From positions 42,907-106,906 of the forward strand of contig JABLXL010000003.1 in the NCBI GenBank assembly GCA_013178005.1: a DNA stretch of 64,000 nt, in the 5' to 3' direction. Below, one piece after another: positions 1-64,000 of this stretch. Position 1 is the first letter of the stretch, and each line of letters starts with the position of its first letter. A program made the translations under genes and the position numbers. The notes beneath the pieces were generated by a model, which was not told the origin of the DNA, did not search any database, and saw only the letters and a list, made by a program, of their open reading frames with translations. The DNA is from Actinomycetota bacterium (GTDB lineage Bacteria; Actinomycetota; Geothermincolia; Geothermincolales; RBG-13-55-18).

Positions 1-100
1 GCGGCTCGTCGGAGCCGGCAACGAAATCCATTATCTCGCGCCGCGTTGGGTCAGCCAGGGCTGCGGACACCTCGGCGATATGCTCTCGATAGTTGGCCAT
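1..100 (-). CDS. ArsR-type HTH transcriptional regulator, N-terminus only (runs off window)
   Basis: Reading the minus strand from an ATG at 100 gives 33 codons beginning MANYREHIAEVSAALADPTR and continuing REIMDFVAGSDEP. The 'ALADPTRREI' segment is the usual first helix of ArsR/SmtB winged-helix regulators. GGAG lies at 107-110, about six bases before the ATG. The rest of the gene is outside the window, so the ligand and metal-binding cysteines cannot be seen. It is divergent from the small zinc-ribbon gene at 192, with an AT-rich promoter region between. Family-level call from a short fragment. Confidence 0.6.
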   Translation of the reverse strand, partial: MANYREHIAEVSAALADPTRREIMDFVAGSDEP

Positions 101-191
101 GTTTTTCTCCACAACGCTCTTGACGAGGTAATGATAACATTTTATATTTAAACAGTAAATACTATGTATATTATAATTAAGGAGGTGGGCG
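101..191. promoter_or_regulatory. AT-rich divergent promoter region
   Basis: About 50 bases (129-180) are very AT-rich in an otherwise GC-rich window and lie between divergent genes. They include TATAAT at 172-177 and several TA-rich stretches. The TATAAT sits too close to the AAGGAGG ribosome binding site (179-185) to serve the + gene, so the exact -10/-35 assignment is open. Confidence 0.4.
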
Positions 192-488
192 ATGGTTAGG
201 GTGAAGTCTCGTTGCCGCAGGTGTGGAGAGGTTTCCCTGACCCTGGAGGACATCCTCCTGGTGGAACACGGGGACGGAGAGGGAACTTTTTACACTTTTA
301 TCTGCGGCACCTGCGGGCTGGCCCAGGCCTATCCCGCAGACGGGCGTTTCGTGGACTTCATGTGTATGAACGGCTCATACCCCGTAATCCTTAACCCGCC
401 CATCGAGTGCAAGGAGGCGGGCGAGGATCCTCCTCTCAGCTGGGACGACCTCCTCGACCTTCACTTGCAGCTGGAGGAGGAAAGGTAA
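192..488 (+). CDS. small zinc-ribbon protein, 98 aa
   Basis: ATG at 192 follows a strong AAGGAGG. The protein has CRRC near residue 8 and CGTC near residue 38, a spacing consistent with a zinc ribbon. The C-terminal 30 residues are acidic and leucine-rich (WDDLLDLHLQLEEER). No catalytic motif is visible, so the function is unknown; such proteins often act as metal-binding or nucleic-acid-binding accessory factors. The last third of the gene is copied as a 71-bp direct repeat just downstream (489-559), so the 3' end has undergone a local duplication. Confidence 0.6.
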   Translation: MVRVKSRCRRCGEVSLTLEDILLVEHGDGEGTFYTFICGTCGLAQAYPADGRFVDFMCMNGSYPVILNPPIECKEAGEDPPLSWDDLLDLHLQLEEER

Positions 489-559
489 CCTTAACCCGCC
501 CATCGAGTGCAAGGAGGCGGGCGAGGATCCTCCTCTCAGCTGGGACGACCTCCTCGACC
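389..559. repeat. 71-bp perfect direct repeat, 100-bp period
   Basis: Bases 389-459 and 489-559 are identical over 71 bp. The first copy is inside the 3' part of the zinc-ribbon gene; the second lies just after its stop codon and is not in a coding context. Looks like a recent slippage or recombination duplication. Confidence 0.9.
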
Positions 560-694
560 GTAGATGTCCTGGCGGGGGAAAGGGGGCGACCCGCCCTGAA
601 TACAAGCCCGAAGCCATATGAAATAGATTATGGTCACCCAGGCCGATAGGGATTAAACTATGCACCAGGAAACCATCGTCGAGGAGGTGAAAAG

Positions 695-904
695 ATGGCG
701 ATTACCAAGGACATGACCATACAGGAAGTGGTGGAGAAGAACCCCGAGACCATCAGGGTGTTTCTGGAGCATGGCCTGCACTGTATCGGATGTTCGGTGG
801 CGCGTTTCGAGAACATCGAGCAGGGCGCCCTTGCCCACGGCATCGACGTGGATGCGTTGATCAGGGACCTCAACACCAGCGTGGGCGAGAAGGCGGGGGA
901 ATAG
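695..904 (+). CDS. DUF1858 / hybrid-cluster-associated redox disulfide protein, 69 aa
   Basis: ATG at 695 follows GAGGAGGTGAAAAG. The sequence MAITKDMTIQEVV, then NPETIRVFLEHGLHCIGC, then an alanine-rich helix matches the short DUF1858 domain (TIGR03980 in hybrid-cluster-protein contexts), which carries a CxxC redox pair, here CIGC around residues 30-33. Members are full length at about 65-75 residues, so this one is intact. It stands alone; no hybrid cluster protein is nearby. A role in thiol redox or NO/O2 stress is inferred from the family. Confidence 0.8.
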   Translation: MAITKDMTIQEVVEKNPETIRVFLEHGLHCIGCSVARFENIEQGALAHGIDVDALIRDLNTSVGEKAGE

Positions 905-1923
905 CCCATCAAAGCCAAGCCTTCACTAAAATATGTCGGCAGAGGGCATTTCTTGAGCATGACTTCAAGACGCGAAGACGAACTGTAGTCTGTACGAAAA
1001 AACAACGTCAAGCCCCGCACAAGAAGCCATGCATGATTGCTGGCTTCCGATTTACGCAATGACGAGCGAACGATTCGCGATTATACGCGCATGTTCCAAG
1101 CAATGCTTGACCAGTGCTTGACGGCAAACATAGCCCTGTTTATTCACGGCCACGATGGAATTCTGGGGTGGGGAGCGCCCTTTGGGCGAAGCGATGCGAG
1201 ATGCCGGATAGGTGAACGTCCTCAGCGGCGCCACGTGGAAGCGACCCAAGAGGCTCTCCCGGAAAAACGGGTTTTTCCTCGCCTCATGAGCAAGGCCGAA
1301 CCTCCGGTCGCTAGAACACAAGTCCGAGGATCTCTTTCTCCGGCGCCAGACTTGGCGTAAGGGTCCGAAGCGATACATTGAACAACTCGTCCGGATTTCC
1401 TCGGCGATCGCCTCGCGCTTCTTTCGCTGATTTCCGCAAAGGTTGCTTGGCAATTCACATCACTTCCTGCGCGCGCCCTTCGAGGGGTTTGAACATACTG
1501 CAAGCTCATACCACGGGTGGCCCCCATTAGCCCTCGCGGGCTATGAAAGAGGCATTTCCCGGAAACGATTCATATCTCGAGCTTGGCAGGCTTAGAACCC
1601 GATTTAGCTGGGTTTGCGCCCAGGCGGGAAGGCCGCGGCGAGGCCATAACCGTGAGCGGCGGCGGTCGGAGGAAAGGGATTGCCGCAAGGCGCAAGGGGA
1701 AGAGCGCCGTAATCGTCTCCCCGGTGTTTCGTGAAGGCTTTTTCCGCAAGTCGGGGGAAAGGTTGTCGGGATGGGAAAGGCGTGGGGATCATCTCCCCGG
1801 TGACTCGTGAAGGCTTTTTCCGCAAGTCTGGGGAAAGGTTGTCGGGATGGGAAAGGCGTGGGGATCATCTCCCCGGTGTTACGTAAAGGATTGTCTTCCA
1901 ATCAAGAGAAGGCGGTTGGTGAA
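905..1923. other. intergenic stretch of about 1 kb without a supported gene
   Basis: Open frames here have no family resemblance, no good ribosome binding site, and overlap each other on both strands. The 3' part holds a 76-bp tandem repeat (1716-1880). The rest could be decayed coding sequence, but I recognise no remnant. Confidence 0.5.
1716..1880. repeat. 76-bp tandem repeat, two copies plus partial third
   Basis: TCTCCCCGGTG recurs at 1716, 1792 and 1868, exactly 76 bp apart. The intervening units (GTGAAGGCTTTTTCCGCAAG...) are nearly identical, with small differences. A more diverged unit may lie before 1716. The array ends about 45 bp upstream of the signal peptidase start and could be spuriously read as an N-terminal extension of it. 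Confidence 0.85.
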
Positions 1924-2487
1924 ATGAGGAAGCCAGGAATCGGAAAGGCGCTATCGTGGTTATTGGGTTGTGCCGTTATGGCCATGATGGTGTTCGCCAT
2001 TGCCAGCAATTTTGTCATCATCGCCCAGTCCACCATCTCTCCTTTGAGCCCCGTGATGGGCAACAGCATGTACCCCCACATCAAGGATGGGGACGCAGTG
2101 CTGGTGATTGGCGGGGGTAAAGAAAACCTTCGCGTGGGCGAAGTGGTGGTCTTTCCCGATCCCGAGAACCCGGAACAGAGCGTGGTGCACCGCGTGATCG
2201 CCCTCGAGGAAAAGCGCGGTTCGACATACGCCGTAACCAAGGGAGACGCCAATCCCACTGCGGACCCCTTCGAAATCCCGCTGAGCCGCGTGAGCGGTAC
2301 GGTGAAACTGGTGATCCCGCATGGCGGCACCTTCATCGAATACCTTCGCAGTCCCCGAGGTTACATCACCTGCGTAATCACGCCCCTTCTCCTGCTGGCG
2401 CTTTACCTTCTGGCGCGCCGGTATCTTGAGAGCCCTGAACAGCGAAAAGGCCTTCTGGCCCGCGAGCTGATACCTCAAAGCCGATAA
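1924..2487 (+). CDS. signal peptidase I, archaeal/ER (S26B, Ser-His) type
   Basis: Membrane serine protease that removes signal peptides from secreted proteins. An N-terminal hydrophobic segment (about 8-36) precedes GNSMYPHIKDGD, which holds the catalytic Ser48. The second catalytic residue is His89 in SVVHRVIAL, where classical bacterial enzymes have Lys; the Ser-His pair defines the S26B class found in archaea, eukaryotic ER and some Gram-positives. KGDANPTADP follows as the third conserved box, and a second membrane segment lies near 145-165. I chose ATG 1924 because the upstream in-frame extension is the 76-bp repeat. The ribosome binding site is weak. No exported substrate gene is adjacent. 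Confidence 0.85.
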   Translation: MRKPGIGKALSWLLGCAVMAMMVFAIASNFVIIAQSTISPLSPVMGNSMYPHIKDGDAVLVIGGGKENLRVGEVVVFPDPENPEQSVVHRVIALEEKRGSTYAVTKGDANPTADPFEIPLSRVSGTVKLVIPHGGTFIEYLRSPRGYITCVITPLLLLALYLLARRYLESPEQRKGLLARELIPQSR

Positions 2488-2783
2488 ACATACCTCATCT
2501 GGATGGATTCATCCGTTCATCGCGCCCGCTGGCCCGCGAATTGATGCCCAGAGGCTTGACTCTTCAATCGCCGGCAGCGACCATCATTCCTGTCAGCGGA
2601 TGTCCGCGACCAAAAACGCTTCGGCATGGTGATGTGCACCACTACTTGGCTTCGTTATCCAGACGACTACCCCAATATGAAATCACATTACAAATCCTTG
2701 CTTTTAATGCAAAGTTTTTATATCGCGTTGCCGCTCAACGCTTACGTCCTCGATGCCGAACAATACAACGGAGGCGCATGCGA
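2488..2783. other. intergenic region, possible promoter near 2698-2724
   Basis: No gene seen. A short imperfect repeat of the end of the previous gene occurs (CTGGCCCGCGA at about 2456 and 2529). TTGCTT at 2698 and TATATC at 2719, with 15-bp spacing, are a weak promoter candidate for the GDPD gene. Confidence 0.3.
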
Positions 2784-3551
2784 ATGATCATAGAGGTGAG
2801 GGACGACAGTCGCGTGGAGCGCAGGGAGTTCCTCCTGGTGAGCCACCGGGGAGGGAAGGGCTTCGGCCCCGAGAACACCCTGGAGGCGCTGGAGGCCGCC
2901 CTGAACAGCGGCGTGGAGATGCTGGAAACCGACGTCCGCATGTCCGGGGACGGCGTCCCTTTCATACATCACGGCCCGTTCCTGGGACTGAGCCTGCTCG
3001 CGCACATGTCCATGCAGGAGATAAAGGACCGCGCCCCCCATGTGCCGACCCTGCGCGAATACCTGGAGGTCGCCGGCGGCAGGTGCTCCCTCAACCTGGA
3101 GGTCAAGCGTTGCGACCCAGCCGTGCTGGCGTCGGTGCTCCAGGAGGCTCCGACCTTTTCCTACCTTCTCGTAAGCTCCTTCGACGCCGATTTCCTGCGC
3201 TCCTTCGGGGGAACCGGAGTAGGGGCGGAGCTTGGCCTGCTCAGCCAGTTCGAGATCGCCCACGAGCGCATGCTGCGCGACGCGATCGACTGCGGAGCCT
3301 CCGTGTTGTTGCCCTCCAGCCTGGTGGTCAGCGACGGCCTGGTAAGGGCGGCCCATGCCGCCGGCTTGCGCGTGATTCCCTGGACGGTGAACAGCCTGGA
3401 ATCCCTGGAGGAGATGGTCCTGGCGGGGAGCGATGGGGTGATCACCGACTGCTACGCTTCCTTTAGCGATCGCCTTGCCGCGGGGGCCATCTCCAGGGAC
3501 GGCGACGGAGGCGGCCAAGGCGCACCCGTAGATCATATACGAAAGAGGTGA
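2784..3551 (+). CDS. glycerophosphodiester phosphodiesterase, 255 aa
   Basis: Hydrolyses glycerophosphodiesters from phospholipid turnover to glycerol-3-phosphate and an alcohol. The GDPD core is intact: HRGGKGFGPENT (His21, Glu30, Asn31), ETDVRMSGDGVPFIHH (Glu48 and Asp50 metal ligands, general acid-base His), LNLEVK, and a C-terminal PWTVNSLE followed by GVITDCYA. No signal peptide, so probably cytoplasmic. The start at 2784 has GGAGG nine bases upstream; an ATG at 2778 is also possible but too close. The next gene begins 10 bp after the stop, so the two are probably co-transcribed. Confidence 0.93.
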   Translation: MIIEVRDDSRVERREFLLVSHRGGKGFGPENTLEALEAALNSGVEMLETDVRMSGDGVPFIHHGPFLGLSLLAHMSMQEIKDRAPHVPTLREYLEVAGGRCSLNLEVKRCDPAVLASVLQEAPTFSYLLVSSFDADFLRSFGGTGVGAELGLLSQFEIAHERMLRDAIDCGASVLLPSSLVVSDGLVRAAHAAGLRVIPWTVNSLESLEEMVLAGSDGVITDCYASFSDRLAAGAISRDGDGGGQGAPVDHIRKR

Positions 3552-3561
3552 AAGCCGCGTC

Positions 3562-4701
3562 ATGAGAGGCGAAGAAGGTCCCGCGGCGAAGAAGCCGGTT
3601 AGCGTTTTGTCCCTGATCCTTCTGATCCTCATGGTGGTGGCCATCATCTTCCTGGTGCTCATGCAGAACCTGGAGAGCCTGAAGGATTACTTCGGGAGCG
3701 CCACCTTCAAGATCATCTTTGATATAGCCCTGGTTCTCTGCCTGGCGCTATTCGCTGCCTATATCTTCGCCCGTGGCATGGAATACCATCGCAGCCTGGA
3801 GGCGATGGTGGTCCAGCTGGAGCGCGGCAACGCGCAGCTCAGAGTGCTGAACGAGATACAGGCCAAGGCCAATTCCTCCCTGGACGCGCAGGAGCTGCTG
3901 GAGGTAGCCCTCGCCTCGGTCATGCCGGTGATCTCGTCCATGGGCACCATATACCTCCTCGACGACGCGACATCTCAGCTCGCTCCCCGGGCGAGCCACG
4001 GCACAAAGACGCCCCCGGAGGAAATGCCCTCCTTCGCGGTGGGGGAGGGGATCGTGGGCAAGGTCGCGGAAACGGGCTCGCCCATCGAGGATCGGGGAGG
4101 GGGCGAGGGCGGACGCGGCCTCAGCCGTTATGCCGTCCCCATCTGGGCCGGGAGCAAATTCGTGGGGGTCCTGGTGGCGGGAACCGCCGCGGGATCCTAT
4201 GGCGAGGAGGAAAAGACCCTTCTTCACGCCGTCTCGGACGTGCTGGGAAACTCGCTCACCAACGCCAGACTTTACGACCTCACGCGCCGCGCCCTAAACG
4301 CCACCAAGAGAACCCAGGCATACCTGGAGGGATTCGTGAACGAAGCTCCCATGGGGATAGTGCTGACGGACGAAAAGGGGTCCGTGCTGGTGGTCAACCG
4401 GGAGGCGGAGGAGATGCTCAGCATCAGGGCGAAGGACCTCCTGGGCAGGACGGCCTCCGAGCTCCAGGTGGACATGGGAGGAGGGGTGGGAGAGCTCGCG
4501 CGAGAGCTGAGCGGCTGCGTCTCCTCCGGCCGGGCCGGGAGAATACGCATTTCCGCGTCGGGCCCTGTCGTGGACGTGTACGCCGACGTCTTTCCTCTGC
4601 GCCTGGACAGGGGAGGGACCATAGGGGCCGCCGCGACCCTGCGCCGTTACGGTGGACATCCCGCATCTCCGGTCTCCGACATCCCTGGGACCGGCTCCTG
4701 A
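3562..4701 (+). CDS. membrane-anchored GAF-PAS sensor without output domain, 379 aa
   Basis: Two hydrophobic segments (about 15-34 and 49-70) are followed by a short coiled coil (about 75-100), a GAF domain (about 105-235) and a PAS domain (about 255-365, including GIVLTDEKGSVLVVNREAEEM). The protein then ends: there is no histidine kinase, GGDEF, EAL or HAMP module. It is probably a ligand- or redox-sensing partner of another signalling protein, or a stand-alone scaffold. It follows the GDPD gene by 10 bp and ends in a terminator hairpin that overlaps its stop codon. Confidence 0.8.
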   Translation: MRGEEGPAAKKPVSVLSLILLILMVVAIIFLVLMQNLESLKDYFGSATFKIIFDIALVLCLALFAAYIFARGMEYHRSLEAMVVQLERGNAQLRVLNEIQAKANSSLDAQELLEVALASVMPVISSMGTIYLLDDATSQLAPRASHGTKTPPEEMPSFAVGEGIVGKVAETGSPIEDRGGGEGGRGLSRYAVPIWAGSKFVGVLVAGTAAGSYGEEEKTLLHAVSDVLGNSLTNARLYDLTRRALNATKRTQAYLEGFVNEAPMGIVLTDEKGSVLVVNREAEEMLSIRAKDLLGRTASELQVDMGGGVGELARELSGCVSSGRAGRIRISASGPVVDVYADVFPLRLDRGGTIGAAATLRRYGGHPASPVSDIPGTGS

Positions 4702-4725
4702 GGCGCCCCCCAGGAGCACGTTTTT
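4694..4725 (+). terminator. rho-independent terminator of the GAF-PAS gene
   Basis: GCTCCTG (4694-4700) pairs with CAGGAGC (4711-4717) and is followed by ACG then TTTTT (4721-4725). The stop codon TGA (4699-4701) lies in the stem. Confidence 0.7.
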
Positions 4726-5347
4726 CCACGCACATGTACGCCGGCTATCTTGCGGCCGGAACCCACTCTACGAGCCCCACAGCGAATGCTGTGGTTATAT
4801 CTGGCGAGAAAAAGCCCCATAAAAGGTGGAAGCAGCCGACCTTGGGAGCCAGCTGCTATCCGGGTGGGGCGTTGGACTTTTTTATCAGTCCTGTTCATAT
4901 ATTCGGCCATGAAAGAGTCGTTTTCCATCGGTCTTTGGTATTAGAAAACAGGCCTTTTCGGCGTTGAAAAAGGCTTTTTGGTAGTATTGCTTGAGCACTA
5001 CATGCCAAGGGGAAACCTGGAATCTGAGTAGGGGAGGAGGAATGGACGCCCCCGCCGGTTTTCACCCGAACGTTTCGGGAAGCCGATTTGCGCCTGGAAT
5101 GTGGCGGCGCTGATACCTCATGGTTTATATTATCCATAGGCCACACCGTCGGCGTGGAGGCTTTCGGGGGTATGAACTAGCGGCTGCGACGCGATTCTCA
5201 CGGCACCACCAGCCAGGGCTTTGGCAAGCCAAACGCGGTTTTCAGGCGTTCCCGGACTCCGGGCTCGGCGCTCCGGCTTTATCGGGAATCCTCCCGACGG
5301 CGGTTGGCGCGTTACCGACGGCGACACATAAAAAAGGGAGGGATCAG
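4702..5347. other. intergenic stretch of about 650 bp
   Basis: No supported gene. It contains a second terminator-like hairpin at 4951-4980 and an otherwise unremarkable GC-rich segment before the ligase ribosome binding site. In-frame upstream codons of the ligase lack family similarity. Confidence 0.5.
4951..4980 (+). terminator. terminator-like hairpin with T tract
   Basis: GCCTTTTC near 4952 pairs with GAAAAAGGC (4966-4974, one bulge), followed by TTTTTGG. No gene ends immediately upstream, so it may serve a small unrecognised transcript or be a remnant. Confidence 0.5.
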
Positions 5348-7069
5348 ATGGAAAAGAACTACCGCTGTTGGCCCAAGGGCGTGCTCAGGAACCTCACCTA
5401 CCCGGAGGTTCCCGTGCAACAGATCCTTCGCTCCGCGGCCCTGCAATGGCCATGGCGCAACGCCATCATCTTCGGGGGCATGGAGATCACCTTCCAGGAG
5501 CTCGACGCCCTTTCGGACCGTTTCGCCAATGCCCTGGCCTCCATGGGGGTGAAGAAGGGAGACCGCGTGGCCGTCCACCTTCCCAACTGCCCCCAGTTCG
5601 CCATCGCCTATTACGGACTGCTCAAGGCGGGGGCGATCTTCGTCCCCATGAGCCCGCTGCTCGCGGAGCGCGAGATAGATTTCCAGCTCAACGACGCCGA
5701 GGTAGAGACCTTTATCGGCCTGGATATGCTCTTCGCCGTTCCCCAGCAGGTTATACCGAGATCGCCCGTGAAACGAACCATCGTCGTGAGCCTGGCCGAT
5801 TGCTACCCGCCGCTATCCGCTCCCGTTAAGATGCTGCAGAAACAGCCGGTTCCGGAAGGGACCATCGATTTCGTATCGCTGGTGTCGGATTATCCCGCCG
5901 AACCGCCCCAGGTGGAGTTCGACGTCAAGGAGGACCTGGCCCACATCGCCTATACCGGGGGCACCACGGGCACCCCTAAAGGGGTGATGATCACCCATTA
6001 CAACGCGGTTGTCAACTGCTGCCAGTTCGCCTACTGGTTCGGCGGGGGAGACGTGCTCTACGAGGACGGGAAGTTCCTGGTCAAGCGGGAGGAGGGCGAC
6101 CGGGATGAGGACCACCCCGCGCGCCGGGCGGCCGAGATCTCCCTCATCGTGGTGCCGTGGTTCCACGCCATGGGCGTTATAGGCTACCTGTCCATGCAGC
6201 TACTGGGCGGCAACACCCTGGTGGTCTTCCCGCGTTTCGAGCCCACCGAGTACCTGCAGGCCATCAACAAGTTCCGCGCCACCGTGTTCGGGGGAGCCCC
6301 TCAGCTCTTCGTCCCCCTGGTGGAGAATCCCCTTTTCGAGGAGATCGACATGTCGGACATCCGCCTGGTGGCCTCCGGGGCGGCGCCCATACCGCATCGC
6401 CTGCTCGAGACCCTCATGGAGAAGATACCCGGGGTGATCTGTGAGGCTTACGGGCTCTCGGAATGCACCATGGGTTGCTGCGCCAATCCTCCCTCACGCG
6501 AGGGGTTCCGCCTCGGGTCCGTTGGCCTGCCCATGCAGGACACGGAGATAAAGATCGTCGACCCCGAAAAGGGCGAGGACGAGATGCCGGTAGGGGAGGT
6601 AGGCGAGATATGCATAAAGGGCCCCCAGGTTATGAAGGGGTACTGGAGGAAGCCCGAGGAGACGGCGGAAGTGCTGCGGGACGGGTGGCTTTACACCGGC
6701 GATATCGGCAAGTTCGACGAGGACGGGTACCTCTACATCGTGGACCGCAAAAAGGACATGCTCATCTACAAGGGCTATAACGTCTATCCGCGCGACCTCG
6801 AAGAGGTCCTCAACTCGCATCCCGCGGTAGCGCAATCGGCGGTGGTGGGGAAGTACGACGAGCGCTCCGGGGACATACCCATCGCCTTCGTGGAGCTCAG
6901 GCCGGGCGCCCAGGCCACCGAGGAGGAGTTGCTGGAGTACGCAAATGGGAAACTGGCGGCCTACAAGAAGATCCGCCTGGTGAGGATAGTGGAAGCGCTC
7001 CCGGCAAGCGGGGCGGGAAAGATCCTGCGGCGCGAGCTGAGGGAGCTGGCCCAGTCCTTCGAGCTGTAG
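5348..7069 (+). CDS. AMP-forming acyl-CoA synthetase (fatty acid-CoA ligase family), 573 aa
   Basis: Activates a carboxylic acid with ATP and CoA to acyl-CoA via an acyl-adenylate. The A3 P-loop is YTGGTTGTPKGVMITH, A5 is YGLSECTMG, A7/A8 is GWLYTGDIGKFDEDGYL followed by IVDRKKDM, and the catalytic A10 lysine is in GAGKILRREL. An unusual charged insertion (VLYEDGKFLVKREEGDRDED, about residues 236-255) lies between A3 and the next conserved block. ATG 5348 has GGGAGG at 5336-5341, and the protein then aligns from its usual N-terminus. It lies 1.9 kb from the acyl-CoA catabolic cluster and may supply its substrate. Chain length and branching cannot be read from sequence. Confidence 0.9.
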   Translation: MEKNYRCWPKGVLRNLTYPEVPVQQILRSAALQWPWRNAIIFGGMEITFQELDALSDRFANALASMGVKKGDRVAVHLPNCPQFAIAYYGLLKAGAIFVPMSPLLAEREIDFQLNDAEVETFIGLDMLFAVPQQVIPRSPVKRTIVVSLADCYPPLSAPVKMLQKQPVPEGTIDFVSLVSDYPAEPPQVEFDVKEDLAHIAYTGGTTGTPKGVMITHYNAVVNCCQFAYWFGGGDVLYEDGKFLVKREEGDRDEDHPARRAAEISLIVVPWFHAMGVIGYLSMQLLGGNTLVVFPRFEPTEYLQAINKFRATVFGGAPQLFVPLVENPLFEEIDMSDIRLVASGAAPIPHRLLETLMEKIPGVICEAYGLSECTMGCCANPPSREGFRLGSVGLPMQDTEIKIVDPEKGEDEMPVGEVGEICIKGPQVMKGYWRKPEETAEVLRDGWLYTGDIGKFDEDGYLYIVDRKKDMLIYKGYNVYPRDLEEVLNSHPAVAQSAVVGKYDERSGDIPIAFVELRPGAQATEEELLEYANGKLAAYKKIRLVRIVEALPASGAGKILRRELRELAQSFEL

Positions 7070-7426
7070 GGAGAGACAGGTCGATAGATGCAAGCCCCAT
7101 ATTGATGTGCTGCGTGCTTTCCGGGACGGTCGGTTCGACAAGAAGGAGCGGGGAGAAACAGAGGAAAAAGCTAACTTTACATAAGATACATTATCGGCGC
7201 ATGTGGTCGTATCTTGGCCAGGGTCGTATCTTGACTTTTTTGTTCCGTGAAGACTTTGGGTGTTTGCCTTGCGCCGCGGCGGAATGAAAAAGTCAAGATA
7301 TGACCCTACCAAGTAAAACATGATAAGGATTATGGAAACAAATGACGAATATCGATGAAGAATGGGCGTAATATTAAAGATGTGAACATTCGTCAAAGTT
7401 GTGTATGTTAACCTGGGAGGGAGACC
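7070..7426. other. intergenic region with REP-like element
   Basis: No gene. Holds the inverted repeat at 7221-7306 and an AT-rich segment (7310-7400) that probably contains the promoter of the next gene. Confidence 0.5.
7221..7306. repeat. REP/RAYT-like inverted repeat element, 86 bp
   Basis: Left end GGGTCGTATCTTGACTTTTT (7221-7240) and right end 7287-7306 are inverted copies matching at 19 of 20 positions, separated by 46 bp that includes a GC-rich core. Ends of the form GGGTC..ATCTTGACTTTTT are often seen next to Y1 REP-associated transposases; no transposase is present here. A partial extra copy of the left end lies at 7205-7216. Confidence 0.7.
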
Positions 7427-8482
7427 ATGACCGGCGCCAAGAGATGCCCCGAATGCAGCGTTCCTAGAGAATTCGCGCGCGAGAACACCTGGAATAGCGA
7501 CGGCACCATCACCCAGACCAGGAACCCCGATCACCGTGTGATCTTCTACGAGGCCGAGGGCATGAAAAAACTCCTCTCCAACCTCGAGTCGCTCCTGGGT
7601 GTCCCCATCAACCGCATCGCCATTGAGGGAAAGCGCAAGTCCACCTACCATTACCTGGAAGGCATGTTTTCGGGGCTCAAGCTGGCCATCATCAAGGCCT
7701 TCCTGCGGCGCAAGGTTTACGAGACCATCTCCTCCCGCGGCGGCATCCTCGGATACGGCCATTACGAACTTGTGGACTTCAAGGCAGGAGAATACATAAA
7801 GGTCTACGGCCGCAACATCTATTCTCTCACCCTCTTCAGCGGAGACCTGGCCGCGGTTTTCAACCGCGTGGAGGGTCTGCCCGCGGAGCTGGACTTCGAG
7901 AAAAAGGACGAGGGCTACCTGATCACCGTCACGCGGGGGCCTGAGATCGAGGAGGAGATCGCGTCGCGACTCGAGCGCGTGGTCATCCCCCGCAAACCCG
8001 GCAACATCTCCTATCGCGTCTGTCCCTCCTGCGGGGTCCCGGAGGAGATATCCCGATTCAGATGGGACCTGGAAGCCGGGACCATCACCGATCCCTCCAC
8101 GGGAAGGCACATGGCGGTGCTGGGGGCCGAGGGCGTGGACTCCGTGTTCAGGGAACTCGAGGCGGAGCTCGGAGAGGAGATCCCGCGCAACATCGTGGAG
8201 GCGCAACGCCAGTACGTTGTGGAGACCCTCCACCGCAGCGAGGTGGAACAGAGCACCGACTACCTGCGCCGCGAGGTCGCCCTCCGGGGCATGGGAAACA
8301 TCGTGGACTTCAAGCTGTCGCGCGATGGCGTCACCGCCGTGGTGGAGAACGCCGTGCCTCCCCTGCTGGTGGCGGGAATGCTGCAGGGCATCTACGACCT
8401 CTTCAGCGGCGGCGCTTCCTCCATCGATTTCCAGCGCGAAGCGGACGGAACCCTGCGCGTGGAGATACGGCCCCAGGGGTAA
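7427..8482 (+). CDS. hypothetical protein with internal duplication and CPxC motifs, 351 aa
   Basis: ATG 7427 follows GGGAGGGAGACC. Two homologous halves are visible. Residues about 7-195 start CPECSVPREFAR and continue with an ITQTRNPDHRV strand and a helix ending NRIAIEGKR. Residues about 204-351 start CPSCGVPEEISR and continue ITDPSTGRHMA and NIVEAQRQY. Each half has one CxxC, so the two could form a single zinc site or two half-sites. No enzyme motif or membrane segment is visible. I do not recognise the family. It faces the acyl-CoA cluster convergently and shares no operon with it. Confidence 0.65.
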   Translation: MTGAKRCPECSVPREFARENTWNSDGTITQTRNPDHRVIFYEAEGMKKLLSNLESLLGVPINRIAIEGKRKSTYHYLEGMFSGLKLAIIKAFLRRKVYETISSRGGILGYGHYELVDFKAGEYIKVYGRNIYSLTLFSGDLAAVFNRVEGLPAELDFEKKDEGYLITVTRGPEIEEEIASRLERVVIPRKPGNISYRVCPSCGVPEEISRFRWDLEAGTITDPSTGRHMAVLGAEGVDSVFRELEAELGEEIPRNIVEAQRQYVVETLHRSEVEQSTDYLRREVALRGMGNIVDFKLSRDGVTAVVENAVPPLLVAGMLQGIYDLFSGGASSIDFQREADGTLRVEIRPQG

Positions 8483-8992
8483 CGAACGATAATGGTACAG
8501 CGCTGGCGGTTCAAGGTGCATGGCGAGCGTGAGGATAGATCCCAGAGGTAAATATAGTCTATGATATACTAGTTAATTATTAACTATATTAATTCCATGC
8601 TTTCTTTTCCATGAAAGGGCGCCCGGGAATCCGGCATCCCCTTTGTGGCCTGAAACCGATCACGAGAGCCCAATCATTTGAACCCGCCGCCTCACCACGC
8701 CCTCAGGCAAAACGATCTCTCCCGGCGTCGGGGTCGCGTATTCTTTATCATGAGGGCTCCCAGCTACCTCGCGAAGCGGAGGAAAGAAATGGTTAAGCAC
8801 AACCCCGATCGCTTCTGAAATCGGGATCGTATATCTTCTTGTTGATTACGAGGGCGGCCACCTTCCCCGCAAGCGGAGTAAAGCAATCGAATCGTTAACA
8901 CACAACCCCCGTCCGCGTTCACCTAGACTGCGTCCTGCCGGTATCCCGTTTATCAATAATGCCGGTCGTGTCCCGATATCCGAGATCCGACC
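8483..8992. other. convergent intergenic region of about 510 bp
   Basis: No gene. Includes an AT-rich palindrome (8570-8586), a 6-bp-stem hairpin (8804-8825) and a weak 97-bp-spaced imperfect repeat (GCGAAGCGGAGGAAAG near 8771 and GCAAGCGGAGTAAAG near 8870). Confidence 0.5.
8570..8586. promoter_or_regulatory. AT-rich palindrome TAGTTAA-tta-TTAACTA
   Basis: Perfect 7-bp inverted repeat with a 3-bp spacer in an AT-rich island. The half-site TTAACTA resembles the motif in the islands at 16286-16309 and 17971-17999. It lies between convergent genes, so its purpose is unclear. Confidence 0.4.
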
Positions 8993-9409
8993 TTACAGGG
9001 GGCGGAAGGCCAGGAAGGTGCGCGCCTTGTCCCCCTCCCCGCGGTGCAGGAACTCCACCTTCATGGGCGTCCCGATCTTGATGGACTCGGGGTCGCGAGC
9101 GTCCACCCCCTCGATGCGGGCCACCATGCGCGGCCCTTCCGCCAGGGTCACCACCCCCGTGCAGTAGGGATTCTTGCGGTCGTACCCCTCCTCGATCATG
9201 AAAGATGGCCCGATGGAAATGCAGGTATAGGCGGCCAGCTCCCCCTCCCCCTTCAACTCGTGCCATTCCATGTCCTCGGAGCGGCATTCCAGGCAGAAAC
9301 GTCGCGGGGGCACGTAGATCTGTCCGCACTTCCGGCAGCGCGAGCCCATGAACTTATCCTCGTCAAGGTACTTGCGGTACGAGATATCGCTGAAAGGCCT
9401 CTCCTCCAT
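8993..9409 (-). CDS. DUF35 OB-fold/zinc-ribbon acyl-CoA-binding protein, thiolase partner, 138 aa
   Basis: An N-terminal helix is followed by a rubredoxin-like zinc ribbon (CRKCGQIYVPPRRFCLEC, about residues 25-42) and an OB-fold, the DUF35/ChsH2-type architecture. Members pair with SCP-x-type thiolases, or with hydratases in steroid side-chain degradation, and help bind acyl-CoA. The gene directly follows the thiolase (4-bp gap), the standard pairing, so an obligate complex is likely. All four cysteines are present. Confidence 0.9.
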   Translation of the reverse strand: MEERPFSDISYRKYLDEDKFMGSRCRKCGQIYVPPRRFCLECRSEDMEWHELKGEGELAAYTCISIGPSFMIEEGYDRKNPYCTGVVTLAEGPRMVARIEGVDARDPESIKIGTPMKVEFLHRGEGDKARTFLAFRPL

Positions 9410-9413
9410 TTCC

Positions 9414-10682
9414 CTACCTCCTCTCGAAAATGGTGAAGGTGCAGGTTCCGCCGGTGCCCCCCAGGTTCTGGGTGGCGCCTATATAGAGGTCCCTGCCCGG
9501 TATCTGGCGCTCTCCCGCCTCTCCCCTTAACTGTTTCCATACCTCGTACATCTGAGCCGTCCCCGTGGCGCCAACGGGATGCCCCTTGCACTTCAGCCCG
9601 CCCGAGGTGTTGATGGGCATGCGGCCCTCGCGGCGTGTCTCTCCCTCGGCGACGGCCTTATACCCCTCTCCCTCGCCGAAGAAGCCGAGGTCCTCGATGT
9701 GTATAAGCTCCGCGATACTGAAGCAGTCGTGCACCTCGGCGAACTGCACGTCTTTGGGAGTCAAGCCGGACATGCCGTAGGCCTCCGCCGCCGCCTGCTT
9801 GTTGGCCTCGAAGGAGGTGAGGCTGGGGCAGGCGTGCAGGCCCCTTCCGCTTCCCTGCCCGAAACCCACGATGTAGATGGGGTTGTCGGTGAAGCTCTTG
9901 GCCAGCTCTTCCGCCACCATGAGGATACAGCTGGCGCCGTCACTGATGGGGCAGCAGTCGTAGAGGTGCATGGGCCAGGCGACGGGAGGGTTGAAGCGGG
10001 GGTCAAACAGCGCCTCTTTCTCGTCCGCCCAGTCGGGCACCTGCTCCCCCTTCTTGGCCGCCTTGGCCTTGCGCGCCTCCATGAGGTCCCTGATGGTCTG
10101 CTTGAACTGCCCCTTGGGGTTCAAGGGGGCGTTCTCGTGGCTCTTGATGGTGATGTTCATGAGGTGCTCGCGCCCCGCCCCGTACTTGTGGAAATAGGCG
10201 GTGGCCAGCGCCCCGAAGACCCCCGGGAAAGTGTATCCGGCCTCGCCCTCATACGGTGAGGTCGCCAGGGCCAGCCCTTCGGTGACCTCCTCGGTGGTGC
10301 ACTTGGACATCTCCTCCACCCCGCCGGCAAGCACGATGTCGTACATGCCGGACGCGATGGCCATGAGGCCGTCGCGCATGGCCAGGGTGCTGGAGGCGCA
10401 GGCTCCCTCCGTGCGGGTAACCGCCCTGGGGACGATGCCCGTCAGGTCGGCGATGATCGGCCCCCAGTGCGCCTGGTGCACGAAGAAGTCGTTGCTGAAA
10501 TTGCCGATCCACGCCGCCTGGATATCCGCGGGGTCGAACCCCTTGTCCACGCTGGCCAGCATCTCGCTGAAGGCCTCGGCGAAAAGGTCCTTCGAGTCCT
10601 TGTCGGGGAACATGCCGAAGTTGGACATGCCCGCGCCGACGATGGCCACTCCCCTTCCGATCTTTCTCTTGCCCGACATCAT
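9414..10682 (-). CDS. SCP-x-type thiolase (acetyl-CoA acetyltransferase family), 422 aa
   Basis: Catalyses thiolytic cleavage (or condensation) of 3-oxoacyl-CoA. The nucleophilic cysteine is Cys95 in TEGACASSTLAMRDG; VHDCFSIAE holds the catalytic His; GGLKCKGHPVGATGTAQ holds the second His/Cys region. Length and the N-terminal VAIVGAGMSNFG match the SCP2/lipid-transfer thiolase subfamily, not classical FadA. Start: two consecutive ATGs behind GGAGG. It sits between the mutase small subunit and DUF35 and probably performs the last step of the cluster's degradation pathway. Confidence 0.9.
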   Translation of the reverse strand: MMSGKRKIGRGVAIVGAGMSNFGMFPDKDSKDLFAEAFSEMLASVDKGFDPADIQAAWIGNFSNDFFVHQAHWGPIIADLTGIVPRAVTRTEGACASSTLAMRDGLMAIASGMYDIVLAGGVEEMSKCTTEEVTEGLALATSPYEGEAGYTFPGVFGALATAYFHKYGAGREHLMNITIKSHENAPLNPKGQFKQTIRDLMEARKAKAAKKGEQVPDWADEKEALFDPRFNPPVAWPMHLYDCCPISDGASCILMVAEELAKSFTDNPIYIVGFGQGSGRGLHACPSLTSFEANKQAAAEAYGMSGLTPKDVQFAEVHDCFSIAELIHIEDLGFFGEGEGYKAVAEGETRREGRMPINTSGGLKCKGHPVGATGTAQMYEVWKQLRGEAGERQIPGRDLYIGATQNLGGTGGTCTFTIFERR

Positions 10683-10847
10683 CCGACCTCCTTGCTGATC
10701 GAACCCTCAAGGCCCCGGGCATAAACCCGATCCCCGCCTCGCCACGCCCCGGCGCCGTGCACCAATACGCCCGGAAAATCCTCAAAGCATGGGTAAAACC
10801 CGCTCCTCGCCTCGCCCCTCCGCGCCCGCGAGAGATTCTCCGCGGCG

Positions 10848-11255
10848 CTACCCGGACACCTTGCGCCCCAGGTTCTCCTCGATGAACCTCACGATGTCCG
10901 CGGTCACCGTCCCGGGGCCAAAGACCCCGTCCATGCCTATCTCCTTGAGCTCCGCGTGGTCCTGCTCCGGGAAGACCCCGCCGATGAGGAGGAGGAAATC
11001 GCCGCGCGCCCCTTTCTCCTCCAGCTCGCGCACCAGCTCCCTCGCCCACTCCAGGTGCGCCCCCGAGTGCACCGAGAAGCCGATGACGTCCACGTCTTCC
11101 TGGATGGCCGCCTCCACCACCCCCTCCACGGTCTTGAACCCGAAGAAGATGGTCTCCATTCCCGCCTCGGAGAGGGCCTTGGAGACGGTCATTATCCCGC
11201 GCCAGTGCCCGTCCAAGCCGGGCTTGAACAGCAGCACCCTGGTTTTCTTTTCCAT
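10848..11255 (-). CDS. acyl-CoA mutase small subunit (B12-binding), 135 aa
   Basis: A stand-alone cobalamin-binding domain. GLDGHWRG carries the DxHxxG motif with His17 as the lower cobalt ligand, SVHSG is the second and IGGVFPEQDH the third (GG) B12 signature. Separate small subunits are typical of isobutyryl-, 2-hydroxyisobutyryl- and pivalyl-CoA mutases, and also of some archaeal methylmalonyl-CoA mutases. It follows the large subunit by 12 bp. The usual Asp after His (DGHDRG) is Trp here, which does not affect the ligand. Confidence 0.92.
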   Translation of the reverse strand: MEKKTRVLLFKPGLDGHWRGIMTVSKALSEAGMETIFFGFKTVEGVVEAAIQEDVDVIGFSVHSGAHLEWARELVRELEEKGARGDFLLLIGGVFPEQDHAELKEIGMDGVFGPGTVTADIVRFIEENLGRKVSG

Positions 11256-11267
11256 CTCTCCCCCTCC

Positions 11268-12941
11268 TCAGGCCACGAAGGGCAGTTGCCATATTCCCCA
11301 GACCTCGCGGTAAACGCCGGTTATCTCCCCCAGGGTGGCGCCGGCCGCGGTGAGCTCGCTCACCACGGGGAGGACGTTTTCCCTGCGCTCGCACACCCCG
11401 CGTAGCTGGTCCAGCAGGGCCGCCACCCTGCGGTTGTCCCGTTGCGACCTGAGATCCCGCAGGCGTTCCTTCTCGATCTCCGCCGCGCGGGGGTTGGTGC
11501 GGAAGGGCGGCGTGGGCTCCTCGCCCTCCATGACGTAGCAGTTGACGCCGATAACCCTTTCCTCGCCGCTCTCCTGGTCGCGACGGCGCTTGTTGAAGGC
11601 CTTGCTCATCTCGTTGAAGAGCCACCCGGTGTTGAGGGCCTCCACCACCCCGCCCATCTCCTCGATGCGCATGAAGTAGTCCCAGATGCGCTCCTCGAGC
11701 TCGCGCGTCAAGGCCTCCACGTAGTAGGACCCCGCCAGGGGATCCACCACGTTGGCCACCCCCGTCTCCTCCTGGATGAGCTCCTGGGTACGCACCGCCA
11801 GGCGCACCGATTCCTCCGAGGGCAGGCAGATGGCCTCGTCGTAGGAGTTGGTGTGCAGGGACTGCGTCCCCCCGAGCACCGCCTCCAGGGCCTGGTAGGC
11901 GGTGCGGATGATGTTCACCATGGGCTGTTGGGCGGTGAGAGAGCAGCCGGCCGTCTGCACGTGGAAACGGAAGCGGTAGGCGTCCGGGTTCTCCGGCTTG
12001 TAGCGCTCCTTCATCAGGCGGTACCAGAGCTTGCGCGCCGCGCGGTACTTGGCTATCTCCTCGAAGAAATCGCGGTGGGCGGAGAGGTGGAAGGCCAGCC
12101 TGTGCACGAAATCGTCGATCTTCCAGCCACGCCGCAGCAGCTCCTCGATGTGGGCCACGGCGTTGGCCAGCCCCATGCCTATCTCCTGCACCGCGTCGAT
12201 GCCCCCTTCGCGGTAATTGTAGGTGGTGAAGTTGATGGGGTTCCACCGCGGCGCCTCTTTCATGGCGGTGCAGTACTCGATGAGGTCACAGGCCAGCTTG
12301 AGCAAGTCCGCGGGCTTCAAGGAGCCCCAGGGGATGTATCCGATGGTCATGGTGAGGATGTCGTTCTGGGTGGTCCCCGCGAGCTGCTCCTTGCGCAGCC
12401 CGCGCTCCCTGGCCACGTTGAAATACATCGAGGTAACCGCGGCCGAGGTCATGGGCTCCACCACCAGGGCGACGCTCATGCGGTCGATGGGAAGGTTTTC
12501 CACCAGGGCCTCCACCCCGCGGATGGAATACAGGGGCACCCCCTCCTTGCCCACCTCGTGTGCGGCTCCGTGCACCTCCTGGTCCGGATCCACCCCCGAG
12601 AAGGTGAGGGAATCCACGGCCGCCGAGAACCCCGTCTCCCCCTCCTCGTAAAGCATGCGCCAGCGGTCGTTGGTCTCCTCGGGCGTTCCGTGGCCGCTGA
12701 ACATGCGTATGGTCCAGTACTTCCCTCGGTACATGGTGGGATAAACGCCGCGCGTGTAGGGGGGCTGCCCCGGAAAGCCGATATCCCTGAGGTAGTCTAT
12801 CCCCTCGGTGTCCAGCGGCGTGTACAGGTCCTTCACCGGTATGCCGGCGTCGGTCCTGAATTCCTCTTTGCGCTCCGGCCAGTCCTTTTTCGCCTCGCGC
12901 CACTCCTCGAGGCCTTTGCGTATCTCCTCCCTGTCCTCCAT
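11268..12941 (-). CDS. B12-dependent acyl-CoA mutase large subunit, divergent substrate site, 557 aa
   Basis: Homologous along its length to methylmalonyl-CoA mutase: WTIRMFSGHGTPEETN, MSVALVV, TQNDIL, QTAGCSLTAQ and TQSLHTNSYDEA are all recognisable. Substrate residues differ. The MCM tyrosine of RQYAG is Phe81. The arginine that binds the methylmalonyl carboxylate (after QNDIL in MCM) has no counterpart, because the segment QNDILTMTIGYIPWG is about three residues shorter. The catalytic His of GYHMQEAG is Asn242 (TYNYREGG). A neutral acyl-CoA substrate, possibly isobutyryl- or pivalyl-like, is more likely than methylmalonyl-CoA. No MeaB-type chaperone gene is nearby. Gene neighbours are beta-oxidation enzymes. 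Confidence 0.88.
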   Translation of the reverse strand: MEDREEIRKGLEEWREAKKDWPERKEEFRTDAGIPVKDLYTPLDTEGIDYLRDIGFPGQPPYTRGVYPTMYRGKYWTIRMFSGHGTPEETNDRWRMLYEEGETGFSAAVDSLTFSGVDPDQEVHGAAHEVGKEGVPLYSIRGVEALVENLPIDRMSVALVVEPMTSAAVTSMYFNVARERGLRKEQLAGTTQNDILTMTIGYIPWGSLKPADLLKLACDLIEYCTAMKEAPRWNPINFTTYNYREGGIDAVQEIGMGLANAVAHIEELLRRGWKIDDFVHRLAFHLSAHRDFFEEIAKYRAARKLWYRLMKERYKPENPDAYRFRFHVQTAGCSLTAQQPMVNIIRTAYQALEAVLGGTQSLHTNSYDEAICLPSEESVRLAVRTQELIQEETGVANVVDPLAGSYYVEALTRELEERIWDYFMRIEEMGGVVEALNTGWLFNEMSKAFNKRRRDQESGEERVIGVNCYVMEGEEPTPPFRTNPRAAEIEKERLRDLRSQRDNRRVAALLDQLRGVCERRENVLPVVSELTAAGATLGEITGVYREVWGIWQLPFVA

Positions 12942-13011
12942 CTCCCGTACCTCCCGTTCCTGGACTGCTCGCCCGCCCGGCGGGACGGGGCGTTCCCGAC
13001 CTCGGTCGCCC

Positions 13012-14148
13012 CTATCTCAACAGGGCGCGCGAGATAACCAGCCGCTGCACCTGGTTGGTGCCCTCGTATATCTGCGTCACCTTGGCGTCGCGCATCATGC
13101 GCTCCACGGGATGGTCGCGCATGTACCCGTAGCCCCCCATTACCTGTACCGCGTCCGTGGTCACGCTCATGGCCACGTCCGAGGCCTTCATCTTGGACAT
13201 GGCGGAATACAGGGAGAGGTTGGGATCTCCCGCGTCGGCCATGGCCGCCGCCTCGTACACCAGCAGGCGCGCCGCCTCCACCTCCGTGGCCATATCCGCG
13301 AGCATGAAACCCACTCCTTGCAGAGTTCCGATGGGTTTCCCAAAGGCCTTGCGCTCCCTCGCCCAGGCCACCGCGGCCTCCAGGGCTCCCTGGGCGATGC
13401 CAAGCGCCTGCGCGCCCACCAGGGGACGGGAATTGTCCAGGGTCTTCATGGCGGTCACGAAACCGGTGCCCTCCTCGCCCAGGCGGTTTTCCGCCGGCAC
13501 CACGCAGTCCTGGAAGATCAGCTCCGCCACCTGGGCCCCGCGCATGCCCATCTTGTCCTCGATCTTCCCCGTGGTTATCCCGGGCTCATCCCCCACGCAG
13601 AAGGCGCTGATGCCTCGGTACCCCTTTTCGGGATCGGTCATGCAGAACACCGAGTGCACCTTGGCCAGCCCCCCGTTGGTGATGAAACACTTCTGCCCGT
13701 TGATCACGTACCGGTCCCCATCGCGGGTCGCCACGGTCTTGGTCGCTCCGGCGTCGGAGCCGGAGTCCCTCTCGGTGAGGCAGAAGGCGGCCAGCTTCTC
13801 GCCAGAGGCCACCTCGGGGAGGTACTTGCGCTTCGTCTCCTCGGAACCCGCGATGATGATGGGATACGCCGCCAGCTTCTGCACCACGAAGATGAGGGAG
13901 GAATTGGCGCAGACGCGGGCCAGCTCCTCGCCCACGATACAGCATGAGAGGAGGTCGGCGCCGGATCCGCCGTACTCCTCGGGGATGGCGTATCCCAGCA
14001 GGCCCTGGGAGGCCAGCAGCCTCTGGATATCCCAGGGGTACTCCCCGCTGCGGTCGATTTCCGCCGCCCGCGGCGCTATCTTCTCCTCCGCGAGCCTGCG
14101 TATCTCTCCCCTCAGGGCCTCGTGTTCCGGCTTGAGTATGAAACCCAT
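13012..14148 (-). CDS. acyl-CoA dehydrogenase, 378 aa
   Basis: FAD enzyme that makes 2-enoyl-CoA from acyl-CoA. Full-length ACAD fold: N-terminal helical domain, AFCLTERDSGSDAG and FITNGG (FAD/substrate strands), MGMRGAQVAELIF, and the C-terminal helical domain with GGYGYMRDHPVERMMRDAK. The catalytic base is Glu362 in IYEGTNQVQR, the position used by short/medium-chain and isobutyryl/isovaleryl enzymes. ATG 14148 has GGAGG seven bases upstream; longer in-frame starts lack family similarity. Electrons would go to an EtfAB pair not present in the window. Confidence 0.93.
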   Translation of the reverse strand: MGFILKPEHEALRGEIRRLAEEKIAPRAAEIDRSGEYPWDIQRLLASQGLLGYAIPEEYGGSGADLLSCCIVGEELARVCANSSLIFVVQKLAAYPIIIAGSEETKRKYLPEVASGEKLAAFCLTERDSGSDAGATKTVATRDGDRYVINGQKCFITNGGLAKVHSVFCMTDPEKGYRGISAFCVGDEPGITTGKIEDKMGMRGAQVAELIFQDCVVPAENRLGEEGTGFVTAMKTLDNSRPLVGAQALGIAQGALEAAVAWARERKAFGKPIGTLQGVGFMLADMATEVEAARLLVYEAAAMADAGDPNLSLYSAMSKMKASDVAMSVTTDAVQVMGGYGYMRDHPVERMMRDAKVTQIYEGTNQVQRLVISRALLR

Positions 14149-14454
14149 GTGGCATCCTCCGTTCTGTCTCGACGTCCCACGACTAACCACATTCCGCCTC
14201 CCCATCAACCCTCTCCGCGAGCCGCCCCTTGGCGACGCGTCGAGGGCGTCGCGCCCGGAGGCAACTCGCCCGGCAAGCGCTGAACGCTCCTCGCGCCGGC
14301 GGTTCGGATCCCGTCTCAGGCGCTCTTCCCAGCGGCGTCCCCGTCCCCGCTAATCCCGCTGCGCTTTTTCCGATCCGCGCTTCACCCGCTCGCCCGGAAC
14401 GATCCCCGCCCGGCGAGACGCGTAACAACCCGCGGACATGCCCCGGCCCTTTTC
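14149..14454. other. intergenic gap of about 300 bp
   Basis: GC-rich, no gene, no clear hairpin or promoter seen. The operon probably reads through. Confidence 0.4.
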
Positions 14455-15213
14455 CTAGAAGGTGAAGAGGCTGATCCCCCCGCTGACCTCGATGGCCTCT
14501 CCGGTCACGAAGCTCGCCTCGTCCGAGGCCAGGAAAGCGATGACCTCGGAGAGCTCGCGGGGATCCCCGGAACGGCGCATGGCCACCCGCTTTATGATGC
14601 GCTCGCGGAAGGGCTCGGCGACGTCGTAGAAGCTGCCCGCGTCGAAAACCCCCAGCACCACTGCGTTGCAGGTGATGTTCTTGCGCGCTCCCTCCAGGGC
14701 CACCGTCTTGGTCAGGCCTATGAGCCCCGCCTTGGTGGCGGCGTAGCTGCACTGGCCGAAACCCCCCATGGTCCCCGTCACCGAGGAGACGTTGATGATG
14801 CGCCCCCAGCCCCTCTCCGCCATGCCGGGAAAGACGGCCTTGATGAGCAGGAAAGGGGCGGTAAGGTTCACCGCCACGTCCGCGTCCCAGTCCTCCTTGG
14901 TCATGTCGGTGATGGTGATGGCGCGCACGATGCCCGCCGCGGCATTGTTGACCAGGATGTCGATTCCTCCCAGCTCGTTCTCCACCCTCTTCACGCCCTG
15001 GGCGATGGACTCCTCGTCCGAGAGGTCCATCTTGACCGCCAAGGCCTTGCGCCCCTTCTCCTCGATCTCCTTCGCCACCTCGGCGGCCCGGGCCTCGTTG
15101 CGGTTATAAACCAGGGCCACGTCAGCCCCGTGTTCTGCCAACACCAGGCCGTGCACCCTGCCCAGTCCCCCGGAACCTCCCGTCACCAGCGCGACCTTTC
15201 CCTCAAGTGACAT
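14455..15213 (-). CDS. short-chain dehydrogenase/reductase (3-hydroxyacyl-CoA dehydrogenase or FabG-like), 252 aa
   Basis: Rossmann enzyme: cofactor motif TGGSGGLGR (residues about 11-19), NNAAAG, catalytic Ser in INVSSVTG and Tyr/Lys in SYAATKAG. The N of the first strand is followed by YNRNEARA, where the Arg favours NADP(H), as in FabG. In this cluster the expected role is oxidation of 3-hydroxyacyl-CoA before thiolysis; a biosynthetic reductase role is the alternative. AGGAGC lies upstream of ATG 15213. Confidence 0.88.
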   Translation of the reverse strand: MSLEGKVALVTGGSGGLGRVHGLVLAEHGADVALVYNRNEARAAEVAKEIEEKGRKALAVKMDLSDEESIAQGVKRVENELGGIDILVNNAAAGIVRAITITDMTKEDWDADVAVNLTAPFLLIKAVFPGMAERGWGRIINVSSVTGTMGGFGQCSYAATKAGLIGLTKTVALEGARKNITCNAVVLGVFDAGSFYDVAEPFRERIIKRVAMRRSGDPRELSEVIAFLASDEASFVTGEAIEVSGGISLFTF

Positions 15214-15235
15214 AAGCGCTCCTTTCCCCTCGAGG

Positions 15236-15450
15236 CCCGAAACCGACCGTCGAACCTACCCGTAAGCACCAAGACTCGTTTCGCGGGCCGCCCGATTCAG
15301 ATGGCCGGGAACAGCCCTTACGGGAACGTCCATCTACCCAACAGGGCCGGAAACCGACTGCCTAACCTACCCGCAAACACCAATGCTCGTTTCGCGGGCC
15401 GCCCGATTCAGATGGCCGGGAACAGCCCTTACGGGAACGTCCATCTACCC
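15236..15450. repeat. 111-bp tandem direct repeat, two copies
   Basis: 65 bp are identical at 15275-15339 and 15386-15450 (period 111), preceded by about 40 bp of diverged but related sequence in each unit. The array lies in the gap (15214-15564) between the thioesterase and SDR genes, which holds nothing else I can identify. Confidence 0.85.
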
Positions 15451-15564
15451 CACAAGTCCCTTTTCCCGGGTCACCTGTACCGGCGGCGATTGGCGCCTTG
15501 AGGCGCGGTTGATGCGTTGAAATCCCTATTCGCGCCGTCCCATGCGCCCCTTTGCCTGGAAGGG

Positions 15565-16008
15565 CTATTCCCGACGTTCGCCTTCCTGTCCACCTTCCTC
15601 GCGCAAGGGCCTTCCGGTGTGATAAGCCCATCCGCGGCACCTTGCCACCAGCGTCCCCTCCGCGTCCTTTACCTCCATGTCATAGCAGCCCATCTTCCCT
15701 GCCCTGGCCACCAGCGAAACCTCCGCCGTCATCTCTCCTTCCACTCTCGGGGCCGCCAGGAAATCCACGTTCACCGAAAGGGCCATGGCCTTGGTGCCGA
15801 AGCTGTTGGCCGCCGCCCCGAAGGCCACGTCCGCCAGGGAGAACATCACCCCGCCATGCACCATCCCCATGAAATTGAGGTGTTCCTTATCAAGGCGCAT
15901 GGCCACCTTTGCCCAGCCCGGGCGTATTTCCACGAGTTCCGCGCCTATGCGCGCCGCGTAAGCGTCGGCGGCAATGATGCCGCGCACCTCCTCGGCGACC
16001 TCTTCCAA
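15565..16008 (-). CDS. PaaI-type hotdog thioesterase, 147 aa (TTG start)
   Basis: Hydrolyses acyl-CoA thioesters. The hotdog core is clear: HLNFMGMVHGGVMFSLADVAFG carries the PaaI motif (HGG, then Asp), followed by SVNVDFLAAPRVEG and GTLVARCRGWAYHTG. I chose TTG 16008 because it follows AAAGGAGGAGGAAGCAG and gives the normal family length; in-frame codons further upstream encode arginine-rich, low-complexity sequence. First structural gene of the acyl-CoA cluster, with an operator-like palindrome about 280 bp upstream. Confidence 0.85.
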   Translation of the reverse strand: MEEVAEEVRGIIAADAYAARIGAELVEIRPGWAKVAMRLDKEHLNFMGMVHGGVMFSLADVAFGAAANSFGTKAMALSVNVDFLAAPRVEGEMTAEVSLVARAGKMGCYDMEVKDAEGTLVARCRGWAYHTGRPLREEGGQEGERRE

Positions 16009-16440
16009 CTGCTTCCTCCTCCTTTGCCTGCGTCTTCTTCGCTCTTCCGTCCCGCCCTGACCTTCTCCCAGATCGCACCAGCCCCTATATACACGCGCGG
16101 CGAGCGGCCCTCCCATCGCCGGGTTCCGACGGAGCCCATACTCGACTGTATGGAATAACTTACCATACTGATGACTCCGAGGTTCCATGCCCCGCGAACG
16201 AGTCATCCCGGACCACCCGTTGCTTGCCCCTCGATCATGGCAACCGTTTCCGAAAATCCCGGGCACCAATTAAGGGGAAACGGAAAAACTGATATTAGTT
16301 TATCAGTTTATGAGCCCTTCGCAACCCTTTTCCGCGGGTCGCCCGTCTCTCCCGTACCTGGTCTTGTGACGGTATCGCTGTGCGTTGCCGTAAGCCCCGT
16401 TTTCTTCCGTAGGTTTAGGTGTTTGCCGGCTTTTCTGCCA
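16009..16440. other. regulatory intergenic region between TetR gene and acyl-CoA operon
   Basis: 430 bp without a gene. Holds the palindrome at 16286-16309 in a short AT-rich island, probably the promoter/operator of the thioesterase-to-DUF35 operon. Confidence 0.5.
16286..16309. promoter_or_regulatory. operator candidate: 9-bp inverted repeat AAACTGATA-N6-TATCAGTTT
   Basis: Perfect 9-bp arms with a 6-bp centre (TTAGTT) in an AT-rich island, directly downstream of a TetR gene and upstream of the operon it could control. Size and symmetry suit a TetR dimer site. Confidence 0.6.
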
Positions 16441-17196
16441 TCACGTCGCTTCCGCCGCGTTGCTGCGACTTCCTTTTCGATCCGGTTCGCCTTCCCGGTA
16501 TCCTTGCCCCGACCGGTCCTGCCCGGTTCCCGCGCCGTTTTCTCGAGGCCGTGCTCCCCGTCCCCCATCTCCCGTTTCCTCGAGGCTGGCAGCCGGTGCC
16601 GTAGCCATTCCGCCGTATTCGCCGTCCTTTTTTACGATCCCCTCCATGAGGATCTTCATGAAAGCGGTGTACACCTCGTCCAGGCTAAGGCCGCTCTCGA
16701 TGAGCAGGTAGGGGCTGCTGGAAAGGTCCACTATCCCCTGCACCATGTACGCGAAGACCACCGGGTTAACGTCGGTGCGGAATTCGCCGTTCCTGGCCCC
16801 CTCCTCTATGATGGCGGTAAGCCCGCCCACGATCTTGCGGTAGAAATCTCCATAAACGTCGAAAACGTCGGGGAAATAGGTCTCCACTTCCTTGACCAGG
16901 GAAGGCTTGATGTGGGAAACCTCGTCGACCACGTGCTTGCTCATGAGGTAAAGCTTGGTCATGGCGTCGGAGTCGAGATCCAGTATCTCCTGCACGCGAC
17001 GCAGTATCTTTCCCGCCCGCCGGTTGAGCACGGTGGTGAACAGCTCGTCCTTGGAGGAGAAGGTCTCGTAAATGGTCTTCTTGCTGATGCGCAGCCTCTG
17101 GGCCAGGTCGTCCATGTTGAAACGGCGGTACCCCACCTCGAAGGCGAGTCGCTCCGCTTCTTCCAGTATCCTCCTGGCGTTCTCGTCTTTCTTCAA
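16441..17196 (-). CDS. TetR-family transcriptional regulator, 251 aa (TTG start)
   Basis: N-terminal HTH: RILEEAERLAFEVGYRRF, then MDDLAQRLRISKKTIYETFSSKDELF, the standard TetR DNA-binding signature. An all-helical ligand domain follows to about residue 195. The last 55 residues are Gly/Arg/Glu-rich low complexity, unusual for the family. TTG 17196 follows GGAGGAGGCGTC at ideal spacing. Likely an acyl-CoA- or acid-responsive repressor of the downstream operon, acting at the 16286-16309 palindrome. PadR lies 92 bp upstream in the same direction. Confidence 0.88.
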   Translation of the reverse strand: MKKDENARRILEEAERLAFEVGYRRFNMDDLAQRLRISKKTIYETFSSKDELFTTVLNRRAGKILRRVQEILDLDSDAMTKLYLMSKHVVDEVSHIKPSLVKEVETYFPDVFDVYGDFYRKIVGGLTAIIEEGARNGEFRTDVNPVVFAYMVQGIVDLSSSPYLLIESGLSLDEVYTAFMKILMEGIVKKDGEYGGMATAPAASLEETGDGGRGARPRENGAGTGQDRSGQGYREGEPDRKGSRSNAAEAT

Positions 17197-17288
17197 GACG
17201 CCTCCTCCGCGCCGCCTCCCCGAACAATATATTAACAGAACGGGATAAACTCCGGCGCGTGTAAAGTGGCGCCGTTCTCCCGCCCCGC

Positions 17289-17840
17289 CTATGGTTGTTC
17301 GCCGTCCGTGGCAGCAACACGGGCCGCCATCAGGCGCTCCAGCCAGCGCAGCTCCTCGCGGTAGGCGGCGATCTCGCGATCCCTGACCGCGTCCAATGCC
17401 CCGCTGCCAAGACCTTCCAGTATCTCGCGCTCCCTCAGGAGGCGCTTGAGCTGGGCGCGGAGGAACTCCTTTCTCGATTCCAGGGCCTCTCGCGCCTCGT
17501 CCTCGCCGAGGCGGCCGATGAAGGCCGCCCCCACCGCGTAGTCCAGCCGCAGCGGCTCCCGGGACGAGCACAGGTCATACACCATATCCTTCAACCTGCG
17601 CTCTCCCTCCGCGGTGATGCCGTAGACGATCCTCTCCGGCATGTTTCCGCCCTTCTCCCTCCATGAAACCAGGCAACCCTGCTCCTCCAGGCGCACGAGG
17701 TTCTTGTAGACGGAAACCCGGCTGGCGCGCGTCCAGCGCAGCAGTCCCCTCTCCTCCATCTCGCGCAGGAGCTCGTAGCCGTGCTTCTCACCCTCGGCGA
17801 GGAGGCCCAGGATCATGGCCGCGGTCCTCGAGGTCGACAT
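17289..17840 (-). CDS. PadR-family transcriptional regulator, 183 aa
   Basis: Winged helix with AAMILGLLAEGEKHGYELLREMEERGLL, then SVYKNLVRLEEQGCLVSW, typical of PadR; then a C-terminal dimerisation coiled coil (subfamily with longer C-terminus). GGAGG precedes ATG 17840. It is the first gene of a PadR-TetR pair upstream of the acyl-CoA operon. PadR proteins often sense phenolic or hydrophobic compounds and are autoregulated; a perfect TGATCATGATCA palindrome lies 16 bp upstream of the start. Confidence 0.88.
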   Translation of the reverse strand: MSTSRTAAMILGLLAEGEKHGYELLREMEERGLLRWTRASRVSVYKNLVRLEEQGCLVSWREKGGNMPERIVYGITAEGERRLKDMVYDLCSSREPLRLDYAVGAAFIGRLGEDEAREALESRKEFLRAQLKRLLREREILEGLGSGALDAVRDREIAAYREELRWLERLMAARVAATDGEQP

Positions 17841-17855
17841 GGAAACCTCCCATCG

Positions 17856-17867
17856 TGATCATGATCA
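17856..17867. promoter_or_regulatory. 12-bp perfect palindrome upstream of PadR
   Basis: TGATCATGATCA just before the ribosome binding site of the PadR gene, well placed for autorepression. Not the classic ATGT-N8-ACAT PadR box. Confidence 0.35.
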
Positions 17868-18269
17868 GCGCTCAACCGGCAATAAACGCTTTCGATGTTT
17901 GCTCGCCAGAAGCCGCGACATCGATTTCCCCTTAAAAAGTCGCCACGCTCTCCCTCGGGTCTCATCCTAATAAACTATTAACTACTATATATTAAACTAG
18001 CTTGTCGTGCACCATTATGCAATGGTTACCGGTCGTGGGGATGATGCTTGCTGTCCGGCCCTTACCTTGACTGCTTGCCTTATTGCCCCGTTGCCATGCA
18101 TCATCTTCGGGTTACCGTCCCCGTTCCAGGAAGAAGATTCCACAAGGAATGGGCTTTATGCTCCGCGAACCATCCGCGGTTCCCCGAAGCTCCGTTTTCC
18201 CTCCTGCTTCCCGCCGCCGCGGCGCAACTACCGGGTTTACTGCCCGTGTGTGATCGAGCGCGGGGAGGC
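17868..18269. other. intergenic region upstream of PadR
   Basis: No gene. AT-rich island 17968-18000 has TAAACTA (17971), TTAACTA (17978) and TAAACTA (17993) as direct repeats, probably containing the PadR-TetR promoter. Confidence 0.45.
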
Positions 18270-18929
18270 TCAGCCGGGATCCACCATGGAATCGTGAGGG
18301 GATGGGGGCTCCAACCTGCCGTCGGCTATGGATATGACGCGGCTGCTCACTTCCCCGCAGAGCATGCGCAGCTCGAAGGCGTTCAGATAGTCGGTGGCCG
18401 AGGCGTCGAAGAGGATGCGTAGGTTGGGCGGGAACTCCTCGTCTCCCCTCCAGGCGATGAGCAATAAGGGGAGGCGCGGAAAGGTGTCTATGACCATGCC
18501 CAGGTCTCCCTGGTCCACCTTCCTGGCGCCCAGCGCCTCGCAGGCACGGCCCATCCCCTCCAGGTCCTCCCCGAACCTGCGGCAGAGCTTTTCCTCCACC
18601 GTCTCGGAGAAGCTCTTGGCGTAGAAAAGGCCGTCTTTCAGCTCCCGGTAAGGCACCCACCTGCTCGCGAGGGGACCCGCCTTCGCCTTGGCTAAATAGA
18701 GGAAAGCCAGCAGCTTCACCACGTAGGTGTCGAGGAACTTGGGGGCGTGAAAAGAGAGGTCGGGATGGGAGATGAAGAGCTCCCAGCGCATAAAGGACAG
18801 TCTGAAGCAGCCCTCCTGGAAGGGAACACCCGCGCGCTCCGCTATATCCGAGGGGTCGCTTCCTTTAAGCACCGCGCTGGGATCGGCGAAGGGGTCCCTA
18901 TGGACGCCGCCGTTTTTTTCTTCCGTCAA
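18270..18929 (-). CDS. DUF3786 domain protein, 219 aa (TTG start)
   Basis: Matches DUF3786 along its length: LLAFLYLAKAKAGPLASRWVP, then ELKDGLFYAKSF, then FPRLPLLLIAWRGDEEFPP and LFDASATDYLNAFELRML. The domain is found in anaerobes, often near corrinoid or iron-sulfur enzymes, and has no established function. TTG 18929 follows GGAGGG-ATTGACT and begins 2 bp after the nudix stop, so translation is probably coupled. Last gene of the nrd operon. Confidence 0.75.
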   Translation of the reverse strand: MTEEKNGGVHRDPFADPSAVLKGSDPSDIAERAGVPFQEGCFRLSFMRWELFISHPDLSFHAPKFLDTYVVKLLAFLYLAKAKAGPLASRWVPYRELKDGLFYAKSFSETVEEKLCRRFGEDLEGMGRACEALGARKVDQGDLGMVIDTFPRLPLLLIAWRGDEEFPPNLRILFDASATDYLNAFELRMLCGEVSSRVISIADGRLEPPSPHDSMVDPG

Positions 18930-18931
18930 AG

Positions 18932-19381
18932 TCAATCCCTCCAGAGCCGGCCGAGATAGACTCCTCCCCCACGATAGCCGGGGGCGCAGGCCCGCTGCAG
19001 GAACGCCGCCATGGGCGGATACAGCCTCACCCGCTGAAGTTCCCCTAACTCGACGAAGGCGCAACCTTTAACCCTGGGGTCCGAGGAAGGCCTGATCTCC
19101 CCTCCCCTTTCCATTCCCTTGAACACCAGGTTGACGATGTGCCTGGACCCGTCGGGGTAGAAGGTCTCGCTCACGCAGAGAAGGCGGCCGGCCTGCACCT
19201 CCAGGCCGGTTTCCTCGCGCACCTCCCTATGCAGGGCTTCCACCATGCTCTCACCCCACTTTACACCTCCGCCCGGGAGAAGGTAATATTCGCCTTCCCC
19301 CTCCTTGCGATGCCTCACCAGCAGCAACCTGCCCTCGCGCGTCACCGCCGCCGCGACTCGAAGGCGCGGGCTCTCCTGCAA
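18932..19381 (-). CDS. Nudix hydrolase, 149 aa (TTG start)
   Basis: Complete Nudix box GGGVKWGESMVEALHREVRE followed by ETGLEV (Gx5Ex7REUxEExGU), after the strand RLLLVRHRKEGEGEYYLLP. Hydrolyses a nucleoside-diphosphate-linked substrate; placement in a nucleotide reduction operon suggests (d)NTP housecleaning. Best start is TTG 19381 (GAGGAG seven bases upstream); TTG 19396, overlapping the NrdG stop, is an alternative. Confidence 0.85.
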   Translation of the reverse strand: MQESPRLRVAAAVTREGRLLLVRHRKEGEGEYYLLPGGGVKWGESMVEALHREVREETGLEVQAGRLLCVSETFYPDGSRHIVNLVFKGMERGGEIRPSSDPRVKGCAFVELGELQRVRLYPPMAAFLQRACAPGYRGGGVYLGRLWRD

Positions 19382-19392
19382 CGCTCCGCTCC

Positions 19393-20118
19393 TCAAGAGG
19401 CCGACATCCCCACCAGGCCCCTCACCCTGGTGGGCACGTGCTCGGAGAGCTCCTCCGCCCAACTGGTCAGAGCCTCGTCCGGGAAACCGGGTGCGCCGGC
19501 ATATCCAGGGTCGAGGGTGTGCTGGGAGCGGAACTGCTGGAGCACCAGGGATTGCGCGCCCTTTATCATGCACGCCAACTCCTCGAGGTCCTCCCGCCCC
19601 ACCAGCCCGGGCACCACCGTGCACCTGAACTCGTGTTCCACGCCGCTCTGGATTATCGCCTCCGCAGAGGCGCGGATGGCCTCGGGATCCACGGGGCGCC
19701 GCGCCACCTGGGGATAGCGCGACAGGGAGGTCTTCAGGTCCATGGCCACGGCGTCCAGCAGCCCTCCCTGGAGCAAAGACCTTAGCACCTGGGGGCGCGA
19801 CCCGTTGGTGTCTATCTTTACCGCGAAGCCGAGGTCTCGAAGTTCCGCGCACATGAGAGGCAGGTCCACGTGGATGCAGGGCTCACCGCCGGTTACGGCG
19901 ACGCCGTCTATCCACCCCCTACGCTGCTCGAGGAAGGCAAGCACCTCCTGCCACGGCAGGCACTCGCCGTTTCCCCTCTCCTCCACCAGCTCCGGGTTGT
20001 GGCAGTAAGGGCAGCGGAAATTGCATCCGCCTAAAAAGACCACGCTGCATATCTTCCCCGGCCAGTCCAGCATGCTGGAGGGCAGAAATCCCCTTACGCT
20101 ACGGAAGACGGAGGCCAT
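19393..20118 (-). CDS. nrdG: anaerobic ribonucleoside-triphosphate reductase activating protein (radical SAM)
   Basis: Installs the glycyl radical on NrdD using SAM and a [4Fe-4S] cluster. Cluster motif CNFRCPYC (about residues 30-37), VTGGEP for SAM binding, and KIDTNGSRP. At 241 aa it is in the longer TIGR02495-like subgroup rather than the 150-aa E. coli type. ATG 20118 comes one base after the redoxin stop. Co-transcribed with nrdD. Confidence 0.92.
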   Translation of the reverse strand: MASVFRSVRGFLPSSMLDWPGKICSVVFLGGCNFRCPYCHNPELVEERGNGECLPWQEVLAFLEQRRGWIDGVAVTGGEPCIHVDLPLMCAELRDLGFAVKIDTNGSRPQVLRSLLQGGLLDAVAMDLKTSLSRYPQVARRPVDPEAIRASAEAIIQSGVEHEFRCTVVPGLVGREDLEELACMIKGAQSLVLQQFRSQHTLDPGYAGAPGFPDEALTSWAEELSEHVPTRVRGLVGMSAS

Positions 20119-20119
20119 A

Positions 20120-20365
20120 TCAATTGAGGCGTTCCGCAACGTCGCGCGGCGAGGGCACTTCGCAGCGCCAGGCATGCACCTCTCGCCCGCTGTCATCCAC
20201 CACCACGATGCTGGGCGTGCACAGCACGCTGTAGAAGGCCGCTTCGGCCAATCCGTCCACTTCCTCGATGTCGTATATCTCCGTGTGTGGGAAACGCCCG
20301 GCGACCTCCTTTGCGGCCGGACACTTATTGCAGTCCCGCTTCACGAAAACCTTCAGGTGCTGCAC
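20120..20365 (-). CDS. glutaredoxin/NrdH-like thiol redoxin of the NrdD operon, 81 aa (GTG start)
   Basis: Thioredoxin-fold mini-protein with active site CNKC (residues 12-15), TPSIVVVDDSG (cis-Pro loop), and a C-terminal helix. It follows AAAGGAGG and overlaps the nrdD 3' end by 41 bp. Small redoxins next to NrdD are used as reductants or for cysteine recycling in class III systems that do not use formate. That role is inferred from position. Confidence 0.85.
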   Translation of the reverse strand: MQHLKVFVKRDCNKCPAAKEVAGRFPHTEIYDIEEVDGLAEAAFYSVLCTPSIVVVDDSGREVHAWRCEVPSPRDVAERLN

Positions 20366-23300
20366 CTTCCTGACCTCCTTTCAGACTCGTGCGTACCCGG
20401 TCCTTGAGCTCCCCCACCTTGCCCTTGTTCCAGGTGGTTATCTTGGAGAAATAACCCACGATGCGCGTGATGCCGTATGTGTCGTCGGAACCGCAGTGCG
20501 GGCAGTTTTCGTGCAGGCCGCGGTGGGTGCGCCGGCAGTCGTTGCACACCGTGAACTCGGGCGAGAACGCGATCTGCGAGGAATGCGTGTTGCGGAAGGT
20601 CTTGATGACGAAGTTCTTGATGGACGCGGGATCCGGCTCGTGCTCGCCCAGCCAGATGTGGCATATGGCTCCCGCCTCGATGAGGGGGTGGAAGAGGCTC
20701 TGCTTCTGCACCCTCTCGATGTAGTCTATGTCCGCCTCCACGTTCAGGTGGACGCTGTTGGTGTAGTAGAACTCGTCGCGCTCGATATCCCCTTTCAGCA
20801 CCTGCACCGCCTGGGAGGGGTAGTATTTCATGTCCAGCTTGGCGAGCCGGTAGCCGCTGGACTCCGCGGGCGACTCCTCCAGGACCATGTTGATGCCGTA
20901 CTGCTCGGAGAGGCGCTTGCAGGTGAGGTTCATGTGCGCCACCACCTTGAGCCCGAACTTCAGGGCTTCCTGCGACTGGTGGAGCTCCATGCCCGTGTGG
21001 TACTGCACCATCTCGTTGAGACCGAGGAGCCCCGCCAGGTAGGTGAGGCGCTCGAGGCGCAGGTACGGCTCGCCGTCCTTGTCGTCGCAAAGCACCGAGA
21101 GCGGCCCCCTCACCCCGAGGTCCATGAGGCTGGCGATGAATTGCTTCTTCTGCAGGTGCGCCTTGGCCACCATCTGCATGGCCTTCTCAAGCTCGTGGAA
21201 CAGCACCTCGTCCGAGCCGTTGGCCTTGTAGGCGATACGCGGCATGTTGATGGTGATGTTCTGGAGGGCCGAGAAACGCATCCTCTCCGGGGTCATGGTC
21301 TCCTGCAGATCCTGATCCTTGAGCCTCAACTTGAGCCTGCAACACTGGGACACGGTTATCTCGTCCCCGCGGTCGAATACGAAGTAGGTTATGCCCTGCC
21401 TGGACGCGACCCTGCACGCGAGGTCGAGGAACTCCTCGTGCCCCTCAGTTTGGAAGAAGTCCTCGTTGATGTGGAGCAGGGGCTTGGGGAACACGAAGGT
21501 CTTCCCCATGGCGTCACCCTCCAGGTAGACCTCGAAGAGGGCTTTGAGGAAGGTCTGGGCCTCCTTCTCGTAGTCCTTGTAGGTCTTGCCCGTGTACACG
21601 CCGCCAGGCCCTATGGCAGGGGTATCGCGGAAATGCCGCGGCACGTTCCAGTAGAGGTTGAAGTCGGTGAACACCACCTGGCTGTTATGGGCGAAAACGC
21701 CGTCGCCGGTGAGGAAATTCTCCGTTCCCTCCACCCCGATATCGTAGACGTAGGGCTGATCCTCAAGCTCCTCGATGGAGCGGACGGACGCCGGGAGCAG
21801 GTTGGCGCTCCGCTCCAGGGCGTGGCTCAATTCCGTGAGCCGCTCATGCTGTCTGAGGGCCAGCTCCAGCCCATGCCTCAGCATGTTGAAGTTCGAGCCC
21901 AGCTGTCGCGCGTCGAAGAAATAGCTTGCCCCCTCGCCCTCGCCTTTTTCCTCCAGGGCGTGGGGCAAATACAAGGCATCGAGCGCCTCTTGCACCTCGA
22001 CCCCCTCGTATTCCGTTCCCCGGAGCGCCGTATCCGGCCTGATATGGCAGCTATGTACCGGGACGCGGCCGCTATCCAGCTCGCGCAACAAACCCCTGGC
22101 CGTGGAATAAGGGAGCCCGGCGTCCTCGACATATCTGCGACAGATCTCCGCGATGTCCTCGCGGTATAGTTGCTCGAGCAGGCGGACGTCCACGCATGCC
22201 AGGCGCTTTTCCACCTCGTCGCGCAGCTCAGCGATCTTTTCCGGCGTGATGCGGCCCGCTTTCTTCAAAGAGATATGGTCTCCGAGCGTCTCCTTGATCA
22301 ACTTCTTCAGGTGACGGTAGGAATACCTTTTCTGGCTGTAGACCCTGTCCGCCGACTTCGTCATCCTCACCCTCTCGCTCTCCTTGCCGGGATGGATGAA
22401 GAAGACCCTGTCGAAATGCTGCCTGCCGATGGTGAGCACGTGCCTTTTGGCGGATTTCTTCACCGCGACCCCATTGATGGTCGGCGGCTCCAGGCTGTCC
22501 GTCCTCAAGCTGGGCGTGGCTCCCAGCCGGGTGAAAGCAAACCATAGATGTGATTTCAGGGTTTCCGACACCGTGCTGCACCCGATGCGACCGGCGGAAA
22601 TATAGCCGTCTCCCGAAAGGTAGGCGGCGATTAATTCCCGCACTATCTCCGCGTCGCCCAGAAGGACCGCTGCGGGAATGCGCTTGTTTTCTGCTCCCCT
22701 GCCGCAGAGAGCCTCGAAGAGGGCGACGTGCGCCTTGCCGCCGAAATGGCAGGAGCCGTCGCGGACCACGCAGGGCACCCCGAAAACACGCTCAACGCAA
22801 AGCGCGGCATCCTCCTCCAGGCGACGGTCGAAGAGGTGCAGGCGAACCTGGGAACCCAGGCTTCCCTCCGCGACATAATAGCCCAGCAGCCGCGCAAGCT
22901 CCGGCGTCACCTCGAGACGTCGGGGGATGCCGTACCTGCTGCGGGCCCTGTCCACCACGAACACCTTTCCGTTCTCCTCCACGGCTCCGCGCCCCTCCAG
23001 CAGTCGCAGCGCGTCTATGGGGCCCGGCGAGAAATCGATATCGTTGATATCTATGACCGCCGGCGTGAGCACCGTTTCGGGGTTCTCCCTGGGGAGCGCC
23101 TTGACGATTCGTCCGTGCTCGTCGAAGGCGAACAGGGAGTGGTTGTCGGTCACCTTTACCCTCTGGCCCTGGCCCGTGGTCACCTCCACGATGCGGTGGT
23201 TGTTCGCGTGCCTTATGGCCGCGTAGATGCGCGCGAAGCGGGTTTTTCCCGTATGGTGGTCGAAGCTAACGGCATAGTAACGGTCCCCCTCCACGGGGAC

Positions 23301-24863
23301 GCTGGCCTCGCCCTCGTCGCCGGTGAAGGACTCCACGAAAGGCCCGATCTCCACCAGGTCCAAGCTGCCCTTCAAACGGTCGTATACGAATATCTTCTCG
23401 TCCGAGCGCAGGGATCCCCTTGCGCCGGCGAGCTGGTTGAATTCATAAATGAGCATCTGGGCAAGCTGTTTTATGCGGTCGTACCCCAGCCCCACCAGGT
23501 AGGGGGCGAAGAACATGTTAACCGCCTCCCAGCCTATGGCCCCCGCGTAGTGGGACTGCAGGGTGGAGGCCATCTTCACCATGTGCCCTATGAGCACCTC
23601 GGGATGCTTGGCCGGCCTCGAGGTGCTGGTTATGTTGGGCAGGGAGATACCGTATTTCTTTATATAGTCGAGGCTGTGGCCTCCGCAGTTGTGGGAATAT
23701 ATGCCGTTCGCGATGAGGGTGCCGGAAGCGGTGGTGACGTCGTAGATGTAGGCGTCCAGGACCTCCACCGGCTCCGCCATCACCACGCGCGCGCGGTTCA
23801 CCGCGGGTCGCGAGCCCCGCGTCCTGGGCGCAGAAGCGCGTGGTGCGCGGGCGGCGCCCGCCACGAGCTCGTTCATCCTCTGGTGGGCCAGCAGGAGGTC
23901 CTCGGCGGTGAAGCGGAACTTGAAGGTCACTGCGTTGGCTTCCAGGAGATGGGTGATGTCCAGCTCCTCGAGGCCCCTTTCCCGGCCCTCGCCCACCTCG
24001 ATGGTCTCCACCTCGTCCCCCGGACGCACCATGGAGGCGGGCTTGACGTCGCCCGAGGTTATCACCGGGTGGTCGTGGGTCACCACGCAGTGCTTTCCGT
24101 CGGAAGTGGCCAAAAAGATCATCTCCTTGCCCAGGCGGTCTTTCTTGACCACCCGCTTGACCTCCGTCCAGTTGCCGCCGCGGTCAAGCATCTCCAGGCG
24201 CGAGGGGTACTTGACCCTGACCGTGGGCTCGGGCCTGGTTTCCCCTTCCAGGAGGTGGTAGAGCTGTTCCATGGTGGTGGTGAACACCAGGGGCGATCCC
24301 TTCACCCTCCAGTGAACCACCGTGTCCCCAAGGTAGGAATACGGCCGGATGATGAAGCCCAGGTCGTGAAGGTGTATGTCGCCCACCATGTGTGCCCTCG
24401 CGATATCCTCCGAGAACACCTTGCGAAGGGCGAATTCCTTGAGGATGGCCTCGGCAAGGGTGAGGTTTATGGACTCCGGGTTGTGGGTGGTGTTGCTGTT
24501 CTCTTTGTTGGCGCTGGTGATGATCTGCTCCACGTCGTACATGGGAAGGCCGAGGTGGGAGTGGCGCTTGTGCATGGTTCCCAGGCCGCGCTCCAGCAGC
24601 TCCAGGTCCACCAGCTCCCGGATTATGGAGGTGGTGACGGTGTTCAAGTGCCCCTCCACAATCCGCTGCTCCACCCTGTCCGCTATGAGCCTGGCCAGCT
24701 CCGGGCTCGCGTCGGTTTCCAGGATGAGCGAGTCGACGATCTTGTTCTTGTCCCAGAGGTTTATCTCCTCCTTGGAGGAGGTGCTCACCAGGAGGGCTAT
24801 GTCCGTGGCGTCCTCCGCCCTTTCCCTTCTCTTCAGCACTCTTATGTTGCTCGCAGCAGACAA
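20325..24863 (-). CDS. nrdD: anaerobic (class III) ribonucleotide reductase with two inteins, 1512 aa precursor
   Basis: Reduces NTPs to dNTPs without oxygen. Exteins: ATP-cone (about 5-105), then the ten-stranded barrel. Segments 1-175, 393-483 and 1061-1512 join to a 718-aa enzyme, the normal NrdD length. The C-terminus has the zinc site CNDC...CPHC (about 1440-1457) and the glycyl radical motif RIVGYF (Gly1470) followed by TTWNKGKVGE. Cys1174/Cys1175 in VSQCCRL are candidate active-site cysteines. Inteins interrupt after PY175 and after GARG483. Part of the nrdR-nrdD-redoxin-nrdG-nudix-DUF3786 operon under NrdR boxes. Confidence 0.95.
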   Translation of the reverse strand: MSAASNIRVLKRRERAEDATDIALLVSTSSKEEINLWDKNKIVDSLILETDASPELARLIADRVEQRIVEGHLNTVTTSIIRELVDLELLERGLGTMHKRHSHLGLPMYDVEQIITSANKENSNTTHNPESINLTLAEAILKEFALRKVFSEDIARAHMVGDIHLHDLGFIIRPYSYLGDTVVHWRVKGSPLVFTTTMEQLYHLLEGETRPEPTVRVKYPSRLEMLDRGGNWTEVKRVVKKDRLGKEMIFLATSDGKHCVVTHDHPVITSGDVKPASMVRPGDEVETIEVGEGRERGLEELDITHLLEANAVTFKFRFTAEDLLLAHQRMNELVAGAARAPRASAPRTRGSRPAVNRARVVMAEPVEVLDAYIYDVTTASGTLIANGIYSHNCGGHSLDYIKKYGISLPNITSTSRPAKHPEVLIGHMVKMASTLQSHYAGAIGWEAVNMFFAPYLVGLGYDRIKQLAQMLIYEFNQLAGARGSLRSDEKIFVYDRLKGSLDLVEIGPFVESFTGDEGEASVPVEGDRYYAVSFDHHTGKTRFARIYAAIRHANNHRIVEVTTGQGQRVKVTDNHSLFAFDEHGRIVKALPRENPETVLTPAVIDINDIDFSPGPIDALRLLEGRGAVEENGKVFVVDRARSRYGIPRRLEVTPELARLLGYYVAEGSLGSQVRLHLFDRRLEEDAALCVERVFGVPCVVRDGSCHFGGKAHVALFEALCGRGAENKRIPAAVLLGDAEIVRELIAAYLSGDGYISAGRIGCSTVSETLKSHLWFAFTRLGATPSLRTDSLEPPTINGVAVKKSAKRHVLTIGRQHFDRVFFIHPGKESERVRMTKSADRVYSQKRYSYRHLKKLIKETLGDHISLKKAGRITPEKIAELRDEVEKRLACVDVRLLEQLYREDIAEICRRYVEDAGLPYSTARGLLRELDSGRVPVHSCHIRPDTALRGTEYEGVEVQEALDALYLPHALEEKGEGEGASYFFDARQLGSNFNMLRHGLELALRQHERLTELSHALERSANLLPASVRSIEELEDQPYVYDIGVEGTENFLTGDGVFAHNSQVVFTDFNLYWNVPRHFRDTPAIGPGGVYTGKTYKDYEKEAQTFLKALFEVYLEGDAMGKTFVFPKPLLHINEDFFQTEGHEEFLDLACRVASRQGITYFVFDRGDEITVSQCCRLKLRLKDQDLQETMTPERMRFSALQNITINMPRIAYKANGSDEVLFHELEKAMQMVAKAHLQKKQFIASLMDLGVRGPLSVLCDDKDGEPYLRLERLTYLAGLLGLNEMVQYHTGMELHQSQEALKFGLKVVAHMNLTCKRLSEQYGINMVLEESPAESSGYRLAKLDMKYYPSQAVQVLKGDIERDEFYYTNSVHLNVEADIDYIERVQKQSLFHPLIEAGAICHIWLGEHEPDPASIKNFVIKTFRNTHSSQIAFSPEFTVCNDCRRTHRGLHENCPHCGSDDTYGITRIVGYFSKITTWNKGKVGELKDRVRTSLKGGQEGAAPEGFREAGLQ
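21684..23414 (-). other. intein 2 in NrdD, 577 aa, with LAGLIDADG endonuclease
   Basis: Residues 484-1060 of the precursor. N-terminal block A SLRSDEKIFVYD with Ser1; block B VTDNHSLF near 571-578; LAGLIDADG motifs LLGYYVAEG (about 659-667) and AAYLSGDGYI (746-755); C-terminal blocks YVYDIGVEGTENFLTGDG then VFAHN followed by Ser+1. Splicing joins GARG to SQVVFTDFNLYW. All splicing residues (Ser1, His, His-Asn, Ser+1) are present, so it should be active; the homing endonuclease also looks intact. Confidence 0.92.
23688..24338 (-). other. intein 1 in NrdD, 217 aa mini-intein
   Basis: Residues 176-392. Block A SYLGDTVVHWRVKG (Ser1), block B VTHDHPVITSGD (TxxH), C-terminal VEVLDAYIYDVTTASG then GIYSHN with Cys+1 (CGGHSLDYIKKYG). 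No LAGLIDADG or other endonuclease; a basic/proline-rich linker (about 339-359) sits where it would be. Splicing joins FIIRPY to CGGHSLDY. Confidence 0.9.
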
Positions 24864-24895
24864 TTTATATTCCCCCCTCTCCTCGTGCCCGTTCT

Positions 24896-25360
24896 CTATT
24901 CCCGCTCTTTCTTCTCCAGAAGCTGCCCCAGCTCGCTCTGGAATTCGCTCAAGTCCTTGAATTCCTTGTAAACGGAGGCGAACCTGAGGTAGGCCACCTC
25001 GTCCACCTCCTTGAGTTTTCTCAGCACCGCCATCCCTATGGAGCTGGAGGGTATCTCGCTCTTCCCCTCCGCGCGCAGCTCCGCTTCGATCTCCGTCGCC
25101 ATGTCCTCTATCTGCTGGCTGGTGACGGGGCGCTTTTCGAATGCCTTCTTCAGCCCGATCAAAATCTTTTCTCTGCGATAGGGTTCCTTGTCGCCGTTAC
25201 GCTTGATCACCGCCACCGGGAACTGCTCGAAGCGCTCAAAGGTCGTGAACCTCTTCCCGCATTCCTTGCATTCCCTGCGCCTTCTTATTACCTGTCCGCC
25301 ATCCGCGCTTCGCGAGTCGATCACTTTGCTGTCCGGGAAACCACAAAAGGGGCATTTCAT
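24896..25360 (-). CDS. nrdR: transcriptional repressor NrdR, 154 aa
   Basis: Zinc-ribbon plus ATP-cone repressor of ribonucleotide reductase genes. CPFCG (residues 3-7) and CKECGKRFTTFE form the zinc finger; the ATP-cone follows from VIKRNGDKEPYRREKI to about 135. ATG 25360 (MKCPFCG) is the standard family start with GGGAGGGG upstream. First gene of the nrd operon, 32 bp before nrdD. Two NrdR boxes in its promoter indicate autoregulation with the reductase. Confidence 0.96.
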   Translation of the reverse strand: MKCPFCGFPDSKVIDSRSADGGQVIRRRRECKECGKRFTTFERFEQFPVAVIKRNGDKEPYRREKILIGLKKAFEKRPVTSQQIEDMATEIEAELRAEGKSEIPSSSIGMAVLRKLKEVDEVAYLRFASVYKEFKDLSEFQSELGQLLEKKERE

Positions 25361-25385
25361 CTCATATCCCCTCCCCAAACAGTTA

Positions 25386-25401
25386 ATACAATATATTGTG
25401 A
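25386..25401. promoter_or_regulatory. NrdR box 1 (downstream)
   Basis: Core CAATATATTG (25389-25398) matches CWATATATWG exactly. It lies just downstream of the predicted transcription start and 33 bp from the second box. Confidence 0.85.
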
Positions 25402-25410
25402 TTTAAAAGC

Positions 25411-25440
25411 ACTATAAAACACTAAATATTGTTTTGTCAA
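25411..25440 (-). promoter_or_regulatory. sigma-70-type promoter of nrdR-nrdD operon
   Basis: On the minus strand, TTGACA (25440-25435) is followed by an 18-bp spacer and TATAGT (25416-25411). Predicted start near 25404. Confidence 0.8.
25419..25434. promoter_or_regulatory. NrdR box 2 (inside promoter spacer)
   Basis: CTAAATATTG (25422-25431) matches CWATATATWG with one mismatch and lies between -35 and -10. The pair is about three helical turns apart, as NrdR tetramers require. Confidence 0.8.
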
Positions 25441-25560
25441 GTCTTTTCGCGAAAAAAGCGCCCGTTCCATTCTATCTATTTACCTCAAGTTTATCCTCAT
25501 GGCATGAAGCTTCCCTTGAGGGTTTCTTAAACCGTTTTTCCTTCAGTGATGCTCCAGGTA

Positions 25561-26235
25561 TCACAGGTAACCCTCCCACATGGGTATAGAGATCTCGATG
25601 GACAGGCGATCGCCGCTTACGCTGGCGGTTCGGAAAAAACCCTCCATGGGGATATCATTGAATTCAAAGGTCTCGATGCATGGTTTCGACTCATAAGATG
25701 AACCTTTACCCCCGCATGAATCAGTAATCTCCTCGAGGCCTATAGCCCTTTCTCCCAGGACCTTGACCCTGTATTTATGTTTTGTGCCCCCCTCGGTGAC
25801 GCAGATCCTCCCGTCCTCGAACGCGAGGCATCTCTCCTCCACCCCCATCATCATGGCCACGGCGTCCTTCTCGAAGGCAACCGCTGCCTCGATTCGCGAT
25901 ATGCTCTTGAACTCCAGCCTCCCTCTCAGCAATGCTGGAATATCGAGCTCGGCGTCGTAGATCCTCGCGCTTCCCTCGTAGGGGACCCGGTCCCTGCTTC
26001 CGTCAAAGTCCATAGCCAGTTCACCGCTCCATCGCAGTTGCAGCTCCGAGAGGTGGTTGCGCACCAGGCTCACCAGGAGCGGAAAAGAGCTTATCCTCGC
26101 CTCCAGTTTCTCGGGAAGCCCGTATCGGCCGCGCAGCGCCATCGCCAGACCTCGCTGGCTGAGCATGGTCATCCCCACCTCCACCGCCAGGAGCAGGGCG
26201 ATGAGCATGGCCGTCAAGAAAAGGATCTTGCGCAA
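25561..26235 (-). CDS. DUF2993 (LmeA-like) phospholipid-binding protein, 224 aa (TTG start)
   Basis: An N-terminal hydrophobic anchor (LRKILFLTAMLIALLLAVEVG) is followed by a DUF2993 domain with the typical region ISSFPLLVSLVRNHLSELQL. The family includes mycobacterial LmeA, a periplasmic lipid-binding protein in cell envelope glycolipid biogenesis, and is common in Actinomycetota and related monoderms. TTG 26235 follows GGAGG; a start at 26256 (ATG) is possible. Stand-alone gene, upstream of the nrd promoter region. Confidence 0.75.
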   Translation of the reverse strand: MRKILFLTAMLIALLLAVEVGMTMLSQRGLAMALRGRYGLPEKLEARISSFPLLVSLVRNHLSELQLRWSGELAMDFDGSRDRVPYEGSARIYDAELDIPALLRGRLEFKSISRIEAAVAFEKDAVAMMMGVEERCLAFEDGRICVTEGGTKHKYRVKVLGERAIGLEEITDSCGGKGSSYESKPCIETFEFNDIPMEGFFRTASVSGDRLSIEISIPMWEGYL

Positions 26236-26442
26236 TTCAACCTCCTCATCGAGCATGGAAATCTTACACGCCGGTAACGACAAATCCTTTGTCTTGACCC
26301 TTGCAGCTTTCGGGCAAGCGACTACGGCATTCGGCGCGATAGAGCTGAGGCTCGCTCGGTTTCATGGGAAGAAGGAAGAAGCTGTTGTACAGTCACTTCT
26401 CGCGCGCGAAGAGGAAATAGAGATATGTTTATCTATATCTTA

Positions 26443-27471
26443 TTAACGGACTTGGAAGAAACCGCGGTACAGGGACTCCTCGCTCTCGTCCTTGAGCTCC
26501 CTGGTCATCAGGCCCTCGAGCATCTCCCGGCACCCTTTCCGTCCCGCCAGGACCTCATGCAGCCCCCCAGCTATGGGGGTCTCCACCCCCGCGCGGCCGG
26601 CCAGCCTCAGGACCGATCGCACGGCGAACACCCCTTCCACCACCATCCTGCTGCCTCCCATCGCCTCCTCGGGGGACATGCCCCGGCCGAGGCTTTCCCC
26701 GAACCCCCGGTTGCGAGAGTGCCTGCTCATGCAGGTCACGATGAGATCCCCGACCCCCGATAGGCCGGAAAAGGTCATGGGGTTCGCTCCCAAGGCGACC
26801 CCGAAACGGGCCATCTCCGCCAGGCCGCGGGTGATGAGGGTGGCCTTGGTGTTGTCCCCGAGCCCCAGGCCGTCCAGCATGCCGGACGCGATGGCCACCA
26901 CGTTCTTGTACGCTCCTCCCACCTCCACCCCGATGACGTCGGCGTTGGTGTACACGCGGAAGTAAGGGGTGCTGAAGACCTTTTGCAGGCGCCGCGCCAG
27001 CGAGGTATCCACGCTCGAGATCACCGTCGCGCTCGGCACCCTCCTCGCCACCTCCTCGGCGTGGTTGGGACCGGATAAAACGGCTACCCCGACCTCTTCC
27101 CCGAGCTCCTCCGATATGGCAACCGACAGGCGCTTATCGCTCCGGTAGTCGAAACCCTTGGAGAGGTTGAGCGCCGCGGCGCCGCGCGGGAAAATTCCCG
27201 CCATCTCCCGCGCCACCTCCCTGGTCCAACGCGATGGCACGGCCATGACCACCAACTCGGCGCCGCGTAAGGTCTCTCCCATTTCCCCCGTCGCCTCTAT
27301 TCCCGGCGGCAAGTCCACGTCGTCGAGGAAGAGGGGGTTTCTCCCCTCCTCGTTTATGCCCCGCACCACCTCCGGCTCCCGCGCCCAGACCCTCACCTCA
27401 TGGCCCAGGGAGGCAAGGTGGCCGGACATGGCCGTGCCCCAACTGCCCGCGCCGACCACCGCGATCCTCAT
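26443..27471 (-). CDS. gpsA: NAD(P)-dependent glycerol-3-phosphate dehydrogenase, 342 aa
   Basis: Makes sn-glycerol-3-phosphate for phospholipids. N-terminal Rossmann motif VVGAGSWGTAM; NLSKGFD and LSGPNHAEEV (active site with catalytic Lys); GGAYKNVVAIASGMLDG carries the second conserved Lys. Full length. The ATG overlaps the PlsY stop (ATGA), so it is coupled to the enzyme that uses its product. Confidence 0.96.
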   Translation of the reverse strand: MRIAVVGAGSWGTAMSGHLASLGHEVRVWAREPEVVRGINEEGRNPLFLDDVDLPPGIEATGEMGETLRGAELVVMAVPSRWTREVAREMAGIFPRGAAALNLSKGFDYRSDKRLSVAISEELGEEVGVAVLSGPNHAEEVARRVPSATVISSVDTSLARRLQKVFSTPYFRVYTNADVIGVEVGGAYKNVVAIASGMLDGLGLGDNTKATLITRGLAEMARFGVALGANPMTFSGLSGVGDLIVTCMSRHSRNRGFGESLGRGMSPEEAMGGSRMVVEGVFAVRSVLRLAGRAGVETPIAGGLHEVLAGRKGCREMLEGLMTRELKDESEESLYRGFFQVR

Positions 27472-28106
27472 GACCCCGCCTCGCCTTCCTTCGGCCGCTT
27501 CAGTCTGACCCTGGGCTCCTCCCCCTTCGCCAGGCGGCCCATGTTCTCGCGGTGCTTGTACAGAGCGAAGGCCGCCGCCAGGCAGGACACCGCCAGGTGG
27601 GGCCAGTAGGCGTTTAAGTCCGCGCGCAGCACGAGGAAGGTGGAGACGGGAAAGGCGACCGCCGCGCTTATCGACCCCACGGACATGATGCGCGTGAGCA
27701 ACACCATGACCAGGAAAACTCCCACCACCGCCACCGAGACCTGCCAGGGATAAGCGGCGATGATCACCCCCCCGCTGGTAGCTATGCCCTTGCCGCCCTT
27801 GAAGCGGAGGAAAAGGCTCCAGTTATGGCCTATGATGGAGGCCAGCCCCGCCAGCAGGGACAAGCTGGGCCCCAACCCGAGGGCCCTTCCCACCGCAACC
27901 GCGGCGACCCCCTTGGCCATGTCCATGATCATCACCGCCACGAACGCGCGCGCTCCGAAATTCCGCAACACGTTGGTGGCGCCGATATTGCCCGATCCGA
28001 GTTCCCTTAGATCCTGGTGAAACTTGAGCTTTGACACCACCAGACCAAAGGGTATGGAACCCAACACGTAGCTCGCAGCTATCCACAACACCGCCCTCAG
28101 CGCCAT
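27468..28106 (-). CDS. plsY: acyl-phosphate:glycerol-3-phosphate acyltransferase, 212 aa
   Basis: Membrane acyltransferase for lysophosphatidate synthesis. The family motifs are present: GSIPFGLVVSK, GSGNIGATNVLRNFG and GHNWSLFLRFKGGKG, with about five hydrophobic segments. ATG 28106 has GTGGAG upstream; longer in-frame starts lack similarity. Between der and gpsA in the operon. The C-terminal soluble tail is basic. Confidence 0.95.
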   Translation of the reverse strand: MALRAVLWIAASYVLGSIPFGLVVSKLKFHQDLRELGSGNIGATNVLRNFGARAFVAVMIMDMAKGVAAVAVGRALGLGPSLSLLAGLASIIGHNWSLFLRFKGGKGIATSGGVIIAAYPWQVSVAVVGVFLVMVLLTRIMSVGSISAAVAFPVSTFLVLRADLNAYWPHLAVSCLAAAFALYKHRENMGRLAKGEEPRVRLKRPKEGEAGS

Positions 28107-28228
28107 CTCCACACCCCGCTCATCCAGTTGCTTGCACATTTCCGGGCACTGCGCCGCGCCGGCGATCTCGGCCCACGGAGAATATAACATAGAAATGCCG
28201 TGATGGTTTCCTGCGCGGGTGCCCCGGC

Positions 28229-29575
28229 TCAACCCCCCTTTTTCTCCAGGGCACGCCGGCTGCGCAGCACTATGCGCACCGGCGAGCCCTCGAAATCGAA
28301 GTTCTCCCTTATCTTGCGCTCCAGGAAACGCTCGTAGGAGGGATCGGCGAGGTCAGGGCGGTTCACGAAGAAAACGAACTGGGGCGGGGCGGTCCTCGCC
28401 TGGGTCAGGTAGTAGATCTGCAGGCGCCTTCCCTTGCGGGTGGGGGGAGGGACCTGGGCCAGGACCCTGTGCAACATCTCGTTAAGGTGGGAGGTCTGGA
28501 TGCGGGACTCCCAGGTGTTGCGCGCGCGCTTAACCGCCGGCAGAATGCGCTTCACCCCCGCTCCGGTTAGCCCGCTGACCCTGAGGAAAGGCGCCCAGGC
28601 AACGTGTCGTAGTTCCTCCCTCGCGTCCTCGAAAAACTCGCGGGGGTTCCCCTCCGCCTTGACGCGATCCCACTTGTTGAGTATGACCACGCAGGCTCGC
28701 CCGTCTTCCCTGACGCGGGCTGCGATTCTCTGATCCTGTTCCGTGACCCCCTGCGAGGCATCTACCACCAGCAGCACCACCTGGGCGCGGTCGATGGCCC
28801 TCCACACCCTCACCTGGCTGTAGAACTCCACCCCTTCCTTGACCCGTGACCGTCTCCTCCAGCCCGCGGTGTCGATGAAACGGTAGAGCTCGCCGTCCAG
28901 CTCCACCAGGGTGTCTATGGCATCGCGCGTGGTGCCGGGTATTTCGCTGACGATGGAGCGATCTTCGCTTATGAGACGGTTGAAGAGGGTGGACTTGCCC
29001 ACGTTGGGCCTTCCCACGATGGCCACCACCGTTTCGCCCTCCAGCTCCTCCGCCTCCCCATCCCCTTTCGGTTCCGGAAGCCCCTCCACAACCGCGTCGA
29101 GGAGGTCTCCGATGTTGCGCCCGTGCATGGCGGACACCGGCCATGGTTCGCCCATTCCCAGGGAATACCAGATCACGGCTTCGTCCTCGCGCCGCTGGTT
29201 GTCCACCTTGTTGGCCACCAGGATGACCGGTTTTCCCGTCTTTCGCAGCGCCTCCGCCACCTCCTCGTCCGCGGCGGTGATGCCCTCCACGGCGTCCACC
29301 ATCATCAGCACCAGGTCGGCCTCCTCAATCGCCGTCATGGCCTGCTTTCCCACCGCCCGGGTGAGGACGTCCTCCGACACCGGGTCCAGCCCTCCCGTGT
29401 CCACGATGCGGAAGTCCCGCCCCCTCCAGTTGGCGGTGAAATAATTGCGGTCGCGGGTCACCCCGGGCACGCTTTCCACGATGGCGTCGCCTCGCTCCAC
29501 GATGCGGTTCACCAGGGTCGACTTGCCCACGTTGGGCCTACCCACCACCGCCACCAGGGGGAGTTTCTCAGGCAC
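28229..29575 (-). CDS. der: ribosome biogenesis GTPase Der, 448 aa (GTG start)
   Basis: Two tandem GTPase domains, GRPNVGKSTLVNRI (about 12-25) and GRPNVGKSTLFNRL (about 190-203), each with DTGG/DTAG and NKVD/NKWD, plus the C-terminal KH-like domain (RTAPPQFVFFVNRPD). Essential for 50S maturation. GTG 29575 overlaps the end of the DUF512 gene (GTGCCTGA), consistent with translational coupling. Confidence 0.96.
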   Translation of the reverse strand: MPEKLPLVAVVGRPNVGKSTLVNRIVERGDAIVESVPGVTRDRNYFTANWRGRDFRIVDTGGLDPVSEDVLTRAVGKQAMTAIEEADLVLMMVDAVEGITAADEEVAEALRKTGKPVILVANKVDNQRREDEAVIWYSLGMGEPWPVSAMHGRNIGDLLDAVVEGLPEPKGDGEAEELEGETVVAIVGRPNVGKSTLFNRLISEDRSIVSEIPGTTRDAIDTLVELDGELYRFIDTAGWRRRSRVKEGVEFYSQVRVWRAIDRAQVVLLVVDASQGVTEQDQRIAARVREDGRACVVILNKWDRVKAEGNPREFFEDAREELRHVAWAPFLRVSGLTGAGVKRILPAVKRARNTWESRIQTSHLNEMLHRVLAQVPPPTRKGRRLQIYYLTQARTAPPQFVFFVNRPDLADPSYERFLERKIRENFDFEGSPVRIVLRSRRALEKKGG

Positions 29576-30899
29576 GGGGATCACCACCGCCCAGGAGGCG
29601 CAAAAGCTCTCCGCCTTCCACCGGGCAGGGCACCAGGCGGTACCCCGTCGCCTCCTCGACCTCCCGCGGCGTGAGGTCATCGATGAAGCGGCCTTCCGGA
29701 AGTGCGCTCTCCGGCACCAGGAGCTCCCGCGATGCCGGCCGCGTCTCGCGCAGCGCTTCCGCGATGTCCCTGCCCGCCAGCAGCCCGCTGACCGTCACCG
29801 TCTCCCCCAGCAGTCGGTTGACCACGGCTATCGTCTCCGCCCCGGTACACCCCGCCTCGCTCAAACCCTGCCTCAGAACGATCTCTCCCAGCCTTCCCGT
29901 GACGATCCCGCGCGCGGGGACGGTGGGACCGAGCTCCACCACCGCCCGACCCATCTCTTCCATCAATTTCCTCGCCAGTCCAACCCCGTTCTCCAGCTGG
30001 GGGTAGCCCTCGTAATCCTCTTCGGACGGGAAGGGGCTTCCCGCCAGGAGGTAGAGCTCGTCGGCGGCGTGGAAGATACGGCTACCATAACTTTCCAGCG
30101 CTAAGGACTGGAACTCCTCCACCAGTTCGACGACGCACGCCGCGGAATCCGGGTCGTGGGGGCTGACTTTTTCAGGCAGGTTCTCAGCGAACCGGGTCAG
30201 GCCCACGGGCACGGCCGCCAGAGACGCCGTACCTTTATATTTCTCCAACACCTCCTGGAAGGTGCGCCGCAGCTCTTCCCCGTCGTTTAAGCCCGGGCAG
30301 ACCACCACCTGCAGGTGTATCTCCAGCCCCGCCTCGAGCAGTTCGCGCAGGACCTCAAGCCCTTTTTCCGCCTGGCCTCCCATGAGCTTCGAACGCGTTT
30401 CGGGGCTCGTGGAGTGCAGCGAGACGTAGAGGGGGGACAGACGCATCCCCATGATCCGCTCCACGTCCTCCCTGGACAGGTTGTTGAGGGTGATGAAGTT
30501 GCCGTGGAGAAAGGAGAGGCGGTAGTCGTCGTCCTTCACGTACAGCGTCTCCCGCAATCCCGGCGGCATCTGATCCACGAAGCAGAAAACGCAACGGTTC
30601 GCGCACCTGCGCGTTCCGTCGAAAACCGCCTCGTCGAAGACCAGGTAAAGGGGCTGACCCGGCGGCTTGCGGATCACCCGGGTCAGCTCCCTTCCTTCCC
30701 GCCGCAGGCGCAGTTTCACGCGTCCCTCCGCGCCCATCTCCATCACGTCCAGGACATCGAGGGGCCGCCTGCCGGCGATCTCGAGCAGCAGATCCCCCTC
30801 CTTCACCGCTTCCCAGCAGGGGGATCCCTCCCTTACCATCTCCACGCGCGGCGGCCTCCAGGTCCGTCCTCCACGCGCCCTCCGCACCGCCGCCCTCAT
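29568..30899 (-). CDS. DUF512 radical SAM protein (TIGR03279-like), 443 aa
   Basis: N-terminal PDZ-like segment (about 20-75: GSPCWEAVKEGDLLLEI), radical SAM motif CANRCVFC (CxxxCxxC, about residues 98-105), and a C-terminal DUF512 domain (EVEEATGYRLVPCP). Proteins of this architecture occur next to der in many monoderm anaerobes; the function is unknown. Its ATG overlaps the cmk stop (ATGA) and its end overlaps der. Confidence 0.88.
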   Translation of the reverse strand: MRAAVRRARGGRTWRPPRVEMVREGSPCWEAVKEGDLLLEIAGRRPLDVLDVMEMGAEGRVKLRLRREGRELTRVIRKPPGQPLYLVFDEAVFDGTRRCANRCVFCFVDQMPPGLRETLYVKDDDYRLSFLHGNFITLNNLSREDVERIMGMRLSPLYVSLHSTSPETRSKLMGGQAEKGLEVLRELLEAGLEIHLQVVVCPGLNDGEELRRTFQEVLEKYKGTASLAAVPVGLTRFAENLPEKVSPHDPDSAACVVELVEEFQSLALESYGSRIFHAADELYLLAGSPFPSEEDYEGYPQLENGVGLARKLMEEMGRAVVELGPTVPARGIVTGRLGEIVLRQGLSEAGCTGAETIAVVNRLLGETVTVSGLLAGRDIAEALRETRPASRELLVPESALPEGRFIDDLTPREVEEATGYRLVPCPVEGGELLRLLGGGDPRA

Positions 30900-31618
30900 G
30901 TTCCTCCGTCCCTCTTTCCCAGTTTTTGCTCCACCCTTGCCAGCAGGCCGTCCACCACCTGGGAGACGCTCATCCCCGTGGTGTCCACCACCTCCGCGTC
31001 CGGAGCCCGGCGCAGGGGATTCACCTCCCGCGTGGCGTCCATGTGGTCCCTGCGCACCATGTCCTGCCGCACCGCTTCCAGGGACACCTCGTACCCTTCC
31101 TTTGCCATCTCCTCGTGGCGCCTGCGCGCCCGCTCCGCCACCGAGGCGGTGACGAAGAACTTCACCGGCGCCCTGGGGAAGACCACCGTTCCCACGTCCC
31201 TTCCCTCCACCACCACGTCCCTCCCCCTCGCCAGGGCCCGCTGCTTGCGCACCATCTCCGCCCTTACCTCGGCGTGGGAGGACACCTGGGATACGTGCGC
31301 CGAGACCTCGCGCGTCCTTACCGCGGCGGTGACGTCCTCCCCATCCACCAGCACGCGGTGAGGAGGGCTTTCCCCGGGAACGTACGCGATATCCAGGTTC
31401 ATCGTCGCCGCCAGGCTGGAAAGCGCGGGGGCATCGTCCAGATCCATGCGCCTGCGCATGGCCTCCAGGGTCAGGGCGCGGTACATGGCCCCCGTGTCCA
31501 GGTATCCCATGCCCAGCCGTCGCGCCAGCTCCCTTGCGACGGTGCTCTTTCCCGCCCCGGCGGGCCCGTCGATGGCTATCACCACCCCGGCGGCTTCCTC
31601 GGGTTTACTCTCTCGCAT
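30896..31618 (-). CDS. cmk: cytidylate kinase, 240 aa
   Basis: Phosphorylates (d)CMP with ATP. P-loop AIDGPAGAGKST (about residues 14-25), LDTGAMYRALTL, GRDVGTVVFPRAPVKFF, and RRDHMDATREVNPL in the lid/CMP-binding region. First gene of the cmk-DUF512-der-plsY-gpsA operon. ATG 31618 is only six bases downstream of an extended -10 (TGCTATGAT), suggesting leaderless transcription; a normal ribosome binding site is missing. Confidence 0.95.
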   Translation of the reverse strand: MRESKPEEAAGVVIAIDGPAGAGKSTVARELARRLGMGYLDTGAMYRALTLEAMRRRMDLDDAPALSSLAATMNLDIAYVPGESPPHRVLVDGEDVTAAVRTREVSAHVSQVSSHAEVRAEMVRKQRALARGRDVVVEGRDVGTVVFPRAPVKFFVTASVAERARRRHEEMAKEGYEVSLEAVRQDMVRRDHMDATREVNPLRRAPDAEVVDTTGMSVSQVVDGLLARVEQKLGKRDGGT

Positions 31619-32043
31619 GCCCTTATCATAGCACCCGCCACTTCGGTCGAGGTGCGCCCATCTGGCGCTCCATGCCGGTATGGGCGCAGATGACATGCAG
31701 GCTTGAAGCAAGGCGAGTTCCTGGTATTATTCTCCTTGTGAAGACGTGCTCAAGGCGCGGTTCACGGAAAGCGCGTGGACAAAGGCTCTCCATATCGGAG
31801 ATGGTAGGTTCTCTTTCTTGTGAGGGCGCGAACATTAACCATCTACCGGGATCAAGAAAATGATTCCAAGGTTCTCCGCAAGTGATTGCGCTACTACGCG
31901 CATGAATATTCCCGCAGAAGCGTCCTGGGGTCCCAGCAGTGAAGACCGTAAACGATGCCGTGTCCCAGGAACGATGCCGGTGAACCCATATATTATGTGG
32001 AGTCTATATAAGTGGGGTCGCGCTTGAGGCGCATCCCTCAGCG
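31619..32043. other. intergenic region between cmk promoter and fliM
   Basis: About 425 bp, no gene supported on either strand. Contains the cmk promoter at its low end; I see no convincing hairpin terminator after fliM. Confidence 0.5.
31625..31633 (-). promoter_or_regulatory. extended -10 of cmk operon, probably leaderless
   Basis: Minus strand TGCTATGAT; six bases then separate it from the cmk ATG, which would coincide with the transcription start. No strong -35. Confidence 0.4.
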
Positions 32044-33018
32044 TTAATCGGCTTCGTCCGGGTCGATCCTGGAGTGGATGCGCACCGCCATCCTGCCCCG
32101 GGAAGTCCCGGGCCAGGCATAATATGCGGGGGTCTTGCCGATCTTCACCACCACGGCGTCGTCAACCCTGGCGTCCAGGCGGATGACCTGCCCCTCTTTC
32201 AGGTTGCGCAGGTCGGCCAGGGATATGTGCGCCCGGCCCAGCTCCACTCCGATAGGGGCCTTGACGGAGGAGAGGTCCTCCTTCACCGCCAGCCTTCTCG
32301 ACCCCTCCTCCTTGGGACGGCTGGAGAGCCACTTCTCGGTGTTGAATCCGTCCAGGAGCTCCTGCAGGCTGGTGAAGGGGAAGCAGAAGTTGATAAAGCC
32401 CTCGCTCGCCCCCACCTCCGCCTCCATGGACACGGCGAGGATTATCTCGGTGGGAAACACCACCTGAACGAACTGGGGGTGCGCTTCCATTTTCTCCAGG
32501 TGGAACTCCGCCTCCACCACCGTGGACCACGCTTTGGAGAGCTCCACCAGCACCAGGGTCAACACCTCTTCGATGATGGCTTGCTCTATCTCCGTCAGCT
32601 CCCGCTCCTGCACGCCCCCGATACCGGGTCCGCCGAGGATGCGGTCGATGATCCCGAAGGTAAGCGACAGGCTCATCTCCATCACCACCGGTTTCTCTGG
32701 GACCCCTAAATAGCAGATGCACACCAGGGTGGGCGTGGGGAGGGAGCGCAGGAATTCCTCGTAGGTAACCTGCTCCACGGAGTCCAGGACACAACGGGCG
32801 TTGGTCCTGAGGTACCCCGCCAGGGAGCTGGAGAGCTGGCGCGCGAAGGTCTCGTGCAGGAAATGCAGGGTGCGCAGGTTGTCCTTTGAGAACTTGGTGG
32901 GACGCCGGAAATCGTAGGCGCGGTAGGTCTTGCGCTCGTGCGCGTCCGCCTCTATCTCTCCCTTGCTGATCCCCTCCAGCAAGGCGTCTATCTCCGCCTG
33001 TGAGAGCACCTCCGACAT
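32044..33018 (-). CDS. fliM: flagellar motor switch protein FliM, 324 aa
   Basis: C-ring component that binds CheY-P and sets rotation direction. The CheY-binding peptide LSQAEIDALLEGI is at the N-terminus; the middle CheC-like domain has GGPGIGG and LTEIEQAIIEEVL; a C-terminal SpoA domain (about 245-315) follows. Full length. Last gene of the visible flagellar locus, 98 bp after motB. FliN/FliY, usually the next gene, is absent from the following region. Confidence 0.95.
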   Translation of the reverse strand: MSEVLSQAEIDALLEGISKGEIEADAHERKTYRAYDFRRPTKFSKDNLRTLHFLHETFARQLSSSLAGYLRTNARCVLDSVEQVTYEEFLRSLPTPTLVCICYLGVPEKPVVMEMSLSLTFGIIDRILGGPGIGGVQERELTEIEQAIIEEVLTLVLVELSKAWSTVVEAEFHLEKMEAHPQFVQVVFPTEIILAVSMEAEVGASEGFINFCFPFTSLQELLDGFNTEKWLSSRPKEEGSRRLAVKEDLSSVKAPIGVELGRAHISLADLRNLKEGQVIRLDARVDDAVVVKIGKTPAYYAWPGTSRGRMAVRIHSRIDPDEAD

Positions 33019-33116
33019 CTCAACTCCTCCCTATCGCCATGTCGCGTCCATCGTTCCAGGGGATATGCGCCCCTTAGTAATTCTTCCCGCCCGTGTCGCA
33101 GGTCACCGGCGACCCG

Positions 33117-33989
33117 CTATCCTTCCGCGTGATTCTCGCCCGCCTCGGGCTTAATCTCCTCATCGCCCTCTTCCTCCGCCGTCCCGGAATGCGTCTCCTG
33201 CCCCGTCGCCTCGCCCTGCTCACGCGCCTTCCACTCCCGGTATTCCATCCTAATATCCCCCAGGGGCTTGATGACAATCTCCACCCTACGGTTAAGGTAA
33301 CAGTGCTCCTCGCTGTCGTTGGGGAAGCGCGGCTTGGTGTCCGCGTACCCGGCCGCCCTCAGCCTCTCGGGGGAAAGCCCGTTGGGGTCGATGAGGCGTC
33401 GCACCACCGCGGATGCCCTGGCGGTGGAGAGCTCCCAGTTCGTGGGGTAGACGTAGCCCGGATGGATGGGCTTGTTGTCGGTGTGGCCCTCCACCCACAC
33501 CTGGTTCGCGGTCTCTTTGAGGATGCCCGATACGGTATCGATGAAGCTCACCGCCATGGGCTTCAACTGCGCGCTGCCCAACTCGAAGAGGATCTCGTCC
33601 GTGCTCATGCGGATCACCAGACCGACCTCCTCGATCTCCGTGTGGATGGCGGACTCCAGTCCGGCCTGCATTATGTACTGGTCGATTTTTTCCTTCAGCT
33701 CCTGGAGCTGCTCCATGGCCTCTTCGCCGCTCGCCTTCTCCTCCACCACCTCGGCCAGCTCTTGGGTTATCTCCTCCGCAGGCACATCCATCTGCTCAGG
33801 CAAGGTGGTGCCTTCCGCCCCGAAGGACTCCTTGATGGATTCCGTCAGGGCCTTCCATTTCTGCGCGTCCAGGGTGGACATGGCGAAGAGCATGATGAAA
33901 AAGCAGAGCAGCAAGGTTATCATGTCCCCGTAGCTGGCCATCCAGCTGCCGGTAACCTCCTCCAGTTGCCTGCGCTTCTTCGCCGCCAC
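33117..33989 (-). CDS. motB: flagellar stator protein MotB, 290 aa (GTG start)
   Basis: Single membrane segment with the proton-binding Asp22 (SYGDMITLLLCFFI), a periplasmic linker coiled coil, and an OmpA-like peptidoglycan-binding domain (about 120-245, GHTDNKP and TARASAVVRRLI). The C-terminal 40 residues are Glu/Gly-rich. GTG 33989 is 3 bp after the motA stop. Proton type is inferred from family; no clear sodium-type signature. Confidence 0.93.
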   Translation of the reverse strand: MAAKKRRQLEEVTGSWMASYGDMITLLLCFFIMLFAMSTLDAQKWKALTESIKESFGAEGTTLPEQMDVPAEEITQELAEVVEEKASGEEAMEQLQELKEKIDQYIMQAGLESAIHTEIEEVGLVIRMSTDEILFELGSAQLKPMAVSFIDTVSGILKETANQVWVEGHTDNKPIHPGYVYPTNWELSTARASAVVRRLIDPNGLSPERLRAAGYADTKPRFPNDSEEHCYLNRRVEIVIKPLGDIRMEYREWKAREQGEATGQETHSGTAEEEGDEEIKPEAGENHAEG

Positions 33990-33992
33990 GCG

Positions 33993-34865
33993 CTACACCG
34001 CCTCCTTCAGTTCCTCCTTGCCCTTCTTCTCTTCCTTTTTCGCGGCCTTATCCGCGCTTCCGCCCTTCGCTCCCCCTTTCTTCTCGCCCTTGACTCCCGG
34101 CTTTCCCTCCTTCTCGGAGCGGCTCCGCGGGGGTAGGAAGGTGTTGAGCTTGTCCGCCACGATGCGCGGGTTGTCCCCGGACTGGATGGACATGATCCCC
34201 TCGATGATCATCTCCTTGGCCTTGATTTCCTCCTCGTTGCGCGCTTTCAGCTTCTCGCCCAGGGGTATGAAGACCATGTTGGAAAGGATCACTCCGTAGA
34301 GGGTGGTGACCAGGGCCACGGCCATGGCGGGGCCAAGTGTCTCGGGGTCGGACATCTTCACCAGCATGGCGATGAGGCCTATGAGGGTGCCCAGGAAGCC
34401 AAAGGCCGGGGCCAGGGCGCCCGCCACGCTGAAGAGCTTGATGCCGTTGTTGTGGCGCTGCTCCAGGAAGATGATCTCCGTCTCCAGGATGTCGCGGATC
34501 AGCTCCGGCGCGGTGCCGTCCACCAGGAGCTGAACCGCCTTGCGCATGAAGGCGTCGTCGATGTTCTTTAGCTCCTTGTCCAGAGACAGGATGCCGTCGC
34601 GACGCGCCTTCTCCGCGTAACCGACCAGTTCCTCGATGAGCTTCTCCGACTCCAGCTTCTGCTTGAAGAAGGCTATCTTGAGCATGTGCGGCAGGGCTTT
34701 GGCGGTGGACATGTCGGTGGTCATGAGGCTCGCGCCCACCGTGCCCCCGAAGACGATGATCAGGGAGGGCACATTGATATACTGCCCGAGGCTGCCGGTG
34801 CCCATGGTCCCCCATAAAAGGGTGCCAAAGGCGATGACCGTCCCTACCAGGATGGTGATATCCAA
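33993..34865 (-). CDS. motA: flagellar stator protein MotA, 290 aa (TTG start)
   Basis: Four-helix stator: TM1-2 (about 3-50), cytoplasmic domain (about 60-145), TM3-4 with VAGALAPAFGFLGTLIGLI and MAVALVTTLYGVILSNMVFIP. The cytoplasmic C-terminus carries a Lys-rich tail (about 245-290) longer than usual. TTG 34865 follows GGGAGGGTAGAG, which includes the flbD stop. Confidence 0.94.
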   Translation of the reverse strand: MDITILVGTVIAFGTLLWGTMGTGSLGQYINVPSLIIVFGGTVGASLMTTDMSTAKALPHMLKIAFFKQKLESEKLIEELVGYAEKARRDGILSLDKELKNIDDAFMRKAVQLLVDGTAPELIRDILETEIIFLEQRHNNGIKLFSVAGALAPAFGFLGTLIGLIAMLVKMSDPETLGPAMAVALVTTLYGVILSNMVFIPLGEKLKARNEEEIKAKEMIIEGIMSIQSGDNPRIVADKLNTFLPPRSRSEKEGKPGVKGEKKGGAKGGSADKAAKKEEKKGKEELKEAV

Positions 34866-34867
34866 CT

Positions 34868-35209
34868 CTACCCTCCCAGGTCAGTCAGCTTGTTCTCCCC
34901 ACCGGCCTGTTCCTCCGCTTTGCGCCCTCCCTCTGCGTCGTAACCGCCCGATCCGCTTGGGATGACGTCCAGCGGGCAAGCCTTTGCCGGGCAGTTCATG
35001 GGCAGCACCGGCGCGTTGGTCCTGATGATGGGCCGGATGGCCTGGCGGTACTCAATCACTTTTTGCACCAGCTCCTCTACGCTCTCGGTGACGATGATCT
35101 TGCGCCCGGTGGTCATGGTGATGATGGTGTCGGGGCGCGCCTCGATCATCTCGATGAGCTCGGCGTTGATAATCGCTGGCTCGTCGTGGAACCTCGTGAC
35201 CTCTATCAA
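34868..35209 (-). CDS. flbD: flagellar protein FlbD, 113 aa (TTG start)
   Basis: Small protein of monoderm and related flagellar operons, located before motAB. The FlbD core IEVTRFHDEPAIINAELIEM, then PDTIITMTTGRKIIVTESV is at the N-terminus; the C-terminal 45 residues (CPAKACPLD and a Gly/Glu-rich tail) are an extension. TTG 35209 is chosen because FlbD proteins start M-I-x-V and GGGAGG is well placed; GTG 35218 is possible. Function poorly defined. Confidence 0.85.
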   Translation of the reverse strand: MIEVTRFHDEPAIINAELIEMIEARPDTIITMTTGRKIIVTESVEELVQKVIEYRQAIRPIIRTNAPVLPMNCPAKACPLDVIPSGSGGYDAEGGRKAEEQAGGENKLTDLGG

Positions 35210-35229
35210 CTCTCCCACCTCCCGGGACC

Positions 35230-35254
35230 GGGAGGGGCGGGACCCGCCCCTCCC
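35230..35254 (-). terminator. 11-bp GC hairpin between flgE and flbD
   Basis: GGGAGGGGCGG / CCGCCCCTCCC with a 3-nt loop, about 20 bases upstream of the flbD start. It lacks a U tract, so processing or attenuation rather than simple termination is possible. Confidence 0.5.
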
Positions 35255-35314
35255 CCACCGGTCAAATTGCCGTTTGCCGTCTTTCTGTAACCGCCTTTAA
35301 AGCCGTTCCGATAA

Positions 35315-36547
35315 CTACCTCTTGATATTCACCAAGTCCTGCAGCATCTGATCCGCCGAGGTGATAATGCGCGAGTTGGCCTGGAAGCCCCTCTCGGCGA
35401 TGATCATGTTGGTGAACTCCTGGGCCAGGTCCACGTTGGACATCTCCAGCGTCCCCGCGGTGATCACCCCGCGGTTCCCAGAACCCGACGTTCCCACCAG
35501 TGGTTCCCCGGAGTTGTTGGACACGCGGTACATGCTGTCTCCCACCTTTATCAATCCCTCCGGGTTGTTGAACACGCAGATGGCGATCTGGGCCAGCTTC
35601 AGGTTCAGCCCGTTGGAGAAGAACCCCGCCAGCACTCCGTTATCGCTTATGGTGATGCTCTGCAGGCTCCCCGTGGCGTAGCCGTCCTGGTAAACCGCGG
35701 CCACCGTGGAGGCGGAGGCGAACTGTGTGACCCCGTTCGCCGACCCCGCGGTTCCGAAGTCCGGGGTGATGCTCACCGTGTCCGCGCCCGCAGGAGTGAA
35801 CTGTATGGGCCCACCAGTGGAGCCGGTGAGCAGGCCGTTCACGTCGAAGGTAAGGGTGCCGGTGTTTCCGGAGATGCCCGCCGGTCCCGTGGCGGTCCAG
35901 TCCCACGTGTTCACGCCCGCCTTGGTGAAGGTCATGGTGATGGCGTGTGCCTGCCCCTGGGAATCCCTCGCGTTTATCTCGGTCACGAAGGAATCCCCCA
36001 CCGCCGCGTCGGAGGGCAGGTTGCCCTGGTACTGGATGGTGGTGGTGGCGCTGGGAGGCATGGTCTGCCCCACGGGGATGCTTATGGAGGTCACCGCGGT
36101 GTTGGTGTCTATGTTCCCAGAGGAATCCGCCATCCACCCCTGCACCACGTAGCCGTTGGAGGGGTTGATGAGCTTGCCCTGGGAATCGAAGCTGAAGTAC
36201 CCGGCGCGCGTGTAATAATGCCCTCCACCGTCCGAGAGGATGAAGAACCCGTCTCCCTGGATGGAGAGGTCGGTCATGCGCCCTGTGTTCTGCAGGGAAC
36301 CCTGGGAGAAATTGGTACTAACCAGGGCAAGCTTGACTCCCAGCCCGATCTGGATGGGGTTGGTGCCCCCCGTGTCGGTCCCCGATGACTTGGCGCCCCT
36401 GATGGTCTGGCAGAGGGCGTCCTGGAAGCTCAACTGGCTGGACTTGAAGCCCACCGTGTTGACGTTGGCGATGTTGTTTCCCACCACGTCCATCATGGTC
36501 TGATGGTTGCGCAGCCCGGAAACTCCGCTGAACATGGATCGCATCAT
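35315..36547 (-). CDS. flgE: flagellar hook protein FlgE, 410 aa
   Basis: N-terminal rod/hook signature MFSGVSGLRNHQTMMDVVGN, then NIANVNTVGFKSS; FLSIQGDGFF-type D1 strand; C-terminal TLEMSNVDLAQEFTNMIIAE and RGFQANSRIITSADQMLQDL for coiled-coil packing. Central D2 domain about 150-290. Exported through the flagellar secretion system without cleavage. Preceded by the TIGR02530 gene and flgD, the usual hook-assembly order. Confidence 0.96.
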   Translation of the reverse strand: MMRSMFSGVSGLRNHQTMMDVVGNNIANVNTVGFKSSQLSFQDALCQTIRGAKSSGTDTGGTNPIQIGLGVKLALVSTNFSQGSLQNTGRMTDLSIQGDGFFILSDGGGHYYTRAGYFSFDSQGKLINPSNGYVVQGWMADSSGNIDTNTAVTSISIPVGQTMPPSATTTIQYQGNLPSDAAVGDSFVTEINARDSQGQAHAITMTFTKAGVNTWDWTATGPAGISGNTGTLTFDVNGLLTGSTGGPIQFTPAGADTVSITPDFGTAGSANGVTQFASASTVAAVYQDGYATGSLQSITISDNGVLAGFFSNGLNLKLAQIAICVFNNPEGLIKVGDSMYRVSNNSGEPLVGTSGSGNRGVITAGTLEMSNVDLAQEFTNMIIAERGFQANSRIITSADQMLQDLVNIKR

Positions 36548-36696
36548 CTTTCCTTTACCTCCTGCGTTTCCGCGGGAAGCCCCCTCTCGAGGAGGTCCAG
36601 CCTCCCGTCTTGCTTACCTCTTTACCTCGCGCGCCCCCCGGCGCGCTATCGCCGTCCACGCTGGCCTCTTGCCCACGTCTGGCGCTATTCCCCGGT

Positions 36697-37077
36697 TTAC
36701 GCGTCGCGTATGATCACCGCGCTGTCGATGTTGGTGAAAACGCCGTCGCGAAGCGCTCCTTGGTCGCAAGCGGTCACCACGTTGCGCGTGGTCACGTTGA
36801 CCACCAGGGCCAGGCCGTCCATAAGCACCAGGGAGTTCACCGCTCCCTTGCTCTCCGCCGTCCTCAACGCCTCCTCCAGGCGCGCCATGTGCTCCTGGCC
36901 TAGGGATATGCTGCGCTTCTGCAGCCTCTCCTCGGCATGCCGGGTAAAGCGGATTTCGCTTCGCCTTAGCTCCTCCTGGAAGGAGGGTCCCTGTGCCTCC
37001 CGCGTCGCCGCGCCTGCCGCCCGTGCGGGGCCTACGCCCCCTGCGACCGCCTCACCGGGAACCCTAATGACGTTCAT
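36697..37077 (-). CDS. TIGR02530-type flagellar operon protein, 126 aa
   Basis: The core IRFTRHAEERLQKRSISLGQEH and GAVNSLVLMDGLALVVNVTTRN, ending VFTNIDSAVII, matches the short protein found between flgD and flgE in monoderm flagellar operons. Function not established; position suggests hook assembly. The N-terminal 35 residues are Ala/Gly-rich. Confidence 0.88.
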   Translation of the reverse strand: MNVIRVPGEAVAGGVGPARAAGAATREAQGPSFQEELRRSEIRFTRHAEERLQKRSISLGQEHMARLEEALRTAESKGAVNSLVLMDGLALVVNVTTRNVVTACDQGALRDGVFTNIDSAVIIRDA

Positions 37078-37092
37078 CCCTGAACCCCTTTC

Positions 37093-37506
37093 TCAAGCGC
37101 TTATCCTCTCCACTTCCTCCAGGCGCAGCTCGCCCTGCTCAAGGCAGACCACTATATCCTGCCCGTCGAAGCGCAATGCCTGCACTATGCCAGCGAGCCT
37201 ATTGCCCTCGGAGTTGGTTCCTTCCACCGCCTTTCCCAGCAGCCCGATGCCCTGGTCCACGGCCATCATCATGGTCATGGTGGTAAGGGCATTCTCCAGC
37301 GTCTGCAGCTGCTCCAGGCTCCTGAACTGCGCCAGCTGGGAGAGGAACTCCGTGTTGTCCATGGGCTCCAGGGGGTCCTGGTTCTTTAGCTGCTCCACCA
37401 GAAGGCGCAGAAAGGCGTCCTTCCCAAGCTCCCCGGAGACGCTGTCCGTCCCCGAAGTCCCCGATGCGGCGGAAAATGCAGCTCCAGTGCTTGCTCCCAC
37501 GTACAT
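37093..37506 (-). CDS. flgD: flagellar hook-capping protein FlgD, 137 aa
   Basis: Hook cap scaffold. [22 protein letters not shown] then [20 protein letters not shown] is the FlgD N-terminal signature; a short C-terminal tudor-like domain (about 85-137) is all that remains of the usual two domains, so it is a short form. ATG 37506 has AAAGGAGGG at good spacing; the start overlaps closely with the fliK end. Confidence 0.92.
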
Positions 37507-37520
37507 GTCCATCCCTCCTT

Positions 37521-38927
37521 TCATGCCTCGATGTCGAGAATCCCCTCGTGCAGCGGCCTGGACGCCGGCACCGCCGCGATCGCTCCCTGGGAATCGGGTC
37601 TTGATGAAGATGCGCCGCGCCGTGCGGTGGCTTCCTCGCGCGCCCCTCCGCCGCCCTCCATGCCGAGATGGAGGCCTTCGAGATCCATGCCGGCTGCCAT
37701 GAGCGCCTCGCGGAGTTGGGGTAGCTCCCTCTGTATTGCCTCGAAGGCCGCCTCGCTGTGGGCGGTGAGGCGTACGGTCAACCTCCCGTTCCATTCCACC
37801 TCGAGGTCCAGCTTTCCCAGGGATTCGGGGACCAGCTTGAGTTGCGCCTTAACCGCATCCCCACGGTTCAGCGTCTTGGCCGTTACGACGACGCGTTCTC
37901 CCAGTTCCGCCACGCGGATCCAGGCTCGCGGCGGCTGGACATGCGCGCGATCTTCCGTCTTCGCTGGGTTTGGCCCTGAAGCCCGCGCCTCCGTTGAGGC
38001 GTGAAAGCGGCCTTCCGTGCCGCAGCTCTTGTCATCGCCCTCCTTCGCGCACACAGGGCCGCGCGCCTGGATGGAACTCCTCGCCTCAGGTGCGTCAACC
38101 CTCGCGCTCCCGGGTCGCGCCGCGCCCATGTCCCCGGCAACTTTCTCCTGCTCCTCCACGGGATGCTTGCCCGATCCCGCATCATCCCTCGGCAAGGCAC
38201 CGGCCCCCTTTTGAGCGGAAACGAAATCCTCCTTTATTAAGCGCATTCCGTCAACCGCCCTATGCTCTCGGGGGTAGCCTGGTTTCGCCTCCGTCACCGA
38301 GGGCTCCGGCACGCGCATCGGTTCCGGCACTGGTTTCATGCCGCCTGGCTCGGAAAGCGTTCTTCCCCAGGATTCTCTTGACTCCGAGTTCGATATCTCC
38401 GCCTTTTCGTCTGGAAGATAACCCTCCCCTGTGGCGGAGATAGACCTCGACTCCGATGGCGCTGAAGTGGCAAGCCGTTGCGCGGACATCTTTGCCGCCA
38501 CCGCGCCGGCTGATTTTTCCCCGGCATCCAAGGTCTTCCATCCGCTACCCTCTGTTGGGGGAAAAGCCGCGTCACACACCCCGCCCTCCATCTCCACGAT
38601 CGGGCGGAGCGGCAATCCGCCGTCCTCCTCGAGGATCGACGGCGAAACCGCTGGAGCGATCAGTGTCCCCTCGTTGCTACTTGCATTGCTCGCCCGGTAC
38701 AGGGGGCACCCGGGTACCGTGAATGCGGCCTGCGTCCAGGTTCCCTCGCCGGAAGCCATTCGCACCCCGTGCGACCGCCCCAAGTCGAGCGGGATCAGCG
38801 AGTCCGCCAGGCACGCGCCGAAGGCGGTTTCCATGCCGCCGCCAGCGCGACCGGACTTTCGCTTCCCCAAAGCCAAGGCGACGGGCGCTCCTTCTTCGAC
38901 TGCCGGCAAGGTTATGACTTGCGCCAT
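37521..38927 (-). CDS. fliK: flagellar hook-length control protein FliK, 468 aa
   Basis: A long low-complexity N-terminal ruler (about 1-340) is followed by the Flg_hook domain ([20 protein letters not shown], then [19 protein letters not shown]) that switches export specificity. AAAGGAGGTGAAAAGC precedes ATG 38927. Position before flgD is standard. Confidence 0.92.
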
Positions 38928-38996
38928 GCTTTTCACCTCCTTTCCTCCGGGCACGCGCCCTTGATGGTCCCGCCCGCGGCCTCCCGGGACGGGCTT

Positions 38997-39515
38997 TCAA
39001 ATATACCTGCGCGCGCAGGCATAGTTGGCGTCATACTTCCCCTCCAGCCTGGATATCTTCACCACGTCACCGGTGTGGGGTGCGTGGATGAAGCTGTTGT
39101 TCCCCACGTAGATGCCCACGTGGTACAGGAACCCCGTGCCTCCGTTCTCTCCGAAGAAGATCACGTCCCCAGGACGCAGCTCGCTCCGGGAGACGGGGGT
39201 CCCCGCCTGTGCCTGGGTCACGGTGTAGTGGGTGAGGTTAACTCCGAACTTGCGGAATACGTACTGCACCAGCCCCGAGCAGTCGAAGCCGTTGGGACCC
39301 CCTCCCCCGTACACGTAGGGAACCCCCAGGTAGCGCATGGCCTCGTTCACCACCGCCTGCCCCCTGCCTGTATCCGCCCCGGAAAGAAAAGACGCGAACG
39401 AGAAGCCGGTTTCCGCGGCCTCGTAAGGCGAAGCCAGGTATGCGGCTCCGCTTAGCCGCTGCAGCCGGGCCTCTATCTCCGCTATGCGCGACATCACCCT
39501 CGCGATTCCCTCCAT
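38997..39515 (-). CDS. NlpC/P60 peptidoglycan endopeptidase, 172 aa
   Basis: N-terminal heptad segment (SRIAEIEARLQRLSG) and a C40 peptidase domain: catalytic Cys in FDCSGLVQYVF, His in HVGIYVG, third residue in FIHAPHTG. Cleaves stem-peptide bonds. No signal peptide, so it is probably exported by the flagellar system. It follows a transglycosylase-like gene and probably provides, with it, the wall-opening function of FlgJ. Confidence 0.88.
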   Translation of the reverse strand: MEGIARVMSRIAEIEARLQRLSGAAYLASPYEAAETGFSFASFLSGADTGRGQAVVNEAMRYLGVPYVYGGGGPNGFDCSGLVQYVFRKFGVNLTHYTVTQAQAGTPVSRSELRPGDVIFFGENGGTGFLYHVGIYVGNNSFIHAPHTGDVVKISRLEGKYDANYACARRYI

Positions 39516-39534
39516 GGGCCGTCGACCTCTCCCC

Positions 39535-40047
39535 TTACATCTTCTCCATCTCCCCGAGCACGGTGCGGATATAGCCCTCTCCGCCGCCGGGGTTGTACTT
39601 CGCCAGTATGGCCCGGATGTCGTTTCCGAATCCGTAGCTGCGCACCAGGCGGTTCACCTCGTAGACCGCCTCCCGGAAGCTGTTGAAATCCCTTCCCATG
39701 ATCCCGAAGGGGTTATAGGGCCGGAAGCACTCCCGCCCCCCTGACGATTCCACCGCTGCCAGCGCCGTCGCAAGCCTCCAGTCCATCCCGTAGGTGTCCG
39801 CGGCTTCCACGAAACTCTCCGCTTCCGCCGCCAGGGCGGGGTTGTAATTACGGGAGCGCATGTAGGCCTCAAGCCGCCGCGCCCTCTCCGATGTCGCGGC
39901 TGACGAAACCGAGAGCGTCGCCGATCGCGCCGGCAGGGAGGAAGTCGCGGCCTCCAGAATGGAGGAGAAATCCCTCCCCGCCAGAGCACGCAGGCGGCTC
40001 TCGATGACCGCTATCCTCGCCTGTACCGCCTCTACGCCTCCCGACAC
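39535..40047 (-). CDS. lysozyme-like (SLT/glucosaminidase) muramidase, 170 aa (GTG start)
   Basis: N-terminal heptads (ARIAVIESRLRALAG) resemble those of the next gene. The C-terminal domain has DTYGMDWRLATALAAVESSGG (catalytic Glu), NPFGIMG and AILAKYNPGG, a lytic-transglycosylase/lysozyme fold. No signal peptide. Pairs with the NlpC/P60 gene 19 bp downstream; likely rod-penetration enzymes. Confidence 0.85.
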   Translation of the reverse strand: MSGGVEAVQARIAVIESRLRALAGRDFSSILEAATSSLPARSATLSVSSAATSERARRLEAYMRSRNYNPALAAEAESFVEAADTYGMDWRLATALAAVESSGGRECFRPYNPFGIMGRDFNSFREAVYEVNRLVRSYGFGNDIRAILAKYNPGGGEGYIRTVLGEMEKM

Positions 40048-40062
40048 TCTCGCTTCACCCCC

Positions 40063-40521
40063 TCACTCCTCCGCTCCCAGGCTGCGCAGCACGAAACGTC
40101 CGTTCGCCACCTCGTCCAGGAAGCCCTGTTCCTCCCGTCCCGACTCGTAGAGGTAATCCTCCCACCTCAACTCGCGCAACCTGTCCATAACCTTTCGTTC
40201 CTTACTCGCTTCAACAAGGGCGGAGCGTTTCTCCTCCAGGTCGCGCTGCGCCTCCTGAGTCCTCGCCTCCTGGGCCTGGATGCGCTTGCGCAGCAGCTCA
40301 AGGCGGGACCACGCCGCGGTAATGCGGCGGGCATCGCACCTGCCGTTGAGTTCCCAACGAAGCTCCTTCGCAACCCTCGACTCCTCCCCCTTGAGCCCAA
40401 GAAGCAAGGCAAGCTCCCTCTCGTAGGCCGCCTGCGCCTCCGCGAACTCCCGCTTCCTCTCCTTCTCCACTCCGGCGCGGAAGCGCCTCACCGGCTCGAG
40501 GCGGAATTCGAATTTCTTCAC
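40063..40521 (-). CDS. fliJ: flagellar export protein FliJ, 152 aa
   Basis: All-helical, charged coiled-coil stalk of the export ATPase: FEFRLEPVRRFRAGVEKERKR at the N-terminus is typical. Overlaps the fliI stop by 4 bp. Links FliI to the FlhA gate, which is not in the window. Confidence 0.88.
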   Translation of the reverse strand: MKKFEFRLEPVRRFRAGVEKERKREFAEAQAAYERELALLLGLKGEESRVAKELRWELNGRCDARRITAAWSRLELLRKRIQAQEARTQEAQRDLEEKRSALVEASKERKVMDRLRELRWEDYLYESGREEQGFLDEVANGRFVLRSLGAEE

Positions 40522-41867
40522 GGCGACTCAACTCCCTTTAGCCCCTTGAGCCCTTCCACCGCCTCATGGAACGTGCACCTCTCCTCCACGCCCTGGCTTA
40601 GGTACGCATTGATGTCCCTGATATGGGATATGGCGTAGTCTATCTCCGGGTTTGAGCCATGGCGGTATGCCCCTATGTTTATGAGGTCCTCCGAGTCGCG
40701 GTATACCGCCAGCGTCCTGCGCAGCCATTCCGCCGCGGCTCGGTGCTCTTCGTCGATGACCTCCGTCGCCAGCCTGCTCACGCTGGCGAGGATATCCACG
40801 GCCGGGTAGTGGTTCCTAGCCGCGAGATCCCTCGAAAGGACTATGTGACCGTCCAGAATAGAGCGCGAAGTGTCGGCTATGGGCTCGTTCATGTCGTCAC
40901 CCTCCACAAGTATGGTGTAAAGGGCGGTGATGGTGCCGCTGTCCCCGCAGCCGGTCCTCTCCATCAAGCGCGGCAGCATGGCGAAAACCGAGGGAGGGTA
41001 GCCGCGCGTAGTGGGTGGTTCGCCCACCGTCAGGCCCACCTCGCGCTGGGCCATGGCGAAGCGCGTGACGGAGTCGAGCATGAAGAGCACGTCCAGGCCG
41101 AGGTCCCGAAAATGCTCCGCGATGCTGGTGGCCGTCATCGCCGCCTTGAGCCTGATCATGGCCGGCTCATCGCTGGTGGCCACCACCACCACCGAGCGCT
41201 CCAGACCCTCCTCTCCCAGGTCGCGCTCGATGAACTCCCTCACCTCCCTGCCCCTCTCCCCCACCAGGGCGATGACGTTCACGTCCGCCTGGGTATAGCG
41301 CGCGATCATGCCCATGAGGGTGCTCTTTCCAACGCCGCTGCCGGCGAAGATGCCTATGCGCTGACCCTTCCCGCAGGTGAGCAGCCCGTCTATAGCCCTT
41401 ACCCCCAGGCCCAGGGGCTCACATATACGCTTTCTCGCCAGCGGGTGAGGCGGGTCGTTCTCCACCGGGCGCATCTCGAAGCGTCCCTCGAGCGGCTTCC
41501 CGTCCGCCGGCCTTCCCAGACCGTCCAGGACCCTTCCCCTCAGAGCCTCGCCGACGGGCACCTGGAGGGGCTTCCCCATGGCCAGCACCTCGCACCCCGG
41601 CCCCACCCCGTGGGGCGTGCTCAGTGGCATCAACATAACCTTGCCCTCCTTGAAGCCGACCACCTCCGCCATGAGCAGCGTCCTCCCCGCGCGGTCCCTG
41701 ACCAGGCACAGCTCGCCTATGCAGCCCTCCGGCCCGCTGGCCTCGATGATCAGTCCCACCACCCGCTCCACCCTGCCCAGGAAGAGCAGAGGATCCGTTT
41801 CCCTCACGCGCGCCAGGGCGCGCCTGATCCCGCCGCTCAGGAAGTCCACGGCGGCCTCGTCAACCAT
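40518..41867 (-). CDS. fliI: flagellum-specific ATPase FliI, 449 aa
   Basis: P-loop GIFAGSGVGKSTLMGMIAR, Walker B VLFMLDSVTRFAMAQREVG, and TRGYPPSVFAMLPRLMERTG. Related to F1 beta and type III ATPases. ATG 41867 overlaps the fliH end with GGAGG upstream; longer in-frame starts lack similarity. Powers unfolding of flagellar export substrates. Confidence 0.96.
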   Translation of the reverse strand: MVDEAAVDFLSGGIRRALARVRETDPLLFLGRVERVVGLIIEASGPEGCIGELCLVRDRAGRTLLMAEVVGFKEGKVMLMPLSTPHGVGPGCEVLAMGKPLQVPVGEALRGRVLDGLGRPADGKPLEGRFEMRPVENDPPHPLARKRICEPLGLGVRAIDGLLTCGKGQRIGIFAGSGVGKSTLMGMIARYTQADVNVIALVGERGREVREFIERDLGEEGLERSVVVVATSDEPAMIRLKAAMTATSIAEHFRDLGLDVLFMLDSVTRFAMAQREVGLTVGEPPTTRGYPPSVFAMLPRLMERTGCGDSGTITALYTILVEGDDMNEPIADTSRSILDGHIVLSRDLAARNHYPAVDILASVSRLATEVIDEEHRAAAEWLRRTLAVYRDSEDLINIGAYRHGSNPEIDYAISHIRDINAYLSQGVEERCTFHEAVEGLKGLKGVESP

Positions 41868-42573
41868 CCGCGTCCTCCTCATCCATGACCGACGACCTGA
41901 CCTTCTCCAGTCTCCTCTCCATGCGCGCGTCCACGATCCCCGAGGAGGTCTCCACCACGCAATCCCCCACCGTGAGGCTCTCGTCCTCCACCAGGTCGAG
42001 CTCGCCCACTTCCGCAAGGCTGGCCACGAGCTCCTTCCGACCCTCCCTCAGCCTCCGGTAGTCCTCGGGGCTCAACCGCACCCGCAGCGCCTTTCTCTCG
42101 CCCGCCCTGTCGATGACCTTGCGCACCAGGTTACCGACCGCCTCCGGGTTCGCGGTTATCTCCTGCAGCGCGAGCTTCTCAGCTATCTCCAGCGCTAAGG
42201 CGGTTATTTCCCGCTCCAGCTCGCGGAGCATCTCCGACCTGCTGTTCTCGAGGCCCCTGCGCACCGTCTCCATCGCCCCCACCAGCCCGCGCAATTCGCC
42301 AAGCGCCTGCTCCCGGCCATCCCTGTAGCCGGACTGGAAACCCTCGTTCCAGGCGGCTTCGCGGGCGCGCTCCACTGCCTCTCCAAGCGCCTCCTGCAGC
42401 TCTTCTCCCCGGGGAGCTCCCTGCGCCGCCATGCCGTCTTCCCCTGCCGCCGGCACGCGCTGGACCCCCAGCACCTCCACGCGCCTCAGCACCCTCCCGC
42501 GGATATGCGTCGTCCCATCCGAAGAGACCCCGCCAGCCCGTATGAAAAGTTCGTCCAACATCGTCCCGCTCAC
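41860..42573 (-). CDS. fliH: flagellar assembly protein FliH, 237 aa (GTG start)
   Basis: FliI regulator and C-ring docking stalk. Acidic N-terminus, central helix with GFQSGYRDGREQALGEL (GxxxG-type repeats), C-terminal V-ATPase E-like domain ending VETSSGIVDARMERRLEKV. GTG 42573 overlaps the fliG stop; ATG 42561 is an alternative start. Confidence 0.9.
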   Translation of the reverse strand: MSGTMLDELFIRAGGVSSDGTTHIRGRVLRRVEVLGVQRVPAAGEDGMAAQGAPRGEELQEALGEAVERAREAAWNEGFQSGYRDGREQALGELRGLVGAMETVRRGLENSRSEMLRELEREITALALEIAEKLALQEITANPEAVGNLVRKVIDRAGERKALRVRLSPEDYRRLREGRKELVASLAEVGELDLVEDESLTVGDCVVETSSGIVDARMERRLEKVRSSVMDEEDADG

Positions 42574-43598
42574 ACCACGACCTCGTCATCCGCTCCCCTG
42601 GCGATGATGATCTCCCCTGCCTCCTCCAACCTCCTGATGATGGCCACTATCCCCTGCTGGGCCTCTTCCACCTGCCTGAGACGCACCGGGCCCATGTATT
42701 CGATCTCCTCCTCGAGCATCTCCGCCGCCCGTTCGGAGAGGTTCCTGGTTATCTTCTCCCGCACTTCCAGAGAGGTGCCCTTCAAAGCCAGGGCCAGCTC
42801 TTTGGTCTCCACGTCCTGGAGCACCTTCTGCACCGCCACGTCATCGAGGGTCACGATGTCCTCGAAGACGAACATGAGCTTCTTGACCTCCTCGGCCAGC
42901 TCGGGGTTTTTGTTCCCGAAGGCCTCGAGGATGGTCTTCTCCGTCGCCCGGTCCACGTTGTTGAGGATCTCCACCAGGGCCTTGATGCCCCCGCTGACCT
43001 CGTCGTCGATACTGCGCATCAGCGATCCCGCGAGCTTCTTCTCCAGCACGCGCTCAATGCTGTAAACCACGTCCGGAGACGCCTTGTCCATGATGGCCAG
43101 GCGCATGGCCACCTCCACGGAAAGCTCCTGGGGGAGAGAGGAGAGGACCGCCGCCGCGTGCTGGGCGGAGATATTGGCGAGCACGATGGCGATGGTCTGG
43201 GGGTGCTCGTTGAGGAGCATCGCCGCCACCTGCTTGATATCCACGTCCTGAATGAAGGCCATGGGCGTCACCCTCACCGAGGTGCTCAACTTCTCCAGGA
43301 TATACTGCGCCTTCTTCGGGCCCAGGGCCTTCTCAAGCAGCTCCCTGGCGTAGTTGAACCCGCCTCCCGCCAGCTCGCCCTCCGCCAGGGCCCTGTGATA
43401 GAAGGTCTCGATGACATGCTCGCGTTCCTCCTTGGAGACGCGCGTAAGGTTGGCGATCTGCAAGGTGAGGGTCTCTATCTCCTCCTCCGAGAGGTGCTGC
43501 ATCACCTTGGAGGAGCTCTCGGGCGAGAGGGAGACCAGCAATATCGCCGCCTTCCTCTCGTTGCTCATTCCGTGATGGGTGGATACGTCCACCGCCAT
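42570..43598 (-). CDS. fliG: flagellar motor switch protein FliG, 342 aa
   Basis: Torque-generating rotor protein. ERKAAILLVSL N-domain, EHPQTIAIVLAN in the middle domain, MFVFEDIVTLDDVAVQKVLQ in the C-domain with the charged helix interacting with MotA. Full length. Confidence 0.96.
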   Translation of the reverse strand: MAVDVSTHHGMSNERKAAILLVSLSPESSSKVMQHLSEEEIETLTLQIANLTRVSKEEREHVIETFYHRALAEGELAGGGFNYARELLEKALGPKKAQYILEKLSTSVRVTPMAFIQDVDIKQVAAMLLNEHPQTIAIVLANISAQHAAAVLSSLPQELSVEVAMRLAIMDKASPDVVYSIERVLEKKLAGSLMRSIDDEVSGGIKALVEILNNVDRATEKTILEAFGNKNPELAEEVKKLMFVFEDIVTLDDVAVQKVLQDVETKELALALKGTSLEVREKITRNLSERAAEMLEEEIEYMGPVRLRQVEEAQQGIVAIIRRLEEAGEIIIARGADDEVVV

Positions 43599-43605
43599 CC
43601 CTCCC

Positions 43606-45132
43606 TCAGCCTCTCTCGTGCATCAATGACTTCAGAAGCCTGGCCATCTCGTCCGGCTTCTGGCTGGCAAGCAGCTCTAATGAGCTCAACATCGGCGACT
43701 TCGCCGCCTTGCCCATGAGCGCCCTGGCTCCCTCCGCGGCCTCCTCCAGCGCATAGACCTCCCCGGTCTCTATCTCGGGGAGCTCCTCCAGGCGCTTCCT
43801 CACCTTCTTGAGCTTGAGGAAAAGGAAGATCGCTGCCGCCAGCGCAGCCAGCGCCAGGAGCCCCGTCTTCACCATCTTCCATAGTTTCTCGCCGCTTTGA
43901 GCCTTGGCGAGCTGCGCCTCCACCTCCTCCTGGTAAGAGGTGTCGAAGGGCACGGACTGCACGGTGATGGTGTCCCCCCGCCTCTCGTCGAGCCCCGCCG
44001 CGGCCGCCAGGGCCTCCTGCAGGGCGTAAACGCTGTTGGTGTCCACGGACTCGTCCACCAGCACCGCGATGCTCATGCCGGTGATCTTTCCCGGAGGCTC
44101 GGTCTCCTCGGTGACGGTTCGGTTGTTCTCGTAGGTCACGCTGCTCTCCCGCTTGGAATATGCTGCGTTCTCAGATCCAGGGGTGACGGTGGTGTAATCC
44201 GGTATGTTCGAGCCCGTTCCCGGGGTTCCCGTGGCGGTACCCGCGCCGTTGTTATACACCTCCTCGCTGGTTTCCTGGGAGCTGGGCAGGCCGCCTTCGC
44301 TCGCGGGGGTGTATTTCTCCGTCTGGGTGGTCCTGGAGGCCAGGTCCAGCTCAAGGTTCACCTTGACCACGCCCTTGCCGTTCCCCACCACCCGGTTGAG
44401 CACCTGCTGGAGCGATGCCTCCATGTAGGACTCATAGCTGCGCGTGGTCTGCAGGCGGTCAGCAGCCAGGGACGCGCCGTCTTCGCCCGCGAAGAGGGGG
44501 TTGCCCTCGCCGTCCACGATGCTCACGTTCTCGGGATCGAGCCCCTCCACCGCCCTCGCCACCAGGTTCCTGATCCCCTGCACCTGGCTTTTGTCCAGGG
44601 TCGCCCCTCCGCGCAGCGAGAGGAGCACGGAGGCGGTGGCGGAATTGTCTTGTGATGCGAAGATGCTTTCCTCGGGCATAGCTATGTGCACCACCGCGGA
44701 TTGCACCTGCTCGATGGAGGAGATGGTCCTTGCCAGCTCCCCCTCCAGAGCGCGCTGGTAGTTCACCTTCTGGGTGAAGTCGCTGGCGCCGAAGCTCGCC
44801 TTGTCGAAGATCTCGAAGCCGACCTTTCCGCCGGAGGGTATGTTCTCCCCCGCGAGCTGTACGCGCAGCCGATCGACATCATTCGCAGGCACCAGCACCG
44901 ATGCGCCCTCGAGCTTGTAGCTCACCTTGAGCTCGTCCAGTTTCGCGGTGACCTGTGCCGCATCCCGGTCCTCCAGCCCGGAGTAAAGGACGCGGTACTG
45001 CGGCCTGCCCGCGTAGCTCGCCAGGAGGTATGCTCCCGCGACGAGCAGCACCGCTATCAAGAGTGCGGCCACCTTCTGGCCTGCTGTGTAGCGTGACAAC
45101 ATCCTCCTCAACTGCTCTAGCAATTTCTGCAT
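43606..45132 (-). CDS. fliF: flagellar MS-ring protein FliF, 508 aa
   Basis: Two membrane helices (about 22-42 and 425-445), ring-building motifs (YRVLYSGLEDRDAAQV; KVNYQRALEGELARTISSIE), and the C-terminal FliG-binding tail (MARLLKSLMHERG). Scaffolds the export gate. Confidence 0.95.
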   Translation of the reverse strand: MQKLLEQLRRMLSRYTAGQKVAALLIAVLLVAGAYLLASYAGRPQYRVLYSGLEDRDAAQVTAKLDELKVSYKLEGASVLVPANDVDRLRVQLAGENIPSGGKVGFEIFDKASFGASDFTQKVNYQRALEGELARTISSIEQVQSAVVHIAMPEESIFASQDNSATASVLLSLRGGATLDKSQVQGIRNLVARAVEGLDPENVSIVDGEGNPLFAGEDGASLAADRLQTTRSYESYMEASLQQVLNRVVGNGKGVVKVNLELDLASRTTQTEKYTPASEGGLPSSQETSEEVYNNGAGTATGTPGTGSNIPDYTTVTPGSENAAYSKRESSVTYENNRTVTEETEPPGKITGMSIAVLVDESVDTNSVYALQEALAAAAGLDERRGDTITVQSVPFDTSYQEEVEAQLAKAQSGEKLWKMVKTGLLALAALAAAIFLFLKLKKVRKRLEELPEIETGEVYALEEAAEGARALMGKAAKSPMLSSLELLASQKPDEMARLLKSLMHERG

Positions 45133-45215
45133 CTAGCCTCTCTCCCCTGGGCTCCTTTTCTCTCCCCTCGAACTCCTCGTTCTCCTCTCCTGCCGGGAGC
45201 GGAGACGCCGGCGAT

Positions 45216-45515
45216 TTATACCTGCATGTGCATGATCTCCTGGTAAGCCTCCAGCACCTTGTTGCGCACCTGCACCGCCAGCTGCATGGAGAGGTTGGCC
45301 TTCTCCACCGCCAGCACCACCTGGTGGATGTCGTCCACCTCGCCGGTGACCATCTTCGCCACCATGTCGTCGGCCTCGTTCTGGACCCGGCTCAGGCCGT
45401 CGATGGCCTTGCTGAGGCCGGCCTTGAAGTCGATCCCGCCCTCCCTGGCCTTGGAGCTCCCCTCCGTCGCCGTCCTGGCGACGGCCTGCTGCAGGTTGAC
45501 GGGAGTGATCTTCAC
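45216..45515 (-). CDS. fliE: flagellar hook-basal body protein FliE, 99 aa (GTG start)
   Basis: Links the MS-ring to the rod. FKAGLSKAIDGLSRVQNEAD, then VLAVEKANLSMQLAVQVRN and KVLEAYQEIMHMQV are family hallmarks. GGAGGG lies upstream. Confidence 0.94.
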   Translation of the reverse strand: MKITPVNLQQAVARTATEGSSKAREGGIDFKAGLSKAIDGLSRVQNEADDMVAKMVTGEVDDIHQVVLAVEKANLSMQLAVQVRNKVLEAYQEIMHMQV

Positions 45516-45530
45516 GGCTTGCTTCCCTCC

Positions 45531-45950
45531 TTACCTCAGGATGTCAAGCGCCCGCGTGAGCATGGCCTTGGCGGCCTCCATGGCGGCAGCGTTGGCCTCG
45601 TAAGCCCTCGAGGCCACCAGCATGTCCACCATCTCGGTCACCGCGTTCACGTTGGGCATCTCCACGTATCCGTCCTCCCTGGCGTCCGGGTGGTCAGGGT
45701 CGTAAACGAGCTGCGAGGGGCTCTCGTCCTCGACGATCCCCACCACCCTAACCCCTTGTCCGCCCTCCAGGCCGGGATCCGCGCTCTCCTCAACCTTGGT
45801 CGAGAAGAGCACTTCCCTCCTGCGGTAGGGCCCGCCCTCCGGGGTGTGCGTGGTCTGGGCGTTGGCGATGTTGGAGGAGATGACGTCCATCCACAGGCGA
45901 TTGGCGGTCAACCCGGAGGCGCTTATGTCGAAGGATGAGAAGATTCCCAT
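45531..45950 (-). CDS. flgC: flagellar basal-body rod protein FlgC, 139 aa
   Basis: Proximal rod. FDISASGLTANRLWMDVISS then NIANAQTTHTPEGGPYRRRE; C-terminal NVNAVTEMVDMLVASRAYEA. Between flgB and fliE as usual. Confidence 0.95.
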   Translation of the reverse strand: MGIFSSFDISASGLTANRLWMDVISSNIANAQTTHTPEGGPYRRREVLFSTKVEESADPGLEGGQGVRVVGIVEDESPSQLVYDPDHPDAREDGYVEMPNVNAVTEMVDMLVASRAYEANAAAMEAAKAMLTRALDILR

Positions 45951-45953
45951 TTC

Positions 45954-46346
45954 TTACCTCCTGCCCTCAGAGATCACGTAGCGGTACATCTCCACCTTCT
46001 TCTTTACTATGGAGCTGGCGCCGGCGTAGCGGATGTTGTTCTTGCTCATCTCGGCGATCTCCTGCTCCATGTCCACGTTGTTGCCGTCCTCGCGGCTCTC
46101 CGTCAGGTGATCGACCTTCGCGCTCAGGTCCAGCTCCTCTAAGCCTTCCAGCAACCTGTCTCCACCACCTCGACCGTCCCGAATAACCTCTCCCAGCTCC
46201 TCCTCGAAGGACACGTAGGACCTCTTGAAGCCGGGCGTGCTGGCGTTGGCTATGTTGTTGGCGCTCACGCGGTGGCGCAGGGAGTAGGCGTCGAGCGCTT
46301 TTCCCAGCACCGCGAAGGTCGTGTCTCCGAAAACGTCCAGGGTCAT
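45954..46346 (-). CDS. flgB: flagellar basal-body rod protein FlgB, 130 aa
   Basis: Proximal rod. LGKALDAYSLRHRVSANNIA then NASTPGFKR; C-terminal MEQEIAEMSKNNIRYAGASS. First of the flgBC-fliEFGHIJ block. Confidence 0.95.
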   Translation of the reverse strand: MTLDVFGDTTFAVLGKALDAYSLRHRVSANNIANASTPGFKRSYVSFEEELGEVIRDGRGGGDRLLEGLEELDLSAKVDHLTESREDGNNVDMEQEIAEMSKNNIRYAGASSIVKKKVEMYRYVISEGRR

Positions 46347-46456
46347 TGCCTATACCCTCCTCCTCATAACCTGGCCGCACGAATTCAGCAGCCATGCACG
46401 CCGCGCCTCAACGCAGCTCGAGACGGTCGAGTCTCTTTCCGGCAGCCGCTTACGAA

Positions 46457-47347
46457 TCACCGGCCGCTGTCCTCCTCGACGGAGCTCCCGTATCCAAGCC
46501 AGAAGCCGATCTCCTCTCCCATCTTGCGGTTTATCTCCACCAGCTCCCGCACCACCTCCGCTTCCTCGAGCTGCAGCGCCTCCATGGCGCCAGCGTCTAG
46601 CTCGAGGGGCGCGCTCGCCAGCTCATCGCTTCTCAGCAACCAGGTAGCCACGCCATCGGCGACGTTGACTATGGCCGCAGCCTTCGGCAGGTTGGGGGAC
46701 TTCCCCGGCTCGTGGTGGTAGCGGATGATTTCCTCGAAACGCGGCGAGAGGTTCCACCTCTCGGCGATCATCATCCCCACCTCCGCGTGGTCGAGGCCGC
46801 ATACCTCACGCTCGAGCTCCAGCGCCTCCGCGCCGCCCCTGCCCAGGACCTCGCGAAGCTCCGATTCCAGGAACTCTAAAAGAAAGGGTGAGAGCACCAC
46901 TTTGCCGATGTCGTGTAGTAGAGCCACCATCCTCAGCTCTTCACTCCTCCTGTATCCCACGATCTCGCAGAGGTGCTCGGCCGCAACGGAAACCCCTAGG
47001 GAATGCGCCCACAGCTGTCCCTCCTCGTGCCCATATCCACCTAGTTTCTGGTTCATGATGTCGTAGGTGGAAACGCTCAGCACCAGGCGCCTTATGGTGC
47101 GGATACCCAAAAGAGGCACCGCCACGCTCACCGCCTCCACCCGGCGCGGAAGGCCGTAATAGGAGGAATTGGCGAGGCGCAATATCCGCGCGGTAAGCGA
47201 TGCGTCGGCAGCTATGACCTCCGATATCTCCTTAACTGTACAGTCCGGGTTGCCGCTGCGGCGCAGGACTTCCATGACCACGACGTTGGGCGCCGGGAGG
47301 CTTTCCACCCTCTCCCGCACGCTCTCCTGCAATCCGGTGGCGTCCAT
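46457..47347 (-). CDS. HDOD-domain signalling protein, 296 aa
   Basis: HDOD domain (about 10-215) with HDIGKV retained (LLHDIGKVVLS) but variant elsewhere: LPAPNVVVMEVL, ILRLANSSYYGLPRRVEAVS. HDOD proteins act in chemotaxis and motility signalling and stress responses; most lack phosphodiesterase activity. C-terminal helices (about 245-296). ATG 47347 has GGAGGAGG upstream. Embedded in the flagellar operon between flgN-like and flgB genes. Confidence 0.88.
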   Translation of the reverse strand: MDATGLQESVRERVESLPAPNVVVMEVLRRSGNPDCTVKEISEVIAADASLTARILRLANSSYYGLPRRVEAVSVAVPLLGIRTIRRLVLSVSTYDIMNQKLGGYGHEEGQLWAHSLGVSVAAEHLCEIVGYRRSEELRMVALLHDIGKVVLSPFLLEFLESELREVLGRGGAEALELEREVCGLDHAEVGMMIAERWNLSPRFEEIIRYHHEPGKSPNLPKAAAIVNVADGVATWLLRSDELASAPLELDAGAMEALQLEEAEVVRELVEINRKMGEEIGFWLGYGSSVEEDSGR

Positions 47348-47440
47348 AATCCTTTCCTCCTCCATCAAGCGCAAAAGGACAACCTGACAGTTGTCCTTCC
47401 TTGAACTTTAGGCGGCATCCATCACCGCCCTATACGCCCA

Positions 47441-47809
47441 TTAGGCCCGGCCGTTAAGGAAAGCCGCTCCACCCGCGGATGGCGGCTTGCCGTAGGCGCG
47501 CAACGTGCTCCTCCGCGCCCTCAACCCGGAAAGTTCCTCTCCCACGCGTTGCGCCATTGTTTGCAGCAGGGTAGCGTTCTCCTCTTGCTTTGCCCCCAGC
47601 GCCTCCATGGTCCCTGCGGCTTCGCGCGCAGCCTCCCCCAGCTCCTCCAGGTCCAGCTCGCGCAGGCGCGCTATAACCCTCTCCTTTTTAAGCGTCGCCG
47701 CCGCGGCGCGGACGAGGTCTCCGCCCGCCAGGGCTTCGCTTTCCTCGCCCAGCAGCGTCTCGAACTCGCGCAGCAAGCGCATGCATTCCTCGATCCTTGC
47801 CGCTTTCAT
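47441..47809 (-). CDS. FlgN-like flagellar export chaperone, 122 aa
   Basis: All-helical with RLLREFETLLGEESEALAGG, then LKKERVIARLREL, and a C-terminal coiled coil, as in FlgN. FlgN guards FlgK/FlgL; those genes are not in the window. Overlaps the fliS end by 4 bp. Family match by pattern rather than strong motif. Confidence 0.65.
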   Translation of the reverse strand: MKAARIEECMRLLREFETLLGEESEALAGGDLVRAAAATLKKERVIARLRELDLEELGEAAREAAGTMEALGAKQEENATLLQTMAQRVGEELSGLRARRSTLRAYGKPPSAGGAAFLNGRA

Positions 47810-48228
47810 ACCCTGCCCCCCAGGGCCACTCCATCAGCGCCGTCGCGCTTTTTCCCCAGCTTGCGCTCCGCCTCTTCCCACGCCTCCTTGAGCTGCAGGG
47901 CCAGGCCGCGCACCTCCGCGACCATGGCGGGATCCCGCCGCAGGTTCGCCTGGATGAGGCGGTAGTTCATATATTCGTACACGCGGTAGAGGTTGCCCGC
48001 TATTTCCCCGCCTTTCTCGAAGTCCAGTGACCCCATGAGCTCGCAGATGATGTCCTGGGCCTTCTTGAGGTAGCGGGCGCTCTCCGCTCCGGGCGTCACG
48101 GCCAGGGAGCGCTCAGCCCGCGCCAGGTTCACAACCATCCCGTCGTAGAGCATGATGATCAGCCCCAGCGGGGTGGCGGTGGCCACACTGCTTCGCTTAT
48201 ACGCCTGGTCGACCTTGTACCTCACCAT
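47806..48228 (-). CDS. fliS: flagellin export chaperone FliS, 140 aa
   Basis: Binds flagellin C-termini before export. YKRSSVATATPLGLIIMLYD and ICELMGSLDFEKGGEIAGNL, then YRVYEYMNYRLIQANL are characteristic. Directly downstream of fliD. Confidence 0.94.
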   Translation of the reverse strand: MVRYKVDQAYKRSSVATATPLGLIIMLYDGMVVNLARAERSLAVTPGAESARYLKKAQDIICELMGSLDFEKGGEIAGNLYRVYEYMNYRLIQANLRRDPAMVAEVRGLALQLKEAWEEAERKLGKKRDGADGVALGGRV

Positions 48229-48238
48229 GCCCGGCTCC

Positions 48239-51031
48239 TTACCTCGTTCCCGCCCAGTTCCGGTTCAGTATGGACACCTGGTTGCTCAGCCACTGGCTCT
48301 GGGACATCATCTGCGAAAGCAGCGTCTCCATGGCCGTGTACTGCCGTATCAGCCTCGCCTCGTAGGTCTCGAGGCGCTCCTCCATCTCCTCCACCTGCTC
48401 CTGGATGTCCTCGATCTGGGCTTCCATGCGGTCCTCTGCAGAAGGGAGGACGCCTCCCGAGCCGGTGGCCTCGTCCACGTAAAGCTCCAGGGCCTTGAGC
48501 ACCCCGGTCTGATTCGCCTCCTTGACGAGGTAATCGGTTCCCGCTGAGAGCGTCGCCTTCGCGTAGAGGGTGACCCCGGGGATGAGGGTGGAGTTGCATC
48601 CCCCGGCCTTTATGGTCCCCGAGCCGAGGTACTGCTCCGCCTCCCCCACGGGGGTGAAGTAGGCCTCCAGGTTGCCGCTCCCGTCGCTGACCAACCGGTA
48701 AGTGCCGGCCTGGGACTGGGAGGTGGGCCTTCCGGAAGCAGAGGAGATGCTCCCGCTCCCCCCCGCCTGCAACGACACCGCGCCCAGGTAGCCACCGATG
48801 ATCTGGTAAACGCGCTCTGCGTTCTCGGTCAAGGCCGAGGTGAAAGTGCCTTCCTCCAGGACAAGCTCCCCGGCGAGAAGGTCCTCGATGCTCGCACCCG
48901 AGCCCCCGACGCTGATGCCTATCTCGCGCAGGGTCATGGGATAACCATCCATGCCCTGCGCCGCGTATCCCACCATGGCCTTGAGCCTGCGCAGCAGGTC
49001 CCTGGCCTGGGATACGCCGTTGAGCACACCGGAACTTTTGGTTTCCACGTCGTACTTCGTATACTCGGTCAGTTTCGATACGAGGTTGTTGTAGGCGGTG
49101 ATGAAGTCCTTCACCGCCTCCACCGCTTTTGAGGTATCCTGGGTCACCGTGAGCACCGAAGGGACATACGAACCTTCGCCATCGGTCTCGCTCACCCGCT
49201 GCAATTGAAGGGTCACTCCAGGGATGATCCCGCTCACGGTGTTGCTCGCGGAGGTCATCACCTCTCCCCCGTTGACGGTGTCTATGGAGTAACGGGCGTT
49301 GGACCCCTGGATCTGGGCCTCCTCGCCAGAAAGGTTCAGGCTCTCCAGCAGGTTTCCCCCCACGTCCTCGAGATAGATGAACGCGGATCCGGTCTGGGAC
49401 GCGGTCAGGGTGACGGCGTCGTTCACGGCATCATAGGAAGCCCTCACCCCCGCGCCGGAGGAGTTGATCCGGCTCAAGAGGGAGTTGAGGGTGTCGTAGT
49501 ACTTGTCGTAGGTCACGGCTTTTCCGTTGATCACCAGGAGCCCCTTGGCCTCCGCCCCCTCGGAGCTCAGCAGCGCCATGCCCGAAGGCGCGGAGGTAAA
49601 GGAGAAGGAGACCTCGCTCCCCCCCGCTGGACTCTCGTCGGTGATAACCAGGCGAGCGTTGCCGGTACCGTCGGGGTCGTGGACCTCCACCGATACCGAT
49701 CCCGCCGCTCCCAGGGCGGCGTTCATCTTGGCCTCCAGGTCCGCGGCCACATCGGCGATGCTAGTGACGTCGGCCGTCGCGGAGGCCAGGGCTCCCGTCA
49801 CGTAGGTGTTCCCATGGTAGGTGAAGGAGACCGTTTCCGTGCCGGTGAGGTCGAACCCCACCGTCCCCTCCACGCTTCCGCTCTCCACGTAGCCGGACAT
49901 CCAGGAGTCCTTGAGGGTGGATGCCAACCGTGCGGCGTAGAGGTAGTTGCCCGCCGTAGCCGTGCCCAGGTTGTAGGCGCTCACCACCGTCTCACCCGAC
50001 GCGGCGCCGGAGGCGGCAAGGAGGGGCTGCAGCCCCGTGGTGACGGTCCCGCTAAGGGAATCGACCTGTAAGCTCCCCCCGGTTTGTTCGTCGGTGATCA
50101 CCAGCTTGCCGTTTCCCGTGCCCGTTGGGTCGAGAACCTCCACTTTCACCGAGCCCACGCCCTGGATTCGGGCGTTGATGGCGTCCTGTAATGCGGAGGC
50201 GAAGTCGGAGAGGGTGGTGGTGTCCGCGGTTGCCGATAAGGCCCCGGCGTCGGTGGTGTAGCTCACCCCGCCGTAAGTGAAGGTCACCCTGGCGTCGGAG
50301 GACACGCTTCCCGCCATGGTCCCTTCGGTGCCGCCCTCCATGACTGCGCTCGTCCAGGTGGAATAGGGGTCCGTCCCGTACAGGCGCGCCGCGGTAAGGA
50401 AGTTGCTGGTGTCGTCCCCGCTTCCCATGGCGATGGACCCCTCGGCCTTGTAGAGTCTGAGCAGGTTGTAACGGCCGCTGGAGTCCAGTTCCATGGACGC
50501 TGTGATCCCCAGGCCAGCGCCGCTTATAAGGGCGGTAATTGAATTCGGTCCGCTGTCCAGGGTGGTCGAAGAATCGATGGTTATCCTGGTGCCGTCGAGG
50601 GTGAAATACCCGCTGGTGGGGGTGATGGCCATGCCGGATTCCGAGAGGATCGCGGAGGTGTCCACCGCCGCTCCGATGCTGGAGGTGGATATGGCCTTGG
50701 TGGCCGTCGCCAGCCGGTAAACGGTTATGTTATGGGTGCCGACCGCGGCTTCCGGGGACGCGCTCGCGGTGAGCGCGGCGCCGCTGACCTCCGCGGACCT
50801 GGCCATTACGTTGGTGCGCAACGTCAGGGCGAAGGCCTTGCTCTTCAACGAGAGGGCCAGCGAGTTGACGTCGCGCACCGCGGCCAGACGAGCGTTTAGA
50901 GTGGCCTCCCTCTGCTGCAGGGCGATTATCGGCCTCTGCTCGACGGCCATCAGGGAGTCGATGATCTCCCGCCAGTCGACCCCGCTGGCGAGGCCGGATA
51001 CCCCTCCCAGCGAGCTCATATAGGCGCACAT
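48239..51031 (-). CDS. fliD: flagellar filament cap FliD with duplicated insertion domain, 930 aa
   Basis: N-terminal GGVSGLASGVDWREIIDSLM and C-terminal coiled coil (LETYEARLIRQYTAMETLLS) identify FliD. It is about twice the common 450-500 aa. Two homologous segments, about 210-320 and 362-472, share FLTAARLYG/YLYAARLAS, FTYGGVSYTT/FTYHGNTYVT and EVLDPTGTGNGKLVITDE/EVHDPDGTGNARLVITDE, a period of about 152 residues. These are surface-exposed variable modules, perhaps adhesive. ATG 51031 follows AAGGAGAGGGGAGAT. Confidence 0.92.
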   Translation of the reverse strand: MCAYMSSLGGVSGLASGVDWREIIDSLMAVEQRPIIALQQREATLNARLAAVRDVNSLALSLKSKAFALTLRTNVMARSAEVSGAALTASASPEAAVGTHNITVYRLATATKAISTSSIGAAVDTSAILSESGMAITPTSGYFTLDGTRITIDSSTTLDSGPNSITALISGAGLGITASMELDSSGRYNLLRLYKAEGSIAMGSGDDTSNFLTAARLYGTDPYSTWTSAVMEGGTEGTMAGSVSSDARVTFTYGGVSYTTDAGALSATADTTTLSDFASALQDAINARIQGVGSVKVEVLDPTGTGNGKLVITDEQTGGSLQVDSLSGTVTTGLQPLLAASGAASGETVVSAYNLGTATAGNYLYAARLASTLKDSWMSGYVESGSVEGTVGFDLTGTETVSFTYHGNTYVTGALASATADVTSIADVAADLEAKMNAALGAAGSVSVEVHDPDGTGNARLVITDESPAGGSEVSFSFTSAPSGMALLSSEGAEAKGLLVINGKAVTYDKYYDTLNSLLSRINSSGAGVRASYDAVNDAVTLTASQTGSAFIYLEDVGGNLLESLNLSGEEAQIQGSNARYSIDTVNGGEVMTSASNTVSGIIPGVTLQLQRVSETDGEGSYVPSVLTVTQDTSKAVEAVKDFITAYNNLVSKLTEYTKYDVETKSSGVLNGVSQARDLLRRLKAMVGYAAQGMDGYPMTLREIGISVGGSGASIEDLLAGELVLEEGTFTSALTENAERVYQIIGGYLGAVSLQAGGSGSISSASGRPTSQSQAGTYRLVSDGSGNLEAYFTPVGEAEQYLGSGTIKAGGCNSTLIPGVTLYAKATLSAGTDYLVKEANQTGVLKALELYVDEATGSGGVLPSAEDRMEAQIEDIQEQVEEMEERLETYEARLIRQYTAMETLLSQMMSQSQWLSNQVSILNRNWAGTR

Positions 51032-51116
51032 ATCTCCCCTCTCCTTGAATGCTCCAAGGTCTGCCGAAAACCGTTATGCTCTTGACTTATTCTCTTCGCG
51101 CTCTAAACGGCGCAGT

Positions 51117-51497
51117 TCAACATATCTCGTCCAGGTTCATGCCGTGCACCCGGTCCAGGTTGGAGAGGAAGCTCGCCACCATATCCAGGTAACTCTCGCG
51201 GGGGATCTCGTTGATCACCTCCCCCGTCTCTGAATCCGTCACCCTTATCATCACCCGGTTGGTGGCCTCGTGCACGGAGAGCTTCACCTTGTGGTCCCTT
51301 CTCTCCATCACCCGGTTGACGAGGCTCCACATGGGCCTCGACTCCTCCGCCTCCGAGGTCCTCTCCTTCCCCGGCGGCGTCGTCGCGGGCGCTTCCGCGG
51401 CACCTCTTTCCTTTTCCTTCCTGGTGGCCTGGTGCGGCTCGGTGAACTGCGATCCGTAGGTCGCTCCCAGCCTGCTGACATCCATGTCCATCACCAC
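51117..51497 (-). CDS. flaG: FlaG-family flagellar protein, 126 aa (GTG start)
   Basis: C-terminal FlaG core KLSVHEATNRVMIRVTDSET then GEVINEIPRESYLDMV. Affects filament length in other bacteria. Between fliC and fliD. GTG 51497 has GGAG six bases upstream; ATG 51491 and 51485 are alternatives. Confidence 0.88.
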   Translation of the reverse strand: MVMDMDVSRLGATYGSQFTEPHQATRKEKERGAAEAPATTPPGKERTSEAEESRPMWSLVNRVMERRDHKVKLSVHEATNRVMIRVTDSETGEVINEIPRESYLDMVASFLSNLDRVHGMNLDEIC

Positions 51498-51537
51498 CGA
51501 CGGCTCCGCGCCTCTTGCCCGGAACCCCTAGTTCTCA

Positions 51538-51567
51538 GCGGAGGGAGAGAGCGTCCTCTCCCTCCGC
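51538..51567 (-). terminator. 12-bp perfect hairpin after fliC copy 1
   Basis: GCGGAGGGAGAG pairs with CTCTCCCTCCGC with a 6-nt loop, about 16 bases after the flagellin stop. No U tract follows on the minus strand, so it may stabilise the flagellin mRNA 3' end rather than terminate fully. Confidence 0.55.
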
Positions 51568-51582
51568 CTTGGTCCTTCTTTC

Positions 51583-52692
51583 CTATGACAGCAACTGCAG
51601 CACCGTCTGGGGCACCGCGTTGGCCTGGGCCAGCATGGCCGTGCCCGCCTGGATCATGATCTGGTTGCGGGTGAAGGAGACCATCTCCGCCGCCATGTCC
51701 ACGTCGCGGATACGCGACTCGGACGCGGCGAGGTTCTCCTGCGCCACCCCCAGGTTGGCGATGGTGTGCTCCAGGCGGTTCTGCACCGCACCGAGCTGTG
51801 ACCTCTGGGTGGAGACGGTGGTGATGGCCGTGTCCAGGGTGGCGATGGCCGTCTCCGCACCCGTGGCGGTGCTCACGTCCAAGGTGTCGATGTTCAGTCC
51901 CTCCGCGGTCATGTCCCCGATGCTCACCGATATGGTCTGGTTCTGGTTGGCGCCGATGTGCAGGGACATGGAGCCCGAGCTCACGGTGAACCCTCCCGAG
52001 CCGCTGGCGATGCTCTGGTTGTCGATGGCGCCGTTCACCGTGACCTTGATGCCAAGGGAGGCGAAGGTCACCACGGCGGTGTTGAACCCCGAGGGCGGGG
52101 TGATGACCACGGACTCGGTGGTGGTGCCGTCGGTGAGCGTGAGGGTGTTGGTGCCGCTGGCGTAGGAGAGGGCGTACCCCGTTCCCGGGGTGGCCCCCAC
52201 CGACTCTATGCTGGCGATACCCGAGGCGGCCACCAAGGATACCCCGGCGCCGGTGATGGTGGAACCGAGGCCCCCCTCCAGCAAGGTCTGGTTGTTGTAA
52301 GAGGTGGACTGGGCGATGCGCGTCACCTCGGTGATGAGGGCGCTCACCTCCTCCTGGACGGCGTCGCGGTCCTCGTCGGTGAGAGACCCGTTGGCCGCTT
52401 GCACCGCCAGCTCCCTCATCCTCTGCAGGATGGAGTGGGTTTCCGCCAGCGCGCCTTCCGCGGTCTGGATCAAGGAGATCCCGTCCTGGGCGTTGCGGGA
52501 GGCCTGCTGCAGGCCCCTCACCTGGCTGCGCAGCTTCTCGCTGATGCTCAGTCCCGCGGCGTCGTCGGCGGCGCGGTTGATGCGCAGGCCGGAAGACAGT
52601 CTCTCCAGGGACTTGGAGAGGTTGTTGTCCGTCTGCGTCAGGTTACGGTGCGCGTTGTACGCGGCGATGTTCTGGTTGATCCTGAGACCCAT
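51583..52692 (-). CDS. fliC: flagellin FliC, copy 1, 369 aa
   Basis: N-terminal INQNIAAYNAHRNLTQTDNN, LERLSSGLRINRAADDAAGL, C-terminal SRIRDVDMAAEMVSFTRNQI then ANAVPQTVLQLL. Domain D2 (about 165-265) is Ser/Thr-rich, a likely glycosylation target. Identical to copy 2 in all but the last residue (Ser). AAGGAGGATGATGAGGT leads to ATG 52692. Confidence 0.97.
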   Translation of the reverse strand: MGLRINQNIAAYNAHRNLTQTDNNLSKSLERLSSGLRINRAADDAAGLSISEKLRSQVRGLQQASRNAQDGISLIQTAEGALAETHSILQRMRELAVQAANGSLTDEDRDAVQEEVSALITEVTRIAQSTSYNNQTLLEGGLGSTITGAGVSLVAASGIASIESVGATPGTGYALSYASGTNTLTLTDGTTTESVVITPPSGFNTAVVTFASLGIKVTVNGAIDNQSIASGSGGFTVSSGSMSLHIGANQNQTISVSIGDMTAEGLNIDTLDVSTATGAETAIATLDTAITTVSTQRSQLGAVQNRLEHTIANLGVAQENLAASESRIRDVDMAAEMVSFTRNQIMIQAGTAMLAQANAVPQTVLQLLS

Positions 52693-52869
52693 ACCTCATC
52701 ATCCTCCTTGATGTACTTCCGGCCGGTCTCCCGGCCTTTCGGCCTCATGCCTTGCGCCGGTTTCTTTGCGGCCCCCGGCCGGGCCGTTCCCCTTCAGCGC
52801 GTTCATCATGTGCTATCTCTCCCCGGCATCACCGTCCTTCCTTGAACCATGGGTAGCCTCCTGCCTACC
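51589..52869. repeat. 1,281-bp perfect direct repeat, copy 1
   Basis: Identical, as far as read, to 53278-54558 (offset 1,689). It covers the flagellin gene except the last codon and stop, plus 177 bp of upstream leader. Confidence 0.93.
52721..52744 (-). promoter_or_regulatory. overlapping tetraloop hairpins in flagellin leader (copy 1)
   Basis: In the mRNA, GGCC-GAAA-GGCC and GGCCGG-GAGA-CCGGCC share the central GGCC, so only one can form at a time. The second lies about 30 bases before the flagellin start, close to the ribosome binding site. Copy 2 has the same elements at 54410-54433. Confidence 0.5.
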
Positions 52870-52969
52870 CCTGATTCTCGTTCCGCGACCCCCCTCCGCC
52901 ATCAATCGCATGGTTATCCCGCACGCTCCAGATGGATGATTGACGAAGGTCGCCCGCCGGCGGCGGAGC

Positions 52970-53002
52970 GGCGCCCGCGCCCCATGTCGGCGCGCGGGCG
53001 CC
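52970..53002 (-). terminator. 11-bp GC hairpin downstream of the small ORF
   Basis: GGCGCCCGCGC (52970-52980) pairs with GCGCGGGCGCC (52992-53002), 8 bases after the small ORF stop; no U tract. Confidence 0.5.
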
Positions 53003-53009
53003 CCATCTC

Positions 53010-53168
53010 TCAGTCCAGAGAACAGGAAGCAGACACGTGCATCCTGCCCAAGCCCTTCAGCAGCTCCCCGAGCTCTTTCTGGACCTCGGTGGATACCGGG
53101 GGCAGTATGGTCAGCCAGAGGAAAACCGCGTTCTCCAGCAGTCCGATTTGCCTCTCGTTGAGTTGCAT
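53010..53168 (-). CDS. 52-aa small protein between flagellin copies
   Basis: ATG 53168 follows AAGGAGGGACGGAT. Translation: MQLNERQIGLLENAVFLWLT, then ILPPVSTEVQKELGELLKGL, then GRMHVSASCSLD. A hydrophobic helix-like stretch (about 9-22) and an amphipathic helix (about 28-41) are visible, with one Cys near the end. I do not recognise it. It lies in the unique 408-bp spacer between the duplicated flagellins, on the same strand, and ends just before a GC hairpin. It could be a flagellin chaperone, a regulator or an assembly factor; no function can be assigned. Confidence 0.55.
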   Translation of the reverse strand: MQLNERQIGLLENAVFLWLTILPPVSTEVQKELGELLKGLGRMHVSASCSLD

Positions 53169-53271
53169 ATCCGTCCCTCCTTGGCGATACTCTCGTCCTT
53201 CCTGGCTCCACCGGGTCTTCAGGTTGGTTGGTCCAGCTCCGTCTTGCCGCGATTCGCAAGTCTCCTCAGTT

Positions 53272-54381
53272 TTAACGCAGCAACTGCAGCACCGTCTGGG
53301 GCACCGCGTTGGCCTGGGCCAGCATGGCCGTGCCCGCCTGGATCATGATCTGGTTGCGGGTGAAGGAGACCATCTCCGCCGCCATGTCCACGTCGCGGAT
53401 ACGCGACTCGGACGCGGCGAGGTTCTCCTGCGCCACCCCCAGGTTGGCGATGGTGTGCTCCAGGCGGTTCTGCACCGCACCGAGCTGTGACCTCTGGGTG
53501 GAGACGGTGGTGATGGCCGTGTCCAGGGTGGCGATGGCCGTCTCCGCACCCGTGGCGGTGCTCACGTCCAAGGTGTCGATGTTCAGTCCCTCCGCGGTCA
53601 TGTCCCCGATGCTCACCGATATGGTCTGGTTCTGGTTGGCGCCGATGTGCAGGGACATGGAGCCCGAGCTCACGGTGAACCCTCCCGAGCCGCTGGCGAT
53701 GCTCTGGTTGTCGATGGCGCCGTTCACCGTGACCTTGATGCCAAGGGAGGCGAAGGTCACCACGGCGGTGTTGAACCCCGAGGGCGGGGTGATGACCACG
53801 GACTCGGTGGTGGTGCCGTCGGTGAGCGTGAGGGTGTTGGTGCCGCTGGCGTAGGAGAGGGCGTACCCCGTTCCCGGGGTGGCCCCCACCGACTCTATGC
53901 TGGCGATACCCGAGGCGGCCACCAAGGATACCCCGGCGCCGGTGATGGTGGAACCGAGGCCCCCCTCCAGCAAGGTCTGGTTGTTGTAAGAGGTGGACTG
54001 GGCGATGCGCGTCACCTCGGTGATGAGGGCGCTCACCTCCTCCTGGACGGCGTCGCGGTCCTCGTCGGTGAGAGACCCGTTGGCCGCTTGCACCGCCAGC
54101 TCCCTCATCCTCTGCAGGATGGAGTGGGTTTCCGCCAGCGCGCCTTCCGCGGTCTGGATCAAGGAGATCCCGTCCTGGGCGTTGCGGGAGGCCTGCTGCA
54201 GGCCCCTCACCTGGCTGCGCAGCTTCTCGCTGATGCTCAGTCCCGCGGCGTCGTCGGCGGCGCGGTTGATGCGCAGGCCGGAAGACAGTCTCTCCAGGGA
54301 CTTGGAGAGGTTGTTGTCCGTCTGCGTCAGGTTACGGTGCGCGTTGTACGCGGCGATGTTCTGGTTGATCCTGAGACCCAT
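53272..54381 (-). CDS. fliC: flagellin FliC, copy 2, 369 aa
   Basis: Same sequence as copy 1 except the final residue (Arg, then TAA). The duplication boundary falls inside the last codon. First gene of the flagellin-to-fliM locus; the leader and ribosome binding site are identical to copy 1. Confidence 0.97.
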   Translation of the reverse strand: MGLRINQNIAAYNAHRNLTQTDNNLSKSLERLSSGLRINRAADDAAGLSISEKLRSQVRGLQQASRNAQDGISLIQTAEGALAETHSILQRMRELAVQAANGSLTDEDRDAVQEEVSALITEVTRIAQSTSYNNQTLLEGGLGSTITGAGVSLVAASGIASIESVGATPGTGYALSYASGTNTLTLTDGTTTESVVITPPSGFNTAVVTFASLGIKVTVNGAIDNQSIASGSGGFTVSSGSMSLHIGANQNQTISVSIGDMTAEGLNIDTLDVSTATGAETAIATLDTAITTVSTQRSQLGAVQNRLEHTIANLGVAQENLAASESRIRDVDMAAEMVSFTRNQIMIQAGTAMLAQANAVPQTVLQLLR

Positions 54382-54558
54382 ACCTCATCATCCTCCTTGA
54401 TGTACTTCCGGCCGGTCTCCCGGCCTTTCGGCCTCATGCCTTGCGCCGGTTTCTTTGCGGCCCCCGGCCGGGCCGTTCCCCTTCAGCGCGTTCATCATGT
54501 GCTATCTCTCCCCGGCATCACCGTCCTTCCTTGAACCATGGGTAGCCTCCTGCCTACC
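53278..54558. repeat. 1,281-bp perfect direct repeat, copy 2
   Basis: Second copy of 51589-52869; upstream sequence diverges at 54559, downstream inside the flagellin's last codon. Confidence 0.93.
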
Positions 54559-54970
54559 GGAAAAGCTGGTAATCCGATATGAGCATCGGAAAAATGGCGC
54601 GAAGCCGCATCCTCCTTCCGTGGGAGTGGGGGGGGAATAAAGGTTGATATAGATCGCAGGGCGCGCTACCGGCTAGGCACCACACTCGCGAGCCTGCGGG
54701 CCGGAGCCTTTGCCCTCCATGAGGCATACGTTGCGCAGATCGAGCTATGTGTGCCGCGGAATCGACTTCGCCGGCATGCACGCAACCGATTGCATAAGAC
54801 CTAGGAAAAGCGAACGCCGCCTCATATCGTCTCCCGTACGTACGCCACGCTTTTATCAACCCCTTTGGCGGCCTTCAAACCACCGACCGGTTGATTGACC
54901 GCCCACCGGAGCGGGTTATAAACGTGTCGCGAAACGGGTAGCCGGAAAGAGCAAGATAGAGGTGCCGGGG
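54559..54970. other. divergent intergenic region between flagellin and glycosylation operons
   Basis: About 410 bp, no gene. Contains a promoter for the + operon (54895-54922). I found no convincing sigma-28 promoter for the flagellin on the minus strand. Confidence 0.5.
54895..54922 (+). promoter_or_regulatory. promoter of glycosyltransferase operon
   Basis: TTGACC (54895-54900), 16-bp spacer, TATAAA (54917-54922); predicted start near 54929, 42 bases before the ATG. Confidence 0.55.
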
Positions 54971-56029
54971 ATGAAAATCCTCTTTCTTTACGCCAACCTG
55001 CAGGGCTCCGGACATTACCGCTGCATCTACCCCGGCAGGGCACTGGAAAGGCTGGGACACCGGGTGCGCTTCGCGGAGCGCCTGGAGATAATGGCCGACA
55101 CCTCCATGCCCCTGGACCTGGAACACGATGTTTACGTCTTCCAGCTCTCCCAGGACGAGTCCGCCCTGCGTTGCATGAGGGCCCTGGGAGAGGCGGGAAA
55201 GGTGCGCGTCTACGAGGTGGACGACTACTACCACGCCATTCCCTATTACAACCCCTCTTCCTCCAGCTTCCGCGGCAAAGCGAGCGAGAAGCTGGAGGTA
55301 ATGGAGGAGTGCATGCGGGAGGCGGACGCGGTGACGGTCACCACTCCGGAACTCGCAGAGAAGTACTCGCGTTTCAACCCCATGACTTTCCCCTTGCCCA
55401 ACTGCGTGGATCTGACCGATCCCGCTTGGCGTGCCGCGCACCCGCGCCGCGACGGCGAAGTGGTAGTGGGCTGGGCGGGTTCGCCGACCCACGTGGAGGA
55501 TTTCCGCCTGGTGGTCAGCACGCTTGAGCGGCTGTGCCGCAAGTACCCCCGGGTGAGGATAGCGGTTGGAGGGCCCGCTGACGTCTTCGCCCTCCTGGAG
55601 GGAATCCCCGCGGAGCAGAAGATATTTTTTCCACCGGTCGGATTCAAGGAATACCCGTCCATGCTGGCCAAATTCGACGTCGGCCTGGTCCCCCTGGCGG
55701 ATAATGAATTCAACCGCTGCAAAAGCGAGCTTAAGGGCCTGGAGTATTCGTGCCTGGGCATCCCGGTGCTGGCCAGCCCCCTCCCCTCCTATATGCGCCT
55801 GATAAAAGACGGGGAGAACGGGTTCCTTTGCGACAACCCCAGGGAATGGTTTGGAAAGCTCTCTTTCCTGGTGGAAAACGAGGACGCGCGAAGCGATATG
55901 GGTTCGAAGGCTAGACAGATGGCGAGCGCCAGGGCTGCAGAGGAAACCGCTTCCTTCTGGGAGGGCATCTTCATGGCCCTGGTGGCGCGCAAACAACTCG
56001 CCGCATCCCTTTCGGCCAGGAACAATTGA
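54971..56029 (+). CDS. GT4-like glycosyltransferase, 352 aa
   Basis: GT-B fold: an N-terminal MKILFLYANLQGSGHYRCIY sugar-acceptor domain and a C-terminal nucleotide-sugar domain with VGWAGSPTHVEDFR, then GLEYSCLGIPVLASPLPSYM in place of the usual EGxP loop. Transfers an activated sugar to an unknown acceptor. ATG 54971 with GAGGTG upstream; GTG 54962 is possible. First gene of the operon adjoining the flagellins. Confidence 0.85.
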   Translation: MKILFLYANLQGSGHYRCIYPGRALERLGHRVRFAERLEIMADTSMPLDLEHDVYVFQLSQDESALRCMRALGEAGKVRVYEVDDYYHAIPYYNPSSSSFRGKASEKLEVMEECMREADAVTVTTPELAEKYSRFNPMTFPLPNCVDLTDPAWRAAHPRRDGEVVVGWAGSPTHVEDFRLVVSTLERLCRKYPRVRIAVGGPADVFALLEGIPAEQKIFFPPVGFKEYPSMLAKFDVGLVPLADNEFNRCKSELKGLEYSCLGIPVLASPLPSYMRLIKDGENGFLCDNPREWFGKLSFLVENEDARSDMGSKARQMASARAAEETASFWEGIFMALVARKQLAASLSARNN

Positions 56030-56039
56030 GGCAAGCACG

Positions 56040-56339
56040 ATGCTCTACTATTACATCCCTTACTCCCGCCTCCAGGGGCTCCTCCAGGGAGGAGGGCCGG
56101 AATTCACACACTGCCTGCGCGAGCTGGCGGAAGGGGAGAAGATGGTGGAGCTGAAATGCTCTCATTGCGGGGAATTCTTCATCACCCATTACCGCCCCGG
56201 ATCTCTGGGCAAACCCTGCCCCTACTGCCGGGAGAAAATGGCGCGTTTCGAGGACGAGGCCCTTGCCGGCGTGGGCGTCGATGGACTTGAGGAACAGACT
56301 CGAAGGGAGGGAGAGGTCGGGAAAACGGGCACGAGATGA
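56040..56339 (+). CDS. small zinc-ribbon protein, 99 aa
   Basis: ATG 56040 has GAGG eight bases upstream. MLYYYIPYSRLQGLLQGG is followed by CSHCGEFF (about 40) and CPYCREKM (about 60), a treble-clef-like or ribbon zinc site, and an acidic helix. Unknown function; between two glycosyltransferases. Confidence 0.6.
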   Translation: MLYYYIPYSRLQGLLQGGGPEFTHCLRELAEGEKMVELKCSHCGEFFITHYRPGSLGKPCPYCREKMARFEDEALAGVGVDGLEEQTRREGEVGKTGTR

Positions 56340-56369
56340 GGTTCGCCAAGCGCAGCACCGACCACGGAG

Positions 56370-57689
56370 ATGGACCGTCGTGACCTAGGGATATACGAAC
56401 TCCACCGCGACTACGCCCTCCGGTACGCGGATCGGGGCGACTGGGAGATGTTCTTGATGCACGCCGCCAAGGCCGCGCACACGGCGTGGACGAAACAGCT
56501 CGCCATTCCTTTTTCGCTATGGTCCGACGCCAAACTGGAAGGCAAACTTCGCGATCTTGGCGCCCTTGCTAAATCCGGGATTCCGTCCTCCAAGCCCACC
56601 TCGCCACGCGCCCTCGCCTTCGTGGCCAGCACCCTTTACGACATGGGGGGACATTCCGAGACCCTGCGCATCTGGTCTGAACTCTTGCGCGAGGAATTCC
56701 CGCGCCAGGCCGTCATTCTTACCGGCGGCTTGAACCTCGAGCACAGCTTTCCCCACCTTGAATCCACGCTACGGGAAAGTGGCCTTGAGATCACCTGCAT
56801 GGATCCCCGCCAACCCTTCACGGCCAGGCTAAAGGCGCTGCTGGAGATGCTCGCCGGCGGTGGTTATGTTTGCGCCCTGTTCTTCATCCACCCCGACGAC
56901 GCCTTGGCCGCGGCCGCGGCATACGGTTGCTCCGGTAACCCGCCCGCCGTTTTCTTCAACCATGCCGACATCGATTTCTGGCTGGGGACATCGTGCTGCG
57001 GGCACTACGTTGACTACCGTTCCTTGGGGGCGGCCCACAGCGCTAAGGCGCGGGGGGTCCAGTGCACGCGGGTCATCCCCCTCACCTCGGACCTCCGGAG
57101 GTCTTCGGGCATCCGCGAGGCCTACGGCATCCCGCGCGATGCCACCCTATCGCTATCCCTTGGTAGCTTTTGGAAGTCAGCCCTGGATCCGGACCTTTGC
57201 TATTTCCGCGCCGCTTCACGCATACTGGAGCGTTACCCACATCATTACCACATCTTCGTCACCAACCCCCCGGATGCGAAGACGATGTTGCGCATGTTGC
57301 CCCTGGACGGGTCGGTTTCGCGCCGTTTCATGGTCACCGGCCCGCACGTTGACGTCAGGCCCTTCTACTCGAGCGCGGACTTCTTAATCGAGACCTTCCC
57401 CCTTGTCGGCGGAATGGTTAGGGTGGAGGCCATGGCCATGGGACTTCCTATCGTGGCTTTCAAAAACCGCAAGGAGCCGCTGTATTCCTCGACCGACGCC
57501 CTGGAGCCTTCATATCCCTTCACCGCTACGGACGAGGAGGGCGTTGAACGCCTCTCCTCCGCCTTCATAGAAGACCCCTCGCTGCGCAACTCTTGCGGCG
57601 CCATGCTTCAGGAACGTTTCGAGCGCATGTTCTCGCCCGCCGTGGTGCGCGGTAAACTGTCGCGCCTGCTCGAGGAGGCGGCGGCATGA
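56370..57689 (+). CDS. GT-B type glycosyltransferase-like protein, 439 aa
   Basis: A helical N-terminus (about 1-110, possibly TPR-like: YALRYADRGDWEMFLMHAAK) precedes two Rossmann-like domains with LSLGSFWKSALDPDLCYFRA, GPHVDVRPFYSSADFLIETF and GGMVRVEAMAMGLPIVAFKN. The last block resembles the donor-binding E-loop of GT-B enzymes and O-GlcNAc transferase-like (GT41/SPINDLY) proteins. Acceptor unknown; protein O-glycosylation is possible given the neighbouring flagellin. Start with CGGAG right next to ATG 56370. Confidence 0.7.
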   Translation: MDRRDLGIYELHRDYALRYADRGDWEMFLMHAAKAAHTAWTKQLAIPFSLWSDAKLEGKLRDLGALAKSGIPSSKPTSPRALAFVASTLYDMGGHSETLRIWSELLREEFPRQAVILTGGLNLEHSFPHLESTLRESGLEITCMDPRQPFTARLKALLEMLAGGGYVCALFFIHPDDALAAAAAYGCSGNPPAVFFNHADIDFWLGTSCCGHYVDYRSLGAAHSAKARGVQCTRVIPLTSDLRRSSGIREAYGIPRDATLSLSLGSFWKSALDPDLCYFRAASRILERYPHHYHIFVTNPPDAKTMLRMLPLDGSVSRRFMVTGPHVDVRPFYSSADFLIETFPLVGGMVRVEAMAMGLPIVAFKNRKEPLYSSTDALEPSYPFTATDEEGVERLSSAFIEDPSLRNSCGAMLQERFERMFSPAVVRGKLSRLLEEAAA

Positions 57690-58879
57690 GGGCCGCGAGG
57701 ATGCACCGGGAAGCCGGACCGCGCGGTGCGTCGCCTCGCACGGACGCCGAAGGCCGGCGGATGGTCACCTTGGCACGGCCATGTATCGGAATGGAGGAAA
57801 AGCGCGCGGTCATGGAGGTCCTCGACTCGGGCGCCATCGCCCAGGGCCCTAAAGTGCTCGCCTTCGAAGAGTCCTTCGCCGCTTACTGCGGAACAAAGCA
57901 CGCCGTCGCACTTGCCAACGGGACGGTGGCCCTGCACGCTATGCTTTTAGCCGCGGGTATAGGGAATGGTGACGAGGTGGTAACCACGCCCCTATCCTTC
58001 GCGGCCACTGCTAACGCCGTGCTCATGGCGGGGGCGAAGCCCGTGTTCGCTGACATCGATCCTTCTACTATGAACCTCGACCCGGAAAACGCGTGCGCCG
58101 CACTTACGCCGAGAACCTGCGCATTGCTTGTGGTCCACCTCTACGGCCTTCCCTGCGACATGGATTCGTTTCAGTCGCTCGCGGAAAGGGGCAATCTACT
58201 GGTTCTGGAGGATTCCTGCCAGGCTCACGGCGCGACCTATCGGGGCAGGAGGGCGGGCTCCCTGGGAGACGCCGCTTGCTTTTCCTTCTATGCAACCAAG
58301 AACATGACCTGCGGCGAGGGCGGGATGATCACCACCTTCGATGATGGCATCGCGGAACGTGCCAGACGCCTTCGTTTCCACGGCCAGGATAACGGGGGGA
58401 AATATATATACCGGGAGCTCGGATTCAATTACCGTATGACCGATATCGCAGCGGCCTTGGGCCTATGTCAGCTCGAAAAGCTCCCGTCTATGAATGACTT
58501 GAGACACACTAACGCCTCTCTCTACCGCCGTTTGCTCGCGGGGATTCCCGGGTTGATTTTGCCCCCCGTCGTGCAAGGCGCGGAGCACGCATACCATCAG
58601 TTCACGGTGAGGGTAGTGAGAAAGGATTTCGGCCTCGACCGCGACGAACTCGCCAGGGCGCTCTCGCGATCAGGGGTTGAAACCGGCATCCACTACCCCC
58701 TTCCCCTCCACGTTTACCCCCAATTCACCGCACTTGGTTATCGATGGGGTGATTTTCCAAACGCCGAACGCGTCTCCGGCGAGGTGCTCTCTCTGCCTGT
58801 GGGGCCGCACCTTTGCGGGGAGGATATCGCGTACGTGGCCGCGTGTATAAGAGAGGTGGCAGAGCATGCGGTGCCTTGA
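57686..58879 (+). CDS. DegT/DnrJ/EryC1 PLP-dependent sugar aminotransferase, 397 aa
   Basis: PLP-binding Lys in CFSFYATKNMTCGEGG; FAATANAVLMAGAKPVFADI and LEDSCQAHGA are family signatures; FNYRMTDIAAALG. Transfers an amino group to a keto sugar nucleotide (WbpE-like 3-amino sugar synthesis is a good fit). ATG overlaps the previous stop (ATGA). Confidence 0.92.
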   Translation: MRAARMHREAGPRGASPRTDAEGRRMVTLARPCIGMEEKRAVMEVLDSGAIAQGPKVLAFEESFAAYCGTKHAVALANGTVALHAMLLAAGIGNGDEVVTTPLSFAATANAVLMAGAKPVFADIDPSTMNLDPENACAALTPRTCALLVVHLYGLPCDMDSFQSLAERGNLLVLEDSCQAHGATYRGRRAGSLGDAACFSFYATKNMTCGEGGMITTFDDGIAERARRLRFHGQDNGGKYIYRELGFNYRMTDIAAALGLCQLEKLPSMNDLRHTNASLYRRLLAGIPGLILPPVVQGAEHAYHQFTVRVVRKDFGLDRDELARALSRSGVETGIHYPLPLHVYPQFTALGYRWGDFPNAERVSGEVLSLPVGPHLCGEDIAYVAACIREVAEHAVP

Positions 58880-59906
58880 CTGCGCTGTAATAGGTGTTGG
58901 AAACATGGGCGCGCACCACGCGCGGGTGCTCGCCGAGCTTCCGGGGGCGCGCCTGGCGGCGGTCTGCGATGCCGACCGCGAACGCGGCGCTGAGGTCGCC
59001 GCTAGGTACGGGTGCGCCTTCTATGACGACTACGGCGCCATGCTCTCCTCCGTCCCGCTTGACGCAGTGACCATCGCCGTTCCCACCCGCCTGCACGTGG
59101 AGGTGGCCTGCGAGGCCATGCGAAGAGGGCTTCATGTGCTCCTGGAAAAGCCCCTGGCCTGCGACGAGGAGGGCGCTAGGGAAGTGGTTCGTTGCGCGCG
59201 CTCTAGTGGCGTCAAGCTAATGGCCGGCCATATTGAGCGCTTCAATCCCGCGGTGACAAGGCTCAAGGGATTAATCGAGGAGGGACGTTTCGGCGAACTG
59301 ATCTCCCTCAACGTGCGCCGTGTGGGGGGCCTTCCCCCTCAGGTGGAGGGAGCTGACGTGCTGCTCGACCTAGCCATACACGACGTGGATGTGGTCACCT
59401 ATCTGCTGGACGAGGACCCCGGGTACTGGGTCGCTTTCAAGTCCAGGGGCCTACTGCGGGATCAGGACGACAACGCGTCCATATTGATGCGCTACGGGAA
59501 CGTCACCGTTTTCATAGAGGTGAACTGGGTCACGCCGGTCAAGATCAGGACGCTGGACATTACCGGCTCCCTTTGCTTCGGTCGCCTGGACTATATCAAC
59601 CAGAGAATCACCCTCTACGAAAACGCCTATTTCAAGGGACTGCACGCCCACAGGAACGGCGGGGGCGCGTCCTATCCCGACTTCCGCGATTTTATGTCCA
59701 AGTCCAACCTGACCGACGAGATCATCGTGGGGATCGACCGCGAGGAGCCGCTGCGCAGGGAACTCTCTTCGTTTCTGCGCGCGGTGCGCGAGGATGAAGA
59801 CCCCCCGCTCCCTGGGGAAGAAGCCCTGCGCTCGATGGAAATACTCTTCGGCCTCTCGGCATCCGCGGAGGCCTGGAAAAACCAGGAGGTGCGACAGCAT
59901 GTGTAG
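58866..59906 (+). CDS. Gfo/Idh/MocA oxidoreductase, 346 aa
   Basis: NAD-binding GVGNMGAHHARVLAEL; EKPLACDEEGAREV with the catalytic Lys; AGHIERFNPAV. Likely oxidises the sugar ring (WbpB-like C3 oxidation) to the keto substrate of the adjacent aminotransferase. Overlaps it by 14 bp. Confidence 0.9.
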   Translation: MRCLDCAVIGVGNMGAHHARVLAELPGARLAAVCDADRERGAEVAARYGCAFYDDYGAMLSSVPLDAVTIAVPTRLHVEVACEAMRRGLHVLLEKPLACDEEGAREVVRCARSSGVKLMAGHIERFNPAVTRLKGLIEEGRFGELISLNVRRVGGLPPQVEGADVLLDLAIHDVDVVTYLLDEDPGYWVAFKSRGLLRDQDDNASILMRYGNVTVFIEVNWVTPVKIRTLDITGSLCFGRLDYINQRITLYENAYFKGLHAHRNGGGASYPDFRDFMSKSNLTDEIIVGIDREEPLRRELSSFLRAVREDEDPPLPGEEALRSMEILFGLSASAEAWKNQEVRQHV

Positions 59907-60636
59907 GCACGTTTCCCCCTCGGCGAGCGTGCCAGAGGGGACGCTCATGGGCGAGAACTGCGTCATTATGGAAGGCGCACGCATAGGCGAGGGCGTGGAA
60001 ATCGGAAACAACGTGGTCATCCACCCCGACACCTCTATCGGGGACCACTGCCATATCGGGGACAACGCGGTGCTGGGCAGGCAGCCGAGATCCGGTTCCA
60101 CGAGCATCAGGAAGTCCTCGACCGTCCCGGGCTTACAAGTGGGAAAAGGCGTGGTAATAGGAACATCAGCGGTGATATACGCCGGCTGCGCCGTGGGGGA
60201 CAGCGCCATGATCGCCGACCACGCCTGCGTGCGGGAAGGATGCGTGATAGAGGAGGGGTCGCGCATAGGGCGCTGCGTCACCGTGGAGTGCAATACCACG
60301 GTGGGCAGGAACACCGTGGTGCAGACCGCCGTGCACCTAACGGGGGACATGCTTATCGAGGACGAGGTGTTCATCGGGCCCGAAGCCTGCTTCATGAATG
60401 ACAAGTACATGGCCATGCGGCCGGAGGTCCCCCTTCGGGGACCGGTGGTAAGGAAGGGCGCGGCCGTGGGAGCGAACGCCACCGTGCTCGCAGGGGTGGA
60501 GATCGGCGAATCCTCGGTGGTAGGCGCGGGCGCCGTGGTCACCCGTGACGTGCCGCCCGGGATAACGGTGGTCGGAAACCCCGCACGCCCCATGGCAACC
60601 GGGCGCGTCGGCGCCACTGCCGAGGTGGGGAGATGA
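59899..60636 (+). CDS. left-handed beta-helix (hexapeptide) N-acetyltransferase, 245 aa
   Basis: Many hexapeptide repeats: IGEGVEIGNNVVIHPDTSIGD, VGKGVVIGTSAVIYAGCAVG, VGANATVLAGVEIGESSVVG, with the terminal GAVVTRDVPPGITVVGNPAR typical of sugar acetyltransferases. WbpD-like; acetylates the 3-amino sugar made by the neighbouring enzymes. ATG 59899 has AGGAGG upstream and overlaps the previous stop. Confidence 0.92.
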   Translation: MCRHVSPSASVPEGTLMGENCVIMEGARIGEGVEIGNNVVIHPDTSIGDHCHIGDNAVLGRQPRSGSTSIRKSSTVPGLQVGKGVVIGTSAVIYAGCAVGDSAMIADHACVREGCVIEEGSRIGRCVTVECNTTVGRNTVVQTAVHLTGDMLIEDEVFIGPEACFMNDKYMAMRPEVPLRGPVVRKGAAVGANATVLAGVEIGESSVVGAGAVVTRDVPPGITVVGNPARPMATGRVGATAEVGR

Positions 60637-60639
60637 AGG

Positions 60640-61773
60640 ATGGAAGCAATTCGAGGCGAAACATCACGGGCGAGACGGCGTGTCAATATCAGCCTCTTCC
60701 ACGTCGGCCTGGACCGGAAAAGCCTCAACGCCTTCCAGCTCTGCAACGCCCTCACGCGACGCGGGCACGAGGTCCTCGTCACCGCGGTGGGAACCGGGTA
60801 CGAGCACGCCTGGTTCCCCCTTGCCGTAAAGCCGCGCTACGTGAGGCCTTCGAGCGCCGGCGCGCGAACGTTGGTCGACCACTCCGGTAATCGCGTACCC
60901 TGTGATCTCTCACTCCATCGTACCCTTGATGCCCTCGCGGACGCCATGCCCGACTGCGATATCAACCTCTGCCTCGACACACCCTCCCTGCAGGCAGCGG
61001 CTGAAGCCGGGCGAGGCGAGGCCTGGCTCTGGGTGCAGGACGGCCTCCAGCGTAGCCATGCCATGCTTGCTGCTGCAAGCGCGCTTTGCCTCGCCGCGCG
61101 CCGTGTATACGCCTCCTCATCCCTTGCCTCACTGGCGGGAACCTCGGAAGGCGAGCACTTCGAGATATTGAGGCCGGGGATCGACCAGGAGGTCTTTTAC
61201 CCCATGCCGGGGCACGTCTTGTCCCAATATTCTAAACCGACCGCCGGCAAGGAGAGATTATTGATCTGCCTGGGCGAGGAAGGAGATTGGTTGGGCCTGG
61301 AAACGCTCGAAAAAGCGGTTGCCGTGTTAAAGGACTCATTTTCCTTCCGCGCCATCGGCCTTTGCGGCACGACAGCCTCCGTGGGAGAGCGGGCGGGAGG
61401 GCTCGAATTCCGCTTCCCGGTTCGTCCATCCGAAACCGCGGAGCTTTTTCGCAAGGCCGATGCGGTTGTAGGGTCTTATCCACAGGGCACGTTTCCCTTG
61501 CAGCCGTTGGAAGCCATGGCCTGCGGGGCACCCGTGGTCATCGCGTCGGACCCGGCGCTGGACTATGCAGATGACGGCGTCGATGCGCTCATGGTCCGGC
61601 CCGGAGATGCGCAAGCGCTGTCGGAGGCTATTATCGAGATGCTCACAAACCGCCCCCTCGCCCGCGCCCTGGGTGAGAACGCGGCTCGACGTGCAGCGGA
61701 ATATTCCTGGGAAAGAACGGCATCCGATTTTGAGGCGTTAGTGGAGCGGTCGCGCGCCAAATCATATACGTGA
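60640..61773 (+). CDS. GT4-family glycosyltransferase, 377 aa
   Basis: GT-B: N-terminal FHVGLDRKSLNAFQLCNALT, a QDGLQRS segment, and the C-terminal FPLQPLEAMACGAPVVIASDPA donor loop (E-x7-E type), ending PGDAQALSEAIIEML. Last + gene of the island; the next gene is convergent. Probably adds a further sugar. Confidence 0.88.
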   Translation: MEAIRGETSRARRRVNISLFHVGLDRKSLNAFQLCNALTRRGHEVLVTAVGTGYEHAWFPLAVKPRYVRPSSAGARTLVDHSGNRVPCDLSLHRTLDALADAMPDCDINLCLDTPSLQAAAEAGRGEAWLWVQDGLQRSHAMLAAASALCLAARRVYASSSLASLAGTSEGEHFEILRPGIDQEVFYPMPGHVLSQYSKPTAGKERLLICLGEEGDWLGLETLEKAVAVLKDSFSFRAIGLCGTTASVGERAGGLEFRFPVRPSETAELFRKADAVVGSYPQGTFPLQPLEAMACGAPVVIASDPALDYADDGVDALMVRPGDAQALSEAIIEMLTNRPLARALGENAARRAAEYSWERTASDFEALVERSRAKSYT

Positions 61774-61964
61774 AAACCAGAACCTGGTGCATACTTTTTA
61801 ACTTGATAACGACGCGTTTTCCATCTTTCCGGTCTCGTTTCCACGGGCCGATCCCTTCCAGACAAATCAGAACATCTCCGCAGCCGATTGCAGGGAACCG
61901 CTCATGAAAAGTGCCTTTAACGCGATAACCTTGACGGCCTTTCCGCGGTCCGACCGCTTTGAAG

Positions 61965-63344
61965 CTATCGAAAAAGGGTCCTCTGCTTCCCTTGTTCTCC
62001 ACCCTTCAAGGCCAGGACGCGGGCTCTCGCATGCCCGGCCTGCTCGCAATACCTCTCCGGCGCAAGCTCAAGAAAGCGCTCGTAAAGCTCCGCCGCCTCT
62101 TCCCCGGCCCCCTCGCCGTCTCGGATCACTGCGAGGTTAAATACCGGCTCCGGCTTTCCGGGATCCAGCTCTATGGACCTCCTGTAGGCCTCCGCGGCCT
62201 CCCGGTTCTTTCCGGCGGCGGCCAGCACCACGCCCAGGTTTCGCCACGCCTCGGCGTTCCCGGGCTCCAACCCCAAGGCCATATTGTAAGCATTGATCGC
62301 CTCACCCGTTCTTCCGAGCGCTCCCTCGATCCCTCCGAGATTGAACCACGAATCCGCGTGGTTGGGATTTATTTCCACACAACGCCGGAAACAGGCCGCT
62401 GCGTTGTCAAACAGTCCATGGCGCGCAAAGATGATGGCCCTCTCGTGCCACGCGTCGAAGTTCATCGGCTCCCGGGCGACAACCTCCTCCAGGCAAGCGA
62501 GCGACTCGGCCGGGCAATCACAGCAGAGCAGGAATCTCGCCTTCTCCACAAGGAATCTCGGGTTGTCGCTTACCTCCAGAGCGTGGTCATGCACGCGCAA
62601 GGCCTGCGCGTGCCTCCCGTCCTCCACCAGGAGGGCCACCAGGTTATCGAACGCCTCGCTTGAGCTTGGATTAAGGGCAAGCGCCCTGTGGTAACACTCC
62701 TCCGCTTCTCCCGTCTTGCCCATAACCTCGAGCACCACGCCAAGGTTGTTCATCGCCTCGGCCAGGAAACCATAAGCGTCAGCGCAGCTGCGAGCCAACT
62801 CCAGGGCCTCGTCCAGACGACGGGTGGAGACAAGGATCGCCGTCATGCGAAGCAACGCCTCCAGGCGCAGCGGGTCATCGTCGAGGGCTTCGCGGTATGC
62901 CTCCTCCGCTCCTCGCCAGTCTCCTTCCTCCTCGCATATCGACGCGAGCTCAAGGAATATCCCCGCATCACGCGGGAAAGCGGCCAGTGCGCTTTCCGCC
63001 AGCGCCCTCGCCTCCCGCAGCCTCCCAAGCTCCCTTAGCGCCGCGCAGAGGTTCAGCAGGGCGTCCAGGTTGCGCTCGTCCGCCTCGAGCGCCCTTTCGA
63101 AGCACTCCGCCGCCTTCTCCACCTGTCCGGTAGAATAACGGCATACCCCAAGGCCGTTCCACCCCTCCGACTCGCGTCCGGGCATACGCAGAAGGCGCTC
63201 GAACTGCGCGACGGCGTCGTGGATCCTCCCCTCCTCCAAAAGTTCGCCCGCTTTTACGCCTGGATCAATATCCGCAAGTGTCTGGGTGTAACCGGGGACA
63301 ACCTTCCCTTCTTCCCTGCATTCCTCCGGCTTATCTCCGCCCAT
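61965..63344 (-). CDS. TPR-repeat protein, 459 aa
   Basis: At least ten tetratricopeptide repeats (e.g. AEAMNNLGVVLEVMGKTGEA, AWRNLGVVLAAAGKNREAAEAY) across the protein, no signal peptide or catalytic domain. Protein-interaction scaffold; may recruit glycosyltransferases or flagellin. ATG 63344 with GAGAGG upstream. Convergent with the glycosylation operon. Confidence 0.85.
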   Translation of the reverse strand: MGGDKPEECREEGKVVPGYTQTLADIDPGVKAGELLEEGRIHDAVAQFERLLRMPGRESEGWNGLGVCRYSTGQVEKAAECFERALEADERNLDALLNLCAALRELGRLREARALAESALAAFPRDAGIFLELASICEEEGDWRGAEEAYREALDDDPLRLEALLRMTAILVSTRRLDEALELARSCADAYGFLAEAMNNLGVVLEVMGKTGEAEECYHRALALNPSSSEAFDNLVALLVEDGRHAQALRVHDHALEVSDNPRFLVEKARFLLCCDCPAESLACLEEVVAREPMNFDAWHERAIIFARHGLFDNAAACFRRCVEINPNHADSWFNLGGIEGALGRTGEAINAYNMALGLEPGNAEAWRNLGVVLAAAGKNREAAEAYRRSIELDPGKPEPVFNLAVIRDGEGAGEEAAELYERFLELAPERYCEQAGHARARVLALKGGEQGKQRTLFR

Positions 63345-63665
63345 AGAGCCTCTCCCATTTTCTTGGCATTAATTCCCACCGTATTTCCGCTGTTCGCGCT
63401 GCGTTAAATCATCACCCCGAGATCGCGTCTCCCGCCCTTTTCCATGGCTTACCCTCACGCGCATCGGGGCCTTATCGCCAACAGACCGTTTTTCACGTGA
63501 TGACGCATCGCCGTCCACCCCCTGCCTCTTATGGCCATGATTTCGGCGACGAATTTTTAACCCGCCTTTCCGCCAAAGGCATCGCCGTTGCCTCTTCGAC
63601 TCTTCACGTGTAAATTATTATTACCGTTTATGCAAACCCGCAATTCGGGTATTAAAGTTATTCCC
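63345..63665. other. intergenic region with small hairpin
   Basis: About 320 bp, no gene. ACCCG-caatt-CGGGT (63636-63650) may be a weak terminator for the TPR gene at 63666; the rest is AT-rich near 63610-63635, a possible promoter. Confidence 0.45.
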
Positions 63666-63989
63666 CTAAACCCTTGCCTCGCCGCGCTCCCACTCTTCCA
63701 GCACGCCGATCGCCTCCTCTACCCTTGCGCCCCATCGCTCAGGCGCGTTCTCCACGAAGCGCCGCAGCGCCCGGGCGGCGGCCTCGCGGTTGCCCAGCTC
63801 CTCCTCCACCGCCGCCAGGTTGAACCAGGCTTCCGCCATGCCCTCGTCCGCTTCCAGGGCGCGCAGGTAACAGGACCTCGCTTCCCTCGTGGCGCCGGCC
63901 AGCGACAGTATGTTTCCTTTCTCGTTCCAGGCCTCGGCAAACCCTGGGTCCCTCGCTATCGCCTCGTCGACATATTCCAAGGCGTGCAT
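63666..63989 (-). CDS. TPR-repeat protein, 107 aa visible (may extend beyond window)
   Basis: Two to three TPR units (AEAWNEKGNILSLAGATREA, AEAWFNLAAVEEELGNREAA). A GGGGAGAGCAT precedes ATG 63989, so it may be a complete small gene; equally, the frame may continue past the window edge as part of a longer TPR gene like its neighbour. Confidence 0.7.
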   Translation of the reverse strand: MHALEYVDEAIARDPGFAEAWNEKGNILSLAGATREARSCYLRALEADEGMAEAWFNLAAVEEELGNREAAARALRRFVENAPERWGARVEEAIGVLEEWERGEARV

Positions 63990-64000
63990 ATGCTCTCCCC

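Follow-up and report, generated by a model that had tools for sequence, protein, structure and literature searches.

A Putative Two-Subunit B12-Dependent Acyl-CoA Mutase with Asparagine and Histidine at the Sites of Methylmalonyl-CoA Mutase His244 and Phe287

Two adjacent genes of an Actinomycetota bacterium (genome of 3.61 Mb, 98 contigs) appear, judging from their sequences, to encode a two-subunit B12 acyl-CoA mutase that belongs to a separate subfamily shared by bacteria and archaea. The large subunit carries an asparagine, Asn242, at the site of His244 of methylmalonyl-CoA mutase (MCM), and this change is accompanied throughout its clade by a histidine, His285, at a second position predicted to line the active site. 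The reading that we prefer, to which we would give an even chance, is that of an AdoCbl mutase acting on a neutral, branched short-chain acyl-CoA, with His285 predicted to replace His244.

Results

Both genes lie on the reverse strand of the 64,000-nucleotide stretch of DNA that was analysed (hereafter, the window). The first, mutL (11268..12941, ATG start), encodes the substrate-binding TIM-barrel subunit of 557 residues; the other, mutS (10848..11255), encodes the B12-binding subunit of 135 residues. In profile searches mutL scored above the cut-offs of PF01642 (563 bits, cut-off 22.1) and TIGR00641 (532.3 bits, cut-off 303.8), and mutS above that of PF02310 (85.8 bits). The predicted fold of mutL matches solved mutases, and the PF01642 fold and B12 domain are common to mutL/mutS and MCM (1req/4req; human, 2xiq). 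A sequence search against solved structures matched 11 distinct sequences, named MCM, HCM (2-hydroxyisobutyryl-CoA mutase) or IcmF. The structure of the MCM H244A mutant (1e1c) was listed among the structural matches. The HCM 4r3u (HcmAB) was the best match both by sequence and by predicted structure. Among the protein database matches listed, a near relative at 92% is named "Actinobacteria bacterium".

The genome also carries an MCM-type mutase and an isobutyryl-CoA mutase (ICM)-type one (L001). We rejected a housekeeping MCM identity for mutL, given the separate MCM-type gene and the score against the MCM equivalog model NF006944 (440.4 bits, under the cut-off of 876), although this model describes the 721-residue one-chain form and so disfavours a lone large subunit.

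In MCM, we take Tyr89 and Arg207 to hold the substrate carboxylate, His244 to be catalytic and Phe287 to be the site of mutL His285. His244 is considered a key acid and radical-protecting residue in MCM-type radical rearrangements. By alignment, Tyr89 corresponds to Phe81 of mutL (in RMFSG), His244 to Asn242 (in TTYNYREGG; codon 12216..12218) and Phe287, nearly invariant in canonical mutases, to His285 (codon 12087..12089; both codons, on the reverse strand, were computed from 12941 and the residue number). Ten residues past Gln192, at the site of Arg207, mutL has Tyr202. Neither the Tyr81/Arg202 pair nor the His242 of MCM (mutL numbering) is therefore found in mutL.

A preliminary description of this DNA had pointed to the same three changes, namely the absence of the arginine adjacent to QNDIL, Phe81 for the tyrosine of RQYAG and Asn242 for the catalytic histidine of GYHMQEAG, and its numbering was right. 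A misalignment masking the canonical residues was rejected: no gaps occur in the alignment at 81, 242 or 285, and a one-residue insertion falls after 202. A sequencing error or pseudogene was rejected as well, since the reading frame is intact and Phe81 and Asn242 are invariant in 121/121 sequences (the window plus 120 homologues, the top of about 8000 candidates scored).

Among mutases with His242 (His-types), those with Tyr81 have Arg202 (38/38) and those with Phe81 have Gln202 (52/52); the Phe81/Tyr202 combination of mutL matches neither pairing. In 177 sequences with Asn242 (Asn-types), residue 202 is Tyr (148), Phe (19), Ile (7), Cys (2) or Leu (1). ICM types (IcmA-like and IcmF, assigned by motif, not by assay) resemble mutL in having Phe81 and no carboxylate-binding Arg, but differ in having Gln202, His242 and Phe285 where mutL has Tyr, Asn and His. 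Two HCM-like sequences from Xanthobacter and Methylibium (L187, L188), annotated as methylmalonyl-CoA mutase but which we take to be HCM, read Ile81/Asp108/His242/Phe285, as against Phe/Ala/Asn/His in mutL; Ile90 and Asp117 are presumably the HCM residues aligned with Phe81 and Ala108. Asn-types and His-types differ at 34 alignment columns with the cut-offs used. In mutL, Thr197 takes the place of the Lys of QNDILK, and residues 158, 160 and 283 are Ala, Val and Ala where MCM has Ser, Thr and Ser (HCM also has Ala at 283), while most CoA-contact residues are retained. Since mutL has Phe81 and Tyr202 instead of the carboxylate-holding Tyr/Arg pair, the neutral substrate predicted earlier gains indirect support.

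According to the preliminary description, no mutase that combines the three changes is known to have been characterised. Searches of the open-licence literature are in line with this: we recognised there neither such a mutase nor any treatment of an Asn242/His285 subfamily, and saw no paper on residue 287. The names of the 11 solved-structure matches, all MCM, HCM or IcmF, point the same way.

The altered catalysis that had been suggested for mutL is plausible, but the accompanying picture of a catalytic histidine simply missing was incomplete, given the behavior of residue 285. In a set of 275 sequences, the 242/285 pair was Asn/His in 177/177 Asn-types, His/Phe in 92/93 His-types (the single exception, L004, has a gap placed at 285) and Gln/Met in 5/5 sequences with Gln242. 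Two further protein searches brought the set to 512 sequences, redundant, with 378 left after 93% filtering and the removal of 3 that were too short. Drawn from the fetched loci and from the 120 top-scoring of some 8000 candidates in each protein search, the 512 comprised 255 Asn/His, 124 His/Phe, 93 Gln/Met, 14 Asn/Asn, 12 Asn/Asp, 6 Pro/Asn and 3 Asn/Phe pairs, and one each of His/Asn, Asp/His, Ser/Asp, Asn/Ser and Asn/Gln.

In a FastTree phylogeny of the 378 non-redundant sequences, the Asn-types and a few Pro, Ser and Asp derivatives formed one clade of 214 (support 1.0; the Asn242 superclade), with three Asn/Phe sequences (P0210, P0213, P0237) at its base. The window's mutL fell in a clade of 101 sequences (support 1.0) made up of Asn/His alone, with His at 285 in 101/101 tips. 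Across the superclade, residue 285 varies, though mostly among polar residues (H, N, D, S, Q), and is Phe in the three basal members; Asn/Asn, Asn/Asp and Pro/Asn pairs predominate in one branch, and Phe81 varies too. The 242/285 pairing thus holds without exception in the window's clade and is relaxed in the superclade around it. The basal Asn/Phe members and the Asn/Asn, Asn/Asp, Pro/Asn branch show that Asn242 has no need of His285 and that the superclade as a whole is not dependent on it.

An IQ-TREE phylogeny of 63 rows, computed without the active-site columns, agrees with the FastTree one, with SH-aLRT values of 99 for the superclade, 97 for the clade above the Asn/Phe rows, 100 for the window's clade and 97 for the Gln/Met sequences as a single clade. 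On this tree, residues other than His at 242 have only two origins, one for Asn and one for Gln. Taking the His-type as ancestral, the simplest reading of the sequences would be a passage from His/Phe through Asn/Phe to Asn/His. With a single origin each for Asn and Gln, coevolution cannot be proved statistically: an independent-pairs test for 242 and 285 yielded 1-2 pairs, too few to reach significance, and we rejected it as a proof. A Pagel-type likelihood ratio of 23.7 (p 9e-5) lends weak support to coevolution, the tree used having contained the trait columns and split Gln into two origins, and by MI with APC residue 285 ranks fifth, not first, among the partners of 242.

The Gln242/Met285 mutases constitute a second kind without His242. 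One is encoded in the same genome (L002; G000:C36:29340-30992) and others at L106 and L113-L115, with Met285 in 93/93 sequences; bearers, among the best 120 of about 8000, include Actinomycetota and Thermodesulfobacteriota, and the L113 mutase is 81% like one from Candidatus Anoxymicrobiaceae, class Geothermincolia. L002 and L113 resemble mutL in lacking His242 and being changed at 285, but the new residue is Met, not His, and the group branches as a clade of its own among the His-types.

The Asn/Asp, Asn/Asn and Pro/Asn relatives, which make up part of P0165-P0235, are an unexplored radiation; some have a broken QNDIL motif (ANDM), and the named ones belong to Chloroflexi and Thermodesulfobacteriota. 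The Asn/His relatives P0180, P0203 and P0204 read EGDP at the QNDIL site.

The small subunit is changed too. Its B12-binding motifs had been described as kept, which holds for the DxHxxG and GG elements of the cobalamin motif DxHxxG...SxL...GG; but the canonical DGHDRG has become DGHWRG, and SxL reads SxH (in SVHSGAH). Counting loci with a mutS within 3 kb (with possible double counts among four Asgard loci that entered the set twice), the variable residue of DGHxRG was Trp in 55/55 Asn-type versus Asp in 34/34 His-type loci, and the second motif read SxH in 53/55 Asn-type versus SxL in 31/34 His-type loci. Both mutase subunits are altered in Asn-type loci. The small subunit of the HCM 4r3u has DGHDRG, as against DGHWRG plus SxH in mutS.

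Using a profile for the subfamily (A1), on which members score at least 830 bits and most of the remaining mutases listed fall below 660, we found members in 19 of 59 genomes, comprising the window's own and its relatives. In the Asgard phylum, which includes the Helarchaeota locus L011, 57 of 227 genomes have a member by score; the sites were read at 30 loci (L137-L166), all Asn-type, and the other 27 rest on scores of at least 879 bits. The E-value limit was passed by 59 Asgard genomes, including the intermediate scorers G413 (708 bits) and G414 (700 bits). We rejected G413, whose locus L186 reads Tyr/Arg/His-type, and left both out of the 57. The 344 genomes of the phylum of L034 held three members in two genomes (G093, G150) and a sister form in G105. 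A candidate halfway form, L118 (731 bits), was rejected, as it belongs to the sister branch. At E<=1e-205, there were no members in 250 genomes of the phylum of G066 or in 348 of the phylum of G063, empty results that are weak evidence. A wider contig scan, which met mostly common mutases, gave 3 Asn-types among 80 of 593 matched loci.

Protein searches, each covering the best 120 of about 8000 candidates, returned Syntrophoarchaeum butanivorans, Lokiarchaeota and Helarchaeota, among others, for mutL, and Syntrophoarchaeum, Methanolliviera, Thermodesulfobacteriota, Dehalococcoidia, Chloroflexi and Peptococcaceae for the sister form. The mutase with three changes is no one-off, but part of a large, unnamed subfamily; many of its named database entries are called methylmalonyl-CoA mutase. 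Locus L135 (G105:C135:1-4757) carries in tandem one mutase of the His/Phe type and one of the Asn/His type, each with its own B12 subunit, and two rearrangements in succession are possible there.

In the window, mutL and mutS belong to an island of genes on one strand, the reverse, in the order thioesterase, SDR, acyl-CoA dehydrogenase, mutL, mutS, thiolase and OB protein. The first three are conserved neighbours: a 4HBT-family acyl-CoA thioesterase (15565..16269, start probably internal), an SDR of the 3-oxoacyl/acetoacetyl-CoA reductase type (14455..15213), which would act as a 3-hydroxyacyl-CoA dehydrogenase, and an acyl-CoA dehydrogenase (13012..14208), whose solved relatives include short-chain/butyryl-CoA dehydrogenases. 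On the other side of the mutase genes are an archaeal-type thiolase (Thiolase_C_1; 9414..10682), for which the nearest solved structure is the acetoacetyl-CoA thiolase 6esq, and its DUF35/ChsH2-type OB-fold partner (8993..9409). We recognised no enoyl-CoA hydratase in the island. An AMP-forming acyl-CoA ligase is encoded on the forward strand (5120..7069), and a ligase with at least 85% identity to the query used lies by the island in 4/12 Actinomycetota stretches (L128-L131).

Neighbours were counted by tblastn on fetched stretches, several of which, among the Asgard ones, end at contig ends. The 12 Actinomycetota stretches contained mutS (12), thioesterase (10), SDR (10), dehydrogenase (9) and the archaeal-type thiolase with its OB protein (7). 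In 3 of the 5 stretches without that thiolase, a BktB/PhaA-type one lies between the SDR and dehydrogenase genes; one thiolase seems to replace the other in some islands, which points to a short 3-ketoacyl-CoA. The 23 Asgard stretches contained mutS (22), MeaB (17), a different acyl-CoA dehydrogenase (12), EtfB (10), a CoA-transferase (7) and an adenosyltransferase (3). An acyl-CoA dehydrogenase is thus a partner of the mutase in bacteria and archaea, though missing from many stretches: it was not found in flanks of about 1.5 kb at 4/19 loci, and in three non-Asgard archaeal stretches (L132-L134) the queries used matched nothing beyond mutL and mutS. One stretch with both mutase and dehydrogenase also encodes an EtfA with ferredoxin-type 4Fe-4S domains (L182:17548-18759).

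Elsewhere in the window, an anaerobic ribonucleoside-triphosphate reductase gene (20325-24863, reverse strand) is split by an intein with a LAGLIDADG-like domain; this reductase suggests anaerobic life for the host. Two flagellin genes (51583-52692 and 53272-54381, reverse strand) are identical at 1106/1110 bases.

Discussion

An own B12 subunit, MeaB and a largely intact CoA site favour a live mutase. In the mechanism that we propose, mutS would supply cob(II)alamin and the 5'-deoxyadenosyl radical, and the CoA-thioester group would migrate as in other PF01642 mutases. Phe81 and Tyr202 would keep out a free carboxylate. His285, on predicted strand 6, is expected to neighbour the residue that directly follows strand 5 and might hydrogen-bond or protonate the thioester carbonyl, as His244 does in MCM, while Asn242 would orient that carbonyl. 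Several results speak against such a relocated histidine: the basal Asn/Phe members, the Asn/Asn, Asn/Asp, Pro/Asn branch, the mere two origins of non-His residues at 242 and the fifth rank of 285 among its partners. The substrate is likely of the isobutyryl- or 2-methylbutyryl-CoA kind, a branched-to-linear C4-C5 conversion being the one that we favour, and the linear product would pass to the adjacent acyl-CoA dehydrogenase, a hydratase encoded elsewhere, the SDR and the thiolase. The MCM-type and ICM-type mutases of the same genome imply that mutL/mutS should act differently or in another direction. The presence of the ICM-type gene also counts against the proposed substrate, as do the thioesterase, which has no clear role, the island's lack of a recognised enoyl-CoA hydratase and the loci where no dehydrogenase was found nearby. 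The replaced residues at 158, 160, 197 and 283 count against an intact CoA site.

It is possible, if on the doubtful side, that residues 242 and 285 are instead a substrate-recognition pair, in which 285 binds a polar uncharged group (hydroxyl, keto or amide) and Asn242 alone holds the carbonyl. This alternative differs from the preferred mechanism only in the role of residue 285, so the probabilities of the two overlap and do not sum to one. The polar, variable nature of residue 285 in the superclade, with Phe in the basal three, is what a recognition site might display, and wide variation is likewise seen there at residue 202 and in the QNDIL motif; yet the constancy of His285 in all 101 tips of the window's clade is stricter than a specificity site needs across two domains. 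We think it unlikely that mutL/mutS is an ordinary isobutyryl-CoA mutase with a drifted active site, its chemistry and substrate unchanged. Phe81, shared with ICM types, and the short-chain beta-oxidation genes nearby would fit, but the 34 dividing columns at the cut-offs used, the altered small subunit and the ICM-type gene already in the genome argue otherwise.

A 2-hydroxyisobutyryl-CoA mutase function, whose product, 3-hydroxybutyryl-CoA, could go straight to the SDR and thiolase, would account for 4r3u being the best match and would make a complete route with these two enzymes. We nevertheless regard it as quite improbable: the Xanthobacter and Methylibium sequences retain His242, their Ile/Asp is Phe81/Ala108 in mutL, and the acyl-CoA dehydrogenase, a common neighbour in both domains, would be needless. 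As for a catalytically dead or regulatory homologue, comparable to the beta chain of bacterial MCM, the loss of His244 at its usual place is the point in its favour. This seems scarcely credible given the adjoining B12 subunit in 12/12 Actinomycetota and 22/23 Asgard stretches, MeaB in 17/23 of the latter, the retention of most CoA contacts and the invariance of Phe81 and Asn242, which argues for purifying selection.

The boldest extension of the His285 proposal is tentative, and we would put it somewhat short of an even chance: that the whole subfamily has moved its catalytic imidazole from the end of strand 5 to strand 6, re-tooled mutS, and works on a neutral acyl-CoA outside the known substrates, with the Gln/Met, Asn/Asp and Pro/Asn branches being further radical mutases that have no histidine at either place.

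A natural subfamily without His244, but with a candidate substitute one strand away, would open to direct test the requirements of the thioester carbonyl while the radical migrates, and the graded His/Phe, Asn/Phe, Asn/His and Gln/Met forms serve the same question. New substrates would broaden the synthetic use of B12 mutases. Finally, because many named subfamily entries are labelled methylmalonyl-CoA mutase, a propionate pathway deduced for such an anaerobe from annotation alone may be mistaken if an Asn-type gene was the one counted.
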